Made by a program: the position numbers and the translations under genes. Positions 1 to 64,000 of a DNA stretch of 64,000 bases are shown here, one piece after another (the stretch's first letter is position 1; the number at the start of each line of letters is the position of its first letter). The notes under the pieces are model-generated. The model did not search any database. It was not told the origin of the DNA and saw nothing but the letters and a program-made list of their open reading frames with translations. Source of the stretch: Marinactinospora thermotolerans DSM 45154 (GTDB lineage: Bacteria; Actinomycetota; Actinomycetes; Streptosporangiales; Streptosporangiaceae); the NCBI RefSeq assembly GCF_900167435.1, contig NZ_FUWS01000003.1, positions 310,001-374,000 of the forward strand, read 5' to 3'.

Positions 1-1
1 C

Positions 2-355
2 CTGCGCAGCCGTGGCAGGTTCTGGCTGGCCAGCCGCCCCGACACCGTGCTGCTGTGGGACGCCGGCGGGGGAGCCCTCGCCATCGAACCCGCCGGCCCG
101 TGGCTGGCGGCGCTGCCCGAGGGGGCGTGGGAGCTCGCCTCCGAGGCGCGCCGGGCCGCGGCCCGCATGGACTGGGACCCCGAGACGGGGGATCGCGGCC
201 AGTGCCTCTCCTTCACCGGCATCGACCTGGACGAGGAGCGGCTCGTCGCCCTCCTGGACGCCTGCCTGCTCACCGACGAGGAGATGGGGGAACCCGGCGG
301 GCCGTGGACCCGGCACACCGACCCGTTCGCCGAGATCCTCGACGCCGCCTCCTGA
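2..355 (+). CDS. CobW/COG0523 family GTPase, C-terminal part
   Basis: The reading frame is open from the window edge and ends at TGA 353-355. It encodes the C-terminal CobW_C domain, with the motif [13 protein letters not shown] at the start followed by the Trp/Gly-rich sheet typical of COG0523 metal-chaperone GTPases. The N-terminal G domain lies outside the window. COG0523 proteins of zinc regulons are thought to deliver zinc to client enzymes during starvation. Here the gene sits 50 bp upstream of zinc-independent ribosomal protein genes and near zur, so a role as a Zur-controlled zinc chaperone is inferred. The family call is firm, the metal is contextual. Confidence 0.85.
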
Positions 356-405
356 GACTCCGGCCGCGCGCCAGGACCCGACCACCTGAAAGGAAGAACC
401 CGGAC

Positions 406-651
406 ATGGCACCGTCTCGCAAGACCGCACCCCGCCGATTCGCCAACCCGCTCCGCGGCGTCGACTACATCGACTACAAGGACGTCGACCTCCTGCGCAA
501 GTTCATCTCCGACAAGGGGAAGATCCGCAGCCGGCGCGTCACCCGGGTGACCGTGCGCCAGCAGCGCCTGATCGCCAAGGCGATCAAGAACGCCCGCGAG
601 ATGGCGCTGCTGCCCTACGGGTCCACGACCTCCGGACGCGGGGGCGAGTGA
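406..651 (+). CDS. rpsR: 30S ribosomal protein bS18, zinc-independent paralogue
   Basis: 81 aa. The core from residue 15 onward ([20 protein letters not shown], then [19 protein letters not shown]) is diagnostic of bS18, a small-subunit protein that pairs with bS6. There is no CxxC motif, so it is the Cys-free form that replaces the zinc-binding version when zinc is scarce. ATG 406 follows an AAGGAAG ribosome-binding site by about 10 nt. It lies between the CobW gene and rpmB, the usual alternative ribosomal protein group of actinobacterial Zur regulons. A housekeeping copy would be expected elsewhere in the genome. Confidence 0.93.
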
Positions 652-736
652 CCGGCCGGGCGTCCCCGTCCCCGGGACGCCCGGCCCCCACGGCGTCCGG
701 ACCCGCCGGGCGCCCCGATCCACGGAAGGAACGACG

Positions 737-973
737 ATGTCGAAGATCTGCCAGGTGACGGGGAAGGCCCCCGCCTTCGGCAACAGCGTCTCGCACTCCC
801 ACCGGCGCACCAAGAGGCGGTTCGACCCCAACATCCAGACCAAGCGGTACTGGCTGCCCAGCGAACAGCGTTACGTCCGGCTGCGCGTCAGCGCCAAGGG
901 CATCCGGGTCATCGACCGGCAGGGGATCGAGCGCGTGGTCGCGCAGATGCGCGCCCGGGGCGAGAAGGTCTGA
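737..973 (+). CDS. rpmB: 50S ribosomal protein bL28, zinc-independent paralogue
   Basis: 78 aa. The bL28 signature is clear in [19 protein letters not shown] and the C-terminal [12 protein letters not shown]. Zinc-binding L28 proteins carry two CxxC pairs; this one has a single Cys near the N-terminus and therefore belongs to the C-minus, zinc-independent class. A GGAAGGA ribosome-binding site precedes ATG 737. The gene is followed after only 3 nt by rpsN, so the two are co-transcribed and probably translationally linked. In many actinomycetes rpmG (L33) sits between them; it is absent here. Confidence 0.93.
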
Positions 974-976
974 ACA

Positions 977-1282
977 ATGGCGAAGAAGAGCAAGATCGTC
1001 CGCAACGAGCAGCGCGCCCGGATCGTCGCGGCCCACGCCGAGCGCCGGGCCGAGCTGAAGCGGATCATCAAGAGCCCGCACAGCACCCCGCAGGAGCGGG
1101 ACGCGGCGGTGCGGGCGCTGGCCCGGCAGCCGCGTGACGCCAGCGCCACCCGGCTGCGCAACCGCGACGCCATCGACGGACGTCCCCGCGGCCACCTGCG
1201 CCGATTCGGACTCTCGCGCATCCGCTTCCGCGAGATGGCCCATCGCGGGGAACTGCCCGGGGTCACCAAGTCCAGCTGGTAG
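977..1282 (+). CDS. rpsN: 30S ribosomal protein uS14, zinc-independent long form
   Basis: 101 aa, the length of the long C-minus S14 form; zinc-binding S14 is about 61 aa with CxxC-x12-CxxC. The start [13 protein letters not shown] and the C-terminal block [20 protein letters not shown] with the ending VTKSSW are canonical for uS14. No Cys is present. It completes the S18-L28-S14 set that frees ribosome-bound zinc under starvation. The start codon is 3 nt after the rpmB stop, with GAGAAGG in the rpmB end as the likely ribosome-binding site. A strong hairpin follows at 1431-1460. Confidence 0.95.
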
Positions 1283-1430
1283 CGCCGGACGGGACGGCGG
1301 CCCGCCGGTCCCGTCCGCGAACCGCTCCCGGCCCACGCCGTGCCAGGGAAAGGGGCGCGGGAGCGAACCCGACCGTCTTTTCGTCGTACTCCCGGGTGTT
1401 TCCACGGCGCTCGGTGGATCCGGGGCAGCA

Positions 1431-1460
1431 CGGGCCACGGCCGGGACCGGCCGTGGCCCG
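1431..1460 (+). terminator. Hairpin terminator after rpsN
   Basis: A perfect 12-bp inverted repeat (CGGGCCACGGCC / GGCCGTGGCCCG) with a 6-nt loop. It lies 150 bp after rpsN and 35 bp before zur. There is no T-tract, as is common in high-GC actinobacteria. It may separate the ribosomal genes from zur. Confidence 0.55.
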
Positions 1461-1494
1461 CTCGCCGTCCCGGGTGGGGCAGAGAGGTGCCTGA

Positions 1495-1875
1495 ATGGCC
1501 AGATACGACGCCGAGGTGCTGCGGGCGCTCGGCCGGGAATCCTTCTTCCGTAGCGCCCAGGAGGTCCACGCCCTCGTGGTGCGGACGACGGGCCGCAAAC
1601 CGAGTCTGTCCACGGTCTACCGGACGCTGCGGCGGCTGGCCGAGGAGGGGGCCGTCGACACCGTCCACTCGCCCGACGGGGAGCGCCTCTACCGTCGGTG
1701 CGGCAGTGTGGCGCACCACCACCATTTGCTCTGCCGGGGGTGCGGCCGGGTGCAGGAGGTGGCCGAGCCGGGGGTGATCGCGGCCTTCGTCGAGCAGGTC
1801 GCGGCGACGAGCGGCTACCGTTCGCTCCACCACCTCTTCGAGCTGTCGGGGCTCTGCCCGGCCTGCGACGACTAG
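1495..1875 (+). CDS. zur: Fur-family zinc uptake repressor Zur
   Basis: 126 aa Fur-family regulator. The winged-helix half includes LSTVYRTLRRLAEEGAVDTV, the recognition-helix region of Fur/Zur proteins. The dimerisation and metal-binding half has HHHHLLCRGC at about residues 78-87 and CPAC at the C-terminus, giving the structural CxxC pairs. Zur binds DNA as a zinc-loaded dimer and represses zinc uptake and alternative ribosomal protein genes. Assignment as Zur rather than FurA or Nur rests on the neighbours: zinc-independent ribosomal proteins upstream and an Azt zinc importer downstream. An AGAGGTG site precedes ATG 1495. Confidence 0.88.
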   Translation: MARYDAEVLRALGRESFFRSAQEVHALVVRTTGRKPSLSTVYRTLRRLAEEGAVDTVHSPDGERLYRRCGSVAHHHHLLCRGCGRVQEVAEPGVIAAFVEQVAATSGYRSLHHLFELSGLCPACDD

Positions 1876-1900
1876 GCCCTCCGTCTCGGGATCGGCGCGG

Positions 1901-1922
1901 CGCCGCCCCGCGTGGGGCGGCG
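1901..1922 (+). terminator. Hairpin terminator after zur
   Basis: A perfect 9-bp inverted repeat (CGCCGCCCC / GGGGCGGCG) with loop GCGT, starting 25 bp after the zur stop. It is the likely transcription end of zur. Confidence 0.5.
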
Positions 1923-2836
1923 GCCGTGTCGGGTCCGGACGCGCCGGGAACGCCCGGGGGCGGACCGCCGTTGGCGAGCACGCCGGTGGGTCCCGCGGCC
2001 GGTGGTCCGCTCGCCGGTGGGCGCGGAGGCGGTGCGGCCGATCCTTCTCCTGGGCACGGACTCCGCACCCGCCTCCGCGTGGATGCGGGCCGGGCCGGAC
2101 GCCCTTCCTCGGGCGTCCCGCTGACGCGCGGGTGATGCCCCACGACCCCGGTGGCCGGTCTGTGCCCTTCTCCCTCGGGCCGGAAGGTCAGGGGCGCGGA
2201 CGCGGGGAACGCTCCCGCCTGTGCAAGGCGCCCGCCGTCCCTTCGCGCTGTCGCGCGACGGCCGCCGCCCCCTACTCAGGGTGGAGCGCGGCCTCCGGGC
2301 GGGAGGCGTCCATGGCCCGGCCCCGTCTCCCCGGCCACCCGGCGGGTATTCACGCGGACGCCACCTCACAGGGGTGGGTGTGTCCGCAGGTCGGTCCGTC
2401 TCGCGCGTTCACGCCCCGCCGCCGCGGACCGGCACCCTCAGGGGCCGTGAAGTCGGGTCCGCCCCGCCTCGAACGCCGACCGACCCGCTGCTCGGCGCCG
2501 CGGTGGACACCTGTCCACGGGGCGGCGCGGTAGCGGGAACCTCTCCCGCCCGGCCCCGCGCCTCCATCTCCGAGACCCATGGCACCGCGCCGGAACCGCG
2601 AAGACCCTTGCGGGGTCGGACCGGCCCCGGAACGGGCCGGTGGTCGACGGCTCCGTTCGCGAGGTGGCGGGCGGCGAGACGGAACGGGGCGCGCACGTCG
2701 GCGGCGGGCGTCCACGTCATCCGGGACGGGTTCCCCTCAGCGGGATCGGCCCGGCACCGTCCCGTATATGGGGAGTGTGCCCGCCCACGGGGAGCGTGGC
2801 CCCGGCCGGGTCCGCCTCGGCCGGCGTTCCAACGGG
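1923..2836. other. Gene-free interval between zur and aztA
   Basis: About 0.9 kb of GC-rich sequence with long open frames on both strands. Their translations are Arg/Pro/Gly-rich low-complexity products with no recognisable domain and no consistent codon bias. I see no coding region, repeat or structured RNA. It lies between the ends of zur (+) and aztA (-), so it need not contain promoters. Confidence 0.5.
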
Positions 2837-3529
2837 TCACCCGGTCGCCGAGGGCACCTCTTCCGCGACGGCGGCGTTGTGGGGCCGGGAGGACAGCCGG
2901 CCCTCGCTCAGGACCAGGCGGTGGCCGGCCTGTCGGGCGGCGTCGGCGTCGTGGGTCGCGTGGACCACGGTGACCCCCTCCGCGCCGAGTCCGGCCAGCA
3001 CGTCGGCCATCGTGTCGCGAGAGGCGGCGTCCAGACCGGTGGCGGGCTCGTCCAGCAGGAGCAGGTCGGACTCCTGGGCCAGCCCCTGGGCGAGCAGCGC
3101 GCGCTGGCGTTGACCGCCGGACAGGGCGCCCAGGGGGCGGCCGGCCAGGTCGGCGATGCCCATGCGTTCCATGCACGTCTCGACGACCGCCCGGTCGTGC
3201 TTGGTGAACCGCCTGATCGGTCCCAGGTGGGACCAGCGTCCCATGGCGACCGTCTCGCGGACGGTCAGGGGGAGGGCGTCGGAGACCGCGCTGCGCTGGA
3301 GGACGAGGGCGGGGCGCGCGCGGTGATGGCGGTGCACGGTGCCCGTGTCCGGGGGGTGCACGCCGGCCAGGAGGGCCAGGAGCGTCGACTTGCCCGACCC
3401 GTTGGGGCCGACCAGGGCGGTGACCTGGTGTGCCGGGATCTCCGCGCTCACATCGTGCAGAACCGTCCGTTTTCCGTATGAAGCGGTGATTTTGTGAAGT
3501 ATGACCGCTTTTCTGGCGTGATGTTCCAC
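2837..3529 (-). CDS. aztA: Zinc ABC transporter ATP-binding protein AztA
   Basis: 230 aa ABC ATPase of the metal-importer (ZnuC/AztA) group. Walker A GPNGSGKST is at residues 41-49, the signature LSGGQRQRALLAQGL in the middle, Walker B LLLLDEPATGLD follows, and the switch His is in VVHATHD. GTG 3529 is chosen because AGGGGG precedes it by 5 nt. It is transcribed divergently from aztB, with a Zur-type box in the 40-bp gap, so both arms should be repressed together when zinc is sufficient. It would energise import through AztB, with AztC as the binding protein. Confidence 0.88.
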   Translation of the reverse strand: MEHHARKAVILHKITASYGKRTVLHDVSAEIPAHQVTALVGPNGSGKSTLLALLAGVHPPDTGTVHRHHRARPALVLQRSAVSDALPLTVRETVAMGRWSHLGPIRRFTKHDRAVVETCMERMGIADLAGRPLGALSGGQRQRALLAQGLAQESDLLLLDEPATGLDAASRDTMADVLAGLGAEGVTVVHATHDADAARQAGHRLVLSEGRLSSRPHNAAVAEEVPSATG

Positions 3530-3547
3530 ACTGTCCCCCTGTGGTTT

Positions 3548-3562
3548 TGATAATGATTTTCA
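3548..3562. promoter_or_regulatory. Zur box in the aztA-aztB divergent promoter
   Basis: TGATAATGATTTTCA is a 7-1-7 near-palindrome with one mismatch and fits the actinobacterial Zur operator class. It sits in the 40-bp gap between divergent zinc-importer genes, 8 bp upstream of GTG 3570 and 18 bp from GTG 3529. It also overlaps a GATAAT sequence that could be the -10 of aztB, so bound Zur would block the promoter. Its reverse complement, TGAAAATCATTATCA, matches the boxes at 48123 and 52215. Confidence 0.8.
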
Positions 3563-3569
3563 TTGTACG

Positions 3570-4457
3570 GTGTTCGCCATGGACTGGTTGACCGCACCCT
3601 TCGAGGTGTCCTTCGTGGCCCGAGCCCTGTGGGGCGGGCTCCTCGTCTCGGGGATCTGCGCCCTGGCGGGAACGTGGGTGGTGCTGCGCGGCATGGCCTT
3701 CCTCGGCGACGCGATGTCGCACGGGATGCTTCCGGGGGTGGCGTTGGCCTCCCTGCTGGGCGGCAACCTGTTCGTGGGGGCCGCGCTCAGCGCCGCCGCG
3801 ATGGCGCTGGGGGTGAGCGCCCTGTCGCGCTCGCCGCGCCTGTCCCAGGACACCGGCATCGGGCTGCTGTTCGTCGGGATGCTCTCCCTGGGCGTCATCA
3901 TCGTCTCCCACTCCCGTTCCTTCGCCGTGGACCTGACCGGGTTCCTCTTCGGAGACGTCCTGGCGGTGCGCGGCCAAGACCTGGCCGTGCTCGCCGGAGC
4001 GCTGGTGGTCGCCCTGGCCGTCTCGCTCGTGGCTCACCGTTCCTTCGTGGCCCTGGCCTTCGACCCCCGCAAGGCCGCCACGCTGGGCCTGCGCCCCCGC
4101 CTCGCGCACGTGGTGATGCTGGGACTGGTGACGCTCGCGATCGTCGCCTCCTTCCACGTGGTGGGCACGCTGCTGGTCTTCGGGCTGCTGATCGCGCCTC
4201 CGGCGGCGGTGGTGCTGTGGGCGCGGCGCATCCCCGTGGTCATGGCCGGGGCCGCCCTGCTGGGGGCGCTCGCCACCTTCACCGGCCTGCTGGTCTCGTG
4301 GCACCTGGGCACCGCGGCGGGAGCCACGATCGCCGCGGTCGCGGTCCTGTTCTTCTTCATCTCAGCGTTCGCGGCGTCCCTGCGCGACCGCCGCTCGGCG
4401 GTCCTGACGCCGGCCTCCCCCGAGGCATCCCACAAGGAGTTCGAGGTCACACGATGA
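3570..4457 (+). CDS. aztB: Zinc ABC transporter permease AztB
   Basis: 295 aa, a polytopic ABC-3 family permease with about eight hydrophobic segments. The early motif LRGMAFLGDAMSHGMLPGVA is the conserved Znu/Mnt permease signature. HVVGTLLVFGLLIAPPAA is the second signature block. It forms the membrane channel for zinc with AztA and AztC. Two starts are possible: GTG 3570 and ATG 3579. Neither has a clear ribosome-binding site and both lie right behind the Zur box, so a leaderless transcript is plausible. The stop overlaps the next gene's start (ATGA), indicating translational coupling. Confidence 0.9.
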   Translation: MFAMDWLTAPFEVSFVARALWGGLLVSGICALAGTWVVLRGMAFLGDAMSHGMLPGVALASLLGGNLFVGAALSAAAMALGVSALSRSPRLSQDTGIGLLFVGMLSLGVIIVSHSRSFAVDLTGFLFGDVLAVRGQDLAVLAGALVVALAVSLVAHRSFVALAFDPRKAATLGLRPRLAHVVMLGLVTLAIVASFHVVGTLLVFGLLIAPPAAVVLWARRIPVVMAGAALLGALATFTGLLVSWHLGTAAGATIAAVAVLFFFISAFAASLRDRRSAVLTPASPEASHKEFEVTR

Positions 4458-5659
4458 TGTTCGGTAACCGATCGGCGATCCCGCCCAGCACGCTGGTGGC
4501 GGCGCTCCTGCTGACGGCGGGGTGCGCCTCCGCCGGCCAGGAAGCGCCCCCGGAGGCGGCGTCCCCCGAGGCGACCCCGCACGGCTACGTCGAAGGCGCC
4601 CAGGAGATGGCCGAGCCGCAGTGGCGTCTGGTCATGGCCGACACCGCGGACGGCGCCCTGTACACGCTGGACCCGGCGACCGAGGAGGTCGCCGAGGTGG
4701 GACGGGCCGAAGGGGTCCGGGAGGTCGCCACCGACGGCAGATTCGCCTACTTCGGCGGCGCAGCCGGCACGGCGATCCTCGACAGCGGGACCTGGACGGT
4801 CGACCACGGCGACCACTCGCACTACTACGTGGCCGAGACCCGGCTCGTGGGAGAGGTCGAGGCCGGCGCCGGACTGGAGGTCACCGGCGACCTCGCCGTC
4901 AGCACGCTGTCCTCGGACGGCGGCGCCACGGTGCTGGACCGTCCCGCGCTGGAGGACGGGGAGATCACCGAGACCGCCGCCCTCGACGAGGAGGTGGCCC
5001 TCGCCTACGGCGGGCACCTGCTCGTCGTGGACGGTGACGGCGTTCGGCTGCTGGACCGGGCCGGAGAGCCGGTGCGGGCCACGGTCGAAGAGGACTGCCC
5101 GTCCCCGCAGGGACAGGCGGTCACCCGCCGCGGGGCCGTCCTGGGCTGCTCCGACGGCGCGCTGCTGGTGACCGAGGGCGAGGGCGAGGACGCGGTGCCC
5201 GTGGTGGAGAAGATCCCCTATCCCGAGGACGCCGACGCCGGACCCGTCGAGAGCCTGGAACACCGTCCCGGCACCCCGGTCCTGGCCGGCCGCGCCGGTG
5301 ACGAGGGCGTGTGGGTGCTCGACATCGCCGCCCGGGAGTGGACCCTGCTCGACACGGGACCCACGGTCGCGGTGAGCGCCGCGGGCGAGGACATGCCCGT
5401 CCTGGTGCTCGGCGCCGACGGCACCCTGCGCTCCTACGACCCCGCCACCGGCGAGGAGACCGCGGCAACGGAGCTGATGGAGCCGCCGGCGGAGGATGCC
5501 GCGACGGCCCCGGTCATCCGGATCGACACGGCCCGCGCCTACGTCAACGACCCCGCGGCCGGCGCGGTCCACGAGATCGACTACAACGACGACCTGCGCC
5601 TGGCACGCACCTTCGAGCCGGGGTTCACCCCCGACCTCATGGTTGAGACGGGCTGGTGA
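4454..5659 (+). CDS. AztD-like secreted protein, lipoprotein signal
   Basis: 401 aa. The N-terminus is hydrophobic and ends in the lipobox-like LLTAGC at about residues 16-21, so it is probably a lipoprotein. The rest is built of repeated beta-strand units with phrases such as ALYTLDPATEEV and LRSYDPATGEE, which suggests a beta-propeller like AztD. A HGDHSHYY cluster near residue 120 could bind zinc. It overlaps aztB by ATGA and aztC by GTGA. The gene at 6669 is a second, better match to AztD, so the system has two paralogues flanking AztC. A role in extracytoplasmic zinc handling is inferred. Confidence 0.7.
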   Translation: MMFGNRSAIPPSTLVAALLLTAGCASAGQEAPPEAASPEATPHGYVEGAQEMAEPQWRLVMADTADGALYTLDPATEEVAEVGRAEGVREVATDGRFAYFGGAAGTAILDSGTWTVDHGDHSHYYVAETRLVGEVEAGAGLEVTGDLAVSTLSSDGGATVLDRPALEDGEITETAALDEEVALAYGGHLLVVDGDGVRLLDRAGEPVRATVEEDCPSPQGQAVTRRGAVLGCSDGALLVTEGEGEDAVPVVEKIPYPEDADAGPVESLEHRPGTPVLAGRAGDEGVWVLDIAAREWTLLDTGPTVAVSAAGEDMPVLVLGADGTLRSYDPATGEETAATELMEPPAEDAATAPVIRIDTARAYVNDPAAGAVHEIDYNDDLRLARTFEPGFTPDLMVETGW

Positions 5660-6606
5660 GGAACATGCGCGCTCTTTCGTCCCGTCCCCGAGGCCGGGCG
5701 CTGCTCCCCGCCGTCCTCGCCCTGCTCCTGACCGCGGTCGCGTCCGGCTGCGCCGCGGAGGGAGAGCAACGCTCCGGCATCGTGGTCACCACCAACATCC
5801 TCGGCGACATCACCCGCAACATCGTCGGTGACCAGGCCGAAGTGACGGTGCTGATGAAACCCGGTGCCGACCCGCACTCCTTCGGGATCTCGGCGCAGGA
5901 GGCGGCCCTGCTGGAGAACGCCGAACTCGTCATCCACAACGGCCTCGGCCTGGAGGAGGGCGTACACCGCAACGTCGAGGCCGCCGACCAGGCGGGTGTG
6001 CCCACCCTCGCCGTCGGGGAGGCCGTCGACCCGATCGACTACACCGAGGGCGAGACACAGGGACAGGCCGACCCGCACTTTTGGACCGACCCGGTCCGTG
6101 TCCGCCAGGCCGTCGACCTCATCGCCGCCCAGGTCTCCGAACAGGTCGACGGCGTCGACACCGAACGGATCCAGGCCAACGCCGAGGAGTACGGCGGGCA
6201 GATCGACGAGCTGCACGAGGAGAACACGCGCGCCTTCGCCGAGATCCCCGAGGAGCGGCGCAGGCTGGTCACCAACCACCACGTCTTCGGCTACCTCGCC
6301 CAGCGCTACGACTTCGAGGTCATCGGCGCGGTGATCCCCAGCGGCACCACCCTGGCCTCGCCGAGCGCCTCGGACCTGGAATCCCTCTCCAGCGCGGTCG
6401 AGCAGGCCGGCGTCCCGGCGGTCTTCGCCGACTCCTCCCAGCCCGACCGTCTCGCCCGGGTCATGGCCGAAGAGGCCGGCCTGGACATCGAGGTCATCCC
6501 GCTCTTCTCCGAGTCCCTCACCGCGGAGGGCGAGGGCGCGGCCACCTACGTGGAGATGACCCGCGCCAACACCGACGCCATCGTGCGCGGCCTGACGCGG
6601 GAGTGA
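5656..6606 (+). CDS. aztC: Zinc ABC transporter substrate-binding protein AztC
   Basis: 316 aa cluster A-I metal-binding protein. A signal peptide ends in a lipobox-like VASGC near residue 32. Probable zinc ligands are the His in PGADPHSFG (residue 74), the His in ADPHFWTDP, the His of TNHHVFGYL and an acidic residue near the C-terminus (VFADSSQ). The long His-rich loop of ZnuA is replaced by a short acidic loop (YTEGETQGQ), as expected for AztC proteins that rely on AztD. GTG 5656 overlaps the previous stop; ATG 5665 is the alternative start. It hands zinc to AztB. Confidence 0.88.
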   Translation: MRNMRALSSRPRGRALLPAVLALLLTAVASGCAAEGEQRSGIVVTTNILGDITRNIVGDQAEVTVLMKPGADPHSFGISAQEAALLENAELVIHNGLGLEEGVHRNVEAADQAGVPTLAVGEAVDPIDYTEGETQGQADPHFWTDPVRVRQAVDLIAAQVSEQVDGVDTERIQANAEEYGGQIDELHEENTRAFAEIPEERRRLVTNHHVFGYLAQRYDFEVIGAVIPSGTTLASPSASDLESLSSAVEQAGVPAVFADSSQPDRLARVMAEEAGLDIEVIPLFSESLTAEGEGAATYVEMTRANTDAIVRGLTRE

Positions 6607-6668
6607 CCTCCCGACCTTTGGCGGGGCCTCACGGCCCCGTCCCACCCCGATGATGAAAGCAGGAGAAC

Positions 6669-7868
6669 ATGTCACACCCCCTCGGCATCCGGCGACGCCC
6701 CGGCCGGGCCGCCGTCCTCCCCGCGCTGATCGCCCTCGGCCTGACGGCGACGGCCTGCGGCGGCGGCGAACCCGAACCCGAGGAGTCCGGATCCGCCGCC
6801 GCGGGCGGGAGCGCCACCGAGGTGGCCGCGCCCATCGTGACCACCTACGACGGTGGGATCTACGTCATCGACGGTGAGACGTTCGAGGTCGTCGAGGACA
6901 TCCCCCTCGAAGGCTTCAACCGGCTCAACCCGGCCGGCGACGGGCGCCACGTCCTGGTGTCCACCTCGACCGGGTTCCGCGTCCTCGACGCGGTCGGCGC
7001 CGAACTGACCGACGTCGAGTTCGAGGCGTCCAAGCCCGGGCACGCGGTCCACCACGCCGACAGGACGGTCCTGTTCGCCGACGGAACCGGGGAGATCACC
7101 GTCTTCGACCCCGCTGACCTGGGCGACGGCCTGCCCGAGACCGAGACCCACACCACCGAGCACGCTCACCACGGCGTTGCCGTGCGCCTGGCTGACGGCT
7201 CGATGGTGGTCACCCTCGGTGACGAGGAGGAGCGTCCCGGCATCCAGGTCCGCGACGCCAACGGCGAGGAGATCACGCGCAACGAGGACTGCCCGGGCGT
7301 CCACGGCGAGGCCACCGCGAAGGACGAGGCCGTGGTCATCGGCTGTGAGACCGGCGTGCTGATCTACCAGGACGGCGAGATCACCAAGGTCGACAGCCCC
7401 GACGAGTACGGGCGCATCGGCAACCAGGCCGGGCACGAGGAGTCGCAGTACGTTCTGGGTGACTACAAGACCGACCCCGACGCCGAACTGGAGCGCCCCG
7501 AGCGCGTCTCCGTGGTCGACACCGCCTCCGGCGAGCTGGAGCTGGTCGACCTGGGCACCAGCTACAGCTTCCGCTCCCTGGCCCGCGGCCCGCACGGCGA
7601 GGGGCTGATCCTGGGCACCGACGGCGCCATCCACGTCATCGACATGGAGAAGGCCGAGGTCACCGACACGATCCCGGTCATCGGCGAGTGGGAGGAGCCC
7701 ATCGAGTGGCAGCAGCCCCGTCCCACGATCTTCGTGCGCGACCACACCGCCTACGTGACCGACCCCGGTGAGAAGCGGCTCTACGCCGTCGACATCGAGA
7801 GCGGGGAGGTCACGTCGGAGACGGAGCTGCCCGAGGCCTCCAACGAGATCACCGGCGTCACCGGCTGA
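6669..7868 (+). CDS. aztD: Zinc metallochaperone AztD
   Basis: 399 aa secreted lipoprotein with signal peptide and lipobox LTATAC at about residues 25-30. Beta-propeller-type repeats follow, including YVIDGETFEVVEDIPL, IQVRDANGEE and LYAVDIESGEVTSE. His residues lie in PGHAVHHAD and TTEHAHHGVAV, two places where AztD proteins bind zinc. AztD is the extracytoplasmic chaperone that transfers zinc directly to AztC. The gene follows aztC after 62 bp that contain a small GGGGCC/GGCCCC hairpin. An AGGAG ribosome-binding site precedes ATG 6669. Confidence 0.85.
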   Translation: MSHPLGIRRRPGRAAVLPALIALGLTATACGGGEPEPEESGSAAAGGSATEVAAPIVTTYDGGIYVIDGETFEVVEDIPLEGFNRLNPAGDGRHVLVSTSTGFRVLDAVGAELTDVEFEASKPGHAVHHADRTVLFADGTGEITVFDPADLGDGLPETETHTTEHAHHGVAVRLADGSMVVTLGDEEERPGIQVRDANGEEITRNEDCPGVHGEATAKDEAVVIGCETGVLIYQDGEITKVDSPDEYGRIGNQAGHEESQYVLGDYKTDPDAELERPERVSVVDTASGELELVDLGTSYSFRSLARGPHGEGLILGTDGAIHVIDMEKAEVTDTIPVIGEWEEPIEWQQPRPTIFVRDHTAYVTDPGEKRLYAVDIESGEVTSETELPEASNEITGVTG

Positions 7869-7872
7869 TCGA

Positions 7873-7900
7873 GGTCGTCGCGCGTCGGCGCGTGACGACC
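7873..7900 (+). terminator. First hairpin after aztD
   Basis: A 12-bp stem with one G-U pair and a 4-nt loop, starting 5 bp after the aztD stop. It is the likely end of the azt operon. Confidence 0.6.
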
Positions 7901-7919
7901 GAGGAACGCCATGACGGTC

Positions 7920-7947
7920 GGGGGCGCGTGCCAGGGCACGCGCCCCC
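7920..7947 (+). terminator. Second, perfect hairpin after aztD
   Basis: A perfect 13-bp inverted repeat (GGGGGCGCGTGCC / GGCACGCGCCCCC) only 20 bp after the first hairpin. Tandem terminators behind the zinc-importer operon are the simplest reading. Confidence 0.6.
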
Positions 7948-8752
7948 GGCCCGTTCCACCGAGCGGACGAGGGCCGGCCTTCCGGCGAAACGGTCCCGAG
8001 CGGTTCTTCGGGGCGCCGTCCGATGTCGGACGGCGCCTCGGTGTTCCCCGGGACCGCGGGGACGGTGAATCCGGTGAACACCATGCGGGCGCCGAGGCGG
8101 GCACCCGGTCCCGCCCTGAGCGAAGCGTTCGGTCGCTGATCAGCCGGGACATGCAGGGGCCGGCGACGTGTTGTCGCCGGCCGGTCCGCTTGAGGAGCCC
8201 ACCACCGGCGTACCGTGACCGGCCTACGGTGTTGGACCGGATCTCGGTCCCCCTTCGCTTTGACCGCCAACGGCATGGAGGCGGGGGTGTGCGGGTCCGC
8301 GGTGGTCTCGCCGTCATGTTCTCGCGTCTGGAACCACGCCGTGCCCCGCGCGACCGGTACAGGTGATGGCCACACGAGTCAGCACGAGCTCAGCGAGGTC
8401 CGCACGGTCCCCTGAACCGGCCCCGGCTGGGGAACCGACGGCCACGATGCCGGCCGTCCAGGTTCCGGCGGGCGGAAACCGGCGATGGTTTCGCTTTGCC
8501 GGGACGTGATCGCTGTCCACCGTGCGGCGCTTCGCAGAGATCATCGCCCCCGGAGTGAAACACGGCGCTGAGCCGCCCCTCCGGCGTCCGCCGAAGGCCG
8601 CTGGCGCGTTCGTCGCGACAGCCGGGAAATCCTTTGGCTCCCAGGGGCTGGAGCGCCTGCCGAAAGTGCCGCCAGGGGCCTGAGCCGCGGGTGTGCGAAG
8701 CGTGAGCGCAACTCGGTGGTGTTCGGTGGGGATGTCAGGAAGGCCGGGGCGC
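7948..8752. other. Gene-free interval with further perfect hairpins
   Basis: About 0.8 kb without a credible gene. Two more perfect inverted repeats are present: 12 bp at 8012-8037 and 10 bp at 8158-8182 with loop GTGTT. They are far from the aztD stop, so they are not needed as its terminators. They may shield the next gene from read-through or be parts of an unannotated RNA. Confidence 0.5.
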
Positions 8753-9136
8753 GTGGTCTCGGTATCGCGGAACGTGGCGGTCGACTGTGCGGATGCCCAC
8801 GGGCTGGCTCGGTTCTGGAGCGGTGTGACCGGCCGTCCGCCGCACCCGGAGGCCCGACCGGGTGAACGGGAGACTCAGGTGTTGTCGACGGAGGGCCCAG
8901 TGCCGCACTTCGACCAGGTGCCCGAGGCGAAGACGGTCAAGAACCGGGTCCATCTGTGTTCGCGCCCTGAGACCTCGCGCGATCAGGAGGCGGAGCGGTT
9001 GCCGGGCCTCGGTGCCAGCTTTGTCGCCGACCACCGGAATCCCGATGGTTCGGGATGGGTGATTCTCGCCGACCCCGAAGGCAATGGATTCTGTGTTCTG
9101 CGCGGTGAGTCCGACCGGGCCGCCATGGACTCCTGA
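8753..9136 (+). CDS. VOC (glyoxalase-like) family protein
   Basis: 127 aa from GTG 8753. The opening VSRNVAVDCADAHGLARFWS is the first beta-alpha unit of a VOC domain of the glyoxalase-like type. The ending WVILADPEGNGFCVLRG is the conserved final strand (DPEGNxFC) of this family. The paired beta-alpha-beta modules bind a metal or small ligand in the cytoplasm; the substrate is not evident. GTG 8753 is preferred because AGGAAGG lies about 9 nt upstream and the domain begins at once; an upstream ATG at 8732 would add seven residues. Confidence 0.75.
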   Translation: MVSVSRNVAVDCADAHGLARFWSGVTGRPPHPEARPGERETQVLSTEGPVPHFDQVPEAKTVKNRVHLCSRPETSRDQEAERLPGLGASFVADHRNPDGSGWVILADPEGNGFCVLRGESDRAAMDS

Positions 9137-9142
9137 CGCTTA

Positions 9143-9412
9143 CGCGCTGTCCTGGCCGGCTTCGGATGACAGCCGGTCCGGCCACTCGTCGACGGCTGTG
9201 AGGAGAAAGGTCGCTTCGTGGTGGACGGCGAGCCGGTCATATACCGGGTGGCCGCCGCCCGGTACCTCTTGAGGCGATCGACGCCGCGTTCCGACGGTGT
9301 GGTGCTCGCGGTAGTCGGTCGTGTCGAAGGTCGGCGGGCGGACAGCGCGGGAGTCGGGCTTCCGACGGCCGGTGAGCCGGTCGACCTTGTTCGGGATGGT
9401 GCGGCCGATTCC
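9143..9412 (-). pseudogene. Decayed IS5-family transposase C-terminus
   Basis: Minus-strand translation contains RTIPNKVDRLTG, then RPPTFDTTDYREHHTV, then DRLAVHHEATFLLTAVDEWP. These match the end of IS5-type transposases (IP-K-D..., GGRPP-FD...YR-RH-VE..., RYDKLAVRYEA...). The middle part, GVDRLKRYRAAATRYM, reads in another frame of the same strand, so at least one frameshift is present. The N-terminal half and clear terminal repeats are missing. It is a dead remnant marking past insertion. Confidence 0.75.
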
Positions 9413-10201
9413 AGGACTGCGCGGGTAGGCGCGGCTCTTCCGGGAGGGGCGCCTTGTTCGCGCGGCCGGTGGGGCCGGCCCACCCCCGGGCGGAACAGGG
9501 GGACGCGGTCGGGCGCCGTCTCGAATCGCGGGGAGTCGTCCCGCTGCCCGGCCGTGATCACGGGGGACCCGGGCTTCCGCTCCTCTCCGACGGCCAGGTG
9601 CGGTTCGGTGGTCACAGCGCCGCGTGGGCGGCCGGGCCCGTGGCCGGTCGGCTCCACCCGGACGCCGCCGGGCGGCTCCTTCGGCGACTCCCCCTTTTCC
9701 GCCTCCGCGCGCCGTCCCGCCGCCGGCGGGGGAACGGGTCGTTCCCCCGGGCCGTGCCCGGCGGATGGGTCCCGCCGGGGGAGACCGGTACGCGTCCGAG
9801 ACCGGATGCCGCCGATCGCCTGTCGCCGCGTCCGTATCGGCGGTCGTCCCGGCTTCTTCCCTGTGAGCGGCGACGCTTCCAGCGCCGCCCGTCGCTCGGC
9901 CACCAGACCTCCACGCGGCAGGGGTCAAGCCCGTCCCACCTCAAGCTCCACCCTCGGTACACGCCCTATCGGCAGGCCGTCACCACGCCTGCCGGCGTCT
10001 CCGCACCCCGTCCTCACCACGGGAAGCGGGAGGGGGAAGTAAGGAGGCGGCCGGGAAAGGGCCGTGGCCGGGGGAGATGGACATGGGCGGAGAGGATGGG
10101 CAGAATGCCGGCTCGGGCCGCGGATGCCGGAAGCCCGGTGGCACCTTGCCTGCGGCCCCATGAATGTCTGGGCGCGATGCCCGGGAAGAGGAGGAGCTTC
10201 T
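9413..10201. other. Gene-free interval before the aminotransferase
   Basis: About 0.8 kb with overlapping open frames on both strands, all low-complexity and Arg/Pro/Gly-rich. I recognise no gene. Its 5' part adjoins the IS5 remnant and may be further decayed insertion-sequence DNA. The last bases hold a GAGGAG ribosome-binding site for the next gene. Confidence 0.4.
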
Positions 10202-11392
10202 GTGATCGATCCCGAGCGCGCCGCGGCCGACACCCCTGGCTGCCGTGGGGAAGGGGTCTTCCTCGACAGCGCCGGATCCTCGTTGCCGCCCTCGGTGGTG
10301 CTCGACACCGTGATCGGTCACCTGCGCCGGGAGGCCCAGATCGGCGGCTACCGGGCGGCACACGAGCGGGGCGAGGAGCTGGAGGCCGGATACGAGGTCT
10401 TCGCCGACCTCCTCGGCTGCGCCCCTGAGGAGATCGCGTTCACCGACAGCGCGACGCGGTCGTGGCTGTCCATCTTCGGTGCCGTCCCGCTGGCCGCGGG
10501 TGACCGGATCCTCCTCACGGAGGCGGAGTACGCGGGCAACGCCATCCCCATCCTGCGCCGCGCGGAGGCGGTCGGGGCGGAGGTGCGCGTCGTCCCCTCC
10601 AGCGAGACCGGTGACATCTCCATCGACGCGCTGGCGGACCTCCTGGACGAACGCACACGCCTGGTCTCGCTGGTCCACGCCCCGACCAACGGCGGACTGC
10701 TCGCCTCGGTCCGGGAGGCGGCGGCCCTGGCACGAGACGCCGGAGCCTACGTATTGCTGGACGCCTGCCAGTCGGTGGGGCAGGTACAGGTGCGGGCCGA
10801 CGAGCTGGACGTCGATTTCATCACCGGGACCGGCCGCAAGTGGTTGCGCGGGCCGCGGGGGACGGGGTTCCTCTACGCGCGTCGGGAGGTGCTCGCGGGC
10901 CTCGCCTCGGACGGCGTGGACCTGCGTGGAGGCAGCTGGGTCGAACGCGGCCGGACCGAAGTCCGCGAAGACGCGCGCAGGTTCGAACTGTGGGAGTTCA
11001 GCATCGCGGACCGGTTGGGGCTGATCGCCGCCGCGAGGTACCTGCTCGACCTGGGAGTGGCCGAGGTCGAGGCGGCCGTCCAGGCGGTCAGCGCCCGTCT
11101 GCGGGAGGGGCTGGCGTCCGTGGACGGGGTGGAGGTGCGCGATCTGGGGCCGAGACGGTCGGGGATCGTCTCCTTCACGGTGGAGGGGATGCCCGCTCCC
11201 CGGGTCGTCGAACTCCTGGCCGAGCGGGGGGTCACCGTGACCGTGAGCCGCAGACCCTCCACCCGGATCGACATGGAACGGCGGGGGTTGACGGAGGTGG
11301 TGCGGGCCTCGCCGCACTACTTCGTCTCGCCAGGGGAGGTGGACGCGGCCGTGGCGGCCGTCGCGGAGGTCGCCGCCGGGGCGAGAGGGTGA
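10202..11392 (+). CDS. Class-V aminotransferase-fold PLP enzyme
   Basis: 396 aa PLP-dependent enzyme of aminotransferase class V (cysteine desulfurase/EgtE-like). The pyridoxal-binding segment is DFITGTGRKWLRGPRGTGFL with the Schiff-base Lys in GRKW. Other family marks are LVSLVHAPTNGG and YVLLDACQSVGQ. The C-terminal domain ends with VRASPHYFVSPGEVD. GTG 10202 is chosen because GAGGAG precedes it by 5 nt; an in-frame ATG at 10160-10162 lacks such a site. The substrate is unknown: a C-S lyase, desulfurase or transaminase are possible. An MFS gene lies convergently downstream. Confidence 0.8.
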   Translation: MIDPERAAADTPGCRGEGVFLDSAGSSLPPSVVLDTVIGHLRREAQIGGYRAAHERGEELEAGYEVFADLLGCAPEEIAFTDSATRSWLSIFGAVPLAAGDRILLTEAEYAGNAIPILRRAEAVGAEVRVVPSSETGDISIDALADLLDERTRLVSLVHAPTNGGLLASVREAAALARDAGAYVLLDACQSVGQVQVRADELDVDFITGTGRKWLRGPRGTGFLYARREVLAGLASDGVDLRGGSWVERGRTEVREDARRFELWEFSIADRLGLIAAARYLLDLGVAEVEAAVQAVSARLREGLASVDGVEVRDLGPRRSGIVSFTVEGMPAPRVVELLAERGVTVTVSRRPSTRIDMERRGLTEVVRASPHYFVSPGEVDAAVAAVAEVAAGARG

Positions 11393-11697
11393 GTGCCGCC
11401 TCGCAGGGGTGGTGGTCGGCCTCGCCGGGCGCGTCCGAGATGTCGCCGGAGAGCGGTGCCGTGACGCCTCGCTGAAGGGCGCGGGGCCGGCGCGGGAGGG
11501 GGGTAAGGCGGTCCGAGCGCGGAGCGGCCGACCGATCACCCCGTGTCCCGTCCGGGAGGAGACGCCCCGAATCGGCGGAGATGGTCGGTCAACCGCGAGA
11601 GTGGCACCGTCGCGGCCCACGGCGTGTCAGTTCCTCGAAGGCCGTTCAGAGGTGGGGAGAGGGATCATGTCCGGTTTCAGGGGCGGAGTCGACGAGG
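11393..11697. other. Short gene-free gap between convergent genes
   Basis: 305 bp between the 3' ends of the aminotransferase gene (+) and the MFS gene (-). I see no coding potential and no perfect hairpin. Confidence 0.4.
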
Positions 11698-12969
11698 TCA
11701 CCCGGCCTCGCCGCCTCTGGAATGCCACATCCGGTGCGCCATCAGCATTCCCACCACGGCCATGCTGACCACCGCCACCCCTGACAGGGCGAAGGTCACC
11801 TGCGGCGCGGCCGCCACGTACAACGGGATGATGATCATCCCCAGCGCGCCCGCCGCCCGGATCACCATGTGGTCGGCGGCGAGGACCGCCAGCCGTTCGC
11901 GCTCGCCGTACCGTTCGGCCAGCCAGGCCTGTAGAGTCACGCCCCAAAACGGTGCCGCGACACCGGAGAGGAAGGACACCACCCACAGCGTCGCCATGTT
12001 GGGCGCCACCCCCATGAAGGCCAGCGTCACGCCGTCGCCGATCCAGGCCAGACAGTAGACGCCCAGGAAACCGCCCATGATCTTCAACCGCATGTTGCCC
12101 ACAACGAGGTTGCCGGCCAGCGACCCCACCGCGGTGACCGCGGTGACCATCCCGAAGGTCCCGGCTCCGGCCCCATAGACCTCGGACAGCAGGATCGGCA
12201 GGCCGACGGCGGGGGCCGCGGCGGCGCACAGCCCCAGCCCGTGCAGGGAGACGGCGAAGGTCACGCCGGGGTCGGCGCGCAGCAGGGGCCAGGCCGAGGG
12301 GATCTCGGGGGTGGCGCTGACGGCTTCGGCGACGCCGGGAGCGGGACGGGCCGCCGCGCGGCCGATCACCGCCAGGGTCACCCCGGACGCCGCGAATCCG
12401 GCGGAGGTGATCCAGTAGAACTCGACCTCCGTCATGACCAGCAGCAAAACGCCGATCGAACCGGGGCCGAGGATGCGGGCGACCCGCGTGGACAGGTCGA
12501 GCAGCCCCAGCACCTCGTGGACCTCATCCGGTCCGACCAGCCGGGGAACGAGCCCGGGCAGGACCGGGTCGAACAGTGCCCCGGTCACTCCCAGCACGAT
12601 GGCGACACCCAGCAGGACGGGGATCTGCGCCTCCGGTATCACCCACAGCAGCGGCAGGCAGGCAACCCCTCCGGCCCGCACCGCCTCGACCACGGCCAGC
12701 CGCCGCAACGACGCCACCCGGGACAGCAGCTTCCGCCCGAATGCGCCGATCACGATGTAGGGAATCGATTCCAGGACCGCCGCCAACCCCATCAGGGAGG
12801 CGTTGCGCGTTGTCTCCCACACCAGCCACATCACCGCGAGCGCGTATAACCGCGCCCCTGTCACCGCTAGGAGCTGCGCCCCCCACAACCCGGCGATCCT
12901 CGGCCTGCCCAGCAGTCGCACATACCCCACGCGAGCTCCCATCCCCCTGCTGACCTGCTGACTTGTCAC
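11698..12969 (-). CDS. Major facilitator superfamily transporter
   Basis: 423 aa with about 11-12 hydrophobic helices in two halves joined near residue 200. The cytoplasmic loop between helices 2 and 3 has GRKLLSRVASLRR, a variant of the MFS loop motif. FDPVLPGLVPRLVGPDEVHE resembles the MFS_3/enterobactin-exporter-like group (drug or metabolite efflux). GTG 12969 is preferred since GAGG lies 8 nt upstream; a longer frame to 13122 lacks homology and ATG 12942 has its purine tract too close. The substrate is not indicated. An inverted repeat in the promoter suggests control by a dedicated regulator. Confidence 0.8.
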   Translation of the reverse strand: MTSQQVSRGMGARVGYVRLLGRPRIAGLWGAQLLAVTGARLYALAVMWLVWETTRNASLMGLAAVLESIPYIVIGAFGRKLLSRVASLRRLAVVEAVRAGGVACLPLLWVIPEAQIPVLLGVAIVLGVTGALFDPVLPGLVPRLVGPDEVHEVLGLLDLSTRVARILGPGSIGVLLLVMTEVEFYWITSAGFAASGVTLAVIGRAAARPAPGVAEAVSATPEIPSAWPLLRADPGVTFAVSLHGLGLCAAAAPAVGLPILLSEVYGAGAGTFGMVTAVTAVGSLAGNLVVGNMRLKIMGGFLGVYCLAWIGDGVTLAFMGVAPNMATLWVVSFLSGVAAPFWGVTLQAWLAERYGERERLAVLAADHMVIRAAGALGMIIIPLYVAAAPQVTFALSGVAVVSMAVVGMLMAHRMWHSRGGEAG

Positions 12970-12972
12970 GGG

Positions 12973-12998
12973 TGTTACCTCACTGTGACGCAGTAACA
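12973..12998. promoter_or_regulatory. Inverted repeat upstream of the MFS gene
   Basis: TGTTAC at 12973-12978 and GTAACA at 12993-12998 form a perfect 6-bp inverted repeat with a 14-bp spacer. The spacing puts the half-sites about two helical turns apart, as in many operators. The site is directly upstream of the GTG start and overlaps the ribosome-binding region. Confidence 0.45.
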
Positions 12999-13801
12999 AG
13001 ATCAACTGGCCGGATCGGCGAAGTTGGCGGTGAGCTGGTGGCCAGGTCACCAGGAGGAGAACGACCGGATCGCGTTGAGGGCAAGGGAGGTCATGTCCGG
13101 GGCCAGGGTGAAAGGAATTCACCAGATCGGCCTCGGTGACGAGGTTTCGGGTGGTACATCAGTGCTGTATCGGGCGTTGTCCCTTTTCGGAGTCGGGTGA
13201 GACAGGGGCCGATATCGGCCTGTGGGCGGGCTTCGGCCCCCTATCGGCGTCCGGCTCGAAGAAGGGGCTTTTCCGGTGCGTGCACGGCGGTGTCCGGCCG
13301 GCCGGAGGAGGAGGCGGGACCTCCCTTGCCCGGTCGATGTCGCGAAACAGACCGCGTTCCCCCCGCGAACCGGCCCGCGCCCGAAGGCGGTCCCGCCCTC
13401 GGTGTTCGGGGACGGGTGCCGACCCCGTCGCGCAGCGCCCCGCCGGTCCAGGGGAGGGCCGACACCGCCGGGCACGTCGCCTGCCTTCTCCCGTCGCCCT
13501 TCCCGGCTCCCCGGTCCACGGTCTGTCCGGCGCCGTCGCCGCGGTCGGATCCGGCGTGTGCTGTGTCATGGCGCCGACCTCGTGGAGAGGAGTGTGTAAG
13601 GGCCCGGCCCGGGCAGGGGGAAGCGGTCGTTCCCCGAAGCGGCGGCGATCGGGCGTCCTTGACCCGGCGCGCGCCGGAGCTGTCGGGCGGGGCGCGAGGG
13701 GGCACCGGCCGGTGTCGTGGTGGTGGCGAGGGGCTTTGGCGACCGTTTCGGAAGGCGGGCCGGGGATGTCTTGTCCGTTCGGTCGGCTGGATGTGATCCG
13801 C
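12999..13801. other. Gene-free interval upstream of the TetR gene
   Basis: About 0.8 kb without a recognisable gene; the open frames are low-complexity. A 14-bp perfect palindrome, GGCCGATATCGGCC, is at 13207-13220 and could be a binding site. The interval separates the MFS promoter from the TetR promoter. Confidence 0.4.
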
Positions 13802-13848
13802 TGCACTCGGTGCAGTGCTGCACCCAGTGTAAATATGCACTTAGTGTA
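13802..13848. promoter_or_regulatory. Three phased 13-bp palindromes, probable TetR operators
   Basis: Three copies of TGCAC-NNN-GTGYA lie at 13802-13814 (TGCACTCGGTGCA), 13819-13831 (TGCACCCAGTGTA) and 13836-13848 (TGCACTTAGTGTA). Their starts are exactly 17 bp apart. The last ends 5 bp before the TetR ATG. Autoregulation with cooperative binding of several dimers is inferred. Confidence 0.75.
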
Positions 13849-13853
13849 AAAAC

Positions 13854-14522
13854 ATGGATGACTCCCGACCTTCCACGCCGGGGCGTCGAGAAGCGCTCAA
13901 GGCGCGGCATCGCCAGGCGATCGTCGACGCGACGGCGACGCTCATGCGCGAGCGGCAGGGGCTCGGCTTCACAGTCGATGAATTGGCCGAACGGGCCGAC
14001 GTCTCCCGCCGGACCGTCTTCAACCACTTCGCCTCCGTGGACGACATCGTCTTCGAGGTGTGCAGTGAGGAGGTCGGTGCGCTCATCGGCGACATGGAGG
14101 CCGGGCTCGCGGCCCGGGCCGCCGGCGAGTTCGGCCCCATGCCCGTGTTCGACCAGGTGGCCGACGTCCTGCGGTCGGCCGACCTCGTCTCCGTCATCTC
14201 CTACCTGACCCGGGTCCTCGGCAGCGCGGAGTACGACTTCTCTCCCCACACCCTGGAGTTGTTCACCCGGGTGATCGGCGACTTCGCCGAACGGCTTTCG
14301 GCGTCCCTGATGCGCCACCACCCCTCCAGCGACGTGTTCGTCGTGCACCTGATGTTCGGGGCGCTCACGGCCGGCCTGCTGGTGGTCCGCGAACACTGGC
14401 ACGCGATCACCGGCGGTGTCGACACCGAGGAGTCCAGGCGGGTGTGGGCGGAACTCCTGGAACAGCTGATCGACAGGACACGCGGCGGCTACGGGTCGGC
14501 CTTCCCAGAGACCCAGCCCTGA
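13854..14522 (+). CDS. TetR-family transcriptional regulator
   Basis: 222 aa. The N-terminal helix-turn-helix is canonical: GFTVDELAERADVSRRTVFN followed by HFASVDDIVFEV. The C-terminal ligand domain is all-helical and shows no further clue. ATG 13854 follows a phased operator array by 5 bp, with no ribosome-binding site, so the mRNA may be leaderless. It lies 36 bp upstream of an MMPL transporter in the same direction, a common regulator-efflux pair. It probably represses both until a substrate of the pump binds. Confidence 0.88.
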   Translation: MDDSRPSTPGRREALKARHRQAIVDATATLMRERQGLGFTVDELAERADVSRRTVFNHFASVDDIVFEVCSEEVGALIGDMEAGLAARAAGEFGPMPVFDQVADVLRSADLVSVISYLTRVLGSAEYDFSPHTLELFTRVIGDFAERLSASLMRHHPSSDVFVVHLMFGALTAGLLVVREHWHAITGGVDTEESRRVWAELLEQLIDRTRGGYGSAFPETQP

Positions 14523-14558
14523 GCACGGCTTCTCCCCTCTGAGTATGTGAAGGAAACC

Positions 14559-17069
14559 ATGGCTGAATTTCTCTACCGACTCGGTCGGGGCGCGGCGAGA
14601 CGTGCCCGGACCGTGATCGCCCTGTGGGTGGCGATCCTCCTCGCCGCGGGGGCGGCGTTCGCGCTCTTCTCGGGAGAGCTGAAGGAGACCCTCTCCATCC
14701 CCGGCACCCCCACCTCGGAGGTCAGCGACCGGCTGACCGAGGAGTTCTCCGGCCTGGGCGGCGGGACCGGAACGGTCGTCTTCCAGACCGAGGACGGGGC
14801 GGCCTTCACCGACGAGCAGCGCTCGGCGATCACCGAGCGGATCGCGCAGGTCGCCGACCTGCCGGGGGTCGAGGACGCCGTCGACCCGTTCGCCACCGAA
14901 GAAGCCCGCGCCGAACAGCAGCAGCAGGTCAGTGAGGGCCGCACCGGCATCGACGAGGGGCGCGAGGAGCTTCAGCAGGGACAGGAGGAGCTGGACGAGG
15001 CCCGGGCCCAGGCCGAGGCCGCCGGAATGCTCGACCAGGTCGCCCCGCAACTCGACGCCCAGCAGGCCGAGATCGATGAGGGCCTGGCCACGCTGGAGGA
15101 GCAGAGCGCCCAGCTGGAGGAGGGCGAGGCCCTGCTCGACATGGCCGCCGACATCCGCATGGTCTCCGAGGACGGCAGCGCCGCGCTGTCCAACATCGCC
15201 TTCACCGAACCCCAGCAGGACGTCCCGCAGGAGACCAAGGACGCCGTGATGGCGGTGTTCGAGGACGACCCCGTGGAGGGGGTCACGGTCGATTTCGGAT
15301 CCGACATCGCCATGGCCGTTCCCGACCTCCTGGGCATCGGCGAGGTCGTCGGCCTGGTCGTCGCGGCCGTCGTCCTGGTGATCATGCTGGGCACCCTGGT
15401 GGGGGCCGGCCTGCCCATCCTCACCGCGCTGATCGGCGTCGGCGTGGGCGCTCTGGCCGGACTGTCACTGTCCGACGTGGTCGAGATGGCGTCGGTGACC
15501 CCGATCCTGGGGGTCATGCTGGGCCTGGCGGTGGGCATCGACTACTCGCTGTTCATCATCAACCGGCACCGCATCCAGCTCAAGCAGGGGCGTGACGTCA
15601 AGGAGTCGATCGGCCTGGCCAACGGGACCGCGGGCAACGCCGTGGTCTTCGCCGGCGCCACCGTGCTCATCGCGTTGCTGGGACTCAACCTGACCGGGAT
15701 CGGCTTCCTGGGCGTGATGGGGACCGTGGGCGCCCTGTCCATCCTCGTCGCCGTGCTGATCGCGGTGACGCTCACCCCCGCGCTGCTCTCGCTGGCCGGG
15801 CCGCGGATCCTGTCGCGCCGGGAGCGGGCGCGCCTGGCCGAGGGACCGGCCGTCGCGTCCCAGGAGGGCGACGGGGACGCGGCGGTGCGGCCGATGCGCA
15901 CCGGAGCGGCGGTCGGCCGCGCCCTTCTGGGGATCGCTGTCCTGGTGGTCGTCGCCATTCCAGCGCTCGACCTGCGGTTGGGGCTTCCCGACGGATCGTC
16001 GGAGCCGCACGACTCCACGCAGTACCGCGCCTACTCGATCGTGTCCGAGGAGTTCGGCGCCGGACAGAACGGCACGCTGCTGGTGGCGGCGGACCTGCCG
16101 GGCTCGCCGACGCAGGAGGAGGCCGCCGCCTACCAGCTCCAGCTCGCCGAGGAGCTCTACGGGCAGGACTCCGTCGTGGCGGTCGCGCCCATCGCGATCT
16201 CCGACGACCGCGACCTCGCCACCTTCCAGGTCGTCCCCGAGGACGGGCCGACGAGTGAGTCGACCGAGGAGCTGGTCCACACCCTGCGCGACCTGGCGCC
16301 CTTGGAGGGGGCCGGCACGCTCGGCGTGGCGGGCACGGCCAGCGGCAACATCGACATCTCCGACAAGCTCAGCGACGCGCTGCCGACCTACCTGGCCGTC
16401 GTCGTGGGCTTCTCGCTGGTCATCCTGCTCCTGGTGTTCCGGTCGATCTTCGTGCCCGTTGTCGCGACGCTCGGGTTCATCCTGTCCTACTTCGCGGCGC
16501 TGGGCGGCGTGGTCGCCATCTACCAGTGGGGGTGGCTCGCCGGTCTCTTCGGTGTCGACAGCCCCGGACCGATCCTGAACTTCCTCCCGACGATCCTCGT
16601 GGGGATCCTGTTCGGTCTGGCCATGGACTACATGCTCTTCCTGGGGACGGGCATGCGCGAGGCCTACGTTCACGGTGCGCCGGCGCGGACCGCCGTCGTC
16701 CAGGGGGTCAGGGCCGGCCGCGCCGTCGTGACGGCCGCCGCGATCATCATGATCTCGGTGTTCGGCGGCTTCGTCTTCTCGCACAGCGCGATGATCCGAC
16801 CCGTCGGCTTCGCCCTCGCCTTCGGTGTTCTGCTCGACGCCTTCCTCGTGCGGATGATGCTGATCCCCGCGCTCATGCACCTGGTGGGGGAGAAGGCGTG
16901 GTGGCTGCCGCGCTGGCTCGACCGGATCCTGCCGAACGTCGACGTCGAGGGGTCCGCCCTGGAGCGGCGGCACTCCTCCGCGCCGGCCTCGACCGATACG
17001 GGGGAGTCGGGGCTGGTGAACGCGGCCTCGGGGACCTCTGGACGTGAGGGCTCCGCGTCGGAGGGCTGA
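14559..17069 (+). CDS. MMPL/RND-family transporter
   Basis: 836 aa. Two MMPL repeats are seen: TM1 at residues 20-40, a large extracellular loop, then about five helices each near 255-400 and 615-760. The marker GxxxDY occurs as AVGIDYSLFIINRHR and LFGLAMDYMLFLGTGMREAY. The first loop contains a Gln/Glu-rich coiled coil (residues about 125-200, for example EGREELQQGQEELDEARAQA), unusual in length. The C-terminal tail is Ser/Gly-rich. Such proteins export lipids or drugs by proton motive force. ATG 14559 has AAGGA upstream. Pairing with TetR suggests drug or lipid efflux. Confidence 0.88.
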   Translation: MAEFLYRLGRGAARRARTVIALWVAILLAAGAAFALFSGELKETLSIPGTPTSEVSDRLTEEFSGLGGGTGTVVFQTEDGAAFTDEQRSAITERIAQVADLPGVEDAVDPFATEEARAEQQQQVSEGRTGIDEGREELQQGQEELDEARAQAEAAGMLDQVAPQLDAQQAEIDEGLATLEEQSAQLEEGEALLDMAADIRMVSEDGSAALSNIAFTEPQQDVPQETKDAVMAVFEDDPVEGVTVDFGSDIAMAVPDLLGIGEVVGLVVAAVVLVIMLGTLVGAGLPILTALIGVGVGALAGLSLSDVVEMASVTPILGVMLGLAVGIDYSLFIINRHRIQLKQGRDVKESIGLANGTAGNAVVFAGATVLIALLGLNLTGIGFLGVMGTVGALSILVAVLIAVTLTPALLSLAGPRILSRRERARLAEGPAVASQEGDGDAAVRPMRTGAAVGRALLGIAVLVVVAIPALDLRLGLPDGSSEPHDSTQYRAYSIVSEEFGAGQNGTLLVAADLPGSPTQEEAAAYQLQLAEELYGQDSVVAVAPIAISDDRDLATFQVVPEDGPTSESTEELVHTLRDLAPLEGAGTLGVAGTASGNIDISDKLSDALPTYLAVVVGFSLVILLLVFRSIFVPVVATLGFILSYFAALGGVVAIYQWGWLAGLFGVDSPGPILNFLPTILVGILFGLAMDYMLFLGTGMREAYVHGAPARTAVVQGVRAGRAVVTAAAIIMISVFGGFVFSHSAMIRPVGFALAFGVLLDAFLVRMMLIPALMHLVGEKAWWLPRWLDRILPNVDVEGSALERRHSSAPASTDTGESGLVNAASGTSGREGSASEG

Positions 17070-17184
17070 TCAACGTCCATGTGACCGCCGCGCGGTCGCC
17101 CGCACATGTCGTGGGGCGGCCGCGCGGCGGCGTGCGGGGGCGGTTGCGGCGGGGCGTCCACCGCCTCGGGAACCCGGGGCCTTC

Positions 17185-17787
17185 TCACGTATCGGTGGCG
17201 CGACGCCGGGAGAACCAGGTGACCATGACCCCGTTGTCGAACGCCTTCCGGTCGGTGACGTCGAAGAGGGTGGGGTCGAATTCCCCGTCGAAGACGGGGA
17301 CGCCCGCTCCCGCGACCACCGGGTAACTCTTGATGATCATCCGGTCGATCTCGGGGAGGAGCGCCCCCGCGATCTGGCCGCCACCGCACAGCCAGATGTC
17401 CTTGCCCTCCTCCTTCTTGAGCGCGCGGACCAGGCCGAGGGGGTCGCTCTCGACCACGGTCACGTCCGGATGGGGGCTGTCGCCCAGCGTGCTGGACACC
17501 ACGTACTGGCGTAGGTGGGCATAGGGGCTGGTGATGCCCTCCTGCAACGCGGGCTGGTAGCCGCCCAGGCCCATCACCACGGTGTCGAAGCGGACATTGG
17601 GGGCGTCGGTGAGACCGAACAGGTCCCGGGCGGCGGTGGGGACGGTCTCGGGAAGGTGCTCGTTCATCCAGGTGCTGTAGGCGGTGGCCTGTTCCCCCTC
17701 GCCCTGGGGGAAGAAGTCGTATTCGCCCCGCGGACCCGCGATGCGGCCGTCGATGGTGACGGCGATGTAGTAGACGAGCTCGCGCAT
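17185..17787 (-). CDS. Dihydrofolate reductase-family (RibD C-terminal-like) protein
   Basis: 200 aa. The opening MRELVYYIAVTIDGRIAGPR and the later KDIWLCGGGQIAGALLPEID are typical of the DHFR/RibD_C oxidoreductase family, which binds NADPH in the cytoplasm. The substrate of this subgroup is usually unknown. ATG 17787 is preferred, with GGAG 8 nt upstream; a longer frame to 17838 adds an unrelated stretch. It is convergent with the MMPL gene. A dedicated role cannot be assigned. Confidence 0.82.
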   Translation of the reverse strand: MRELVYYIAVTIDGRIAGPRGEYDFFPQGEGEQATAYSTWMNEHLPETVPTAARDLFGLTDAPNVRFDTVVMGLGGYQPALQEGITSPYAHLRQYVVSSTLGDSPHPDVTVVESDPLGLVRALKKEEGKDIWLCGGGQIAGALLPEIDRMIIKSYPVVAGAGVPVFDGEFDPTLFDVTDRKAFDNGVMVTWFSRRRATDT

Positions 17788-17838
17788 ATTTACCACTCCA
17801 AGCGTAGTGCTTTGTCTGTCGTGGAACCATAGCGACAC

Positions 17839-18127
17839 GCGCGCCGAAAAGCGATCTTTTTTGCGGGGGGTCGGACGCCGGGCGGTGGCGGGGTGCTGAT
17901 CCGATGCCGAGCCGGACCTCCCTGGAGTGGGCCCCCGTTCCGCCGGGATCGGCGTGTGATGAGGCGGGGCGCGCCCCGCCCGTGGTGTTCCCCCATGGGG
18001 CCGGCCGGGCCGATGCTGCGCGGGCGCCGAGGTAGGTGAGGGTCCCGCCGGAGGGGCCGTCGCGTCCGGGGCGGTGGCGCGCGGCCCGTGAGGAGGCCCG
18101 GGAGGGGGCTCCCGCCCTTCGTCGCTG
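17839..18127. other. Intergenic promoter region of the iron-transport genes
   Basis: About 0.3 kb between divergent genes with no coding potential that I can support. The iron box follows at 18128. Confidence 0.4.
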
Positions 18128-18146
18128 TAAGGTTAGCCTTGCCTAT
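18128..18146. promoter_or_regulatory. IdeR/DmdR-type iron box
   Basis: TAAGGTTAGCCTTGCCTAT matches most of the actinobacterial iron-box consensus (TTAGGTTAGGCTAACCTAA), including the AGGTTAG half and CCTA at the other end. It lies 25 bp upstream of the binding-protein ATG, so iron-loaded IdeR/DmdR should repress this gene. Confidence 0.8.
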
Positions 18147-18171
18147 TTCAATGGGATGTGAGGCGGCCTAC

Positions 18172-19182
18172 ATGATCTTCCCGACGGCGTCGCCCCGGCG
18201 CGGCCGACGGTCCATAATGCCGGTGGCCGGGACGGGCGCCCTCGTTCTGCTCTCGGCGTGCGGCACGGCCGTGCCCACCGAGGACGAACGGCCGGCCGAG
18301 GGCTGGAGCTTCAGCGACGGCGCGGGCAACGAGGTGACCCTGGACGAGCACCCCCAGCGGGTCGTGGCCTACTCCGGCGTCGCCTCCGCCCTGTGGGACT
18401 ACGGCTACGAGGTCGTGGGCGTCTTCGGGCCGGTGACGACCGCCGGTGGACAGCCCGACCCGCAGATCGGGGACGTCGACACCGAGCGGGTCGAGGTCAT
18501 CAGCGAGACCTACGGCGAGATGAGCGTCGAAAAGCTCGCCTCCCTGGAACCCGACCTCATCGTCACCCACGCCTACGACGACCTCGCCTGGTACCTGCCC
18601 GAGGAGGTCGACCAGATCGAGGCCGTCGCCCCCCTCCTGCGGATCCAGGTCACCGGGGCCGGCGCGGAGGAACTGCTGGCCGACCACCTCGACCTCGCCG
18701 TCGCCCTGGGTGCCGACCCCCACGGCGAGGCCGTCGCCGGCGCCCTGCACGACTTCGACGCCTCCCTGGCGGAACTGTCCGCGGCCACCGAGGACAGGCC
18801 CGCCCTCAAGGTCGTCGCGGTCTCGGCCTCCCCCGAGAACCTCTACGTCGCCAACGCCGCGGCAGGCGGCGACCTGGAACTGTTCGCCGAACACGGGGTC
18901 CGCCTCCCCGAGACCGACGCCCCCGACACCGACCAGTTCGAGGAACTGAGCTGGGAGGAGGCCGACAAGTACCCCGCCGATCTGCTCCTCCAGGACTCCC
19001 GGCCCACCTCCACCCCCCTGGCCGACCTGGCCGACCAGCCGACCTGGCGCACCCTGCCCGCGGTCGAGGCCGGACAGGTCGGCGCCTGGGCCGCGGAGAC
19101 GCCCTACAGCTACACCCGCTACGCCGAGGTCGTGCGCGCCCTCGCCGCCGACATCAGCGAGGCCGAACCCCTGGAGCACTGA
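18172..19182 (+). CDS. Iron-siderophore ABC transporter substrate-binding lipoprotein
   Basis: 336 aa. The signal peptide ends in a lipobox, LVLLSACG (Cys near residue 30). The mature part starts with the usual Fe-siderophore binding fold, EHPQRVVAYSGVASALWDYG, and contains SLEPDLIVTHAYDDLAWYLP. This is the class III binding fold (PF01497) that captures ferric siderophore outside the membrane. ATG 18172 is chosen since GAGG lies 8 nt upstream and the iron box sits just ahead; ATG 18151 is possible. No importer permease or ATPase follows: the next genes are exporter-type ABC proteins. Confidence 0.87.
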   Translation: MIFPTASPRRGRRSIMPVAGTGALVLLSACGTAVPTEDERPAEGWSFSDGAGNEVTLDEHPQRVVAYSGVASALWDYGYEVVGVFGPVTTAGGQPDPQIGDVDTERVEVISETYGEMSVEKLASLEPDLIVTHAYDDLAWYLPEEVDQIEAVAPLLRIQVTGAGAEELLADHLDLAVALGADPHGEAVAGALHDFDASLAELSAATEDRPALKVVAVSASPENLYVANAAAGGDLELFAEHGVRLPETDAPDTDQFEELSWEEADKYPADLLLQDSRPTSTPLADLADQPTWRTLPAVEAGQVGAWAAETPYSYTRYAEVVRALAADISEAEPLEH

Positions 19183-19382
19183 ACCCCGGCGGACTTCTCC
19201 CGAATGCCCGGGAAACGGGAATCCGGGTTAGGTTCTCCTTGGTCGTGAAACGCCGAAACGGCCGGGGAGGGGCGGGCGCGACAGCGTCGTCCCCGCCCCG
19301 GCCCCACCCGAAGGGAAGGTCGCCCCGTGAACCCCCACCGTCAGCCCCGTCCGGCCCCGACCCCCGTGCCGGCGGGCCGGCG

Positions 19383-21119
19383 ATGAGGGACCCGAACAAG
19401 CCCTCCGGCGGCGGACGGCTGCTGACCCGCGCCCTCGTCCGCAACCGCGGCCGGCTGGCCGCCGGCGTCGTGGGAACCTCCCTGCACCAGGTCGCCGAGG
19501 CGCTCGTGCCGGTCGCCATCGGCCTCATCATCGACCGCGCCGTGGCCACTGGAGACGGAAGAGCGCTCGCCATATCGGTGGCCGGCCTGGCCCTGCAGTT
19601 CACCGTCTTGACCCTCTCCTGGCGCTACGGCGCCCGCTCCCTCGTCGCCGCGATCCAACTGGAGGCGCACCGGCTGCGGGTCGAGGCGGCCGAGCGCATG
19701 ATGGACGCCCGCCGCCAGGACACCGGGATGCGCGCCGGGGAACTGCTCGGCATCGCCACCTCCGACGCCGACCGCATGGCCCGGCTGCTGCACTTCGTCC
19801 CCGCCGCCCTCGCCGGCCTGGCCGGCCTCGCCGTCGCCGCGACCACCCTGCTGAGAATCGACACGGTGCTGGGCCTGGGCGTCCTCGTCGGCGTCCCCCT
19901 GCTGGTCGTCCTCACCCAGCTGCTGGGCCCCACCCTGACCCGGCGGGCCGCCTCACAGCAGGCGGCGGCCGCCGAGACCACGGCGCTGGCCAGCGACCTG
20001 ATCCGCGGTCTGCCCGTGCTGCGCGGGATCGGCGCCGAAGAGCACGCCGCCGACGGCTACCGGCGATCCAGCGGCGCCGCGCTGCGCGCCGCGCTGGGCG
20101 CCGCAGCCCCCTCCGGCGCCTACTTCGGCGTCACGACGGCCGGCGGCGGGCTGCTGCTGGCGGCCGTCGCCGCCTTCGCCGGCTGGGCCGCCCTGGAGGG
20201 GCGGATCAGCGTCGGAGAACTGATCACGGTGGTGGGCCTGGCGCAGTTCATCACCGAACCGGTGCGCGAACTCGGCCTGTGCGGACACGGCATCGCCGTG
20301 TGCCGGGCGTCGGCGCACCGCCTGGCGACCGTGCTCGACGCACCGTTCCGGCTCACCCCCGGCGACCTCGACGGCGGCGACGCCACCCGGATCGAGCTCC
20401 ACGGGATCCGGCACGGTTCGCTGCGCGGACTCGACATGACCGTCCACGCCGGAGAGTTCCTCGGCGTCGTCGCCCACGACCCCGCCGACACCCGCGCCCT
20501 GCTCGCCCTGCTGGCCGGGCGCGTCCCACGGCAGGACTACGAGGGGCGGATCACGGTCGGCGGTGTCGAGGTGGAGCGTCTCCGCCTGGACGCGGCCCGC
20601 CGGACGATCCTCGTGGAACCCCACGACGTCGACCTCTTCGAGGGGACGTTGCGCTCCAACATCCTGCTGGAATCCCCCGATGGCGCCGAGGACGGCGACA
20701 CCGAGGCCGTCCTGCTCACCGCGCTGCGCGCCACCGCCGCCGACGAGGTCGCCCGCGCCCACCCCGACGGCGTCGACCGCCGGATCACCGACCGCGGCAC
20801 CACCCTGTCGGGAGGCCAACGCCAGCGGCTGGCCCTGGCCCGGGCGATCGCCGCCCGCCCGCCCGTGCTCGTCCTGGACGAACCCACCACAGCGGTGGAC
20901 GCCGTGACCGAGGAGACGATCGCCCACGGCCTGCGCCAGGCCCGCCACGGCGCCACCGCCCCTGCCGGCCAGGCCACCGTCGTGGTCACCAACAGTCCGG
21001 CCCTCCTCGCCCACGCCGACCGGGTCCTGGTGCTCGCCGACGGCGTGGTCGCGGCCGAGGGCACCCACGCCGAGCTCGTCGCGACCGACGACGCCTACCG
21101 GAAGGCGGTGCTGAGATGA
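19383..21119 (+). CDS. ABC exporter half-transporter with degenerate Walker A
   Basis: 578 aa; transmembrane domain at residues 1-320 and nucleotide-binding domain after that. The Walker A position reads VVAHDPADTRALLALLAG, which lacks the GxxGxGKS/T. The signature LSGGQRQRLALARA, Walker B VLVLDEPT and D-loop AVD are intact, and the switch His is replaced by Asn (VVTNSPA). Such a half needs a partner; the next gene supplies it. ATG 19383 has only a weak ribosome-binding site. Together with the binding protein upstream it suggests a siderophore-related exporter or importer of the IrtAB/YbtPQ kind. Confidence 0.85.
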   Translation: MRDPNKPSGGGRLLTRALVRNRGRLAAGVVGTSLHQVAEALVPVAIGLIIDRAVATGDGRALAISVAGLALQFTVLTLSWRYGARSLVAAIQLEAHRLRVEAAERMMDARRQDTGMRAGELLGIATSDADRMARLLHFVPAALAGLAGLAVAATTLLRIDTVLGLGVLVGVPLLVVLTQLLGPTLTRRAASQQAAAAETTALASDLIRGLPVLRGIGAEEHAADGYRRSSGAALRAALGAAAPSGAYFGVTTAGGGLLLAAVAAFAGWAALEGRISVGELITVVGLAQFITEPVRELGLCGHGIAVCRASAHRLATVLDAPFRLTPGDLDGGDATRIELHGIRHGSLRGLDMTVHAGEFLGVVAHDPADTRALLALLAGRVPRQDYEGRITVGGVEVERLRLDAARRTILVEPHDVDLFEGTLRSNILLESPDGAEDGDTEAVLLTALRATAADEVARAHPDGVDRRITDRGTTLSGGQRQRLALARAIAARPPVLVLDEPTTAVDAVTEETIAHGLRQARHGATAPAGQATVVVTNSPALLAHADRVLVLADGVVAAEGTHAELVATDDAYRKAVLR

Positions 21120-22954
21120 CGGCCGACGCCACGCCGACACGGGAGGGCGCCGACGCCTCCCCCTCCTCCCACCGACTCCTGCCGATCGCCACGGCGCGCG
21201 CCACGCTGGCCCTCGTGCTGACCGAGCTGCGCGCCGTCCGGGGAATGGCGCTGGTCGCCCTGCTGGTCTCACTGGCCGCCAACACGTGCGCGCTCGTCGC
21301 GCCGTGGGTGCTCGGCCTGCTCGTGGACGCGGTACGGCAGGGGACCGACACCACGCATGCGGCGTGGACGGCGGTGGTGATCGCCGCCGCCGCGCTCCTC
21401 GGCGGCGCGCTCACGGCGCTGGCCTTCACCCTGCTCGCCCGCACCGGCGAGACCGTCTTGGCCCGGCTGCGCGAACGGGTGGTGCAGCGGGCGTTGCGGC
21501 TGCCCGCGCCCCTGCTCGCCCGGCTCAGCGCCGGTGACCTGCTCAGCCGGGTGGGCGACGACGTGGCCGTGGTCGCCGAGACGCTGCGGGAGAAGGCGCC
21601 GATGCTCATCTCGTCGCTGTTCACCGCGGTGCTCACGATGGGCGGGCTGTTCGCCCTCGACTGGCGGCTGGGCCTGGCCGGCCTGTGCTCGCTGCCGGTC
21701 TACGCGGGGGCGTTGCGCTGGTACCTGCCGCGTTCGGCCCCGATGTACGCCGAGGAACGCGCCGCCATGGGCGAACGCGCCCAGGCGCTGGTGGGGTCGC
21801 TGCACGGTGTGGAGACGGTGCACGCCTACCGGCTGCACCGGCACCGCCTGGAGCTGGTCAACGAGCGTTCCGCCGCGGCGATGGGCATCACCAACCGGGT
21901 GTTCCGCCTGTTCTGCCGTTTCGGCAGCGGCATGAACGCGGCCGAGTGCGTCGGTCTGGCGGCGATCATGACGGTCGGCTTCTTCCTGGTGGACGCCGAC
22001 GTGGTGACGGTGGGGGCCACCACCACCGCGGCCCTGTACTTCCACCGGCTCTTCGGCCCGCTGGGGGCGATCATGACGTCCTTCAACGACGTGCAGTCGG
22101 CCGGCACCAGCCTGGCGCGTATGGCGGGCGTGGCCGCGATCCCCGACCCCGGGCCGCCGCCCGTCGCGCGACGGCCGGCGGACTCCGGTGTGGAGATCCG
22201 CGCGGTGGGCCACCGCTACGACGACGGGCCGATCGTGCTGGAGGACGTCACGCTGCGCATCGCGCCGGGGGAGCGGGTGGCGCTGGTCGGTGGCAGCGGC
22301 GCCGGCAAGACCACCCTCGCCTCGATCGTCGCCGGCCTGATCACCCCGGCCCGCGGGGAAGTGCTGCTCGGCGGCGTCCCGGTGGAGGAGGTCCACCCCG
22401 ATCTCCTGCGCCGGCACCTGGCGCTGGTCAGCCAGGACACCCACGTCTTCGCCGGGACGCTCGCCGACAACGTGCGCCTCGCCGTCCCCGGGGCGAGCGA
22501 CGAACAGGTGGTCGCCGCGCTGGCCGCCGTGGGCGCCCACGACTGGGCCACCACGCTGCCCGCGGGCATCCACACCGAGGTGGGGGAGAACGGCCTGCGC
22601 CTCACCGCCCACCAGGGCCAGCACCTGGCCCTGGCCCGCCTGGTGCTGGCCGACCCCGCCGTGGTGGTGCTCGACGAGGCGGGGGCCGAGGCGGGCAGCG
22701 CCGGCGCCCGGATCCTGGAGCACGCCGCCGTGGCGGCGACCGAGGGACGCACGGCGCTGGTGGTCGCGCACCGCCTCCAGCAGGCGGTCGGGGCCGACCG
22801 GATCGTGGTGCTGGAACAGGGCCGGGTGGCCGAGACCGGGACGCACACCGAGCTCGTCGCCCGCGGGGGCCGCTACGCCGCGCTGTGGGCGGCCTGGCAC
22901 GACGGCGAGCGGGCCGAGGACGCCGGTCAGGTCTCCCAGCAGGCGCCCGCCTGA
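21116..22954 (+). CDS. ABC exporter half-transporter with degenerate signature
   Basis: 612 aa; six-helix transmembrane domain (about residues 40-330) and a nucleotide-binding domain. Walker A is intact (GGSGAGKTT), Q-loop VSQDTHVF is present and Walker B VVVLDEA follows. The signature is degenerate: LTAHQGQHLALARL in place of LSGGQ, and the D-loop reads AEAGS. The switch His is present (VVAHRLQQA). Defects complement those of the upstream gene, giving one consensus and one degenerate ATP site as in heterodimeric exporters. ATGA overlap with the upstream gene supports equal expression. Confidence 0.87.
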   Translation: MTADATPTREGADASPSSHRLLPIATARATLALVLTELRAVRGMALVALLVSLAANTCALVAPWVLGLLVDAVRQGTDTTHAAWTAVVIAAAALLGGALTALAFTLLARTGETVLARLRERVVQRALRLPAPLLARLSAGDLLSRVGDDVAVVAETLREKAPMLISSLFTAVLTMGGLFALDWRLGLAGLCSLPVYAGALRWYLPRSAPMYAEERAAMGERAQALVGSLHGVETVHAYRLHRHRLELVNERSAAAMGITNRVFRLFCRFGSGMNAAECVGLAAIMTVGFFLVDADVVTVGATTTAALYFHRLFGPLGAIMTSFNDVQSAGTSLARMAGVAAIPDPGPPPVARRPADSGVEIRAVGHRYDDGPIVLEDVTLRIAPGERVALVGGSGAGKTTLASIVAGLITPARGEVLLGGVPVEEVHPDLLRRHLALVSQDTHVFAGTLADNVRLAVPGASDEQVVAALAAVGAHDWATTLPAGIHTEVGENGLRLTAHQGQHLALARLVLADPAVVVLDEAGAEAGSAGARILEHAAVAATEGRTALVVAHRLQQAVGADRIVVLEQGRVAETGTHTELVARGGRYAALWAAWHDGERAEDAGQVSQQAPA

Positions 22955-22957
22955 ACG

Positions 22958-22988
22958 GTGGGGCGGCGGGGACTCCCCGCCGCCCCAC
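22958..22988 (+). terminator. Perfect hairpin terminator after the ABC pair
   Basis: A perfect 15-bp inverted repeat around a single C (arms 22958-22972 and 22974-22988), 4 bp after the stop. It ends the iron-transport operon. There is no T-tract. Confidence 0.7.
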
Positions 22989-23468
22989 CCCTTTCCCATC
23001 CCCGATCGGGTCCCGTCCGCGGGAGAGGGCGGGACCGCTTGCGCGGAACGCTCCCGGCCGGCGCGGACCGTCCCGCGTTTCCGGCGCCGGCCGGGCCGGC
23101 CTGCTACCGCGGCGGTCCGGTCACCGCCCGACCGGGGGAGTCCCGTGCCTTCCGTCCCTCGTGGGAGCGCCGCCGGGGAGTCGGGGACGGGCCTTGTCGC
23201 CCGGCGGCCGATGTCCGAGCCCATCGGGACGTCCCGGCTCCGCCCGGCTCTTCGCGCCTTCCGGGTCCCGGCCCGCGGGGCCTTGTGCCGCGCCCCTGCG
23301 AGGCCGCACCGTCCTCCCCATGCCAGGGCGTCCGCCTCGGCGTGGGATCGGCGGCGATCCGCTCCGCCGCGGCGCGGTCACAGTGGAGCGAGATCGGGGC
23401 GCGGGCGCCGCCCCGGTCGGCGATTGTGTCCTGATCCGGCGTTCACGCCCCGGCCGCGCACATCATAT
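22989..23468. other. Gene-free interval before the acetyltransferase operon
   Basis: About 0.5 kb with no recognisable gene. The only signal is the palindrome at its end (23469-23480). Confidence 0.4.
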
Positions 23469-23480
23469 GTACGATCGTAC
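23469..23480. promoter_or_regulatory. GTACGATCGTAC palindrome, probable TetR operator
   Basis: A perfect 12-bp palindrome ending 2 bp before the ATG of the acetyltransferase gene. A TetR regulator is encoded in the same operon, so autoregulation through this site is likely. It overlaps where a ribosome-binding site would be. Confidence 0.65.
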
Positions 23481-23482
23481 GC

Positions 23483-24079
23483 ATGGTGAAGGATTACTTC
23501 GCGGGGGACCCGCGTACCAACCGGGAGCGCATGCTCGCCGGGGACCTGTACATCTCCGACGATCCAGAGAACGCCCGCCTCGCGCAGCGCGGGGTGCGTC
23601 TACAGGAGGCCTACCGGGCCGCAGCGGCACAGGAACCCGAAGCGGCCATCCCGATCCTGGCGGAGCTGCTCGGCACCCTGGGCGAGGGCGCCTTCATCAA
23701 ACCCCCGCTCTACGTCGACTACGGGGAGAACATCCACGTCGGAGCACGCACGTTCGTCAACTACAACCTCGTCGCCTTGGACGTCGCGCAGATCCGCATC
23801 GGCGCCGACTGCCAGATCGGTCCGAACGTGCAGCTGCTGACCCCCACCCACCCGATCGCCCCGACCCCGCGCCGCGACAAGCTGGAAGCGGCCAAGCCGA
23901 TCACCATCGGCGACAACGTGTGGCTCGGCGGCGGCGTGATCGTCTGCCCGGGCGTGACGATCGGGGACAACACCGTGGTCGGGGCGGGATCCGTCGTCGT
24001 CAAGGACCTGCCGGCCAACGTCGTGGCCGTCGGGAACCCGGCGCGGGTGGTGCGCGAGATCTCCGACGACGATGCCTGA
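23483..24079 (+). CDS. Sugar O-acetyltransferase (maltose/galactoside type)
   Basis: 198 aa hexapeptide-repeat acetyltransferase. The N-terminal Mac domain (MVKDYFAGDPRTNRERMLAG) is followed by the left-handed beta-helix with VDYGENIHVGARTFVNYN and LLTPTHPI, the catalytic His region of LacA/Maa. The final coil reads VVVKDLPANVVAVGNPARVV. It would transfer acetyl from acetyl-CoA to a sugar in the cytoplasm. No ribosome-binding site is seen; the operator abuts the start. The gene overlaps the following TetR gene by 8 nt. Confidence 0.88.
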   Translation: MVKDYFAGDPRTNRERMLAGDLYISDDPENARLAQRGVRLQEAYRAAAAQEPEAAIPILAELLGTLGEGAFIKPPLYVDYGENIHVGARTFVNYNLVALDVAQIRIGADCQIGPNVQLLTPTHPIAPTPRRDKLEAAKPITIGDNVWLGGGVIVCPGVTIGDNTVVGAGSVVVKDLPANVVAVGNPARVVREISDDDA

Positions 24080-24674
24080 GACCGCGGACGGGCCCGGGAC
24101 GACTGAAGACCCGGCCGCGCCCGGCCGGCGCACGCGGCGCAACGACCCCGAACGGCGTGATCGCATCATCGACGCCTGTCTCGACGTCATCGTCGAACGG
24201 GGGGTGGCCGGGGCCTCGCACCGCAAGATCGCCGAGGCCGCCGGGGTGCCGCTGGGGTCGATGACCTACCACTTCGACGGGATGAACGAGCTGCTGCGCG
24301 AGGCGTTCCACCGGTTCGCGCTCGGCGTGTCCGACCGGTTCGAGCGGCGCATGGCCGAGGCGGCCGACGCCCAGGAGGCCGCGGCCGCGGTGGTCGCGCT
24401 GGTCACCGGTGACGTCCTGGCCACCCGGCGTGACCTCGTGCTGACCAGCGAGCTGTACACCCTGGCGGCGCGCGAGCCGGAGTTCCGGGACCTGACCAAC
24501 CGGTGGATGGCCCGTTCCCGGGCCGCGCTGGGACGCCACTTCGACCCGGTCACCGCCATCATGCTGGACGCCCTGATCGAGGGGCTGACCCTGCATCGGG
24601 GGCTGGACACCGACCCCTACGACGCCGCCGTCGTGGTCGAGGCCGTCGAGCGGATCGTCCGGTCCGGGGACTGA
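24072..24674 (+). CDS. TetR-family transcriptional regulator
   Basis: 200 aa. Residues 30-75 form the TetR DNA-binding domain: RIIDACLDVIVERGVAGASH then RKIAEAAGVPLGSMTYHFDG. The C-terminal part is a helical ligand domain (TetR_C, with ALIEGLTLHRGLD). It overlaps the acetyltransferase gene by 8 nt, so the two are translated together. The palindrome 23469-23480 at the operon start is the likely binding site. The inducer is unknown. Confidence 0.88.
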   Translation: MPETADGPGTTEDPAAPGRRTRRNDPERRDRIIDACLDVIVERGVAGASHRKIAEAAGVPLGSMTYHFDGMNELLREAFHRFALGVSDRFERRMAEAADAQEAAAAVVALVTGDVLATRRDLVLTSELYTLAAREPEFRDLTNRWMARSRAALGRHFDPVTAIMLDALIEGLTLHRGLDTDPYDAAVVVEAVERIVRSGD

Positions 24675-25068
24675 GAAAGACCACGGAGCGGGGAACGGCT
24701 TCGACCTGTCCGGCCCCGGGAGGAGGGGTGACGCCGCTTACGGCCGTGCTCGATACCCCGCGCGGCCGGATGCCCCGGGCCGGGAGCGGCCCGGGGACCG
24801 CGGCGGTCTCGCGCCTTCAGGAGCCATCCGGCCGGGCGCATCGGCCGAATCCACCGGGCGCCGCCCGGTGCGGGAACGGGGAGGTGGAACCCCGGAGCGG
24901 CCCGGGGACCGCGCTGGTCGCCCGGACGGCGCGCCCGATCGGTTTCCGCCGAGGCCGACGGGAGGTCGCGGCCGGCCCCTCGGCGGCGTGACCGACGATC
25001 CCGCGGCGGCCGTTGAGGCGGGTCGGCCCGCCACGTCCGGGGCTGCCCTCGGTGGGGCGGCGCGCCGG
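24675..25068. other. Gene-free gap between convergent genes
   Basis: 394 bp between the 3' ends of the TetR gene (+) and the TPR gene (-). I see no gene and no perfect hairpin. Confidence 0.4.
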
Positions 25069-27465
25069 TCAGGAGCCGCCGTCCTCGCCCTCCTGGGCGG
25101 TGTCGGCGGCGTGTCGGTAAGCCTGCTCGGCCTCGGAGCGGCGTCCCTGCTCGGCGAGCAGTCTCTCCAGGCCGTAGGAGGCGAAAGCGTCGCCGGCGTC
25201 GATGGCGCGTCGGTACCATTCTTCGGCTTCGGAGTGGCGTCCCTGCTCGGCGAGCAGGTGGGCGAGGGTGCTCAGGGCTCCTGTGTCCCCGGCGTCGATG
25301 GCGCGCCGGCACCGTTCCTCGGCCTTGTCGAAACGTCCGTGCCGGACGAACAAGAGATTCAGGTTGCTTTCGGCGTATTTGTCGCCGCTGTCGATGGCGC
25401 GGAGGTACCACTCCTCGGCGTCGTCGAAGCGTCCCTGGTCGGCGAACAGGTTGCCGAGGCTGATGAGGTGCCGGGTATCGCCGGCGTCGATGGCGCGTCG
25501 GTACCATTCCTCGGCTTCGGAGTGGCGTCCCTGCTCGGCGAGCAGGTGGGCCAGGGCGGTCGGGGCGTCGGTGTCCCCCGCGTCGATGGCCCGGCGGTAC
25601 CACGCCTCGGCCTCGGCGAGGCGCCGGAGGTCCTGGAGCATCCGGCCGAGCGCGTACGGTGCGATGGGGTCCCCGCTGTCGGCGGCGCGTTGGTACCACT
25701 CCTCGGCCTCGGCGAAGCGCTCCTGGTCGGCGAGCAGCTGGCCGAGAAAGCCCGGGGCGTGGAGGTCGCCCGCCTCGACCGCCCGCAGGTAGACCTCCTC
25801 CGCCTCCACCCGGCGATCCTGGTGTTCCAGCAGCGAGCCCAGGGTGAGCAGGGCGTGGGGGTCCCCGCTGTCGGCGGCGCGGCGGTACCACTCCTCGGCC
25901 TCGGCGAGGTCGCCGCGGTCGTGGGCCCAGTAGCCCATGAGGAACAGGGCGCGGGGGTGGCCGGTCCGGGCGAGGGGCTCGCAGACGGTCGCGGCGAGGT
26001 CACGGTGGCCGGCGTCGTCGGCGTTGTCCGCGATGGCGAGGCGTTCGTCGTCGGCGGCGGCGTGGTCGAGCGCGGCCGCCCAGACCGACAAGGGGACGGG
26101 GGAGGCGGTGGCCTCGACGAGATAGTCGAAGGGCCACCAGCGTTCGCCGGCATCGTCGGCGGGGACGAGCAGGCCGCTGGCTCCCAGGTCGCCCGGCCGG
26201 CACGCCCACTCCAGTGCCTGCTCGAAGGGCTCGGGGCGCAGCGCCGCCAGTCCGGCCATGTAGATCTGGTGGGTCCTCTCCAGCAGGGAGGGGGTGGGGG
26301 CGGTGAGCAGGCCGGTGCGGTCCAGGTCCACCGCGGCGGCGACCACGGCGTATCCGCGCGGGTGGCCGCCCCGGGCGGTGGAGCGTCGGGCGTCGCGCCA
26401 GGCCCGCAACAGTTCGGGGCCGGCGGCCAGGTACTCGGCGATCCCATGCGTCCCATGGTGGGCCGCGGCCTCGACCAGCCGCCCGTCCCCGGTCTCGGCG
26501 GCCCGCTCGGTTTCGGCGTCGCTCCAGACGCGCTCCAGGCCGACCCGGATGAAGCGTCGCAGCAGCGCGGCGTCGTTCTCCCGCCTGCCCCGCCCCTCCA
26601 ACCGGTATCCGCCTCCATCGGAGGCCGTGGTGCGGTAGGCGTCGGCGTACTCGGCGCGCAGGGTGGCCGCCACCACCGCCCCGCATCGCAGGAACTCGCC
26701 CAGGACCCGTTCGGACAGGCTGCGCCGGCCCTGGCCGAGAAACCGGTTCATGTCGTCCAGCCACACCACGGCGCCCTCCCGGGGTGGGGACGAGGCCAGG
26801 TGGGCGGCCAACTCACGCAGGTCGTCCCCTGGAACGGGGGCGTACAGGCGCCGGTGGGGCAGGGTCCGCCGCAGGACGTGCAGCAGGGCGCGGGTCTTGC
26901 CCGCGGTGGAGTCGCCCTCCACTACCACCGCCCCGCCGCGCTCGCCCGCGCGGAGGAGGAGCCCTTCCAGCTCGGCGTCGACGTCACGGGCCACGTAGGG
27001 CGGCAGGTCGCCCCCGTCGTCACCCCGCCGCGCCGGGTGCACCCCCAGCGCGCGGGGGTCGGCCTCGACCATCGGCGTCGACATCCCCGCCCAGTCCGCT
27101 GCCCCCTCACGGAGAGCGGGGCCGGGTGGGTCCGCCGGCGGCCGGATGATGTTGATGGTCTCGGCGCTGTAGGTGTCGCCGTGGCGGCCGACCTCCGACA
27201 GGGCCGCATTCACGGTCTCGGCCTGTTGGGACGCGCCGCTGTTGGAACCGATCCGGTTCGCCGTGGTCCGGGCCGCCGGCCGGTCGGGGTCGGGGCGTGA
27301 GCGGGGGCGGGCCAGGAGCAGGGCGAGGACCAGCGAGGGAACCGCGATGACGAAGGAGCCGGCGCCGGCGATCCACGAGAGGGTCTCCAGGTCCGACAGG
27401 AACAGCGCCACGGCCAGCCCGATACACGCCACGGCCGCCGATCCGCCCACCCACACCCAGCGCAT
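25069..27465 (-). CDS. Membrane-anchored P-loop NTPase with Sel1/TPR repeats
   Basis: 798 aa. Two N-terminal membrane helices (about residues 5-50) are followed by a linker with NSGASQQAETVNAALSEVG. A P-loop NTPase follows: Walker A GDSTAGKT near residue 183 and Walker B GAVVWLDDMN. The C-terminal half (from about residue 480) holds at least eight repeats of about 36 residues, AEEWYRRAIDAGD being the core. The repeats are nearly identical at DNA level. The layout is STAND-like: membrane anchor, ATPase switch, repeat sensor. Related actinobacterial proteins have unknown roles; signalling or defence is inferred only. Confidence 0.75.
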   Translation of the reverse strand: MRWVWVGGSAAVACIGLAVALFLSDLETLSWIAGAGSFVIAVPSLVLALLLARPRSRPDPDRPAARTTANRIGSNSGASQQAETVNAALSEVGRHGDTYSAETINIIRPPADPPGPALREGAADWAGMSTPMVEADPRALGVHPARRGDDGGDLPPYVARDVDAELEGLLLRAGERGGAVVVEGDSTAGKTRALLHVLRRTLPHRRLYAPVPGDDLRELAAHLASSPPREGAVVWLDDMNRFLGQGRRSLSERVLGEFLRCGAVVAATLRAEYADAYRTTASDGGGYRLEGRGRRENDAALLRRFIRVGLERVWSDAETERAAETGDGRLVEAAAHHGTHGIAEYLAAGPELLRAWRDARRSTARGGHPRGYAVVAAAVDLDRTGLLTAPTPSLLERTHQIYMAGLAALRPEPFEQALEWACRPGDLGASGLLVPADDAGERWWPFDYLVEATASPVPLSVWAAALDHAAADDERLAIADNADDAGHRDLAATVCEPLARTGHPRALFLMGYWAHDRGDLAEAEEWYRRAADSGDPHALLTLGSLLEHQDRRVEAEEVYLRAVEAGDLHAPGFLGQLLADQERFAEAEEWYQRAADSGDPIAPYALGRMLQDLRRLAEAEAWYRRAIDAGDTDAPTALAHLLAEQGRHSEAEEWYRRAIDAGDTRHLISLGNLFADQGRFDDAEEWYLRAIDSGDKYAESNLNLLFVRHGRFDKAEERCRRAIDAGDTGALSTLAHLLAEQGRHSEAEEWYRRAIDAGDAFASYGLERLLAEQGRRSEAEQAYRHAADTAQEGEDGGS
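25120..25990 (-). repeat. Tandem 108-bp coding repeats of the TPR domain
   Basis: Units of 36 codons with a core encoding EEWYRRAIDAGD. Several copies are near-identical for dozens of bases (for example around 25200-25270 and 25495-25560, 300 bp apart). This argues for recent duplication or gene conversion and makes copy-number change likely. Confidence 0.7.
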
Positions 27466-28032
27466 GCCCCGATTCTGGTCGAACCGGTCCGCCCACGGTA
27501 GTCCCGCTGCGAGCCGACGGGCTGGGGGATCCCGTCGATGACGACCTCACCGCCCGGTCCCGTGGCGGGGCGGGGGTGTGGCTCGCACGGCGATCACGAC
27601 CGCGGCAGCCCCCGCGGCCGGGACCGCCTCCCAGGTCAGCGCGGAGCGGGCCGATGGCCAGGCTCCCGCCGGCGTCGGGCCGGGACCAGGCCCGACGCCC
27701 TCGGAGCCGACGCGTGTCCCCGGCGCGGCCGTACCCCGATCCGCGTGGAAGCTTCACGTGCGGCCGTCCGCCTCGCCCGTGAGCCGGTGCCGCGCCCGCC
27801 GGAGCGGGCGGGCGCGGCGGCTGCGTCGATGTGGCGCTCGGCCCGTCCCGCGCCTCCCGGAGGGCGGATCGCCTCCGTCCCGGGTCGGCCATGGGCGCTT
27901 CGTGAGGGAGAGGCCCCGTCCCGCTCCCTGGGGTGGGACGGCGTGACGAGCTCGTGGCCGCGTCCCGCCCGCCCGCACGGCGATGTCGTTTTTCCGCCAG
28001 TGTCCCGGGTGCGCATCGGCGATGCTGGACGC
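27466..28032. other. Gene-free interval upstream of the ada-alkA gene
   Basis: 567 bp between the divergent TPR gene and ada-alkA. The open frame that runs through it ahead of ATG 28033 is low-complexity and not homologous to Ada. Nothing else is seen. Confidence 0.4.
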
Positions 28033-29538
28033 ATGCACGAAGACGTGGAACGGTGCGCGCGGGCGGTGCGCTCCCGTGACGCCAGGTTCGACGGCTGGTT
28101 CTTCACCGCCGTCCTGACCACCGGCATCTACTGCCGGCCGAGCTGCCCGGCGCGCACGCCCCACCCGCGCAACATGCGCTTTTACCCCAGCGCCGCCGCC
28201 GCGCAGCGGGCCGGCTTCCGCGCATGCAAGCGGTGCCGCCCCGACGCCAGCCCCGGTTCGCCCGAATGGAACCACCGGGCCGACGTCGTGGCCCGCGCGA
28301 TGCGGCTGATCGCCGAGGGAGTGGTGGACCGGGAGGGGGTGAGCGGCCTGGCCGCCCGGCTCGGCTACAGCGTCCGCCAGCTCGAACGCCAGGTGCGCGC
28401 CGAGCTCGGCGCGGGACCGCTGGCCCTGGCCCGGGCCCAGCGCGCCCAGACCGCCCGGCTGCTGGTCGAGACCACGGCGCTGCCCATGGGCGACGTCGCC
28501 TTCGCCGCGGGTTTCTCCAGCATCCGCGCGTTCAACGAGACCGTGCGCGAGGTGTTCGCGGTCTCCCCGACCGGGCTGCGCGAGCGCGCCGCGCGCGGCC
28601 ACGCCCCGGCCGGAACCGGGACGCTGTCGCTGCGGCTGCCGTTCCGGGCCCCGCTGTGCCCGGACAACCTGTTCGGGCACCTGGCGGCCACGGCCGTGCC
28701 CGGCGTCGAGGAGTGGCGCGACGGGGCCTACCGGCGCACCCTACGGCTGCCCGGCGGCCCCGCCATCGTCGCGCTGAGCCCCCGACCCGATCACGTGGCC
28801 TGCACGCTCACCCTCACCGACCTGCGTGACCTGCCCGCGGCGATCAGCCGGTGCCGCTGGACGCTCGACCTGGACGCCGACCCCGTCGCGGTGGACGACC
28901 TGCTACGCGCCGACCCGCTGATGGCGCCGCTGGTGGAGCGGGCCCCCGGCCGCAGGGTCCCCCGCTGCGCCGACGGCGCGGAGATGGCGGTGCGCGCGGT
29001 CCTCGGCCAGCAGGTCTCCACGGCCGCGGCCCGCACCCACGCGGCCCGGCTCGCCACCGCGCACGGGGAACCGGTCGACGACCCCGCCGGCGGGCTCTCC
29101 CGCCTGTTCCCGCGCCCCGAGGCGCTGGTCGCCCCCCAACCGGGGCCGGCGCTGCCGGCGGCGCGCCGCGCGACGCTCGCCGCCCTGGCCGAGGCCCTCG
29201 CCTCCGGGGAGCTGGACCTCGGGCCCGGCGCCGACCGGCAGGAGGCGCGCGCCCGCCTGGCCGCGCTGCCCGGCGTCGGAGCCTGGACGGTCGATACGAT
29301 CGCCATGCGTGCGCTCGGCGACCCCGACGCTTTCCTCCCCACCGACCTGGGCGTGCGCCGCGCGGCCCAGGGCCTGGGGCTGCCCGCCACGCCCGCGGCC
29401 CTCGCCCGGCGCTCCGCGGCCTGGCGCCCCTGGCGCGCCTACGCCGTCCAGTACCTGTGGTCCACCTCCGACCACGAGATCAACCGTCTGCCCGGGACCA
29501 CCGGGGAGGCACCCGTCATGGAAGAGGTTCCCGCATGA
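28033..29538 (+). CDS. Ada-AlkA fusion: methyl-DNA sensor and 3-methyladenine glycosylase
   Basis: 501 aa, three domains. Residues 1-75 are the Ada zinc domain with TTGIYCRPSCPARTPHPRN and CKRC: four zinc Cys, one being the methyl-phosphotriester acceptor. Residues 80-185 are an AraC-type DNA-binding domain. Residues 200-490 are an AlkA glycosylase with helix-hairpin-helix LPGVGAWTVDTIAMRALGDP and catalytic Asp in FLPTDLGV. It should sense alkylation, activate repair genes and excise alkylated bases. ATG 28033 begins at the Ada domain. It overlaps ogt by ATGA. Confidence 0.92.
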   Translation: MHEDVERCARAVRSRDARFDGWFFTAVLTTGIYCRPSCPARTPHPRNMRFYPSAAAAQRAGFRACKRCRPDASPGSPEWNHRADVVARAMRLIAEGVVDREGVSGLAARLGYSVRQLERQVRAELGAGPLALARAQRAQTARLLVETTALPMGDVAFAAGFSSIRAFNETVREVFAVSPTGLRERAARGHAPAGTGTLSLRLPFRAPLCPDNLFGHLAATAVPGVEEWRDGAYRRTLRLPGGPAIVALSPRPDHVACTLTLTDLRDLPAAISRCRWTLDLDADPVAVDDLLRADPLMAPLVERAPGRRVPRCADGAEMAVRAVLGQQVSTAAARTHAARLATAHGEPVDDPAGGLSRLFPRPEALVAPQPGPALPAARRATLAALAEALASGELDLGPGADRQEARARLAALPGVGAWTVDTIAMRALGDPDAFLPTDLGVRRAAQGLGLPATPAALARRSAAWRPWRAYAVQYLWSTSDHEINRLPGTTGEAPVMEEVPA

Positions 29539-30083
29539 CCACAGCCGACAGGACCACGGGGCGCGCGCACACCGTGCTGGACAGCCCCGTCGGTCCGCTC
29601 ACCCTCGTCGCCGAGGACGGCGCCCTGACCGGCCTGTACATGGAACGGCAGCGGCACCGCCCGGCCGACACGCTGTTCGGCGAGCGCGTCGAGGGGGAGG
29701 CCGTGCCCGTCCTCTCCGCCGCCGCCGAGCAGCTCGCCGCCTACTTCGCGGGGGAGCGCAGGGGGTTCGACCTGCCGTTGCAGCCGCGCGGCACCGTGTT
29801 CCAACGCCGCGTCTGGGCCGCACTGCGCGACATCCCGTACGGGACCACGCTCACCTACGGCCGGCTGGCCGAGGAGATCGGCAGCCCGGGGGCCTCGCGC
29901 GCCGTGGGGCTGGCCAACGGCAAGAACCCGATCGGGATCGTCATCCCCTGCCACCGGGTCGTCGGCTCCGGCGGCTCCCTGACCGGGTACGGCGGCGGGC
30001 TGGAGCGCAAGCGCTTCCTGCTCGACCTCGAAGGCGCGGGTGTGCCGGCCCTCGCACCGGCGGGGGTGGACACGCTGTTCTGA
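29535..30083 (+). CDS. ogt: Methylated-DNA-protein-cysteine methyltransferase
   Basis: 182 aa. The active-site PCHRVVGSGG lies near residue 142 with the acceptor Cys, preceded by the DNA-binding wing TVFQRRVWAALRDIPYGTTL. It removes methyl from O6-methylguanine and is consumed. The start overlaps the ada-alkA stop (ATGA), forming an adaptive-response operon: sensor, glycosylase and methyltransferase. It is convergent with the sirtuin gene, with a small ACCGGC/GCCGGT hairpin in the shared end. Confidence 0.93.
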   Translation: MTTADRTTGRAHTVLDSPVGPLTLVAEDGALTGLYMERQRHRPADTLFGERVEGEAVPVLSAAAEQLAAYFAGERRGFDLPLQPRGTVFQRRVWAALRDIPYGTTLTYGRLAEEIGSPGASRAVGLANGKNPIGIVIPCHRVVGSGGSLTGYGGGLERKRFLLDLEGAGVPALAPAGVDTLF

Positions 30084-30093
30084 ACCGGCCCCC

Positions 30094-30930
30094 TCAGCCG
30101 GTGTAGGCCGCCACGAGGGCGCGCAGCGCCGGCGAGCAGCCCGCGTCGACGGTCAGTGTCGCGATCGCGTCCGCCCGGGTCGCGCCCCGGTTGAGGATCA
30201 CCACCGGCTTGCCCTGGTCGGCGGCGCGCTTGACGAACCGCCGGCCCGAGAGCACGGTCAGCGACGAGCCGGCGACCAGCAGGGCGGCGGCCTCGTCGAC
30301 CAGCCGGTACCCCTCCAGCACGCGCTCCTTGGGAACGTTCTCCCCGAAGTACACGATGTCGGGTTTGAGCATCCCGCCGCAGTCCGCGCAGTCGGCCACC
30401 CGAAACCCCTCGGTCGAGGCCAGGACCGCGTCGGCGTCGGGGGCGACCTCGACGTCGGCCACGGCGTCGGCGAAGTCCGGGTTCAGCTCGGTGAGGCGGG
30501 CGTCCAGCCGTCCACGGGGGATCACCCGCGCGCACGACAGGCACACCACCCGGTCGTAGCGGCCGTGCAGGTCGATGACCCGCCTGCTGCCGGCCATCTC
30601 GTGCAGGGTGTCCACGTTCTGCGTGATCACCCCGGACAGCACGCCGGCGGCCTCCAGCTCGGCCAGCGCGCGGTGACCCTCGTTGGGGCGGGTCCGGTGG
30701 ACGTGCCGCCAGCCGACGTGGTTGCGGGCCCAGTAGTGCCGGCGGAACGCGGGGTCGCCGACGAACTGCTGGTAGGTCATGGGCGTGCGCGGAGGGGAGC
30801 CGGGACCCCGGTAGTCGGGGATCCCCGAGTCCGTGGAGATGCCCGCGCCGGTCAGCGCGAGCACCGGTCCTTCGCCGAGGACCTCGCGCATCCGGACGGC
30901 GACGGCCTCCAGGTCGAGCGTGTCGGTCAC
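30094..30930 (-). CDS. NAD-dependent deacetylase, sirtuin family
   Basis: 278 aa Sir2 protein. Motifs in order: GAGISTDSGIPDYRG, TQNVDTLHEMAGSRRVIDLHG with the catalytic His, two CxxC zinc pairs (CLSC and CADC), and GSSLTVLSGRRFV. It removes acetyl or acyl groups from protein Lys using NAD. GTG 30930 is chosen because homology begins at once; a longer frame to 31041 has no family match. No clear ribosome-binding site is visible, so it may be leaderless. Confidence 0.92.
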   Translation of the reverse strand: MTDTLDLEAVAVRMREVLGEGPVLALTGAGISTDSGIPDYRGPGSPPRTPMTYQQFVGDPAFRRHYWARNHVGWRHVHRTRPNEGHRALAELEAAGVLSGVITQNVDTLHEMAGSRRVIDLHGRYDRVVCLSCARVIPRGRLDARLTELNPDFADAVADVEVAPDADAVLASTEGFRVADCADCGGMLKPDIVYFGENVPKERVLEGYRLVDEAAALLVAGSSLTVLSGRRFVKRAADQGKPVVILNRGATRADAIATLTVDAGCSPALRALVAAYTG

Positions 30931-31432
30931 GGTTACGAGGGTAGACGCCGGCGGACGCCCGCCGGTCGCGGCCTCTCCCGCCGCCGGCCTCCGCCGGATC
31001 CGGCTCCAGGGCCGCGTTCCCCGGCGCGTCGCCGTCCCCACAAGAAGCCCCGTCGCCCCGGGGCTCCCCGCCGGCGAACACCGGACCGCGGAGCCGGCAG
31101 GACGGCGACCTCACCCGCGGTCCGGGACCGCGCGGCGCTCCGGCCCGACGCCGCGCGGGTTCCCGGCCGACCGGCGCCGGCCCCGGTGAACATGTGCAGG
31201 GGGAGGACAGGCCGTCCTCGATGACGTCGCCGGACGACCACGGTCGGACGTGCGGGCGCGGCGCGGATCGCGTCGCCGAACCGCATTTCGGTGGAAACGG
31301 TGGTCCTCGGGGCGGGGCCTCCCCTCGCCGGGCCGCGGGCGCGGCAGGGGACGCCCGCCCCGGCTCGGCCGCGCGGGCGGGGCGAGGAGAACGGCACCGG
31401 GGGCAGGAGCGCGTCCGAGGCCGGGACGGTCC
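30931..31432. other. Gene-free interval
   Basis: About 0.5 kb between the start of the sirtuin gene and the 3' end of the hydrolase gene, both minus strand. Its long open frames are Arg/Pro/Gly-rich shadows. I see no gene or regular repeat. Confidence 0.4.
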
Positions 31433-32227
31433 TCACCCCTCCCGGAGGAAGGTCACGACCAGGCGGCTGGCCAGGGGACGGAACTCCTGGAAGTAGGCGT
31501 GGCGGGCGCCGGGCAGCAGCTCCACGCGGGCGTCGGGAATCCGTGAGGCGAGGAGCCCGGCGTTGTCCGAGGGGACCATCTCGTCGGCGTCACCGTGCAG
31601 GATCAGGGTGGGGGCGGTGATCTCCTCCAGGACGTCCCAGGCGTCGTGCTCGTCGCTGGCCACCAGATGCCGCCGGCGTGCGTGCGGAGGCATCTTCGCG
31701 GAACCCACGACGGTGAAGGGGCCGCGATGCCCGGCCCGCCACGACGGCGTGTACATCAGGTCGAGCAGGGTCTCGCGGGCGACCTCGGGGTCACGGTGGC
31801 CCAGGGCGCGCCTGACCCGTTGGTCCCGTTCCCGGGCGTGGCGGCCACCGGGCGAGGTACACCCCAGCACCAGCCGGCGGACCCGTTCGGGATGGCGCGC
31901 CGCGATCCACTGGGCGACCCGACCGCCCATGGAGGTGCCGTAGACGTCGGCCCGTTCGACCCCCAGCCGGTCCAAGACGGCGATCGCGTCGTCGGCGAAC
32001 CCGCGCGTGGAGTAGTGCGTGTCGGGCGCGTCGCTGTCGCCGGTACCCCGGTAGTCCATCGTGATGGTGGCGTGCGTGGCGTGGAAGTCCTCCCGGACAC
32101 CGTCCCACCAGTGGTGGTCGTTGGCCTGGCCGGCGAGCAGGAGCAGGGGAGGGCCGTCGCCGTGCCGCTGGTAGGCCAGCGCGGTTCCGTCCTGGGCGCG
32201 GGCGTACCCGTTCTCCCTGGGTGTCAT
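31433..32227 (-). CDS. Alpha/beta-hydrolase
   Basis: 264 aa. The nucleophile elbow is GTSMGG near residue 98, the oxyanion region is LLLAGQANDHHWW, the acid is in LILHGDADEMVP and the catalytic His in LPGARHAYFQEF. It is a cytoplasmic alpha/beta-hydrolase of the 3-oxoadipate enol-lactonase-like group; the substrate is unknown. ATG 32227 is supported by GAGGAG 8 nt upstream and the domain start; the longer frame to 32428 has no homology. Confidence 0.85.
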   Translation of the reverse strand: MTPRENGYARAQDGTALAYQRHGDGPPLLLLAGQANDHHWWDGVREDFHATHATITMDYRGTGDSDAPDTHYSTRGFADDAIAVLDRLGVERADVYGTSMGGRVAQWIAARHPERVRRLVLGCTSPGGRHARERDQRVRRALGHRDPEVARETLLDLMYTPSWRAGHRGPFTVVGSAKMPPHARRRHLVASDEHDAWDVLEEITAPTLILHGDADEMVPSDNAGLLASRIPDARVELLPGARHAYFQEFRPLASRLVVTFLREG

Positions 32228-33276
32228 GGTCGTTCTCCTCGGGGGTGGGGTTCGGGGGAGCGAGACCTCCCCCGGCCTTCGGCGCGGTGCCGTCGCGGGG
32301 GGGCGGCGGAGGGCCGCCCGTGCGGGCGGCGTGGACCCATCGGGGCAGCTCCTCGGCAACGGCCGCCACGGCGCCGGCCGGGCGCCCGGCTGGGGGCATC
32401 CTGGAGGGCGTGCCATCCCTCGGGCCACACGGCGGCGCCCGCTCGACGCTGACGACGGCCCGTCGAACCGGGGGCTCGCGTCACCAGGGTGTCACGTCCG
32501 GAGGGGGAGCCCGCGCCCGGTGCCAGGGCACCGCCATGCCGGGGAAGCCGGGGCGTTCCGCGTGGCCGGACCGGTCCAGGGCGCCCGCCGCGTCCGCCCC
32601 CGGCCCGGGCGGGGAGGCGGGGCGCCCGCCTCCCCGCCCGGGCCGGCGTGTCCGTCCACGGCCCCACCCCGAGGCGGCGGCCACGCCTACGACCTCCTCG
32701 CCCGGCCGCCGGACCGGTCTCGCGCCGTCGCCCGTTTCCGGCGGGGACGGTCCGGGCGGGTGCCCGCCGTCGGCACCACGGCGCAGACGTCTGCCTGGCC
32801 GGGCATCCGTGCCGCGCCGCGCGGTTCAGGGCGGCGCGGCCGATGTGAGGTGACGCGCTTCGAGCCGCCCGCCGACGGGTGAGCCGGCCCGCCCGCCGCA
32901 CCCGCCTCGGGGACCCGACCGTCCGGGGTGCGTCCTTTGCCGGTGGGGCGGCGCGGACGGTGTCACGGCATCCGGCCGGTCCCCGTCCTGTGGTCGGGGC
33001 CGTGGGAGGTCGTCCCCGAGGGGAGCGACGGCTCCGCTTCCGGCCTGTCTTCGAGAATGCCAAATCGGGACGGAAGCGCAGGAAGCACTTCCCGTCCTGG
33101 AAAACGCGGACGCGCGGGCCGGAACACGGCTACATTGCTCCTGTCCGGCGGGTGGGCGCGCGTCCACGCCGATCCCGTGCCGTCCCCGAGACACGGCCGC
33201 CCGTGGGGCGGACCGGACACCGGTCACGGCCGCCCGCGCGCCGCGCCCGTCACCGCACCCCGGGAACGAGGAGCAC
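32228..33276. other. Gene-free interval carrying a long perfect hairpin
   Basis: About 1.05 kb between the divergent hydrolase and thioredoxin genes without a credible gene. Open frames on both strands are low-complexity. The main structure is the hairpin at 32600-32646. Confidence 0.5.
32600..32646. repeat. Perfect 22-bp inverted repeat (hairpin)
   Basis: Arms 32600-32621 and 32625-32646 are perfectly complementary with loop GCG. It is the longest perfect hairpin I found. No gene ends nearby: it lies 370 bp upstream of the hydrolase start and 630 bp before the thioredoxin gene. It could be a terminator of an unrecognised transcript or a DNA structure. Confidence 0.7.
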
Positions 33277-33600
33277 ATGGCCGACGTCCACCAGGTCACG
33301 ACCGCCACCTTCGACGACGAGGTGACCAAGGCGACCGAACCGGTCCTGGTCGAGTTCTGGTCCGTCGGCTGTCCGGCGTGCCGCGTCGTGGCCCCGACCG
33401 TGCGGGCCGTCGCCGAACGGTACGAGGGCCGCGCCAAGGTCGTCCGGGTGAACGTCGACGAGAACCCCGCCAGCGCCCTCGAACACGGTGTCAACGGCCT
33501 CCCCCTCCTCGTCCTCTTCAAGGACGGCGCCGAGGTCGATCGCGTCCTCGGTACGGCGACCGCCTCGAAACTGGAGGCGATGATCGACCGCGCGCTATGA
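33277..33600 (+). CDS. Thioredoxin-like protein with CPAC active site
   Basis: 107 aa, thioredoxin length and fold: strand VLVEFWSVGCPACRVVAPTV with the active site CPAC (classical thioredoxin has CGPC), then VVRVNVDENP and the cis-Pro loop GLPLLVLFKDG. It is a cytoplasmic dithiol/disulfide oxidoreductase. The WSVGCPAC variant should shift the redox potential. It stands alone without a reductase gene. ACGAGGAGC precedes ATG 33277. Confidence 0.88.
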   Translation: MADVHQVTTATFDDEVTKATEPVLVEFWSVGCPACRVVAPTVRAVAERYEGRAKVVRVNVDENPASALEHGVNGLPLLVLFKDGAEVDRVLGTATASKLEAMIDRAL

Positions 33601-33653
33601 GGACCGCCGGCCCTGGGACCGGGAGACCCGGCCCGTAGGACATACGGCTCGCC

Positions 33654-33884
33654 GTGATCCCTCGCCGGGCACGACGCCGCTGCCGGCCCCGGCACGGCCC
33701 CCGGGCGGCGAGTGTCTCCACGGCGGAAGATGGGGAAGGCCACCCGCGCCGCCCGCTCGGCGTTCGGCGGTTGGTCGAGCAATGCCCGCAGTGCCACACG
33801 AAGCGCCTCATCCGGATCACCGAGCGAGGCCCTGCCGTATGCGGCTACTGCGCTGTGGAGGCCGTCATTGGAACTTCTGCTTGA
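33654..33884 (+). CDS. Possible small zinc-ribbon protein or fragment
   Basis: The last 40 residues read VEQCPQCHTKRLIRITERG followed by AVCGYCAVEA. Two CxxC pairs 20 residues apart would form a zinc ribbon. The first 40 residues are Arg-rich and probably non-coding, and the true start is unclear. It ends in the 3' end of a truncated GNAT gene on the other strand. It may be a remnant of a larger gene; no family is recognised. Confidence 0.3.
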   Translation: MIPRRARRRCRPRHGPRAASVSTAEDGEGHPRRPLGVRRLVEQCPQCHTKRLIRITERGPAVCGYCAVEAVIGTSA

Positions 33885-34140
33885 CCAGCGAAGGCCCCGG
33901 GAGGTCGGCGGGGACCGCGTCCATGTGGACCTCGTTCACTCGCTGCCCGAGCCACACGTTCGAGTCGCGGCGGATGCCCTGTCGCTTGAACCCCGCCTTC
34001 TCATAGGCCCGGATCGCTCCAACGTTGGGTTCGCGCACGGTCAGCCAGACGAACGCCATGTTCGCGACGTGGAAGGCCCGGTCCAGGACGAGGCGGGTGG
34101 CCTCGGTGCCGATGCCCCGGCCGCGGATCGGCCGCTCGTC
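33865..34140 (-). pseudogene. Truncated GNAT acetyltransferase
   Basis: Only the C-terminal half of a GNAT (RimJ-like) domain is present: GRGIGTEATRLVLDRAF, the acetyl-CoA motif, then VREPNVGAIRAYEKAGFKRQ and NEVHMDAV. The N-terminal beta strands are missing, because the sequence upstream (beyond about 34140) is occupied by the start of the MerR gene in the other direction. Homology stops abruptly, so the gene was probably cut by rearrangement. Confidence 0.7.
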
Positions 34141-34204
34141 CCGCGGGCAGGCGGCCCACGGCCGGGCTTGCATCTCAAGCCGCTTGAGGCGCCACAGTGG
34201 CCCC

Positions 34205-35224
34205 ATGAGCGACCAAGGGCTGTACCCCATCGGAGACGCCGCGCGCCGCAGCGGTCTGAGCGTCAGCGCCGTCCGGTTCTACGCCGAAGCCGGACTCATC
34301 GAACCCACGACCGTGACCGAGACGGGCCACCGGCTGTACGACATCGACGCCATCGCCCGGCTGGAGTTCGTCCGCACCCTGCGAGAACTGGACACGGGCC
34401 TGGACGACATCCGCCGGCTGATCGAAGGCGAGACGACCCTGCACGATCTCCTCACGGCGCACCTGGCGATCGTGGAGCGCCAGGAGCGCACCCTACGGGC
34501 CAGACGGGCCGTGCTGCGGACCCTGGTCAAGCAGCGCGGCACGGTCGCGCGGGCGGCCCTGATGCACCGGCTCGTGTCGATGTCCGACGAGGAGCGCGAG
34601 CGGCTCATCGACGACTTCTGGAACGACGTCGGCGAGGGACTCGACGTCCCCGACGGTTTCGTCGACCGGTTGCGGACGATGCGGCCGGTCCTGCCCGAGG
34701 ACCCCACCGCCACCCAGCTCGAAGCCTGGATCGAGCTGGCCGAGCTGGTGCGGGACCCGGGCTTTCGCACCGAGGTCCGCGCCCACCTGCGGGAGACCTA
34801 CTCCGACGATCTGGGCCGGACCATGGCGAGCGAGCCGTTCCAGGAGTTCATCCACAGCAGCGGGAGCCGGCTCATGGAGGAGGTCATCGCCGTCTACCGC
34901 GCCGGGGAGTCCCCCCGATCCCCGCGGGCGCAGGAGGCCGTCACGCGCTTCGCCGAGGCGGCCGCGGCGCTGTCCGACACCCCGCTCGCCCCTCATGTCC
35001 GGGAGCGGATGGCCGACGGGTTCCTCCAGGCCCCCGGGCTCCTGCGCGAGATCGCCGAAGAGGAGGCCGCGGGGGAGGCCCCCGGCTACGACGACACCTA
35101 CGGCCGCTACCTGTCCCTGGTGGCGGTGGTCAACGGGAACGCGCCCGAGGAGGAGCAGGACCTTCTTCCGGTCCTCTACACCTGGATCGCCGAGGCGCTG
35201 CGCGCCCCGCTCACCGGGGCCTGA
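34205..35224 (+). CDS. MerR-family transcriptional regulator
   Basis: 339 aa. The MerR DNA-binding domain is at residues 1-75: YPIGDAARRSGLSVSAVRFY then AEAGLIEPTTVTETGHRLYD. A coiled coil follows. The long C-terminal region (residues 120-339) is helical, larger than in simple MerR proteins, and probably binds a ligand. There is no TipAS signature that I recognise. Its target is unknown. The gene start faces the truncated GNAT gene. Confidence 0.85.
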   Translation: MSDQGLYPIGDAARRSGLSVSAVRFYAEAGLIEPTTVTETGHRLYDIDAIARLEFVRTLRELDTGLDDIRRLIEGETTLHDLLTAHLAIVERQERTLRARRAVLRTLVKQRGTVARAALMHRLVSMSDEERERLIDDFWNDVGEGLDVPDGFVDRLRTMRPVLPEDPTATQLEAWIELAELVRDPGFRTEVRAHLRETYSDDLGRTMASEPFQEFIHSSGSRLMEEVIAVYRAGESPRSPRAQEAVTRFAEAAAALSDTPLAPHVRERMADGFLQAPGLLREIAEEEAAGEAPGYDDTYGRYLSLVAVVNGNAPEEEQDLLPVLYTWIAEALRAPLTGA

Positions 35225-35718
35225 GTCCCCGCCCCGAGCGTCGAAGGCCGCGGCCCGCCGCGCCGCCTCCAGGCCGGCGCGGCCCACGCCGCGGGGGCGT
35301 CCGAGCGCCCGCGGCAGCCGCGTGCCGTCCGGATCTCCTGCTCCGCCTCCCCGCTCCGCAGCCCGGGGGCGTGGGCGCGCAATGGCGGAGCCGGGGCGGG
35401 GCGGCCGGGGTGGAGGTGAGGGAGGCACCCCGCGTCGCCCTCCTCACCCACCGGGAAATCCCCGTCGCAAAGGCCGAGGGCTCCGCCCGGCCGTGGCACC
35501 GGCGGAGGCGTCCTCGCCTGACGGACGCCTGGTCCCGCCTCCCGGGAGGCGGCACGCGCGCCCCCGGGAGGCCGGTGACGGGCACGGCCGTCCCCTCCGG
35601 TCCCTGGAGCGGCCCGGAGGGCCTGGGGGAGGCCCGCCGCCGTCGTGGCGCGTTCGGGCGGGGGCCGGCGCCCCGCCCGGACAGTGAGGGGGGTCCGGCG
35701 CTCCGATATCCTCCCGAT
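35225..35718. other. Gene-free interval upstream of the membrane-protein operon
   Basis: 494 bp of GC-rich DNA; no gene or clear hairpin recognised. The promoter of the three-gene operon must lie near its end. Confidence 0.4.
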
Positions 35719-36462
35719 GTGTTCCGGGTACCCCTCAGGCCGGTCGCCGCGGGCCTCCTTGCGTTGACGGGCGTGGCGGCCGTAGCCACCCCCGTGCAGG
35801 CCGACGCCGCGTCGACCGCCTCCGCCCATTTCGCCGCCGAGCTCATGGAACAGCCCGCGGGCGAGGCGGTCGTGGTCAGCGACGCCCTCGCCGGCGACTA
35901 CGACCTCGGCCTCCTGGAGGAGAGTCTGCGCCGCTCCTTCGCGCGGCTCGACGTCCCCCACTACGTCATCGCCGGGCCGCTCATCGACTCCCCCACCAGC
36001 TGGAGGGACGTGCCCGCGATCGTGCACGACCGCATCGGAGCGGACGGGATCTACGTCTACCTCGGCCCCCTGAGCAGCCTCCACGCCGAGAGCTACGGCG
36101 TGGACCTGCCGGTGGACGACGCCGAGCTGGTCGTCAACGACCACCTCGACTACGACACCGCGATCGGCGCCACGGGGGCGGACTTCGTCGACCTCCTGCT
36201 GGATCCCGAGGTCACCGCGATGGCCGAGGAGGTCCGCTCCGGTTACGCCACCCCCGAGGACGTGGGGGGCGAGGGCCCCGTCGAGTCGTTCCTGGAGGAC
36301 ATCGACCCGCGCCGGCACAACGGCGCGGCCAACCTGGGCTTCCTCGCCGGCACGCTCGCGGGCGCCGCTTTGACCGCGGGCGGCATCGCCGTCCTGGTCC
36401 GCCGCGACCGAGCCAAGGCCGCCGAGGAGAAGGCGGCGACGGCGAAGGGGAGACGCGCATGA
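35719..36462 (+). CDS. Secreted/membrane protein, first of a three-gene family
   Basis: 247 aa. Signal peptide (FRVPLRPVAAGLLALTGVAA, cleavage after about residue 30), extracytoplasmic alpha/beta domain with DVPHYVIAGPLID and DGIYVYLGPLS, then a membrane helix at about residues 210-230 and a short basic tail. GTG 35719 is inferred from the signal peptide; the upstream frame is non-coding. The extracytoplasmic part resembles the next two proteins in order (D-Y-x-G, DxxPxYV), but this one lacks the C-terminal zinc ribbon. Overlap ATGA with the next gene. Function unknown. Confidence 0.75.
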   Translation: MFRVPLRPVAAGLLALTGVAAVATPVQADAASTASAHFAAELMEQPAGEAVVVSDALAGDYDLGLLEESLRRSFARLDVPHYVIAGPLIDSPTSWRDVPAIVHDRIGADGIYVYLGPLSSLHAESYGVDLPVDDAELVVNDHLDYDTAIGATGADFVDLLLDPEVTAMAEEVRSGYATPEDVGGEGPVESFLEDIDPRRHNGAANLGFLAGTLAGAALTAGGIAVLVRRDRAKAAEEKAATAKGRRA

Positions 36463-37733
36463 GCACGCGGGCGAGGCGGGCGGTGATCACCACGCTCGCC
36501 GTCCTGGCCCTGCCGGTCCTGATCATCGGGGCGTCCCTGGTCTACCTGTTCGGCGTCCCCGACCCGAACGCCTCGGACGGCGGGCTGCGGAGCGGGACGC
36601 CTCCGACGGAACCGCCCTACGTCGCCGACACCACGCGCGTCGAGCGTGTCGCCGACGGCCTGCGTGACCTCCCCCTCTACGTCGATCCGCTGGCCGAGGG
36701 GCCGCGCACCGGGCTGGACGCCGTCGCCGAACGGGTCGCCGACAGCGACATCCCTGTCTACGTCGCCGTCTTGCACATGGGCGGCGAGGACGAGTCGGAC
36801 GGCGAGCCGGAGCTCTTCGCCCACGCCCTCCACCATGTCCTGGGCGAGGACGGGATCTACCTGGTCGTGCACCCCTCGGCCTACGACGTCCAGATGGTCG
36901 CCGTCCCGTTCGGCTACGCGCTGGACCTGACCGACCAGTACGAGATCTCCTCCCCGGATCTGGTGGAACCCACGGCGGCCGAGGCGCTGATGGAGGCGCT
37001 CGACACCATCGAGGACACCCCGGGGATCGTGCCCGACGGCTCCTCCCCCGAACCCGACCCCTTCCTCTTCGAGGAGCCCGTTCCCGCCCGGCTGCCGGAG
37101 TACCTCTCCAACATGCTGCCCGCGCTGCTCCTCGGCAGTGTCCTTTGCAGCCTCGTCTTCGGCGTCGGCCTGCTGGTGCGCATGACGGCGCGCGCGGTGT
37201 CCCGGGCCCGTTCCGACGGGGAGAAGCGGCCCACTGTCCCGGCCCACCCGGGACGGCGCCGGCTGGAACGCATCGCCGACGAGGAGACCGCGGCCCTCAA
37301 CGCCGCGGTCGGCCAGGCCGGCCCCGACCACCCCCGGATGCCCCAGGCGATGGCGGCCCTGGACGCGGCGCTGCTGGTGCGCGCCGAGGAACCCGACGAG
37401 CTGGACCTCGTCGGCGTGATCGTGCTGCTGCGCGGCGCGCGCGAACAGCTCGACAGGAGGTCGGTCCGGCCGCGCCCGGTGTGCATGAACCACCCGCTGC
37501 ACGGGTCCACCACCGAGAAGAGGCGCAAGATCCCCGGAGTGGGCAACGTCTACCTGTGCGCCGACTGCATGAACCTGACCAAGGCCGAGCGGGAGCGCCG
37601 CGCGCTGCGCGTGTCCGACGGCACCTCGGTCGTCCCCCACCACACCCTCGACCGGGTGTGGGTGCGCGCCCAGTACGGCGTACGGGGGGCGCCGCTGGCG
37701 GAACAAGTCCTGGAGGAACTGGGTGTGCACTGA
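36459..37733 (+). CDS. Membrane protein with extracytoplasmic domain and C-terminal zinc ribbon
   Basis: 424 aa. N-terminal membrane helix at residues 8-32, then an extracytoplasmic domain (residues 45-200) with DLPLYVDPLAEGP and DIPVYVAVLHMGG. A second helix is at about 210-235. The cytoplasmic tail ends in a putative zinc ribbon: CMNHPLHGST near residue 340 and CADC about 20 residues on. It overlaps the previous gene by ATGA and the next by 11 nt, so all three are one operon. I do not recognise a named family; a membrane sensor is possible. Confidence 0.75.
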   Translation: MSTRARRAVITTLAVLALPVLIIGASLVYLFGVPDPNASDGGLRSGTPPTEPPYVADTTRVERVADGLRDLPLYVDPLAEGPRTGLDAVAERVADSDIPVYVAVLHMGGEDESDGEPELFAHALHHVLGEDGIYLVVHPSAYDVQMVAVPFGYALDLTDQYEISSPDLVEPTAAEALMEALDTIEDTPGIVPDGSSPEPDPFLFEEPVPARLPEYLSNMLPALLLGSVLCSLVFGVGLLVRMTARAVSRARSDGEKRPTVPAHPGRRRLERIADEETAALNAAVGQAGPDHPRMPQAMAALDAALLVRAEEPDELDLVGVIVLLRGAREQLDRRSVRPRPVCMNHPLHGSTTEKRRKIPGVGNVYLCADCMNLTKAERERRALRVSDGTSVVPHHTLDRVWVRAQYGVRGAPLAEQVLEELGVH

Positions 37734-39090
37734 CCGACGGCGTGTGGTGGGCGCGCTTCCGATGACCGTCGCGCTGGCCGTGGCGCTGTGGACCCCGCCC
37801 GCCTTCGCCGCCGCCCCGGCCGCGGCGCCCCAGGGCGGCGAACAGGGACGGACCGAGCAGATCGTCTCCTCCCTGCGGGAATCCCCGATCTATGTCGACC
37901 CCTCCTACGCCTCGGCGATGCCGGAGGAGCAACGGCGCGAACTGGCGGAGGACATCCAAGACAGCGGGGTCCCCCTCTACGTGATCATGGTGCCGTTGAT
38001 CCACGGGGGCGCCTGGCAGGGCGACGCCGGGGAGCTGATCGCCGCCGTCCACGACCGTCTGGGGGTGGACGAGGCCCACTACCTCGTCACCGACCAGTAC
38101 GGGTTGGAGGGCGAGGACATCACCCACGGCTCGCAGGACCCCGAGCACAGCGCCTTCTACGCCGCCATGGTCGCCGACAACGAGGCCGACTACGACGGGG
38201 CCGTCGCCGCCCGGGTCGAGCGGGCCGTCGAGGTGACCCTTTCCGGCGAGGCGGAGGAGATCTACGACCGTCTCTCCGCCGAGGCGTTGGCCAGTGCCGA
38301 GGCGGTGGAGGAGGAAGCGGCGGAACAGGCGGCCGAGGAGACGCCCGAGCCCTCCGAGGAGGAGGTCGGAGGCGACGGCACCGCGCTGTGGTGGGGGGCC
38401 GCGGCCCTCCTGGCCCTCCTCGCCTTCGGCGGAGCGTTCCTGGTGTGGCGGCGCAGAGCCCGGCGGCCCTCTCCCATCGCCTCCGCCCCGGTCTCGCACG
38501 CGGCGTTCGACAACGCCGAGCACGCCCGGCTGGACGGGCTCGCCGAGCGTATCCGCGCGGACCTGGTCGAGGTCGGCGAACGGTTGAGCGCGACGACCAC
38601 GGGGGACAGGGGCGGCCCCGAGGCGGTGGAGGCGCTGCGCCTGGCCCTCGACGCCCACGCCGCGGCGGGGGCCGCCTACGACGCCATCGGCGACGGGCGC
38701 GCCGACCTCGCCGACGCCGCGGGCGCGCTGGTGCTGCTCGACGTCGCCGAGGACGCCATGGCCCGGGCCCGCGCCCTCGACGAGGGCCGGGTTCCGGCGG
38801 AGCCCCGCGCGCACTGCTACGCCAACCCCCTGCACGGGACCCGGACCACCCGCACGCGGTGGCGGGCCCTCGGTGAACGCCGCAGCATGGAGGTGCCGCT
38901 GTGCGCCGAGTGCGCCCGGCGGGTGAACTCCCGGTTGCAGCCGGACGCCCTGCGCGTCGAGCACGAGGGGCACATCGTCCCCTACTACGAGGTGCCCGCC
39001 GAGCAGAGCGTCTGGTCGGCCACCGGGTTCGGGGCGCTGCGCGACGACCTGGTCGCCCGGATCACCCGCGGCGACCTCTCCGCGTCCTGA
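37723..39090 (+). CDS. Membrane protein with extracytoplasmic domain and C-terminal zinc ribbon
   Basis: 455 aa, paralogous to the previous protein. Signal sequence (residues 10-32), extracytoplasmic domain with ESPIYVDPSYASAMP and GVPLYVIMVPLIHGG, an acidic Glu/Ala linker, a helix at about 220-240, and a cytoplasmic part ending with CYANPLHG and CAEC. The ligand pattern C-x(3)-PLHG...C-x(2)-C matches the sister gene. GTG 37723 has GGAGG 6 nt upstream and overlaps the preceding stop by 11 nt. Function unknown. Confidence 0.75.
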   Translation: MCTDRRRVVGALPMTVALAVALWTPPAFAAAPAAAPQGGEQGRTEQIVSSLRESPIYVDPSYASAMPEEQRRELAEDIQDSGVPLYVIMVPLIHGGAWQGDAGELIAAVHDRLGVDEAHYLVTDQYGLEGEDITHGSQDPEHSAFYAAMVADNEADYDGAVAARVERAVEVTLSGEAEEIYDRLSAEALASAEAVEEEAAEQAAEETPEPSEEEVGGDGTALWWGAAALLALLAFGGAFLVWRRRARRPSPIASAPVSHAAFDNAEHARLDGLAERIRADLVEVGERLSATTTGDRGGPEAVEALRLALDAHAAAGAAYDAIGDGRADLADAAGALVLLDVAEDAMARARALDEGRVPAEPRAHCYANPLHGTRTTRTRWRALGERRSMEVPLCAECARRVNSRLQPDALRVEHEGHIVPYYEVPAEQSVWSATGFGALRDDLVARITRGDLSAS

Positions 39091-39294
39091 CGACGCCGGC
39101 GTTGCGGCGACGGTGGTCCAAGTCGGGGCCGAAGTGGGCGCGGCACTGGGCTGCAATGACCGGGCCAGAGCCCCGCTCCCCGGGAGGCCGCGTTCCCGAA
39201 GGCCGGGGATCTCGGCGGAGGCGGCGAAGGGGGCCGGTGGAGTTCCAGGGCGTGGCGGCAACACCGCCACTGGCCGCCGTGCGCTGTCAGGGGT
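39091..39294. other. Short gene-free stretch
   Basis: About 0.2 kb between the membrane-protein operon and the IS30 remnant. No gene or structure is recognised. Confidence 0.35.
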
Positions 39295-39636
39295 TCAGCG
39301 AGGCGCCCGGCCGTGAATCGCGTCGGGGACGACGGCTTTCAGCTCCTCGCGCGAGGGCCTGGACGCATCGCTGCCCTGCGGGAGGTATCGCCTGAGCGGG
39401 CCGCAGGTGTACTCGCCGGAGCCGTGCCGCCAGGAGTCGGGGGCGCAGAGTGAACCGGGATGTCGCCGGCAGGGGAACGCTTCGCGGGCGGCCGTCTTCG
39501 CGCCCTGGCGCCAGGCCGGCGGTCGCTTCGAACGGGGTGGCGGGGCGGTGTCCACGGAGGCGTCGCGCACGGCCGCCACGCTGTGCCCATCGGGTGGGCC
39601 AAGCAGCGTCACGTACCGGATGGCACGCTCGGCCAG
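39295..39636 (-). pseudogene. Decayed IS30-family transposase
   Basis: Minus-strand translation shows LAERAIRYVTLLGPPDGHSV and then SWRHGSGEYTCGPLRRYLPQ followed by GSDASRPSREELKAV. These match the IS30 catalytic core (ERxTRYVTLxxLPxGH; [21 protein letters not shown]). The catalytic region between them is garbled (DQG replaced by RQG), the N-terminus is lost and conserved Asn/Glu positions are substituted. It is a fossil copy. Confidence 0.75.
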
Positions 39637-39777
39637 GGGCCGATGGCCGACCGGGAATCCCGGGGCCCGACCAGCCCCGTATCCAGGCATCGCCGGCCGC
39701 CCGCCGGCCACGCCGCGGGCCGGCGGGAGAACCGTCCGGCGTTCTCGGGCCGGTTTCCTGGTCTCGAAGCCGTCCAT

Positions 39778-39803
39778 CCTCCCCGCTCTTATGAGCGGGG
39801 TGG
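39778..39803. terminator. Hairpin near the alcohol dehydrogenase end
   Basis: CCCCGCTC-TTAT-GAGCGGGG, extended by two pairs after one mismatch. It lies about 145 bp beyond the alcohol dehydrogenase stop (minus strand) and could end that transcript or be an insertion-sequence end. Confidence 0.45.
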
Positions 39804-39946
39804 TGTGACGGCTCCTGGAACCCGGGTTCCTCCCGGTTCTTCACGCCCACACGGAGAACGTCCGGGCCGGCGTCGGCCCGGGCGGGACGGTTGGAGCGAG
39901 GGCCGGATCCGGAGTGTGTCGACGGACCCGGCCCCCGGGTCTGGGG

Positions 39947-41062
39947 TCAGGACGGGAAGCGCAGCACGGGCTTGAGCACCGCCCCCGAGGCGGCGTCGGC
40001 CGCGGCCTCGTTGATCTCTTCGGGCCGGTAGGTGCGGATCATCCGGTCGAAGGGCAGGCGCCCGGCGCGGTAGAGGTCCACCAGGGCCGGGATGAAGGTG
40101 AGCACGTCACTGTCGCCCTCGGTGACACCGCGGATGCTGCGGCCGTTGAGCAGGAAGTTGACGTCGAAGGTGCCGTCGGTGCCGGTGGCCGGAGCGCCCA
40201 CGACGGCCACCGTGCCGCCGACCGCCAGGGAGTCGATCGCCTGGCGCAGCAGGGCGGGGACGCCGCTGCTCTCCAGGGCGTGGGTGAGGCCACGGCCGCC
40301 GGTGATCTCGGCGAGCCGCGCGGCGGTGTCCTCCTCACGGCCGTTGATGACGTCGGTGGCGCCCACCTCCAGGGCGAGCTCCAGGCGGGAGGGCACGATG
40401 TCGATGGCGATCACCCGGGTGGCCGGGGTCAGCGCGGCGGCCATGACGGCGGAGAGGCCGACGGCGCCGGCTCCGAAGACGGCGACGGTGTCACCGGCGC
40501 CCGGACGCAGCTCGTTGAGGATGGCGCCCGCGCCGGTCTGGACCCCGCAGCCGATCGGGGCGAGCAGGGCGAGTTCGTCCTCCCCCGAGGTCTCCACGGC
40601 GACGACGCTGCGCTCGTCCACCACGGCCCGCACGGAGAAGGAGGACTGGCCGAAGAACCGTCCGCCCAGCGGCTCGCCCTCCGGGGTGCTGATGGGCGTG
40701 GTGCCGTCGGGACGCCGACCGCCGAAGTTGCGCGCGATGAAGGTCTCGCAGTACCCGGGGTGACCGTGCTGGCAGGCGGAGCAGTGGCCGCAGGAGCTGA
40801 AGGACAGCAGCACGTGGTCGCCCACGGCAACGCGGGTGACGGCGGAACCGACCGCCTCCACCACGCCCGCGCCCTCGTGGCCGAGCACGGCGGGCATGGG
40901 GGTGTGCAGCTTCTCGTCACGGGTGGCCAAGTCGGTGTGGCAGATGCCCGCTCCGACGACGCGCACCACGACCTCGTCGGGGCGCGGGTCCTCCAGTCGG
41001 ACGTTCTCCCACGTGAAGGTCCCGCTGCCGGGACGCACCACCGCGGCTCGGGTCTCGAACAC
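39947..41062 (-). CDS. Zinc-dependent alcohol dehydrogenase, aryl/long-chain type
   Basis: 371 aa medium-chain dehydrogenase. Catalytic zinc ligands: Cys in GAGICHTDLA and GHEGAG; structural zinc: CGHCSACQHGHPGYC. Rossmann motif is VFGAGAVGLSAVMAA, with Asp of AIDIVPSRLE favouring NAD. Closest in pattern to benzyl/aryl alcohol dehydrogenases (class III-like). GTG 41062 is chosen from AGAGG 7 nt upstream and the domain start. An AT-rich palindromic promoter region precedes it. The substrate is not shown. Confidence 0.87.
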   Translation of the reverse strand: MFETRAAVVRPGSGTFTWENVRLEDPRPDEVVVRVVGAGICHTDLATRDEKLHTPMPAVLGHEGAGVVEAVGSAVTRVAVGDHVLLSFSSCGHCSACQHGHPGYCETFIARNFGGRRPDGTTPISTPEGEPLGGRFFGQSSFSVRAVVDERSVVAVETSGEDELALLAPIGCGVQTGAGAILNELRPGAGDTVAVFGAGAVGLSAVMAAALTPATRVIAIDIVPSRLELALEVGATDVINGREEDTAARLAEITGGRGLTHALESSGVPALLRQAIDSLAVGGTVAVVGAPATGTDGTFDVNFLLNGRSIRGVTEGDSDVLTFIPALVDLYRAGRLPFDRMIRTYRPEEINEAAADAASGAVLKPVLRFPS

Positions 41063-41160
41063 GATGTCGCCTCTCCCTGGTCGGTCTGTGCCGGCGGAGC
41101 GGAAGCCCGTCCGGGGCGCGCCGCCGGCCTCGTCCGGTCCGGTGGGGCCGGGCGGAAACA

Positions 41161-41220
41161 CGTTGTTTACAAAACGAACATATACCCCAAATATGTACAA
41201 AACATAACTTCTTCCCGGGA
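41161..41220 (-). promoter_or_regulatory. AT-rich promoter/operator of the alcohol dehydrogenase gene
   Basis: An AT-rich island in GC-rich DNA. It contains ACATAT/ATATGT (41178-41196, 7-bp spacer) as a perfect inverted repeat, flanked by TTTACAAAACG and GTACAAAACAT, two direct copies of TACAAAAC 28 bp apart. It lies about 100 bp upstream of the GTG start and is the likely regulated promoter. Confidence 0.6.
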
Positions 41221-41996
41221 AAGAGTTGGGAAGTGGCCGACGCCACGGAGCCGCACGCGGGCCGCCGGGCCGGTCGTCCGCGCGCCGACGGCGCACGGAC
41301 GGGCGAGGCGCTGCTTGGGGGAGGGGGAAACATCCGGAGCACCCCGATCCCATGCCCGCCCCTTCACCGTGCCGGTCCTCAACAGACCGGGCCTTTCTTG
41401 ACCACGGCCCGGGACGGTGGAGCGGCCGCCGTGCAGGTGAGTTCGATGCTTGATCCGGGGCGTCACCGCTTCGCGCCCGTGGTGGAGCCGTCCACCGACC
41501 CGACAGACGCCGTTTCCGGCGTGGGACGCCGACCGGGAAGCGCGGTCCCAGGGAACGCCGCCGGCCGCCCCGTCGTGGGAAGGGTTCCATGCCGGTGGGC
41601 GGATCCCACCGAGGGCTCGGTGCCGAGAACGCCGAGGAGGGCCGAAGGCATGGCCTGGTCAGGTTGGAGCTGTCCGTGGTGTGGGGGCGTCTGTCCAGAC
41701 GGGGAGAAGGCCCGTTTGGATTCCGATGCGGATCATCGTGGCGAGTTCGATGGTCACCACCTCATCCACTGTCTTGTCATCGAAGCCCGCACCACTCCGC
41801 TGGGCCGGTGCGGCCTTTGAGGGGTCCTGGGCGGGCGGGAGCGGCATCGTCCAAGACGGCGCGGCCATGCCCTGTGGGGCTGTTCGATCCTCTTGGTGGC
41901 GGCCTGGTCCGGGGGGCAGCCGCGCCGTGCGGACCGGGAACCGCTCCTGGGTCGTAGGCCGGATGTTGTTCCTGCTGGGGAGCTGATGTGGGCCCA
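41221..41996. other. Gene-free interval
   Basis: About 0.8 kb between the ADH promoter and the small HTH operon. Frames on both strands give no recognisable product. A minus-strand stretch near 41670-41790 (TVDEVVTIELATMIRIGIQT) has more natural composition and could be a gene remnant, but I cannot name it. Confidence 0.35.
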
Positions 41997-42374
41997 TCAC
42001 CCGGCTCCCTCGGCGAGGGCGCGCACCGCCGTCTCCCGGTAGCATCGCCCTCGCCCGGCGGGGCGGATCGCGACCACGCCGCGCGCCGCCAGGTAGTCGT
42101 GGACCTTGCTGGCCTGCAGGCGAAGCAGGCTCGCCACCTCACCACCGGACAGGAGCCGTTCACCGTCATGGTCATATGCGGCGGGAGGCCCATATGCGCC
42201 GGTCTCGCCGGTGAGGAGGCCGTGGAGTTGGTCGGCGGGGTAGCGGCGGTGTCCGCCCGGGGTGCGGACCGAGGTGAGCCGCCCGGCTTTGGCCCAGCGG
42301 GTCACGGTCTTGGGATCCACCTGGAACAGGGCGGCCACCTCGGCGCGGGTCAGCAGCGCCACGCCCGGGATCAT
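41997..42374 (-). CDS. BldC/MerR-like helix-turn-helix protein
   Basis: 125 aa. The N-terminal domain LLTRAEVAALFQVDPKTVTR followed by WAKAGRLTSVRTPGGHRRYP is the BldC-type winged helix-turn-helix. The C-terminal part contains a second HTH-like stretch, LLSGGEVASLLRLQASKVHD YLAARG. ATG 42374 overlaps the stop of the upstream gene (ATGA). A duplicated DNA-binding domain suggests binding to two adjacent sites. Role unknown; developmental or plasmid-type regulators share this fold. Confidence 0.78.
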   Translation of the reverse strand: MIPGVALLTRAEVAALFQVDPKTVTRWAKAGRLTSVRTPGGHRRYPADQLHGLLTGETGAYGPPAAYDHDGERLLSGGEVASLLRLQASKVHDYLAARGVVAIRPAGRGRCYRETAVRALAEGAG

Positions 42375-42610
42375 GGCTCCTCCCCAACGGCGGGTTGGAG
42401 GGAGCGTAGCCGGTCTTGGACGAGACCGAGGTAGGGGTAGTCCTCGGTGTGGCCGGTGGGCCAGGTCAGGGTGTAGGTCCACCCGAAGGGATCCGCATCG
42501 CGTCGCAGGCCCAACCCCAGCCGCCGCGCGGCCTCGGACACCCGGCAAAACGCCGCGTAGTGCTCATCGGGCACCGCGCAGGACTCATCCGGTTTCGTCG
42601 CGCCGCTCAT
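42371..42610 (-). CDS. Small hypothetical protein
   Basis: 79 aa. No family recognised. The sequence has a helical part (AAFCRVSEAARRLGLGLRRD) and an aromatic Trp/Tyr stretch (FGWTYTLTWPTGHTEDYPYL). It overlaps both neighbours by ATGA, so the three genes are translationally coupled. Codon usage fits a real gene. It may work with the HTH protein downstream. Confidence 0.6.
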   Translation of the reverse strand: MSGATKPDESCAVPDEHYAAFCRVSEAARRLGLGLRRDADPFGWTYTLTWPTGHTEDYPYLGLVQDRLRSLQPAVGEEP

Positions 42611-42828
42611 CGGGCCGTCTCCTCCAGCATGGCGCGCAGCCGCTCCAGGGTCGGGGCGGTCAGGGACTGGCCGGGGCCGCGCGCGCACCACGAGACGCCG
42701 TCGCGGTGGATCACCCAGGCAGGGAAAGCGTCCTGGAGAAGCCGGGTGGTGAGGGCAGGAGGGCGACCGGGCATTCCCGCGAGTTGATCTGCGCAGGGCC
42801 GGGCAGGCCCTCGGGAAGGGGGTTCCAT
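42607..42828 (-). CDS. Small hypothetical protein, first gene of the operon
   Basis: 73 aa from ATG 42828, which has AAGGAG 6 nt upstream; ATG 42831 would add one residue. It contains FPAWVIHRDGVSWCARGPGQ followed by a short helix, LERLRAMLEETAR. No family recognised. It overlaps the next gene by ATGA and its promoter region faces the WhiJ-like regulator. Confidence 0.6.
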   Translation of the reverse strand: MEPPSRGPARPCADQLAGMPGRPPALTTRLLQDAFPAWVIHRDGVSWCARGPGQSLTAPTLERLRAMLEETAR

Positions 42829-42982
42829 CATCGTCTCCTTGGCGTCCTTCGCGCTGACAAGGCCGTAGCCGCCCCCGGGGACAGGGGCACCGGCTGCGGC
42901 GGCCCCGTAGGGCTTGCCTCAGGGCCTGTGACCAGTACAGGGCAAACGGCGACCCGCGGGCAGGAGGGTGTGCTATCGAACC

Positions 42983-43000
42983 TGTTGAACGTGTTGAACG
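42983..43000. promoter_or_regulatory. Tandem 9-bp repeat before the XRE/TPR regulator gene
   Basis: TGTTGAACG occurs twice in direct tandem (42983-42991 and 42992-43000), about 20 bp before the ATG. It lies between the regulator and the divergent small operon and could be the regulator's binding site. Confidence 0.45.
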
Positions 43001-43022
43001 GTTGCCAGAGCGGAGCCCCCCC

Positions 43023-44363
43023 ATGCCGCGCACGCCGAACACCCGGCTCGCCTCACTTCTTGCCGAGGCCGAGCTGACCTACGACGCGCTCGCGCGCGCG
43101 GTGAACCGGGTGGGTGCCGAGGCCGGACTCGACCTCCGCTACGACCGGACATCGGTCGCGCACTGGCTGTCCGGCGTCCGGCCACGTGGCCAGGTACCGA
43201 ATGCCATCGCCGAAGCACTCGCCCGACAGTTGCGCCGTCCACTCACACCGACGGACACTGGATTCGCCGTACCTCCTTCTCTTGACGAGATCGGGCTGAA
43301 TTGGCGCGGTGACGTTGTGGCCTCGTTGGCGGAGCTGGGGAGAGCAGAGATGGACGTGAGCCGTCGAACCGTCCTTCGTCACAGCGTGTACTCCCTGGCC
43401 GCCCTGGTCGCCATCCCGAACTGGCAGGAGATCGCGGATCGGTCCCAACACGCCCCTAAGGCCACGCTCGGGCGTGTCGGCCCCGGAGAGATCGAGGCCG
43501 TCTCGACGATGGCCGAGGCGTTCTCCACCCTCGACGACAAGTTCGGCGGTGGGCACGCCCGCGCAGCCATGGCCGCCTACATCACCAACGACCTCACCCG
43601 GTGGCTGCGGGCCGACGCCTCACCCGAGAACCGGGCGCGGCTGCACGCCGCCGCCGCTGAGTTCCTCTACCTCGCCGGCTTCATGGCCTGGGACGACGAA
43701 GCCCACGGTCTCGCGGAGCGCTACTACCTTCAGGCGCTCGGCCTCGCCGCAGAGGCCGGCGACCCGCTGACCTACGCCACGGTGCTGCGTGGCATGAGCA
43801 TCCAGGCCAGCGCCCTCGGCCACCACGGCGAGGCACTGCACCTCGTGGAAGCCGCCGAGTCCGCGGCGAAGAGCGCCGCGCAGCCACGGATGCGCGCCTT
43901 CCTGGCCGGCCAGAGGGCCGTGGCCCAGGCCGCGCTCGGCGATCGCCGTTCCGCCGTCGCCTCCCTCGGCGAGGCGGAACGCGACCTGGAGTCGGCCACC
44001 AGCCCGGCCGAGACCTTCGGGTCCTACCACCACGCGGCTTTCTCCTTCCAGGAGGCCCACCTGCGTGCCCACCTCGGCGATGTCGATGGCGCGGTGAAGG
44101 CCATGACCGTGTCGAACAGGCGCCGCCCGGCACAAGAACGACGGTCCCGCGCGTTGTCGACGGCGCTCCTGGGCGACTACCGGTTCCGGGCCGGTCACCT
44201 GGAAGCGGCCTGCCAGACGTGGCATGACTTCCTCGATGACTACCCGTACCTGTCGTCGGGGCGCGCCGACACCGCCCTGGGCAGGATCCGGCGCAGCGTG
44301 AAACGGCACCCGGGCAACGCCGCCGCGGCGGCCCTGTCCCGCAGGATGGACGGCCTGGTGTAG
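43023..44363 (+). CDS. XRE-like regulator with C-terminal TPR region (WhiJ-like)
   Basis: 446 aa. The N-terminal 75 residues form an XRE-type HTH (LASLLAEAELTYDALARAVN and TSVAHWLSGVRPRGQVPNAI). The rest is a helical TPR-like repeat with units such as AERYYLQALGLAAEAGDPLT and EALHLVEAAESAAKSAA. This architecture is frequent in actinobacteria, often beside small regulatory genes. ATG 43023 begins at the domain; no ribosome-binding site is clear. It is divergent from the three-gene operon at 41997-42831, so mutual control is likely. Confidence 0.8.
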   Translation: MPRTPNTRLASLLAEAELTYDALARAVNRVGAEAGLDLRYDRTSVAHWLSGVRPRGQVPNAIAEALARQLRRPLTPTDTGFAVPPSLDEIGLNWRGDVVASLAELGRAEMDVSRRTVLRHSVYSLAALVAIPNWQEIADRSQHAPKATLGRVGPGEIEAVSTMAEAFSTLDDKFGGGHARAAMAAYITNDLTRWLRADASPENRARLHAAAAEFLYLAGFMAWDDEAHGLAERYYLQALGLAAEAGDPLTYATVLRGMSIQASALGHHGEALHLVEAAESAAKSAAQPRMRAFLAGQRAVAQAALGDRRSAVASLGEAERDLESATSPAETFGSYHHAAFSFQEAHLRAHLGDVDGAVKAMTVSNRRRPAQERRSRALSTALLGDYRFRAGHLEAACQTWHDFLDDYPYLSSGRADTALGRIRRSVKRHPGNAAAAALSRRMDGLV

Positions 44364-44842
44364 ACCAGGGGTGACCTGTCTGGAACCGAATTGCGCTGGG
44401 GCATCCTGTGCGCCGTCGGAGCGCTACAAGTGCCACGTCGCCATCGGTGCCAACACCGGCACCTCTGCTGCCGACCAGATCGCGCTCTCGGTGCAACGTG
44501 CCGACAACAACTGTCCTGGCGTCACTGAGTCTTGGTGTGTTGGCTTACAACTCAACGATGACTCTGTGGCTGCCGGCCTCGCCACAGACAATGATGCGAA
44601 CCTGACCCCGCTGTGCATCGGCGCAACGTTGGACCGGAGCAAACCCGCCAACTCCGGGGCCGACGAGTTCATGTACGGCGTTCCCGGCAGCTGGGCAACA
44701 GGCAACTCGTCGATCAGGCCCCGACAAATGGGAGGATCGGGATGACGTCATCGAGCGTCAGGTGCTCCTGAGCCTGTTGACCACTGAAATCCAGGCCGAC
44801 GCCCTCACGCGGGTGTCGGCCTCCTCAAGGAGAAGCCGCCTG
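44364..44842. other. Lower-GC interval with an unassigned frame
   Basis: About 0.5 kb with clearly lower GC than the neighbours. A plus-strand frame 44371-44745 (GTG start) gives a 124-residue Cys-containing product with no recognisable family; I cannot support it as a gene. The interval is probably horizontally acquired. Confidence 0.35.
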
Positions 44843-45421
44843 ATGAAGGACCTGATTTGCAATCTGCTCGTGGGCCTGGCCAAGGTGCTTCTGGGCTTGG
44901 CGTTGTTCGTTTCTACCGTGCTCATCGGCGGCGCCGTGGTCTTCAGGATCATGAAGTACTTCCATTTCGGTTGCGCAGGGCCATGGACAGGTGCGGCGCC
45001 ACATGAAATGGCTTGCGACAATATGGGATACGTGATTCCCGTCTTGTCCATAGGGCTCCTGAGCGGTCTGTTCGCCATCACCTCTTACGTCGTCATCCTG
45101 CGGCGGATCCGCAGCCGACCGAGCAGGAAAGCGACCCTCGATCTGCTTGCCGGAATGCTCGTCACACTTCTCGGGATGGTGCTGTTCGCCGCCGCGTTCT
45201 TCCTCGGCGGTGTAGCGACCGTACACATCACGGAATACTTCGATATCGGGTGTGTGGGGCCATGGGCAGGAGCGGCGCCGATCGACGTCTCTTGTACTCA
45301 AGACGACTACATCCGGCCCATCGCGCTCGGTGGACTCGCCGCCGGATTGATCACTGTCATCACTTACGCCCTGGCCCTTCGACGGCTCCGCGACAACGGA
45401 GGACATGAAAAGGAGAGCTAG
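44843..45421 (+). CDS. Integral membrane protein with internal duplication
   Basis: 192 aa with four membrane helices. The two halves are alike: FHFGCAGPWTGAAP near residue 43 and FDIGCVGPWAGAAP near residue 136, each followed by a second Cys about five residues on and flanked by similar helices (LLGLALFVSTVLIGG and LLGMVLFAAAFFLGG). The cytoplasmic loops hold IRSRPSRK and RLRDNGG. ATG 44843 has AAGGAG about 11 nt upstream. Base composition is below that of neighbours, consistent with transfer. No named family recognised. Confidence 0.75.
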   Translation: MKDLICNLLVGLAKVLLGLALFVSTVLIGGAVVFRIMKYFHFGCAGPWTGAAPHEMACDNMGYVIPVLSIGLLSGLFAITSYVVILRRIRSRPSRKATLDLLAGMLVTLLGMVLFAAAFFLGGVATVHITEYFDIGCVGPWAGAAPIDVSCTQDDYIRPIALGGLAAGLITVITYALALRRLRDNGGHEKES

Positions 45422-45596
45422 GGATTCTCCCGCGACCGCCATTCTCGGCTGAGTGCTCTCGGCCGGGACGATGTGATCACGGCGTCGGAGCCGTCCTGGA
45501 CAGCCCCGTTCACGTGTGCCTTCGGCAAGCCGGTGACCACGCTGCGAGGCGACAGAGCGGACATGGTCGGTAAGGGGCGACCGTGGGGCCTGGTCC

Positions 45597-46091
45597 TTGG
45601 ATCAGCCCCGCAAGCGGTTCACCAAGGATGCCGTGTTCATCGTGGACGGCGCCCTGGTGCCCACTCGTGACCACACCGGCGCTGAGCAGCCGAAGAACTA
45701 CCGCTACTCCGCGAACCACCAGATCGTCATCGACGCCGGTACCCGGCTCGTCGTCGTGGTCGGCCGCCCGCTTCCCGGCGATCGCGGTGACGGCAAAGCC
45801 GGGGAGGAGTCCAGGGTCAAGGCCGCCGTCGGCAACACCAGGACGATCGCCGATGGCGACCACCCGGGCACTGGCCCCGTGATGCCTCACCACCGCCGCA
45901 ATGGCGAGGAGCCTCCGGCTGGAAGCAGGCACCCGACAAGTCCCACCAAGCAGGTCCAGGCCCGCATCGAGCACGCATTCACCCGCATGAAGACCGGGAA
46001 GGTCCTCCGCGACCGTCGCCTCAAAGGCGACGGAGTCCACCACGCCATGCGCGGCATCGCCGGCCTGTACAACCTCACTCTCGCCGGATGA
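45597..46091 (+). pseudogene. Truncated IS5-family DDE transposase
   Basis: The frame encodes the catalytic and C-terminal part: FIVDGALVPTRDHTGAEQPK with the first Asp, NYRYSANHQIVIDAGTRLVV, and the C-terminal ARIEHAFTRMKTGKVLRDRR with the Glu, ending LTLAG. The N-terminal half (DNA-binding region) is missing and the middle has substitutions (PGDRGDGKAGEESR). It is a partial copy of an IS5-type element and cannot be active. Confidence 0.8.
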
Positions 46092-46359
46092 ACGAGCAGG
46101 ACACACGGCGGCCGAGCACAGCCGATGCAGCGGGCCTCCGGCAGCGCCTTCCGGGTGTTCACGGCCCACCCCAGGTCCTACGGGCGGGACTCGGCCCGGC
46201 CGCCGGGGCGTGGCGCCGGGCGGCGTCCCTGCCCGCAACGGGGCAGGGACGCCGCCTCCTCGGGATCTCCCGTGACCTATCCAGGCGAAACCCCGCTGTG
46301 GACGGCGGAGGATCGTTAGCGTGGGGACCGTCGGATCGTCGTGAGGGGAGAGGGCGGTC
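46092..46359. other. Intergenic region upstream of aroA
   Basis: 268 bp, no gene recognised. It holds the promoter side of aroA and ends with a GAGGGGAGAGGG ribosome-binding region before ATG 46360. Confidence 0.4.
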
Positions 46360-47634
46360 ATGGGCCGGCTGAGGGTGAGCGGGATCCGTGAGGTCAAAGG
46401 CGTGGTCCGGGTGCCGGGGGACAAGTCGGTGTCGCATCGGGCGCTGATCCTGTCCTCCCTCGCGGAGGGCGTCAGCACGATCAGCGGGCTGTCCGGCGGG
46501 GAGGACGTCGCCGCCACCCGTCGCGCCCTGGTCCGGATGGGCGCGGACATCACGGTGGACGGCGCGCTGGTGCGGGTCGAGGGCGGAGTGCGCGAACCCG
46601 ACGACGTGCTCGACTGCGGTAACGCCGGGACGGGCATCCGCCTCCTGGCGGGGATGTGCGCGGGCATCGACGGGGTGAGCGTGCTGACCGGCGACCGGTA
46701 CCTGCGCCGCCGCCCCATGGACCGGATCGCGGTGCCACTGCGGCGGATGGGGGCCCACGTCGACGGCAGGGAGAACGGCAGGGTCGCCCCGCTGGTGGTG
46801 CGCGGGGGCGGCCTGCGCGGCATCACCTACGCCTCCCCGGTGGCCTCGGCCCAGGTCAAGTCCAGTCTCCTGCTGGCCGGCCTGTCCGCGCAGGGGTCCA
46901 CCACGGTGATCGAACCCCATCCGACCCGTCGCCACACCGAGGAGATGCTCACCGCCTTCGGCGTCCGGGTCGAGGTGCGGGAGGAGCGGGTGACCGTCCA
47001 TCCCGGGCCGCTCACGGCCACCGACGTCGCCGTGCCGGGAGATCCGTCGCAGGCGGCGTTCTGGGTGGTGGCCGGCCTGCTCGGCGGCGAGGTCGAGGTC
47101 CCGGGCCTGTACCTGGGGCATGGCCGTGCCGGGTTCCTCGACGTGCTGTCGCGGATGGGGGCCGACCTGGACGTGGACCCCGCGACGGGGACGGTGCGGG
47201 CGCGCGCGTCCAGGCTGCGCGGGGCCGACCTGGAGGCGTCCCATGTTCCCGGCGTGGTGGACGAGATCCCGATCCTGGCCGTGGCCGCCGCCGCGGCCGA
47301 GGGGTCCACGATCATCTCCGGCGCGGCGGAGCTACGGGTCAAGGAGTCCGACCGGATCGCCTCCACGGTGGCGATGCTGCGCGCCTTCGGGGTGGCGGCC
47401 GAGGAACGCCCTGACGGGATGGTGATCCACGGCCGTCCGGCGTTCACCCCGGCCGAGGTGGACTCCCGCGGCGACCACCGCATCGCGATGGCCGCCGCGG
47501 TGGCCGCCATCGCCCGCGCCGAGGGCGACACCGCGATCGCGGGGTGGGAGGCGGTGGCCACCTCCTATCCCGGCTTCGCCGAGGACCTGGTGGGCGTGGC
47601 CGGGGCGGGGGCGTGCGCCCCGGCCGACGGCTAA
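46360..47634 (+). CDS. aroA: 3-phosphoshikimate 1-carboxyvinyltransferase (EPSP synthase)
   Basis: 424 aa, normal length. Motifs: VPGDKSVSHRALILSSLAEG at the N-terminus, LDCGNAGTGIRLLAG, RRRPMDRIAVPLRRMGA, VDEIPILAVAAAAAEG with the catalytic Asp, LRVKESDRIASTV and SRGDHRIAMA. It joins shikimate-3-phosphate and PEP in the pathway to chorismate. It lies next to the DHB metallophore genes, which consume chorismate through isochorismate, so it may supply precursor. A housekeeping copy elsewhere would support that idea but is not visible. Confidence 0.94.
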   Translation: MGRLRVSGIREVKGVVRVPGDKSVSHRALILSSLAEGVSTISGLSGGEDVAATRRALVRMGADITVDGALVRVEGGVREPDDVLDCGNAGTGIRLLAGMCAGIDGVSVLTGDRYLRRRPMDRIAVPLRRMGAHVDGRENGRVAPLVVRGGGLRGITYASPVASAQVKSSLLLAGLSAQGSTTVIEPHPTRRHTEEMLTAFGVRVEVREERVTVHPGPLTATDVAVPGDPSQAAFWVVAGLLGGEVEVPGLYLGHGRAGFLDVLSRMGADLDVDPATGTVRARASRLRGADLEASHVPGVVDEIPILAVAAAAAEGSTIISGAAELRVKESDRIASTVAMLRAFGVAAEERPDGMVIHGRPAFTPAEVDSRGDHRIAMAAAVAAIARAEGDTAIAGWEAVATSYPGFAEDLVGVAGAGACAPADG

Positions 47635-48122
47635 GACCCGTTCGGGCGACCGTGACCGCGGCGTTCTCGCCCCCGGCCCCGCGTGAGGTGGCACGGCCAT
47701 GACGGTGGGCGCCGAAGGCGGGGACGTCGAGGGGTGCGCGCTTCCCTTCGCCCGGGGCGGGGTCCTTGTCGGTTCCGATCCGGTCGCCGGGGCCGCGTGT
47801 CGTCTGGCCGTGGCGTATGGACCCCGCCGCTTCGGGGCGATCGTCCCGCTCTCAACGGCCGGGGACCGTCCCGGTGACCGGCGTCCTTTGGCGGGTCGCC
47901 GCCCCGTGGCTCCGTCGCGGGGCGGCCCGTCTCGGATGTCCGGATCTCTGAGTCGTTCGGCGCGTGGGCGGGGACGGCCGCCGTCGCGGGGTCCATCGAG
48001 GGGCGGACGTCACCGCCTCCCGGGATCGGGGCCGTGACCGTTATCGCCGGGGATCCCGTCCCGAGAGGATCGGTGGGCGCCATCGCCGAGGGCCGACGGA
48101 GTGTCGCCTTGACGGTAAATAT
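47635..48122. other. Gene-free interval upstream of the metallophore genes
   Basis: About 0.5 kb between aroA and the dehydrogenase gene. Frames are low-complexity. The AT-rich end carries a Zur-type box (48123-48137), so this is the cluster promoter. Confidence 0.45.
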
Positions 48123-48137
48123 TGAAAATGATTATCT
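48123..48137. promoter_or_regulatory. Zur-type box upstream of the DHB dehydrogenase gene
   Basis: TGAAAATGATTATCT matches the reverse complement of the aztAB box (TGAAAATCATTATCA) at 13 of 15 positions. It lies 30 bp upstream of GTG 48168 in a locally AT-rich stretch. Its layout differs from the iron box at 18128. Confidence 0.7.
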
Positions 48138-48167
48138 TTGTCGCGTTTTGGTGGTGAGTGAGGGGCG

Positions 48168-48971
48168 GTGCCGTCCGCGATGGGCGAGCAGGTGGAAGAG
48201 CCCGGCGCGCGTCAGGTCGCGCTGGTGACCGGCGCCTGTGGTGGGATCGGCGCGGCCGTCGTCCGCGGTCTCGTCGCGCGCGGTGCGGCCGTGGCGGCCC
48301 TCGACCGCGACGGCCACGGCGTCCGGGAGCTCGCCGCCTCCCTCGCTGAGGAGGGCGCCGAGGTGCTGCCCTTTTCCGTCGACGTCGCCGACCGCGTCGC
48401 CGTCGAGGAGGCCGTGGCCCGGGCGGAGGCGCAGGCCGGCCCCCTGACCTCGGCCGTCAACGTGGCCGGCATCCTGTCGCCGGGTTCGGCCCTGGAACCG
48501 GCCGAGGACGCCTGGCGCACCGCCTTCGAGGTCAACACCCTCGGCGTGGTCAACGTCTCCACCGCCGTGGCCCGACGGATGGTCCCGCGCCGCTCGGGGG
48601 CGATCGTCACGGTCGGTTCCGACGCCGCCCGCATCGCCCGCATCGACATGGCGGCCTACGCCGCGACCAAGGCCGCGGCGGCGCGCTTCACCATGTGCCT
48701 CGGCCTGGAACTGGCCCCCCACGGCGTCAGATGCAACGTCGTCTCGCCGGGCTCGACCGACACCCCGATGCGGCGGCTGCTGTGGGGCGACGACGGCGGC
48801 GCCGGTTCCGTCGCCGGCGCCCCCGAACGCTTCCGGGTGGGCATCCCCCTGGGGCGTATCGCCGACCCCGCCGACATCGCCGCCGCGGTCCTGTTCCTCC
48901 TCTCCCCGCAGGCGCGCCACATCACCATGCACGACCTGCACGTCGACGGGGGAGTGGGGCTCGGCCTCTGA
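48168..48971 (+). CDS. 2,3-dihydro-2,3-dihydroxybenzoate dehydrogenase
   Basis: 267 aa short-chain dehydrogenase of the EntA/DhbA type. NAD-binding [16 protein letters not shown] near residue 20, NVAGILSPG, catalytic Ser in [17 protein letters not shown] with Tyr-x3-Lys (YAATK), and [11 protein letters not shown]. It oxidises 2,3-dihydro-DHB to 2,3-dihydroxybenzoate, the last step after isochorismatase. GTG 48168 or ATG 48180 are both possible. The isochorismatase and the AMP ligase follow, so function is well supported; isochorismate synthase is not in this window. Confidence 0.87.
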
Positions 48972-49065
48972 CGGGAGGCGAGCGGCTGAAGCACCCCCGG
49001 TCCCACCGCCGTGCCGGACCGCGGCGTCCACGGTCCGCGACCGTACCCATCGATGGAAGGAACCC

Positions 49066-49734
49066 ATGACACCCCGATCAGGGAGCGATCACTCGTCGGC
49101 GCTGCCGGGCATCGCCGCCTACCCCATGCCCGCCGAGGACGACATCCCGGCCCCACGTGTCGGATGGAGCATCGACACCGACAGGTGCGCGCTCCTGGTC
49201 CACGACATGCAGAACTACTTCCTCAACGCCTTCCAGCGCGACGCCGAGCCGATCCCGGAGCTGACCGCCAACATCGCCGCGCTGCTGGAGGGCAGCGCCC
49301 GCCACGGGGTGCCACGGATCTACACCGTACAGCCGGGCTCCCAGGAACCGGCCCGGCGCGGCCTGCTGCGTGATTTCTGGGGCGAGGGGCTGCGCGACGA
49401 GGCCGCCCACACCTCCATCCCGCAGGAGCTGGCGCCGGCGCCGGAAGACACCGTGCTGGCCAAGCACCGCTACAGCGCCTTCGCGCGCAGCGACCTCCAG
49501 GGCGTGCTGCGCCGCATGGGACGCGACCAGCTGGTCATCTGCGGTGTCTACGCCCACATCGGCGTGCTCATGACGGCCTGCGACGCTTTCATGCGCGACA
49601 TCGAGACGTTCGTCGTGGCCGACGCGGTCGCCGACTTCTCCGCGGAGGACCACGCGATGGCGCTGTCCTATGCCGCGCGCCGCTGTGCCGTCCCGATGAG
49701 CACCCGCGCGGCGCTGGCCGCCCTCGACGGCTGA
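49066..49734 (+). CDS. Isochorismatase (stand-alone, no carrier domain)
   Basis: 222 aa. The Asp in [15 protein letters not shown], the Lys in [10 protein letters not shown] and the Cys-free [20 protein letters not shown] are isochorismatase catalytic marks (EntB/DhbB type). It hydrolyses isochorismate to 2,3-dihydro-2,3-dihydroxybenzoate. Classical EntB proteins carry a C-terminal aryl carrier domain; here the protein stops after the hydrolase domain, and the aryl carrier domain is at the N-terminus of the NRPS at 52271. GGAAGG precedes ATG 49066. Confidence 0.9.
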
Positions 49735-49770
49735 CGCAGAGCAGGCCCGTCCACGGCGGGCCACGCGCGG

Positions 49771-49809
49771 CGGCGGCCCGGTTCCGCCTCCTCGGGAACC
49801 GGGCCGCCG
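49771..49809 (+). terminator. Hairpin terminator after the isochorismatase gene
   Basis: A perfect 15-bp stem (49771-49785 and 49795-49809) with a 9-nt loop, 37 bp after the stop. It ends the rightward precursor operon. Confidence 0.65.
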
Positions 49810-50414
49810 TCGCGTCACCGTGTCGTGCCTTCCGACCGGATCCACGTCCCCGAGGCGCGGCGCGGGTCTCGGGCGGGGCCGCCGGCCCTGGCGGGAGACC
49901 CGTCCCACCGTCTCGGGCGAGGGGCGTGCCGGGCGTGCCGCCGGCCGTGCCGTGGACCGTTCGGGCGAGCGGCCCCGCCCACGCTCGACCGCGACCGTAT
50001 GGTTCCCCATCGTCGGGCCGAGGGAGCGGTGAGGGCGCCGTTGCGGCGGCTCCGGCGCGACCCCGCCGACCACAACGGTTCCCGGCTCGTCACAGGGCCG
50101 CGCCGGACGGGTCCGGCCCGCCGTCTGCCCTCGGCACCGCCGCCGTTCCCCTCGCCGCTCACGCCCGGACGCGGGGACCGGTGGCGCCGGCTCTCCCGGA
50201 GGCACGCCTCGGGCGCGTCCACCGGCGCCGCCGTCCGCCCGCGTGTCGCCCCGCGCGGCGGCGCCATCGCGATCACCGCGCCGGCCGCCCCCGCCACGCC
50301 ACCCGCGCCGATCCGGCGCGGCCGACCAGGGGCGGTGACCCGCCCGTGGCCGGCGTTCTTCCCGGTGGGGCTCCTCGCCTCCTCCCGGCCGGGGTCCCCG
50401 TGGACGTCTCACAG
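49810..50414. other. Gene-free interval between convergent metallophore genes
   Basis: About 0.6 kb between the terminators of the isochorismatase and AMP-ligase genes. Both strands have low-complexity open frames only. No gene is supported. Confidence 0.45.
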
Positions 50415-50447
50415 GGGCGGCCGGTCGTGTCAGGTGACCGGCCGCCC
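50415..50447 (-). terminator. Hairpin terminator of the AMP-ligase gene
   Basis: A perfect 12-bp stem (50415-50426 and 50436-50447), 42 bp beyond the minus-strand stop. Confidence 0.6.
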
Positions 50448-50488
50448 TCCCGCCCCGGGGGCGAGGGGAGGCGCGGATCAGGCCCGCC

Positions 50489-52141
50489 TCACCCCGCGCC
50501 GGCCGTGGGGGAGGGGACCGTCGGCGTGAGGCCGGCGACGTCGGCGCGCAGCCGCCTCTTGTCGACCTTGCCGATCCCGGTCAGGGGCAATTTGGGGACC
50601 GCGCGCACCTCGTCGGGAACCTTGAACGCCGCCAGGCCGCGCTCCAGCAGCAGCCGGCGCACCTCGGAGCGTGAGGGGCAGGGCGCGTCGGTCTCCAGGA
50701 ACGCCACCGAGCGTTCGCCCAGCTGCGGATCCGGCACGCCCACCAGCGCGGCGGCGCGCACGTCGGGCAGCGCGAGCAGGTGCTCCTCGACCTCGATGGC
50801 CGCGATCTTCTCCCCGGCCCGGTTGACCTGGTCCTTGATCCGGCCCACCACGACGAGGTCGCCGCGCGCCGTGCGCACCACGAGGTCGCCGGTGCGGTAG
50901 AAGCCGTCGGGGGTGAAGGAGAGGCGGTCGTGTTCCGGCGCCCGGTAGTAGCCGCGCAGGGTGTAGGGGCCGCGGGTCAGCAGTTCGCCGGGGTGTCCCG
51001 GCGGGACCGGACGGCCCTCCTCGTCGACGACGAGGATCTCGTCGGCGGGGGAGAGCGGGCGGCCCTGGGTCGTACAGACGACCTCCTCGGGGTCGTCCAG
51101 ACGGGTGTAGTTGTTCAGCCCCTCGGCCATGCCGAACACCTGTTGGAGCCGGCAGCCCAGTTCCGGCCCGACCCGCCGCGCGGTCGCGTCGTCCAGCCGG
51201 GAGCCGCCGACCTGGAGGACCCGCAGGCTGCTCAGATCGCGGGAGGTGCGGCGGGCCTCGTCGAGCCAGTGGGGGACCAGCGACGGGACGAGCGCGGTGA
51301 TCGTCACCCCCTCGGCCTCGACCAAGGTGAAGGCCGTGGTGGGGCTGGGGTCGGGGCACAGCACCACCGTCCCGCCGGCGGCGAGGGTACCGACGATCCC
51401 CGGCGAGACCATCGTGAAGTTGTGCGTGACCGGCAGGACGGCGAGGTAGACCGTGTGCTCGTCCAGGGCGCAGACCTCGGCCGAGGCGCGGGCGTTGTAG
51501 TCGTAGTCGGCGTGGGTGCGCGGGATGAGCTTGGGCGTGCCCGTGGTGCCGCCCGACAGCAGTAGCAGGGCGGGGTCACCGGGCGCGGCTCCGCTCGTGA
51601 CCGCGGGGGCCTCGGCGCCCGCCCGCTCCAGCGCGGCCAGGGAGTGCCCCCCACCGGGGCCGGGGTCGCCCGCGACGACGAGGTGGCGTAGCGACGGGCA
51701 GGCGCGCGCCACCTCGGCCGCGCCCGTCCGGGGGTCGTTGCGTCCGCGCCCCTGGGCGACGACGTGCGCGGTGGCGCCGGACAGCCGGGCCAGCGCGGTC
51801 AGCTCGGTCGTGCCCAGGGAGGGCAGGGCCAGGATCGGCAGCGCGCCGATCCGCAGCAGGGCGAAGAGCGTGACCACGTACTCCTCGCGGTTGGGGAGCT
51901 GGAGCAGCACCCGGTCGCCCCGGTGGATCGGGAGCCCGGCCAGCCCGGCGGCCAGCCGGCCGGCGCGCTCGTCGAGGTCGGCGTAGCTCAGCCGTCCGGA
52001 TGCCGAGACCAGCGCCGTGCGGTCGCCGTGCTCGGCGGCGCGCTCCCGGAGCAGGTCGTCCAGGGTGCGGTCACGCCAGTAGCCGGCGCGCCGGTATCCG
52101 GCCGCGGTCTCCTCGGGCCAGCCGATCACGTCGCTTCTCAT
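50489..52141 (-). CDS. 2,3-dihydroxybenzoate-AMP ligase
   Basis: 550 aa adenylating enzyme of the EntE/DhbE/YbtE family. The P-loop is LLLLSGGTTGTPKLIPRTH near residue 195. The aryl pocket segment LPVTHNFTMVSPG places Asn241 and Ser246 at the DhbE Asn235/Ser240 positions; salicylate enzymes (MbtA, YbtE type) tend to have Cys at the second. This favours 2,3-DHB. C-terminal Lys is in LTGIGKVDKRRL. ATG 52141 has GGGAG 6 nt upstream. It activates DHB and loads it on the NRPS aryl carrier domain. It is divergent from the NRPS gene with a Zur-type box between. Confidence 0.9.
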   Translation of the reverse strand: MRSDVIGWPEETAAGYRRAGYWRDRTLDDLLRERAAEHGDRTALVSASGRLSYADLDERAGRLAAGLAGLPIHRGDRVLLQLPNREEYVVTLFALLRIGALPILALPSLGTTELTALARLSGATAHVVAQGRGRNDPRTGAAEVARACPSLRHLVVAGDPGPGGGHSLAALERAGAEAPAVTSGAAPGDPALLLLSGGTTGTPKLIPRTHADYDYNARASAEVCALDEHTVYLAVLPVTHNFTMVSPGIVGTLAAGGTVVLCPDPSPTTAFTLVEAEGVTITALVPSLVPHWLDEARRTSRDLSSLRVLQVGGSRLDDATARRVGPELGCRLQQVFGMAEGLNNYTRLDDPEEVVCTTQGRPLSPADEILVVDEEGRPVPPGHPGELLTRGPYTLRGYYRAPEHDRLSFTPDGFYRTGDLVVRTARGDLVVVGRIKDQVNRAGEKIAAIEVEEHLLALPDVRAAALVGVPDPQLGERSVAFLETDAPCPSRSEVRRLLLERGLAAFKVPDEVRAVPKLPLTGIGKVDKRRLRADVAGLTPTVPSPTAGAG

Positions 52142-52214
52142 GCATATCTCCCGATTCTTCGCGAATCCGGCTCGACTGGGACAAGCCGGCAGTGCTATAC
52201 ATGATGCCGCATAA

Positions 52215-52229
52215 TGAAAACGGTTATCA
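52215..52229. promoter_or_regulatory. Zur-type box in the AMP-ligase/NRPS divergent promoter
   Basis: TGAAAACGGTTATCA is a 7-1-7 near-palindrome with one mismatch, of the same class as the aztAB box. It lies in the 129-bp gap between divergent starts and could repress both arms. Confidence 0.75.
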
Positions 52230-52270
52230 GTTTCATTTTCGTGAGTGGCGTGCACTGAGGGGAGTGGGCG

Positions 52271-55200
52271 GTGTCGGGTCAGGGACGGGCTTTCGCCGGA
52301 GAGGTCCGCGCGAGGGTCGCGGAGATCATCGGCACGGACGACTTCGCCGACGGCGACGACCTCTTCGACCACGGTCTGGACTCCCTCGGCCTGATCCGGC
52401 TCGCCGGGACATGGCGCGAGCAGGGGGCCGAGATCACCTTCGCGGACCTCGCGGCCGAGCCCACCGTCCGGGCCTGGACCGAACTGCTGGAGACCGCCCC
52501 CGCCCCGGCCCCGGCCACCACGCGGACGCCGGCCGAGGACGAGCCGTTCGAACTGGCCACGATGCAGCACGCCTACTGGATCGGCCGCCAGGACGAGCAG
52601 CCGCTGGGCGGGGTCGCCGCGCACTTCTACACCGAGTTCGACGGCCACGGGGTGGAGCCCGCCCGGCTCACCGCCGCCGTCGCCGCGGTCGTCGAACGCC
52701 ACCCCATGCTGCGCGCGCGCTTCCTCGACGACGGGCGTCAGCGGATCGTCCCGCCGGGCGGCCCGGTTCCCGTCACCGTCCACGACCTGCGCGACCTGCC
52801 GGCCGCGGCGGTGCGAGAACGCCTCGACGCGATCCGGGACGACGCCACCCACCGGCGCATGGACGTCGCCTCGGGGCGGGTCCTCGACGTCGCGCTGTCC
52901 CTGCTGCCGGACGGGGCGACACGGCTGCACGTCGACCTCGACATGATCGTGGCCGACGCGCTCAGCCTGCGTGTCCTGCTCGACGACCTCGTGGCCGCCT
53001 ACGACGGGCGCCCCCTGCCGCCCCTGGAGTACGGCTTCGCCCGCTACCTGGCCGAACGGGCCTCACGCGACACCGCGGCCAGGCAACGCGACCGCGCCTG
53101 GTGGCACGGGCGGCTGGGCGACCTGCCCGCCCCACCCGAGCTGCCCACCGTGATCGACGCCTCCCGGCCCACCCCCGCCGGCTCGGAGTACGCCCGCTCC
53201 ACCCGCCTGCACCACCGGCTCGACCCCGAACGGGCGCGCCGGCTGACCGAACGCGCCCGCGCCGCAGGCGTCACCCCCGCCGCCGCGCTGGCCGCCGCCT
53301 TCGCCGAGGCGCTGGGCGGCTGGAGCGGCGCGCCCCGCTTCCTGCTCAACCTGCCCCTGTTCGACCGCGCGCCCCTGCACCCCGACATCGACCAGGTCAT
53401 CGGCGACTTCAGCGGGTCGGTGCTGCTGGCCGCCGACGTCGAGGGCGACCTCCCCTTCACCGAGCGGGCCGAACGGATCCAGCGCGAGTTGCACCAGGCC
53501 ATCGGCCACGGCGCCTACAGCGGTGTCGAGGTGCTGCGCGACCTCGCCCGCGCCGCGGGCGGTACCCCCGTCCTGGCCCCCGTCGTCTACACCAGCGCGA
53601 TCGGCCTGGGCCCCCTGTTCACCCGCGCCGTGCAGGAGTGCTTCGGCCGGCCCACCTGGATCATCTCCCAGGGGCCGCAGGTGTGGCTGGACGCCCAGGT
53701 GACCGAGTTGGACGGCGGCCTGCTGCTCAACTGGGACGCGCGCGAGAAGGTCTTCGCCCCGGGGGTCTTGGAATCGGCGTTCGCCGCCTACCGCGACCTC
53801 GTCGACGCGCTCGTGGACGACCCCGACACCTGGCGGCGGCCCTTCACCACGCCGGGCCGTCCCGAGATCGTCGGCGCGTCCTCCCCGCTCCCGCAGGCGC
53901 GTCCGCTGCACGGGAGGTTCTTCTCCCACGCCCGCCGCGCCCCCGACGCCACCGCGCTGGTCGCCTCGGACGGCACCACCCTGTCCTACGGGGAGCTCGC
54001 CGCGCGGGCCCTGCGCGTCGCCGGCGCCGTCGCGGCGCGGCTGCCGGTGGGCGGCACCGTCGCGGTCGACCTGCCTAGGGGCTTCGACCAGGTCGCCGCG
54101 GTGCTGGGGGTCCTGGCCGCCGGATGCGCCTACCTTCCGGTGGGCCGGGAGCAGCCTCCCGCGCGCCGCGCGCGCGTCATCGGCGTCGGGGGCGCCGGAC
54201 TCGTCCTGGCCCAAGACGCCCACGCCCCCGGCGAGGGGGACGACGCGCCGCCGGTCCTCGCCGTCGCCGACGCCCTGGCCGCCCCGCCCCTGGCCGCCCC
54301 CCGCGACACCGACCCCGACGCGGTGGCCTACGTGCTCTTCACCTCCGGGTCCACGGGGGTGCCCAAGGGGGTGGAGGTGGCGCACCGGGCCGCCGCCCAC
54401 ACCATCGACGTGCTCGCCGAGATCGTCGGGTTCGGCGCGTCCGACCGCACGCTCGCCCTCGCCGAACCCGACTTCGACATGTCGGTCTACGACCTGTTCG
54501 CGCCGCTGTCGGCCGGTGGCGCCGCGGTCCTCGTCGAGGGCGACGCCCGCCGCGACGCCACCCGATGGGCCGACACGGCCGCGCGCGGCGGCGTGACGAT
54601 CCTCAACTGTGTCCCCGCGCTGCTCGACCTGCTGCTGTCGGCGGCCGAGGCCGACATGGCGCCGATGCCGCCGCTGCGCGCGGTCCTGCTCGGCGGCGAC
54701 CGGGTCGGCGTGGACCTGCCCGGCCGGCTGGGCGCGCTCGCCCCCGGCTGCCGCTTCCTCGCCCTGGGCGGCATGACCGAGGCCGCCATCCACTCCACCC
54801 TCCAAGAGGTGGAGCGGGTCGACCCCGCGTGGCGCTCGATCCCGTGGGGACGGCCGTTGCCGGGGGTGGCCTGCCGGGTCGTGGACGCGCGCGAGCGCGA
54901 CCGCCCCGACCACGCCGTGGGGGAGCTGTGGGTCGGCGGCGCCGGACTGGCCCTCGGCTACCGCGGCGACCCCGACACGACCGCCGACCGGTTCGTCGTG
55001 CGCGACGGACGGCGCTGGTACCGCACGGGCGATCTGGTCCGCCGCCTGCCCGACGGGACGCTGGACTTCCTCGGCCGCGCCGACCACCAGGTCAAGGTCC
55101 GCGGCGTGCGCGTCGAGCTCGGCGAGGTCGAGGCCGCCCTGACCGCCCACCCCGACATCGCCGGCGCGGTCGCGCTGGTGCTGCCCGACCCCGCGCCGCG

Positions 55201-58200
55201 CCTGGTGGCGGCCGTCACCGCGGCCCCCGACGCCACGGGCGACCCGGCCGCCGCGGCGGCCGGCCACGCCGGTTCCCTGCTGCCCGCGTCGATGCTGCCC
55301 GAGCGGATCGTCACCCTGCCCGAGATCCCCCTGACCGCCAACGGCAAGCCCGACCGCGCCGCCGTCGTCCGCGCGGTGCGCGCCCGCGCGGACGCGGCCA
55401 CCACCCCCTCGGCGGCGCCCTCCGGCCCGGTCGAGGCCGCCGTCGCCCGGGTGTGGGCTGACCTGCTCGGCCGGTCGCGGGTGGGGCGCGACGACGACTT
55501 CTTCGCTCTGGGCGGCGATTCACTGCTGGCCACGCGGGTGGTCGCGGCGCTGCGGGAGGAGGGCTACGCCGACGCCGGCGTCGGCCGCCTGTTCGCCTCC
55601 CCCGTCCTGCGCGACTTCGCCGCCGCCCTCGCCCCCCAGGTCGAGGGCCGGCGCGCGGCCCGGGTCGAACCGGACCCCGACCACGCCCACGACCCGTTCC
55701 CGCCCACCGAGGTGCAGCGCGCCTACCTGACCGGGCGCAGCCCCGAACTCCCGCTCGGTGGCGTCGGCACCCACCACTACACCGAGTTCGACGGCGCCGA
55801 GGTGGACCTGGACCGGCTGGAACACGCCTGGAACGTCCTGGTCCGCCGGCACGGGATGCTGCGGGCGGTCTTCGACGACGACGGCCGCCAGCGCGTCCTG
55901 CCCGAGGTGCCCCACGTCCGTATCCCCGTCACCGAGGCGGGGCCCGGCGACCCCGGCCACGCCCTGGCCGCGCTGCGCGAGGAGATGGCCCACCGCGTCT
56001 TCGAGCCCGGCCGCTGGCCCCTGTTCGACCTGCGCGCCGTCCGCTACGTCCGCGACGGCGTCGAGCGCACCCGCCTGGGGGTCGGCCTGGACTACCTCGT
56101 CCTGGACGCGCTGAGCATCATGACGCTCTACACCGAGCTGGGCCGCCTCTACACCGACCCCGACACCGTCCTCGACCCGATCGACGTGACCTTCCGCGAC
56201 TACGTCACCCAGGTCCACGACGACCCCGCGGCCGTGGAGCGCGCCCGCGACTACTGGCGCGAGCGCGCCGTGCAACTGCCGCCGCCGCCCGCCCTGCCCC
56301 TGGCCACCGACCCCGCGACGGTCGCCACCCCCCGCTTCACCCGGCGCAGCGCCCGCCTGGACCCCGGGCAGTGGCGCGCCCTCACCGACCTCGCCCGCGG
56401 CGCCGGGATCACCCCGTCGACCCTGCTGCTCGCCTGCTACGCCGAGGTCCTGGGAGCCTGGAGCGGGCAGACCGCCCTGAGCCTGACCCTCACCCTGTTC
56501 AACCGCCACGACACCCACCCCCACATCTCCCGGGTCCTGGGCGACTTCACCTCGCTGTCGCTGACCTCCTACCGGCGCGACCCCGGCGAGAAGCTGCTGG
56601 ACGCCACCCGCTCCCTGCAACGGCGCATCGGCCGCGACCTCGACCACCGCGAGGCGTCGGCCCCCTGGGTGCTGCGCGACCTCGCCCAGCGCACCGGCGT
56701 CGCCCACACCGGCGTCCCCGTCGTCTTCACCAGCTCCCTCGGCCTGGGCGGCGACGTCTCCATGGACCTTCCGCCCGCCTTCCCCGAACGGGTCTGGGGA
56801 CTGTCGCAGTCGCCCCAGGTCCACCTCGACAACCAGGTCCTGGAGATCGCGGGGGGCCTCCAGGTCTACTGGGACGCGGTGGAGGAGCTGTTCCGCCCCG
56901 ACGTCCTCGACGCCATGTTCGCCGCCTACCTGGAGACGCTGCGCCACCTGGCGCGCACCGGCCGGATCGCGGCGCCACCGGACCTCCTGCCCGCCCGGCA
57001 GCGCGAGGAGCGCCGGCAGGCCAACGCCACGAGGGGGCCGGCCCCCCGAGGCCTGCTGCACGACGCGGTGTTCGCCCGCGCCGACCAGCGCGCCACCCGC
57101 CCCGCCGTCATCACCGACGACGGTGAGCTCACCCACGGTGAACTGGTCGAACGCGCCCTGCGCATGGCCGCGGGCCTGCGCCGCGCCGGCGTGGAGCCCG
57201 GCCAGGCCGTCGCGATCGGCCTGCCCAAGGGCGCCGACCAGGTCTGCGCCGTCCTGGGCGCGCTGGCGGCCGGGGCCGTCTACGTCCCGGTGGGACCCGA
57301 CCAGCCCGCGCGCCGGCGCGAGCGCATCCACCGCGCCGCGGGCGTCGTGCTGGCCATCGCCGAGGAGGCGACGTCGCCCGGCACCGTCACCCCCGCGCGG
57401 CTGCTGAGCGAACCCCCGCTGGAGGCGCCGGTCCGGCGCGACCCCGACGACACCGCCTACGTCATCTTCACCTCGGGCTCCAGCGGGGAGCCCAAGGGGG
57501 TGGAGGTCACCCACGCGGCGGCCCTCAACACCGTCACCGACATCAACGAACGTTACGGCGTCGGCCCCGACGACCGGGTGTTCGCCCTGTCCGCGCTCGA
57601 CTTCGACCTCTCCGTCTACGACCTGTTCGGCCTGCTCGGCGCGGGGGGCGCGCTCGTGCTGCCCGGCGAGGAGGAGCGCAGGGACGCCGCCAGATGGCGC
57701 GACCTGGCCGAACGGCACCGGGTGACCGTCTGGAACACCGTGCCCGCCCTGCTCGACATGCTGCTGCTCGCCGCCCAGGACGGCCCCGTTCCCCCGGACC
57801 TGCGCCTGGCCCTGGTCTCCGGCGACTGGGTGGGCACCGACCTGGCGCCGCGGCTGCGCGAGGCCACCGGCGGGCGCGTCCGCCTCGTCGCGCTGGGCGG
57901 GGCCACCGAGGCGGCGATCTGGTCCAACGCCTTCGACGGGGGGCACGCCCCCGAGGGGTGGCCCTCGGTCCCCTATGGGCGCCCGTTGCGCAACCAGCGC
58001 TACCGCGTCGTCGATCCGCACGGCCGCGACTGCCCCGAGTGGGTGCCCGGAGAACTGTGGATCGGCGGCGCCGGGGTGGCCCTGGGCTACCGGGGCGACC
58101 CCGACCGCACCGCCGACAGGTTCGTGACCGACGAGGGGGTGCGCTGGTACCGCACCGGCGACCTGGGCCGCTACCGGCCGGGGGCCCTGCTGGAGTTCCT

Positions 58201-58798
58201 CGGCCGCGCCGACCGGCAGGTCAAGATCGGCGGTCACCGCCTGGAACCGGGCGAGGTGGAGGCCGCGCTGGAGGACCACCCGGCCGTGCGCCGGGCCGCC
58301 GTGGTCGCCTCGGGTCCGCGCGAGGCGCGTCGCCTCGTCGCCTTCGTCGTCGCGCGCGGGGACGACGTCGCCCCCGGCGACCTCGCCGCGCACCTGGCCG
58401 ACCGGGTTCCGGCCCACGCCGTCCCCGCGCTGATCCACGTCCTGGCGGAATTGCCGCTCACCGCCAACGGCAAGGTCGACCTCGCCGCGCTCACCGAACG
58501 CGCCGGCGCGGCCGGCCCGCTCCCCCCGACCGCCGCGGCACCGCTGGGCGACGACGTCGAACGCGAGATCGCGCGGGTGTGGAGCGAGCTGGTCGGGGTG
58601 CCGGTCGCCGACCGCGAGGCCAACTTCTTCACGCTGGGCGGCACCAGCCTGCTGGCCATCCGGATGATCACCACCGTGCGCGCCGTCCTCGGCGTGGAGG
58701 TCCCCACCCGTTCCTTCCTGGCCGCCCCCACCCTCGCCGCGCTCGCCGCCAGGGTCCGCGGCGCCGGAGGCGACCGGGGGGAGACCGGCGTGATCTGA
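52271..58798 (+). CDS. Non-ribosomal peptide synthetase, ArCP-Cy-A-PCP-Cy-A-PCP
   Basis: 2175 aa. Residues 1-80 are an aryl carrier domain with Ser38 in DHGLDSLGL. Cy1 follows (about 94-520; DMIVADALS at 224), then A1 (about 545-1040; YVLFTSGSTGVPKGV near 687), PCP1 (Ser1084 in GGDSL), Cy2 (about 1140-1580; DYLVLDALS at 1274), A2 (about 1597-2080) and PCP2 (Ser2126 in GGTSL). Both Cy domains hold DxxxxDxxS, so they condense and cyclise. A2 pocket residues read D-L-Y-N-L-S-L-I-W, the cysteine code; A1 reads D-M-Y-N-L-G-L-I-H, atypical. No epimerase or methyltransferase. It would build DHB-heterocycle-thiazoline. Confidence 0.9.
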   Translation: MSGQGRAFAGEVRARVAEIIGTDDFADGDDLFDHGLDSLGLIRLAGTWREQGAEITFADLAAEPTVRAWTELLETAPAPAPATTRTPAEDEPFELATMQHAYWIGRQDEQPLGGVAAHFYTEFDGHGVEPARLTAAVAAVVERHPMLRARFLDDGRQRIVPPGGPVPVTVHDLRDLPAAAVRERLDAIRDDATHRRMDVASGRVLDVALSLLPDGATRLHVDLDMIVADALSLRVLLDDLVAAYDGRPLPPLEYGFARYLAERASRDTAARQRDRAWWHGRLGDLPAPPELPTVIDASRPTPAGSEYARSTRLHHRLDPERARRLTERARAAGVTPAAALAAAFAEALGGWSGAPRFLLNLPLFDRAPLHPDIDQVIGDFSGSVLLAADVEGDLPFTERAERIQRELHQAIGHGAYSGVEVLRDLARAAGGTPVLAPVVYTSAIGLGPLFTRAVQECFGRPTWIISQGPQVWLDAQVTELDGGLLLNWDAREKVFAPGVLESAFAAYRDLVDALVDDPDTWRRPFTTPGRPEIVGASSPLPQARPLHGRFFSHARRAPDATALVASDGTTLSYGELAARALRVAGAVAARLPVGGTVAVDLPRGFDQVAAVLGVLAAGCAYLPVGREQPPARRARVIGVGGAGLVLAQDAHAPGEGDDAPPVLAVADALAAPPLAAPRDTDPDAVAYVLFTSGSTGVPKGVEVAHRAAAHTIDVLAEIVGFGASDRTLALAEPDFDMSVYDLFAPLSAGGAAVLVEGDARRDATRWADTAARGGVTILNCVPALLDLLLSAAEADMAPMPPLRAVLLGGDRVGVDLPGRLGALAPGCRFLALGGMTEAAIHSTLQEVERVDPAWRSIPWGRPLPGVACRVVDARERDRPDHAVGELWVGGAGLALGYRGDPDTTADRFVVRDGRRWYRTGDLVRRLPDGTLDFLGRADHQVKVRGVRVELGEVEAALTAHPDIAGAVALVLPDPAPRLVAAVTAAPDATGDPAAAAAGHAGSLLPASMLPERIVTLPEIPLTANGKPDRAAVVRAVRARADAATTPSAAPSGPVEAAVARVWADLLGRSRVGRDDDFFALGGDSLLATRVVAALREEGYADAGVGRLFASPVLRDFAAALAPQVEGRRAARVEPDPDHAHDPFPPTEVQRAYLTGRSPELPLGGVGTHHYTEFDGAEVDLDRLEHAWNVLVRRHGMLRAVFDDDGRQRVLPEVPHVRIPVTEAGPGDPGHALAALREEMAHRVFEPGRWPLFDLRAVRYVRDGVERTRLGVGLDYLVLDALSIMTLYTELGRLYTDPDTVLDPIDVTFRDYVTQVHDDPAAVERARDYWRERAVQLPPPPALPLATDPATVATPRFTRRSARLDPGQWRALTDLARGAGITPSTLLLACYAEVLGAWSGQTALSLTLTLFNRHDTHPHISRVLGDFTSLSLTSYRRDPGEKLLDATRSLQRRIGRDLDHREASAPWVLRDLAQRTGVAHTGVPVVFTSSLGLGGDVSMDLPPAFPERVWGLSQSPQVHLDNQVLEIAGGLQVYWDAVEELFRPDVLDAMFAAYLETLRHLARTGRIAAPPDLLPARQREERRQANATRGPAPRGLLHDAVFARADQRATRPAVITDDGELTHGELVERALRMAAGLRRAGVEPGQAVAIGLPKGADQVCAVLGALAAGAVYVPVGPDQPARRRERIHRAAGVVLAIAEEATSPGTVTPARLLSEPPLEAPVRRDPDDTAYVIFTSGSSGEPKGVEVTHAAALNTVTDINERYGVGPDDRVFALSALDFDLSVYDLFGLLGAGGALVLPGEEERRDAARWRDLAERHRVTVWNTVPALLDMLLLAAQDGPVPPDLRLALVSGDWVGTDLAPRLREATGGRVRLVALGGATEAAIWSNAFDGGHAPEGWPSVPYGRPLRNQRYRVVDPHGRDCPEWVPGELWIGGAGVALGYRGDPDRTADRFVTDEGVRWYRTGDLGRYRPGALLEFLGRADRQVKIGGHRLEPGEVEAALEDHPAVRRAAVVASGPREARRLVAFVVARGDDVAPGDLAAHLADRVPAHAVPALIHVLAELPLTANGKVDLAALTERAGAAGPLPPTAAAPLGDDVEREIARVWSELVGVPVADREANFFTLGGTSLLAIRMITTVRAVLGVEVPTRSFLAAPTLAALAARVRGAGGDRGETGVI

Positions 58799-58876
58799 CC
58801 CTCCGCCCCACCCACGTCCCACCATCCCCGACGGCCCCCGGCCGCCCGCAGAAACCAGGAAGAAGAGGCGAAGCAC

Positions 58877-61800
58877 GTGTCCGCCATCGACGACTCCACC
58901 GGCACACTCCCCGCGCTGCTGGCCGACCTGCGCGCCGACGGCGTCCACCTCTGGGAGGACGAGGGACGGATCCGGTTCCGCGCCCCCACCGGCACGCTCA
59001 CCGAGGAGCGCCGCGCGCTGCTGCGCGCCCACCGCGACGAGATCCTCGCCCTGCTCCGGGCCGAGGCCCGGCCCCGGCTGACCCCCGACCCCGCCGCGCG
59101 CCACGAGCCGTTCCCGCTCACCGACGTCCAGGGCGCCTACCTCGTCGGCCGCGGGACGGCCTACGACTACGGCGGCGTGGCCTGCCACGCCTACGCCGAG
59201 CTGGAGTTCGACGACCTGGACCCCGAACGGCTCCGCCGCGCCTGGGCCGCCCTGGTGGAACGCCACGACATGCTGCGCGTCGTCGTCGCGGCCGAGGGCC
59301 ACCAAAGCGTCCTGCCCGAAGCCCCCGGCGAGGCCCTGACCGTCACCGACGTGCGCGGCAGCGATACCACCGTCCACGTCGAGCGCGCCCGCGAACGGCT
59401 GCGCGACCTCGTCCCCGACCCGGGCACCTGGCCGCTGGTGCGCCTCCACCTCACCCGCGGCGACGACCGCAGTGTCCTGCACCTGTCGGTGGACCTGCTC
59501 GCCGCCGACTACGCGAGCGTGCGGATGCTCCTCGACGAGCTCGCCGCCCTCTACGCCGACCCCGACCACCCGCTGCCGCCCATCGGCGCGACCTTCCGCG
59601 ACTACGTGCTGGCCCAGCGCGCCCTCAAGGACGGTCCCGGCTACCACCGCGACCGCGCCTACTGGATGGAGCGGATCGAGGACCTGCCCCCCGCCCCCGA
59701 ACTGCCGCTGCGCGAGCGCGCCATCGACGCGCCCGCCCGCTTCACCCGCCACCGGGCCGCCCTGTCCGCCGCCGAATGGCGGGCCCTGCGCTCCCGGGCC
59801 GCCGAACACGGGCTCACCCCCTCGGCGGTCGCGCTGGCGGCCTACGCCGAGACGATCACGCGCTGGAGCCGCCGACCCGACTTCACGCTCAACCTCCCGG
59901 TGGCGCGGCGGCTGCCGCTGCACGAGGACGTCGACCGGATCGTCGGCGACTTCACCACCGTCACCCTGCTCGCGGTGCGCTCGGGTGACGGCGCGACCTT
60001 CGCCGAGCGCGCCCGGACCCGGCAGGGCCGGCTGATCGAGGACCTCGACCACGCCCTGTACTCGGGGGGCGAGGTGCTCGCCGAGCTGTCGCGCCGCCGC
60101 GACGAGCCCGCCGTGCTCATGCCGGTGGTCTTCACCGGCGCGATCGGCGCCGAGGAGCCCGACGCAGCGGGCGGGTCGTGGGCCTCCCGCGAGGTCCACG
60201 GCGTCAGCCAGACCCCGCAGGTGTGGGTGGACTGCCAGGTCTCCCTGGAAGAGGGCGGGCTCGGCGTGCGCTGGGACGTGCGCGAGGAGGTTCTGCCCGA
60301 GGGGGTCGCCGCCGACGCCTTCGCCGCCTACGTCGACCTGCTGCGCCGCCTCGCCGGCTCCGCCGACGTCTGGGAGGACGCCGACCCGGTCCGCGTCCCG
60401 CGCCACCAGCTCGACCTGCGCGCCGAGGTCAACGCGACCGCCGGCCCGCTGCCCGGCGGCCTGCTGCACGAGGGGGCCCTCGACGCCGCGCTGCGCACCC
60501 CCGACGCTCCCGCCGTCATCACCCCCGAGGGGACGACCAGCCACGGCGAGCTGTGGGCCCGCGCGGCCGCGGTCGCCGCCGTGCTCGCCGAGCGCGGCTG
60601 CCGTCCCGGCGACCGCGTGGCCATCGTCATGGACAAGGGGGTGGAGCAGGTCGTCGCCGCCTACGCCGTCCTGCTCGCCGGCGCCGCCTACGTTCCCATC
60701 GACATCGCCCAGCCGGCCCACCGGCGCCGCGTCATCCTCGCCGACGCCGGCATCCGCCACGTCCTCACCCAGTCCTGGCTCACCGGGATCGACGACTGGG
60801 CCGACACCGCCGAGCCGATCGCCGTGGACGCCGTTCCCGCCGGGCCGGCCCTCACCGCGCGGCCGCCGCGCGCCGCCGCGCCCGGCGATCTCGCCTACGT
60901 CATCTACACCTCCGGGTCCACCGGTGTGCCCAAGGGGGTGATGATCTCCCACCGGGCGGCCCTCAACACCGTCGCCGACGTCAACCGGCGCTTCGAGGTC
61001 GGACCCGGCGACCGGATCCTGGGGTTGGCCTCCCTCGGCTTCGACCTGTCGGTCTACGACCTGTTCGGCCCCCCGGCCGCGGGGGGAGCCCTCGTGCTGC
61101 CCTCCGCCGAGCGGCGCGGCGACCCCTCGCACTGGGCCGAGCTGGTCGCCGACCACGGCGTCACCCTGTGGAACTCCGTCCCCGCCCAGATGCAGATGCT
61201 GGACGACTACCTGGCCTCGGCGGGTGACGCGGACCTGCCCACGCTGCGCCTGGCCCTGCTGTCGGGTGACTGGATCCCGGTCACGCTGCCCGACCGCATC
61301 CGCGCCCGCGTCCCCGGCCTGTCGCTGGTGAGCCTGGGCGGCGCGACCGAGGCGGCCATCTGGTCCATCCACCACCCCATCGGCGAGGTGGACCCGGCCT
61401 GGCCGAGCATCCCCTACGGCCGTCCCCTCGCCAACCAGACCTTCCACGTCCTGGACGAGCGGATGAACGACCGCCCCGACTGGGTCGTCGGCGAGCTCTA
61501 CATCGGCGGGGCCGGGGTGGCGCTGGGCTACCTCGGTGATGAGGCCAGGACCGCCGAACGGTTCGTCACCCACCCCCGCACCGGGGAGCGCCTGTACCGC
61601 ACCGGTGACCTGGGCCGCTACCGGCCCGGCGGCGACATCGAGTTCCTGGGCCGGGAGGACTCCCAGGTCAAGGTCCGCGGCCACCGCATCGAGCTCGCCG
61701 AGATCGAGGCGGCGCTGCTGGCCCACCCGGGCGCGGCCGCCGCGGCGGTCCTCGCGGTGGGCGACCGCGACTCCCGCAGGCTCGCGGCGTTCGTCGAGAC

Positions 61801-64000
61801 CGCGCGCCGCGACCACCCCGCCGAGGACACCACGGCCCCGGCCGCCCGCGCCCGCGCGGCGGCCGAGACGGCCACCGCGGGACTGGACCGCGCCGACCTG
61901 GGCGTCTTCCTCGACGCGATGGACGAGGCCGCGCTGGCCGCGATCACCCGCACCCTCACCGGCGCGGGCCTGTTCGCCGAGGGGGCATCCCACACCCGCG
62001 CGGAGGTCGCCGCGGCCCTGCGCGCCGACCGCCGCCACCACCGCCTCGTCCGGCGCTGGCTGGACGCCCTGCTGCGCGCCGGACGCCTCGGCGAGCAGGA
62101 CGGCCGGCTCGTCGGGCTGCGCCCGGTCGGCGAGGAGGAGGCGCGGCGGGCCTGGGAACGGCTGGCCGAGCTGGAACGGCGCGTGGACTACGGCACCGAG
62201 GTCCTCGACTACATGCGCGCCTGCGCCGAGCACCTGCCCGAACTGCTCAGCGGCGAACTCGACGTGCGCACGCTGCTGTTCCCCGGCGCCGGCCTGGACA
62301 CCGCCGGCGCGGCCTACCGCGACAACCTCGCCATCCGCCACCTCAACGCCGCCGCGGCGGCGGCGCTGCGCGAGGTCGCCGCGGCGCGCACCGGCGAGGA
62401 GCCGCTGCGGGTCCTGGAGATCGGCGCCGGCGTGGGCGGCAGCACCGCCGAGATCGTCCCGGCGCTGGCCGGGCACGACGTCGAGTACCTGTTCACCGAC
62501 ATCTCGCCGTTCTTCCTCACCGAGGCACGCGAACAGTTCGCGGCCTTCCCCTGGGTCTCCTACGGGCTGTTCGACGTCAACCGCGACATCGGCGACCAGG
62601 GGCACGCCCCCAACTCCTTCGACGTGGTCGTCGCCGCCAACGTCGTGCACAACGCCATCGACGCCGACGCGGCCCTGCGCCGCCTCCGCGAGCTGCTCGT
62701 CCCCGGCGGCCACCTCGTCCTCATCGAGACGACCCGGGAGCACAACCCGTCCCTGCTCGTCTCCATGGAGTTCCTCGACGGATTGGACGGCGGCCACCAC
62801 GACGCGCGGGCCGCCGCCGACCAGACCTTCCTCACCCGCGAGCAGTGGGCCGCCGCGCTCGCCGGCGCCGGGGCCGTCACCGACCTGGTCCTGCCCGGCG
62901 ACGACGACGGCCTGGCCCGCACCGGGCAGAGCCTCTACCTGGCCCGGTTCAAGACCGACCGGCAACCGCTCACGGCCGGCGAACTGGCCCGCCACGTCGC
63001 GGCCCGGCTGCCCGACTACATGGTCCCGGCCCAGTGGCGGATCCTCGACGCGCTCCCGTTGACCGGCAACGGCAAGGTGGACCGCGCCGCGCTGGCGGCG
63101 GCCCTGCCGCGCGAGGACACCCCGACCGCCGTCGCGGCCCTGCCCGCCGAGCCCGCCGACGACCTGGAACGCGCCCTGGCCGACCTGTGGGCCGGCCTGC
63201 TGGAGCGCGAGCACGTCGGCCGCGACGACGACTTCTTCGCCCTGGGCGGGGACTCGCTGCTGGTCGCGCGCATGGTGGGCCGGCTGGGCGAGGCCGTCCC
63301 GGGCGTCGGCGACATCGAGTGGGAGGTGGTGCTGCGCCACATGCTGCGCCGTCCCACCGTGGCGGGCCTGGCCGCCTACCTGCGTGACCGCGCCACCCCG
63401 CACCGCGGCGCGGACGCCGCGCCGGCCGGCCCCTACGTGGCGCTCAACGGTCCGGGCGGCGGCACGGTGACGGCGCTCGTCCACGCCGGGACCGGGACGC
63501 TGGTCCCCTACCGGGCGCTGATCACCGAGATCCGGCGCAGGTCGGCCGGCGCTACGACCCTGGCCGGACTGGAACTGCCCGATGTGCCGGTGTTCTTGGA
63601 GGCCGATCCCGCCACCGTCATCACCCGGTGGGCGGCCGACTACGCCCACGCGCTGCTGGAACAGGGCGGGCGGCGCTTCCACGTGGTCGGCTACTGTCTG
63701 GGCGGGCTGGTGGCGACCGAGGTCGCGCGCACCCTCGCCGAGGCCGGCGCCGAGGTCGCCTCGCTCACCGCGATCAGCACCCACCGCCCGCCCTTCCGCC
63801 TCGACGACGAGCTGATCTCGGAGTACGCCTTCGCGGTCATGATGGGCATCGACCCGGTGGCCGTGGGCTTCCCCGCCGACGAGAACCGGGTCTCGGCCGC
63901 CTCCGATGTGCTGCTGGAACGGACCCCCGGCCTGCTGCCCGACGGCGCCATCGGCGAACTGACCGGCGAGTACGCCGACGTCGCCGCCTGCTTCCGGGCC
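58877..64000 (+). CDS. NRPS, docking-Cy-A(MT)-PCP-TE, partial at window end
   Basis: Open from GTG 58877 (GAGG 8 nt upstream) to the edge: 1708 codons and no stop. Residues 1-55 resemble a TubC-type docking domain. Cy3 is at about 75-490 with DLLAADYAS at 206. The A domain (530-1400; YVIYTSGSTGVPKGV near 674) has the cysteine pocket D-L-Y-N-L-S-L-I-W. A methyltransferase is inserted between its halves (about 1050-1320), SAM motif VLEIGAGVGGST. PCP3 has Ser1460 in GGDSL. The final thioesterase has GYCLGG, Cys1607 at the nucleophile position. It adds, cyclises and methylates a third heterocycle, then releases the product. Confidence 0.88.
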   Translation, partial: MSAIDDSTGTLPALLADLRADGVHLWEDEGRIRFRAPTGTLTEERRALLRAHRDEILALLRAEARPRLTPDPAARHEPFPLTDVQGAYLVGRGTAYDYGGVACHAYAELEFDDLDPERLRRAWAALVERHDMLRVVVAAEGHQSVLPEAPGEALTVTDVRGSDTTVHVERARERLRDLVPDPGTWPLVRLHLTRGDDRSVLHLSVDLLAADYASVRMLLDELAALYADPDHPLPPIGATFRDYVLAQRALKDGPGYHRDRAYWMERIEDLPPAPELPLRERAIDAPARFTRHRAALSAAEWRALRSRAAEHGLTPSAVALAAYAETITRWSRRPDFTLNLPVARRLPLHEDVDRIVGDFTTVTLLAVRSGDGATFAERARTRQGRLIEDLDHALYSGGEVLAELSRRRDEPAVLMPVVFTGAIGAEEPDAAGGSWASREVHGVSQTPQVWVDCQVSLEEGGLGVRWDVREEVLPEGVAADAFAAYVDLLRRLAGSADVWEDADPVRVPRHQLDLRAEVNATAGPLPGGLLHEGALDAALRTPDAPAVITPEGTTSHGELWARAAAVAAVLAERGCRPGDRVAIVMDKGVEQVVAAYAVLLAGAAYVPIDIAQPAHRRRVILADAGIRHVLTQSWLTGIDDWADTAEPIAVDAVPAGPALTARPPRAAAPGDLAYVIYTSGSTGVPKGVMISHRAALNTVADVNRRFEVGPGDRILGLASLGFDLSVYDLFGPPAAGGALVLPSAERRGDPSHWAELVADHGVTLWNSVPAQMQMLDDYLASAGDADLPTLRLALLSGDWIPVTLPDRIRARVPGLSLVSLGGATEAAIWSIHHPIGEVDPAWPSIPYGRPLANQTFHVLDERMNDRPDWVVGELYIGGAGVALGYLGDEARTAERFVTHPRTGERLYRTGDLGRYRPGGDIEFLGREDSQVKVRGHRIELAEIEAALLAHPGAAAAAVLAVGDRDSRRLAAFVETARRDHPAEDTTAPAARARAAAETATAGLDRADLGVFLDAMDEAALAAITRTLTGAGLFAEGASHTRAEVAAALRADRRHHRLVRRWLDALLRAGRLGEQDGRLVGLRPVGEEEARRAWERLAELERRVDYGTEVLDYMRACAEHLPELLSGELDVRTLLFPGAGLDTAGAAYRDNLAIRHLNAAAAAALREVAAARTGEEPLRVLEIGAGVGGSTAEIVPALAGHDVEYLFTDISPFFLTEAREQFAAFPWVSYGLFDVNRDIGDQGHAPNSFDVVVAANVVHNAIDADAALRRLRELLVPGGHLVLIETTREHNPSLLVSMEFLDGLDGGHHDARAAADQTFLTREQWAAALAGAGAVTDLVLPGDDDGLARTGQSLYLARFKTDRQPLTAGELARHVAARLPDYMVPAQWRILDALPLTGNGKVDRAALAAALPREDTPTAVAALPAEPADDLERALADLWAGLLEREHVGRDDDFFALGGDSLLVARMVGRLGEAVPGVGDIEWEVVLRHMLRRPTVAGLAAYLRDRATPHRGADAAPAGPYVALNGPGGGTVTALVHAGTGTLVPYRALITEIRRRSAGATTLAGLELPDVPVFLEADPATVITRWAADYAHALLEQGGRRFHVVGYCLGGLVATEVARTLAEAGAEVASLTAISTHRPPFRLDDELISEYAFAVMMGIDPVAVGFPADENRVSAASDVLLERTPGLLPDGAIGELTGEYADVAACFRA

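Follow-up and report, generated by a model that had tools for sequence, protein, structure and literature searches.

A Gly/His specificity pocket points to an oxazoline as the probable first ring of a putatively 2,3-dihydroxybenzoate-primed, coelibactin/sorangibactin-type assembly line in Marinactinospora thermotolerans

Which amino acid is selected by the first adenylation domain of this locus, and which ring would it place next to the aryl starter? The 64,000 nt of M. thermotolerans DSM 45154 analyzed here (the window) encode two NRPSs, with these features:

52271–58798, + strand: NRPS1, an open frame of 2175 aa, ArCP-Cy1-A1-PCP-Cy2-A2-PCP (translation and Pfam)
52547–53890 (borders approximate), + strand: Cy1 domain of NRPS1, with DMIVADALS as its DxxxxD motif (sequence and Cy tree)
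about 53903–55390, + strand: A1 adenylation domain of NRPS1, pocket DMYNLGLIH (motif reading, alignment and core motifs)
54476 (D), 54479 (M), 54488 (Y), 54605 (N), 54686 (L), 54692 (G), 54764 (L), 54788 (I) and 54791 (H), + strand: first bases of the A1 pocket codons
57053–58500, + strand: A2 adenylation domain of NRPS1, DLYNLSLIW (Cys code)
58877–64000, + strand: NRPS2, TubC_N-Cy3-A3(MT insert)-PCP-TE (Pfam), continuing beyond the window to the equivalent of 64363

Pfam detected three PP-binding, two Condensation and two AMP-binding domains in NRPS1, and the domain order of the pair matches that of the coelibactin/sorangibactin type (NRPS1, CP-Cy-A-CP-Cy-A-CP; NRPS2, Cy-A-MT-CP-TE). The thioesterase of NRPS2 has the motif GYCLGG, with a Cys nucleophile; among 37 multi-module relatives, GYC[LV]GG occurs in 32 and GYSVGG in one (L026), and the motif search returned no match in the other four (L012, L016, L058, L067). 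Profile searches also revealed a thiazolinyl imine reductase and a saccharopine dehydrogenase-like (SacDH-like) protein in the cluster.

We located the pocket residues in two ways, from their motif positions and from alignment columns that use the same motifs as anchors, and both readings gave DMYNLGLIH for A1 and DLYNLSLIW for A2 and A3. These are the codes, with that of cysteine for A2 and A3, that a sequence-only reading had assigned, and its location for A1 (53909–55400) agrees with ours. As a control of the columns, other NRPSs of the same genome yielded DVWHFSLVD, which we take to be the canonical Ser code. The numbering 301/331 follows what we assume to be the usual mapping of the A4/A5 motifs to PheA, which lies outside the alignment. 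Core motifs A3, A5, A7, A8 and A10 are all kept in A1, ruling out that its code is a product of decay.

Six of the nine A1 pocket residues are identical to the Cys code, as would be expected if A1 were a regular Cys-activating domain whose pocket has relaxed, making a first thiazoline as in yersiniabactin or pyochelin. Nevertheless, only three aligned columns split A1 sharply from the Cys-code domains, and two of them lie in the pocket: 301, where Gly replaces Ser, and 331, where His replaces Trp; Ser301 and Trp331 are present in all 30 Cys-code domains of the tree set, which was labelled by residue 331. The solved domains of PchE (7EMY) and BmdB (7LY7), presumably Cys-type, likewise have Ser and Trp at these sites, with the pocket positions aligned free of gaps. 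The next solved relative, 6LTA, is a Cy-A enzyme, annotated simply as a nonribosomal peptide synthetase, that we take to be FmoA3, acting on a 2-methylserine-like amino acid, and A1 could by analogy accept this or another hydroxy or non-proteinogenic amino acid. However, 6LTA retains Ser301 and Trp331 in the same alignment, unlike A1, and no genes for making a 2-methylserine-like amino acid were noticed among those scanned by profile searches; we consider such a substrate the least probable of all.

The Gly301/His331 pair recurs among relatives. A scan with six short query peptides, one of them from A1 (DFDMSVYD), retrieved 80 loci, a sample that favors close relatives; a plasmid search free of that peptide bias added seven records taken among the matches listed (40 of 2587). 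The pattern xxxxxGL[IV]H is present in A1 of 37/37 multi-module relatives, whose A2 domains are Cys-code or decayed, so the pair is not a product of chance. In Streptomyces relatives of the set the A1 code is mostly DLWQLGLVH. A literature search for code strings returned no papers, which carries little weight because such codes are rarely spelled out in text. Another 42 complete loci are single-module and MbtB/NbtF-like, classed as a group with products known for only some such domains; each contains exactly one A domain ending in His331, and none ends in Trp.

Two A-domain trees were built, one quick and one careful. In the careful tree the classes were labelled by residue 331 and column 331 was removed; its 73 rows are the first 88 minus two Lys-type domains, six other NRPS domains (including L003, with the canonical Ser code), 11 A3 and seven A2 rows (five decayed), plus 11 plasmid rows. 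With the pocket columns and two columns on either side removed, the 39 His331-type domains formed one group (39/39; 99/98), apart from the 30 Cys-code domains; the latter did not form a single group (two changes). The sequence-only reading had named grouping with cysteine domains as an outcome that would count against it, and A1 did not group with them in either tree. In a tree of Cy domains (68 rows, one A3 row being too short to include), 38/39 clustered, with only the second Pantoea module falling elsewhere; Cy1 phylogeny is nevertheless weak as independent proof, since Cy domains sort partly by their position in the line. A1 therefore combines the G301/H331 pocket of Ser/Thr-activating, Cy-partnered A domains with grouping among them outside the pocket, and has neither the S301/W331 pair of Cys-activating domains nor a place among these.

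A call of cysteine by software has a precedent: antiSMASH gave Cys for all three A domains of the sorangibactin NRPSs, including the first (SrbC A1), and yet that line incorporates labelled serine (PMC10127202). With this feeding result, the pocket and the pocket-free tree, we regard cysteine as a very improbable substrate of A1. We came across no assay of this enzyme or of the clade nearest to it; from its sequence, A1 most likely selects a beta-hydroxy amino acid and, consequently, the first ring of the product is very probably an oxazoline. The pocket and the pocket-free tree thus support the earlier proposal of an oxazoline or methyloxazoline derived from Ser or Thr instead of Cys.

Between these two, Ser is the likelier substrate because the better-documented products are Ser-derived, although the nine-residue code does not tell the two apart in the Nocardia set. 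Threonine, leading to a 5-methyl-oxazoline as drawn for coelibactin, is the less likely option, with a clearly minor share of the probability. Gly and His occur in the classical Thr code as well. Coelibactin is predicted to contain a methylated dihydrooxazole (PMC10127202), Thr is the predicted building block for mupirochelin (PMC10080011) and NbtF homologs are associated with oxazol(in)es made from Ser or Thr, with a methyloxazole assigned to Nocardia gamkensis NBRC 108242 by MS and cluster analysis (PMC7413640). The NbtF-like domain of this strain (L081) has the code DAYNTGLIH, which is also found in N. cyriacigeorgica EML 446 (L087), a species whose ring is said to lack the methyl group in another strain, GUH-2; the code therefore does not settle the question. 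It also fails for N. araoensis (L065, DLYNIGLIH), with a Ser-derived ring, and we dropped the distinction of Ser from Thr by code. Yet the nocobactin cluster of N. araoensis has been described as nearly the same as in N. farcinica, for which NbtF was proposed to use Thr (PMC7413640). The bulky Met236 and Leu299 of A1, compared to Ala and Thr in DAYNT domains, may also argue against Thr, as do the serine-derived rings of sorangibactin, from feeding, and of the tetroazolemycins, in which ring B is an oxazoline with a CH2, as from serine (PMC3707159).

With serine as the favored substrate, the chain is of a known kind, and the A1 assignment is not unusual within its family. The sequence-only reading had thought such a chain unusual, which the comparison does not support: an aryl-oxazoline followed by Cys-derived rings is predicted for the coelibactin type, shown for sorangibactin and present in the tetroazolemycins. 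The sorangibactin cluster, srb (PMC10127202), shares with ours a pair of 7- and 5-domain NRPSs (SrbC/SrbD), an MT in the last module, a TE with a Cys nucleophile, a SacDH-like protein, a thiazolinyl imine reductase, a methyltransferase and a CYP105N1-like P450, as well as entry of Ser into ring 1 despite a Cys prediction, SrbC A1 being compared here by architecture and feeding result. Conversely, srb has a salicylate starter and a salicylate synthase, whereas our locus has DHB genes and Zur-box-like sites. Coelibactin from Streptomyces coelicolor (SCO7676-92), predicted in 2002 and for which we found no isolated product in the literature, shares the aryl-oxazoline prediction, the P450 CYP105N1 and reported Zur control, but its predicted ring is methylated; the comparison was through Streptomyces relatives, the S. 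coelicolor locus being outside our set. The phenyloxazoline synthases MbtB and NbtF (mycobactin, nocobactin) have the same Cy-A module type, the pocket end GLIH and conversion of Ser/Thr to oxazoline; they consist of one module that supplies a lysine hydroxamate line, in contrast to the two Cys modules here. The tetroazolemycins and spoxazomicins of S. olivaceus contain a hydroxyphenyl-oxazoline-N-methylthiazolidine and a further sulfur-bearing part, with a phenol and not a catechol, and the part of their description considered here names no cluster (PMC3707159). The only link between the tetroazolemycins and the S. olivaceus cluster is the species. Yersiniabactin/pyochelin-type lines have the same ArCP-Cy-A logic with Cys-derived rings, but their first ring comes from Cys, and PchE (7EMY) has S301/W331.

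The starter genes and putative regulatory sites lie upstream of NRPS1:

46360–47634, + strand: aroA (EPSP synthase), just upstream and a possible member of the cluster (TIGR01356, 381 bits; cut-off 287)
48123–48137, no strand: Zur-box-like palindrome with one mismatch, upstream of entA (pattern scan)
48168–48971, + strand: entA/dhbA, 2,3-dihydro-2,3-DHB dehydrogenase (equivalog TIGR04316, 312.4 bits; cut-off 300)
49066–49734, + strand: entB-like isochorismatase (PF00857, 144 bits)
50489–52141, - strand: entE-like aryl-AMP ligase, probably for 2,3-dihydroxybenzoate (NCBIfam TIGR02275, 642.8 bits, below the cut-off of 723.55)
52215–52229, no strand: Zur-box-like palindrome TGAAAACGGTTATCA, between entE (-) and NRPS1 (+) (published motif, PMC5472717)

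The entA, entB-like and entE-like genes support the DHB starter already suggested from the sequence. Against another equivalog model, NF006074, entA/dhbA scored 295.1 bits, short of the cut-off of 312, and in the entB-like gene we found no carrier domain and no NCBIfam model above cut-off. These starter genes, which with the Zur-box-like sites are the less usual part of the locus, occur in the window and in 6/37 multi-module relatives, namely four Nocardiopsis, Streptomonospora mangrovi and Glycomyces fuscus; five of the six were included in the trees (L080 was left out). The salicylate starter of the coelibactin/sorangibactin type is thus replaced by DHB genes, which we count as a variant of the type, since we do not regard the starter as a defining feature of these NRPSs, a choice with which others may disagree.

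The P450 adjoining the cluster downstream has CYP105N1 (3TYW; PMC3430247) as its best solved match, at 478 bits (the next, 364). In the DNA examined, matches were found for 29/37 multi-module relatives, with at least 50% identity in 25 and 31–33% in four, and not for L012 and L029; each of the six DHB-type relatives carries one at 74–80% in its genome. Four plasmid records whose lines are Cys-code gave no match, which favors the proposal below; a G/H-type Pantoea plasmid (L090) also lacked one, so the P450 does not strictly accompany this A1 type. Deletion of the sorangibactin P450 left a product assigned as an oxazoline (PMC10127202).

The published Zur motif (PMC5472717) fits the site at 52215; the scan pattern was written after the sites had been seen, and its shuffle control was therefore not blind. 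The position of the sites, before entA and NRPS1, suggests a zinc-controlled metallophore.

The observed pocket, phylogeny, gene content and Zur-box-like sites lead us to a proposal on substrate, ring chemistry, release, metal and regulation that, taken as a whole, we hold with considerable confidence: a DHB-primed metallophore line of the coelibactin/sorangibactin type, with a Ser-type (less likely Thr) A1 and under Zur control. The entE product would load 2,3-DHB onto the N-terminal carrier of NRPS1, A1 would activate L-serine, or less likely L-threonine, and Cy1 would join 2,3-DHB to the PCP1-held amino acid and close the aryl-oxazoline. Modules 2 and 3 would add two cysteines; their rings would undergo reduction, by the thiazolinyl imine reductase, and N-methylation. 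The P450 encoded downstream may oxidize the oxazoline to an oxazole, and the Cys-type TE would release the finished chain, a metallophore of the coelibactin/sorangibactin type whose production would be controlled by Zur.

There is perhaps an even chance that the window and the six DHB-type relatives constitute a distinct clade of Zur-controlled, 2,3-DHB-primed coelibactin-type lines, with G301/H331 as the switch from a Cys-type Cy-partnered A domain to Ser and, as product, a catechol-oxazoline (or oxazole)-bis-thiazolidine zincophore that we did not find described in the literature. The Gly301/His331 marker would sort aryl-oxazoline from aryl-thiazoline lines and correct software calls of Cys such as that for the first A domain of sorangibactin. 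The DHB starter, together with the Zur-box-like sites, suggests looking for a further product that is linked to zinc but differs in its chemistry.

The NRPS genes under study are listed first (L numbers denote the NRPS loci compared).

52271–58798, plus strand: NRPS1, with three carrier, two condensation-type and two AMP-binding domains by Pfam.
58877 to past the window end, completed from the same contig (L009): NRPS2, with a TubC_N docking domain, cyclisation (Cy) domain Cy3, adenylation (A) domain A3 carrying an inserted methyltransferase, a carrier domain and a thioesterase.

The pocket of A1, the first A domain of NRPS1, reads DMYNLGLIH, and those of A2 and A3 read DLYNLSLIW. The motif-position and alignment-column readings were concordant. 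The difference pointed out by the sequence-only reading is real, and it is meaningful. As a control, the same alignment columns gave DVWHFSLVD, the canonical Ser code, in other NRPSs of the M. thermotolerans genome. Pocket positions of A1 aligned without gaps to those of the solved PchE (7EMY) and BmdB (7LY7), both with Ser301 and Trp331, and A1 retains the core motifs of a functional A domain.

Searching named genomes with NRPS1 retrieved 80 loci. Of these, 37 are multi-module relatives, whose NRPS1 carries two A domains in 36 cases and three in L026; 42 are single-module loci, and L076 is cut off before its NRPS. The first A domain is of the form xxxxxGL[IV]H in all 37 multi-module relatives, and a His-ending pocket was absent from all second and third A domains of these lines. 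The 42 single-module loci, of Cy-A type, resemble MbtB/NbtF, a label resting on genera, order and Lys-type neighbours and not on locus-by-locus annotation; each has exactly one His-ending A domain and no Trp-ending one, with Gly301 in 41 of them. The exception, L064 from Mycobacterium helveticum, has an MbtB-like pocket (DLYSMCLVH) with Cys rather than Gly at position 301.

Two further features vary among the multi-module lines. In 8/8 loci whose A1 is DMYNLGLVH (L017, L019, L024, L027, L028, L041, L069, and L070), A2 is decayed, with an altered A3 loop and loss of the A7 Asp and the A10 Lys; its pocket is changed in seven. In yersiniabactin synthesis a lone A domain loads both Cys carriers and, by analogy, the single Cys domain (A3) of these lines probably does the same. 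The thioesterase motif is GYC[LV]GG in 32 of the 37 relatives, GYSVGG in L026 and unmatched in four; L026 (Nocardia carnea, 19687–25755) thus has a Ser nucleophile in a line otherwise like those with a Cys thioesterase.

A quick tree of 88 domains placed A1 beside MbtB-like domains (92, not starred), separate from A2 and A3. We then built a tree of 73 domains after deleting the nine pocket columns and two flanking columns on each side; here, all 39 domains with His331 formed one group (bootstrap 99, SH-aLRT 98; 99% of 200 bootstrap trees), separate from 30 Cys-code and four canonical Ser domains. A1 therefore grouped with Cys domains, the outcome that would have spoken for cysteine, in neither tree. 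The Cy domains preceding them fell in one group in 38 of 39 cases (SH-aLRT 98), yet were also sorted by line position. Over the whole alignment, three columns separated the classes sharply: 301 (Gly in 38/39 His331 domains, Ser in 30/30 Cys-code domains); 331 (His in 39/39 vs. Trp in 30/30), which itself defines the class labels; and one located after motif A7 (Ala in 34/39, Gly in 30/30), where A1 has Val.

Seven plasmid records were examined, from 40 listed of 2587. The Cys code occupies the first A domain after the starter in Pseudoalteromonas (L091), Vibrio lentus (L092) and Azospirillum (L094), and all three NRPS genes in Shinella (L095); these four lines are related, but their module numbers differ. 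A pocket with Gly301 and His331 (G/H) comes first in Pantoea (L090) and Streptomyces NBC_00727 (L096), and a single module in Pseudonocardia (L093) has one too. In L093, a second NRPS gene (11439–19316) has an extra A domain, DFFSVGLVH, also ending in GLVH. The three-module NRPS of the Pantoea sp. At-9b plasmid (L090, 11884–21465) has DLYSMGLIH twice ahead of Cys A domains, which suggests two consecutive oxazolines.

One characterized parallel is sorangibactin, whose assembly line, in the available text of its report, has the same order as that in the window; Cys was predicted for its first A domain, yet labelled serine was taken up, and deletion of the P450 gave a product proposed as an oxazoline (PMC10127202). 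Similarly, the available text on NbtF homologues ties them to oxazol(in)es made from Ser or Thr, methylation being set by A-domain preference (PMC7413640), and that on tetroazolemycin from S. olivaceus FXJ8.012 describes ring B as an oxazoline with CH2 (PMC3707159). Another strain, S. olivaceus NRRL B-3009 (L082), has A1 DLWQLGLVH. Threonine-type products among relatives question a simple serine reading: in the texts available, coelibactin is predicted with a methyl-oxazoline (PMC10127202) and mupirochelin with Thr (PMC10080011), and a single code, DAYNTGLIH, goes with both outcomes in Nocardia, methylated in N. gamkensis and unmethylated in N. cyriacigeorgica (a different strain), as far as their sources describe them. 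A1 is best read as selecting a hydroxy amino acid, probably serine, which would make DHB-oxazoline (DHB, 2,3-dihydroxybenzoate) the first unit. Of the proposal of Ser/Thr and a first-ring oxazoline, the hydroxy amino acid is thus likely, and serine the probable one; the resulting chain, held to be unusual, would have as its first ring the oxazoline that is the family norm.

The genes around NRPS1 and NRPS2 are as follows.

Upstream of NRPS1, minus strand: entE-like gene, model match below the curated cut-off.
Upstream: entA, above one NCBIfam cut-off and below another.
Upstream: entB-like isochorismatase.
Downstream: SacDH-like protein.
Downstream: thiazolinyl imine reductase (332 bits, cut-off 189).
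Downstream: type II thioesterase.
Downstream: methyltransferase.
Downstream: two ABC exporter frames, judged by eye.
Downstream: P450, best solved match 3TYW, which is CYP105N1 (PMC3430247).
Downstream: ferredoxin-like frame, judged by eye.
Downstream: oligopeptide-type importer.

Chorismate-binding matches numbered four in the genome and none in the cluster; one adjoins NRPS-like matches (G000:C15, about 1299–9638) and is a possible isochorismate source for the cluster. Both entA and entB were found in 6/37 multi-module relatives (L010, L011, L021, L025, L068, and L080: four Nocardiopsis, Streptomonospora mangrovi and Glycomyces fuscus), in a search up to 10 kb past the match, so that their lack elsewhere is no proof of absence. 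Within the same distance of the NRPS match, a P450 was detected in 29/37 relatives; the six DHB-type relatives fall outside these 29, and their genomes all encode one at 74–80% identity, in five (all but L025) just past the searched stretch by coordinates. At 1e-40, no P450 match was found in five whole plasmid records (the four Cys-code lines and the G/H-type Pantoea line).

Three Zur-box-like palindromes occur in the window.

3548: between zinc importer genes aztA and aztB.
48123: before entA.
52215: between entE and NRPS1.

The pattern TGAWAANNNTTWTCA, drawn up after the sites had been seen, matched these three sites in 64 kb with at most one mismatch, and none in 100 shuffles. In the available text of one source, an actinobacterial Zur motif is given as taaTGaNAANNNTTNtCANta and coelibactin of S. 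coelicolor is repressed by Zur (PMC5472717). The sequence TGAAAACGGTTTTCA lies at the corresponding place in four relatives (L010, L025, L068, and L080). About 45 kb from the NRPS genes, positions 977–7868 form a zinc-related block with aztA, aztB, aztC and aztD (zinc importer, above cut-off), a ribosomal S14 gene and a Fur-like regulator, for which every model match was below cut-off. What is less usual in this cluster is its DHB starter, together with its Zur-box-like sites.
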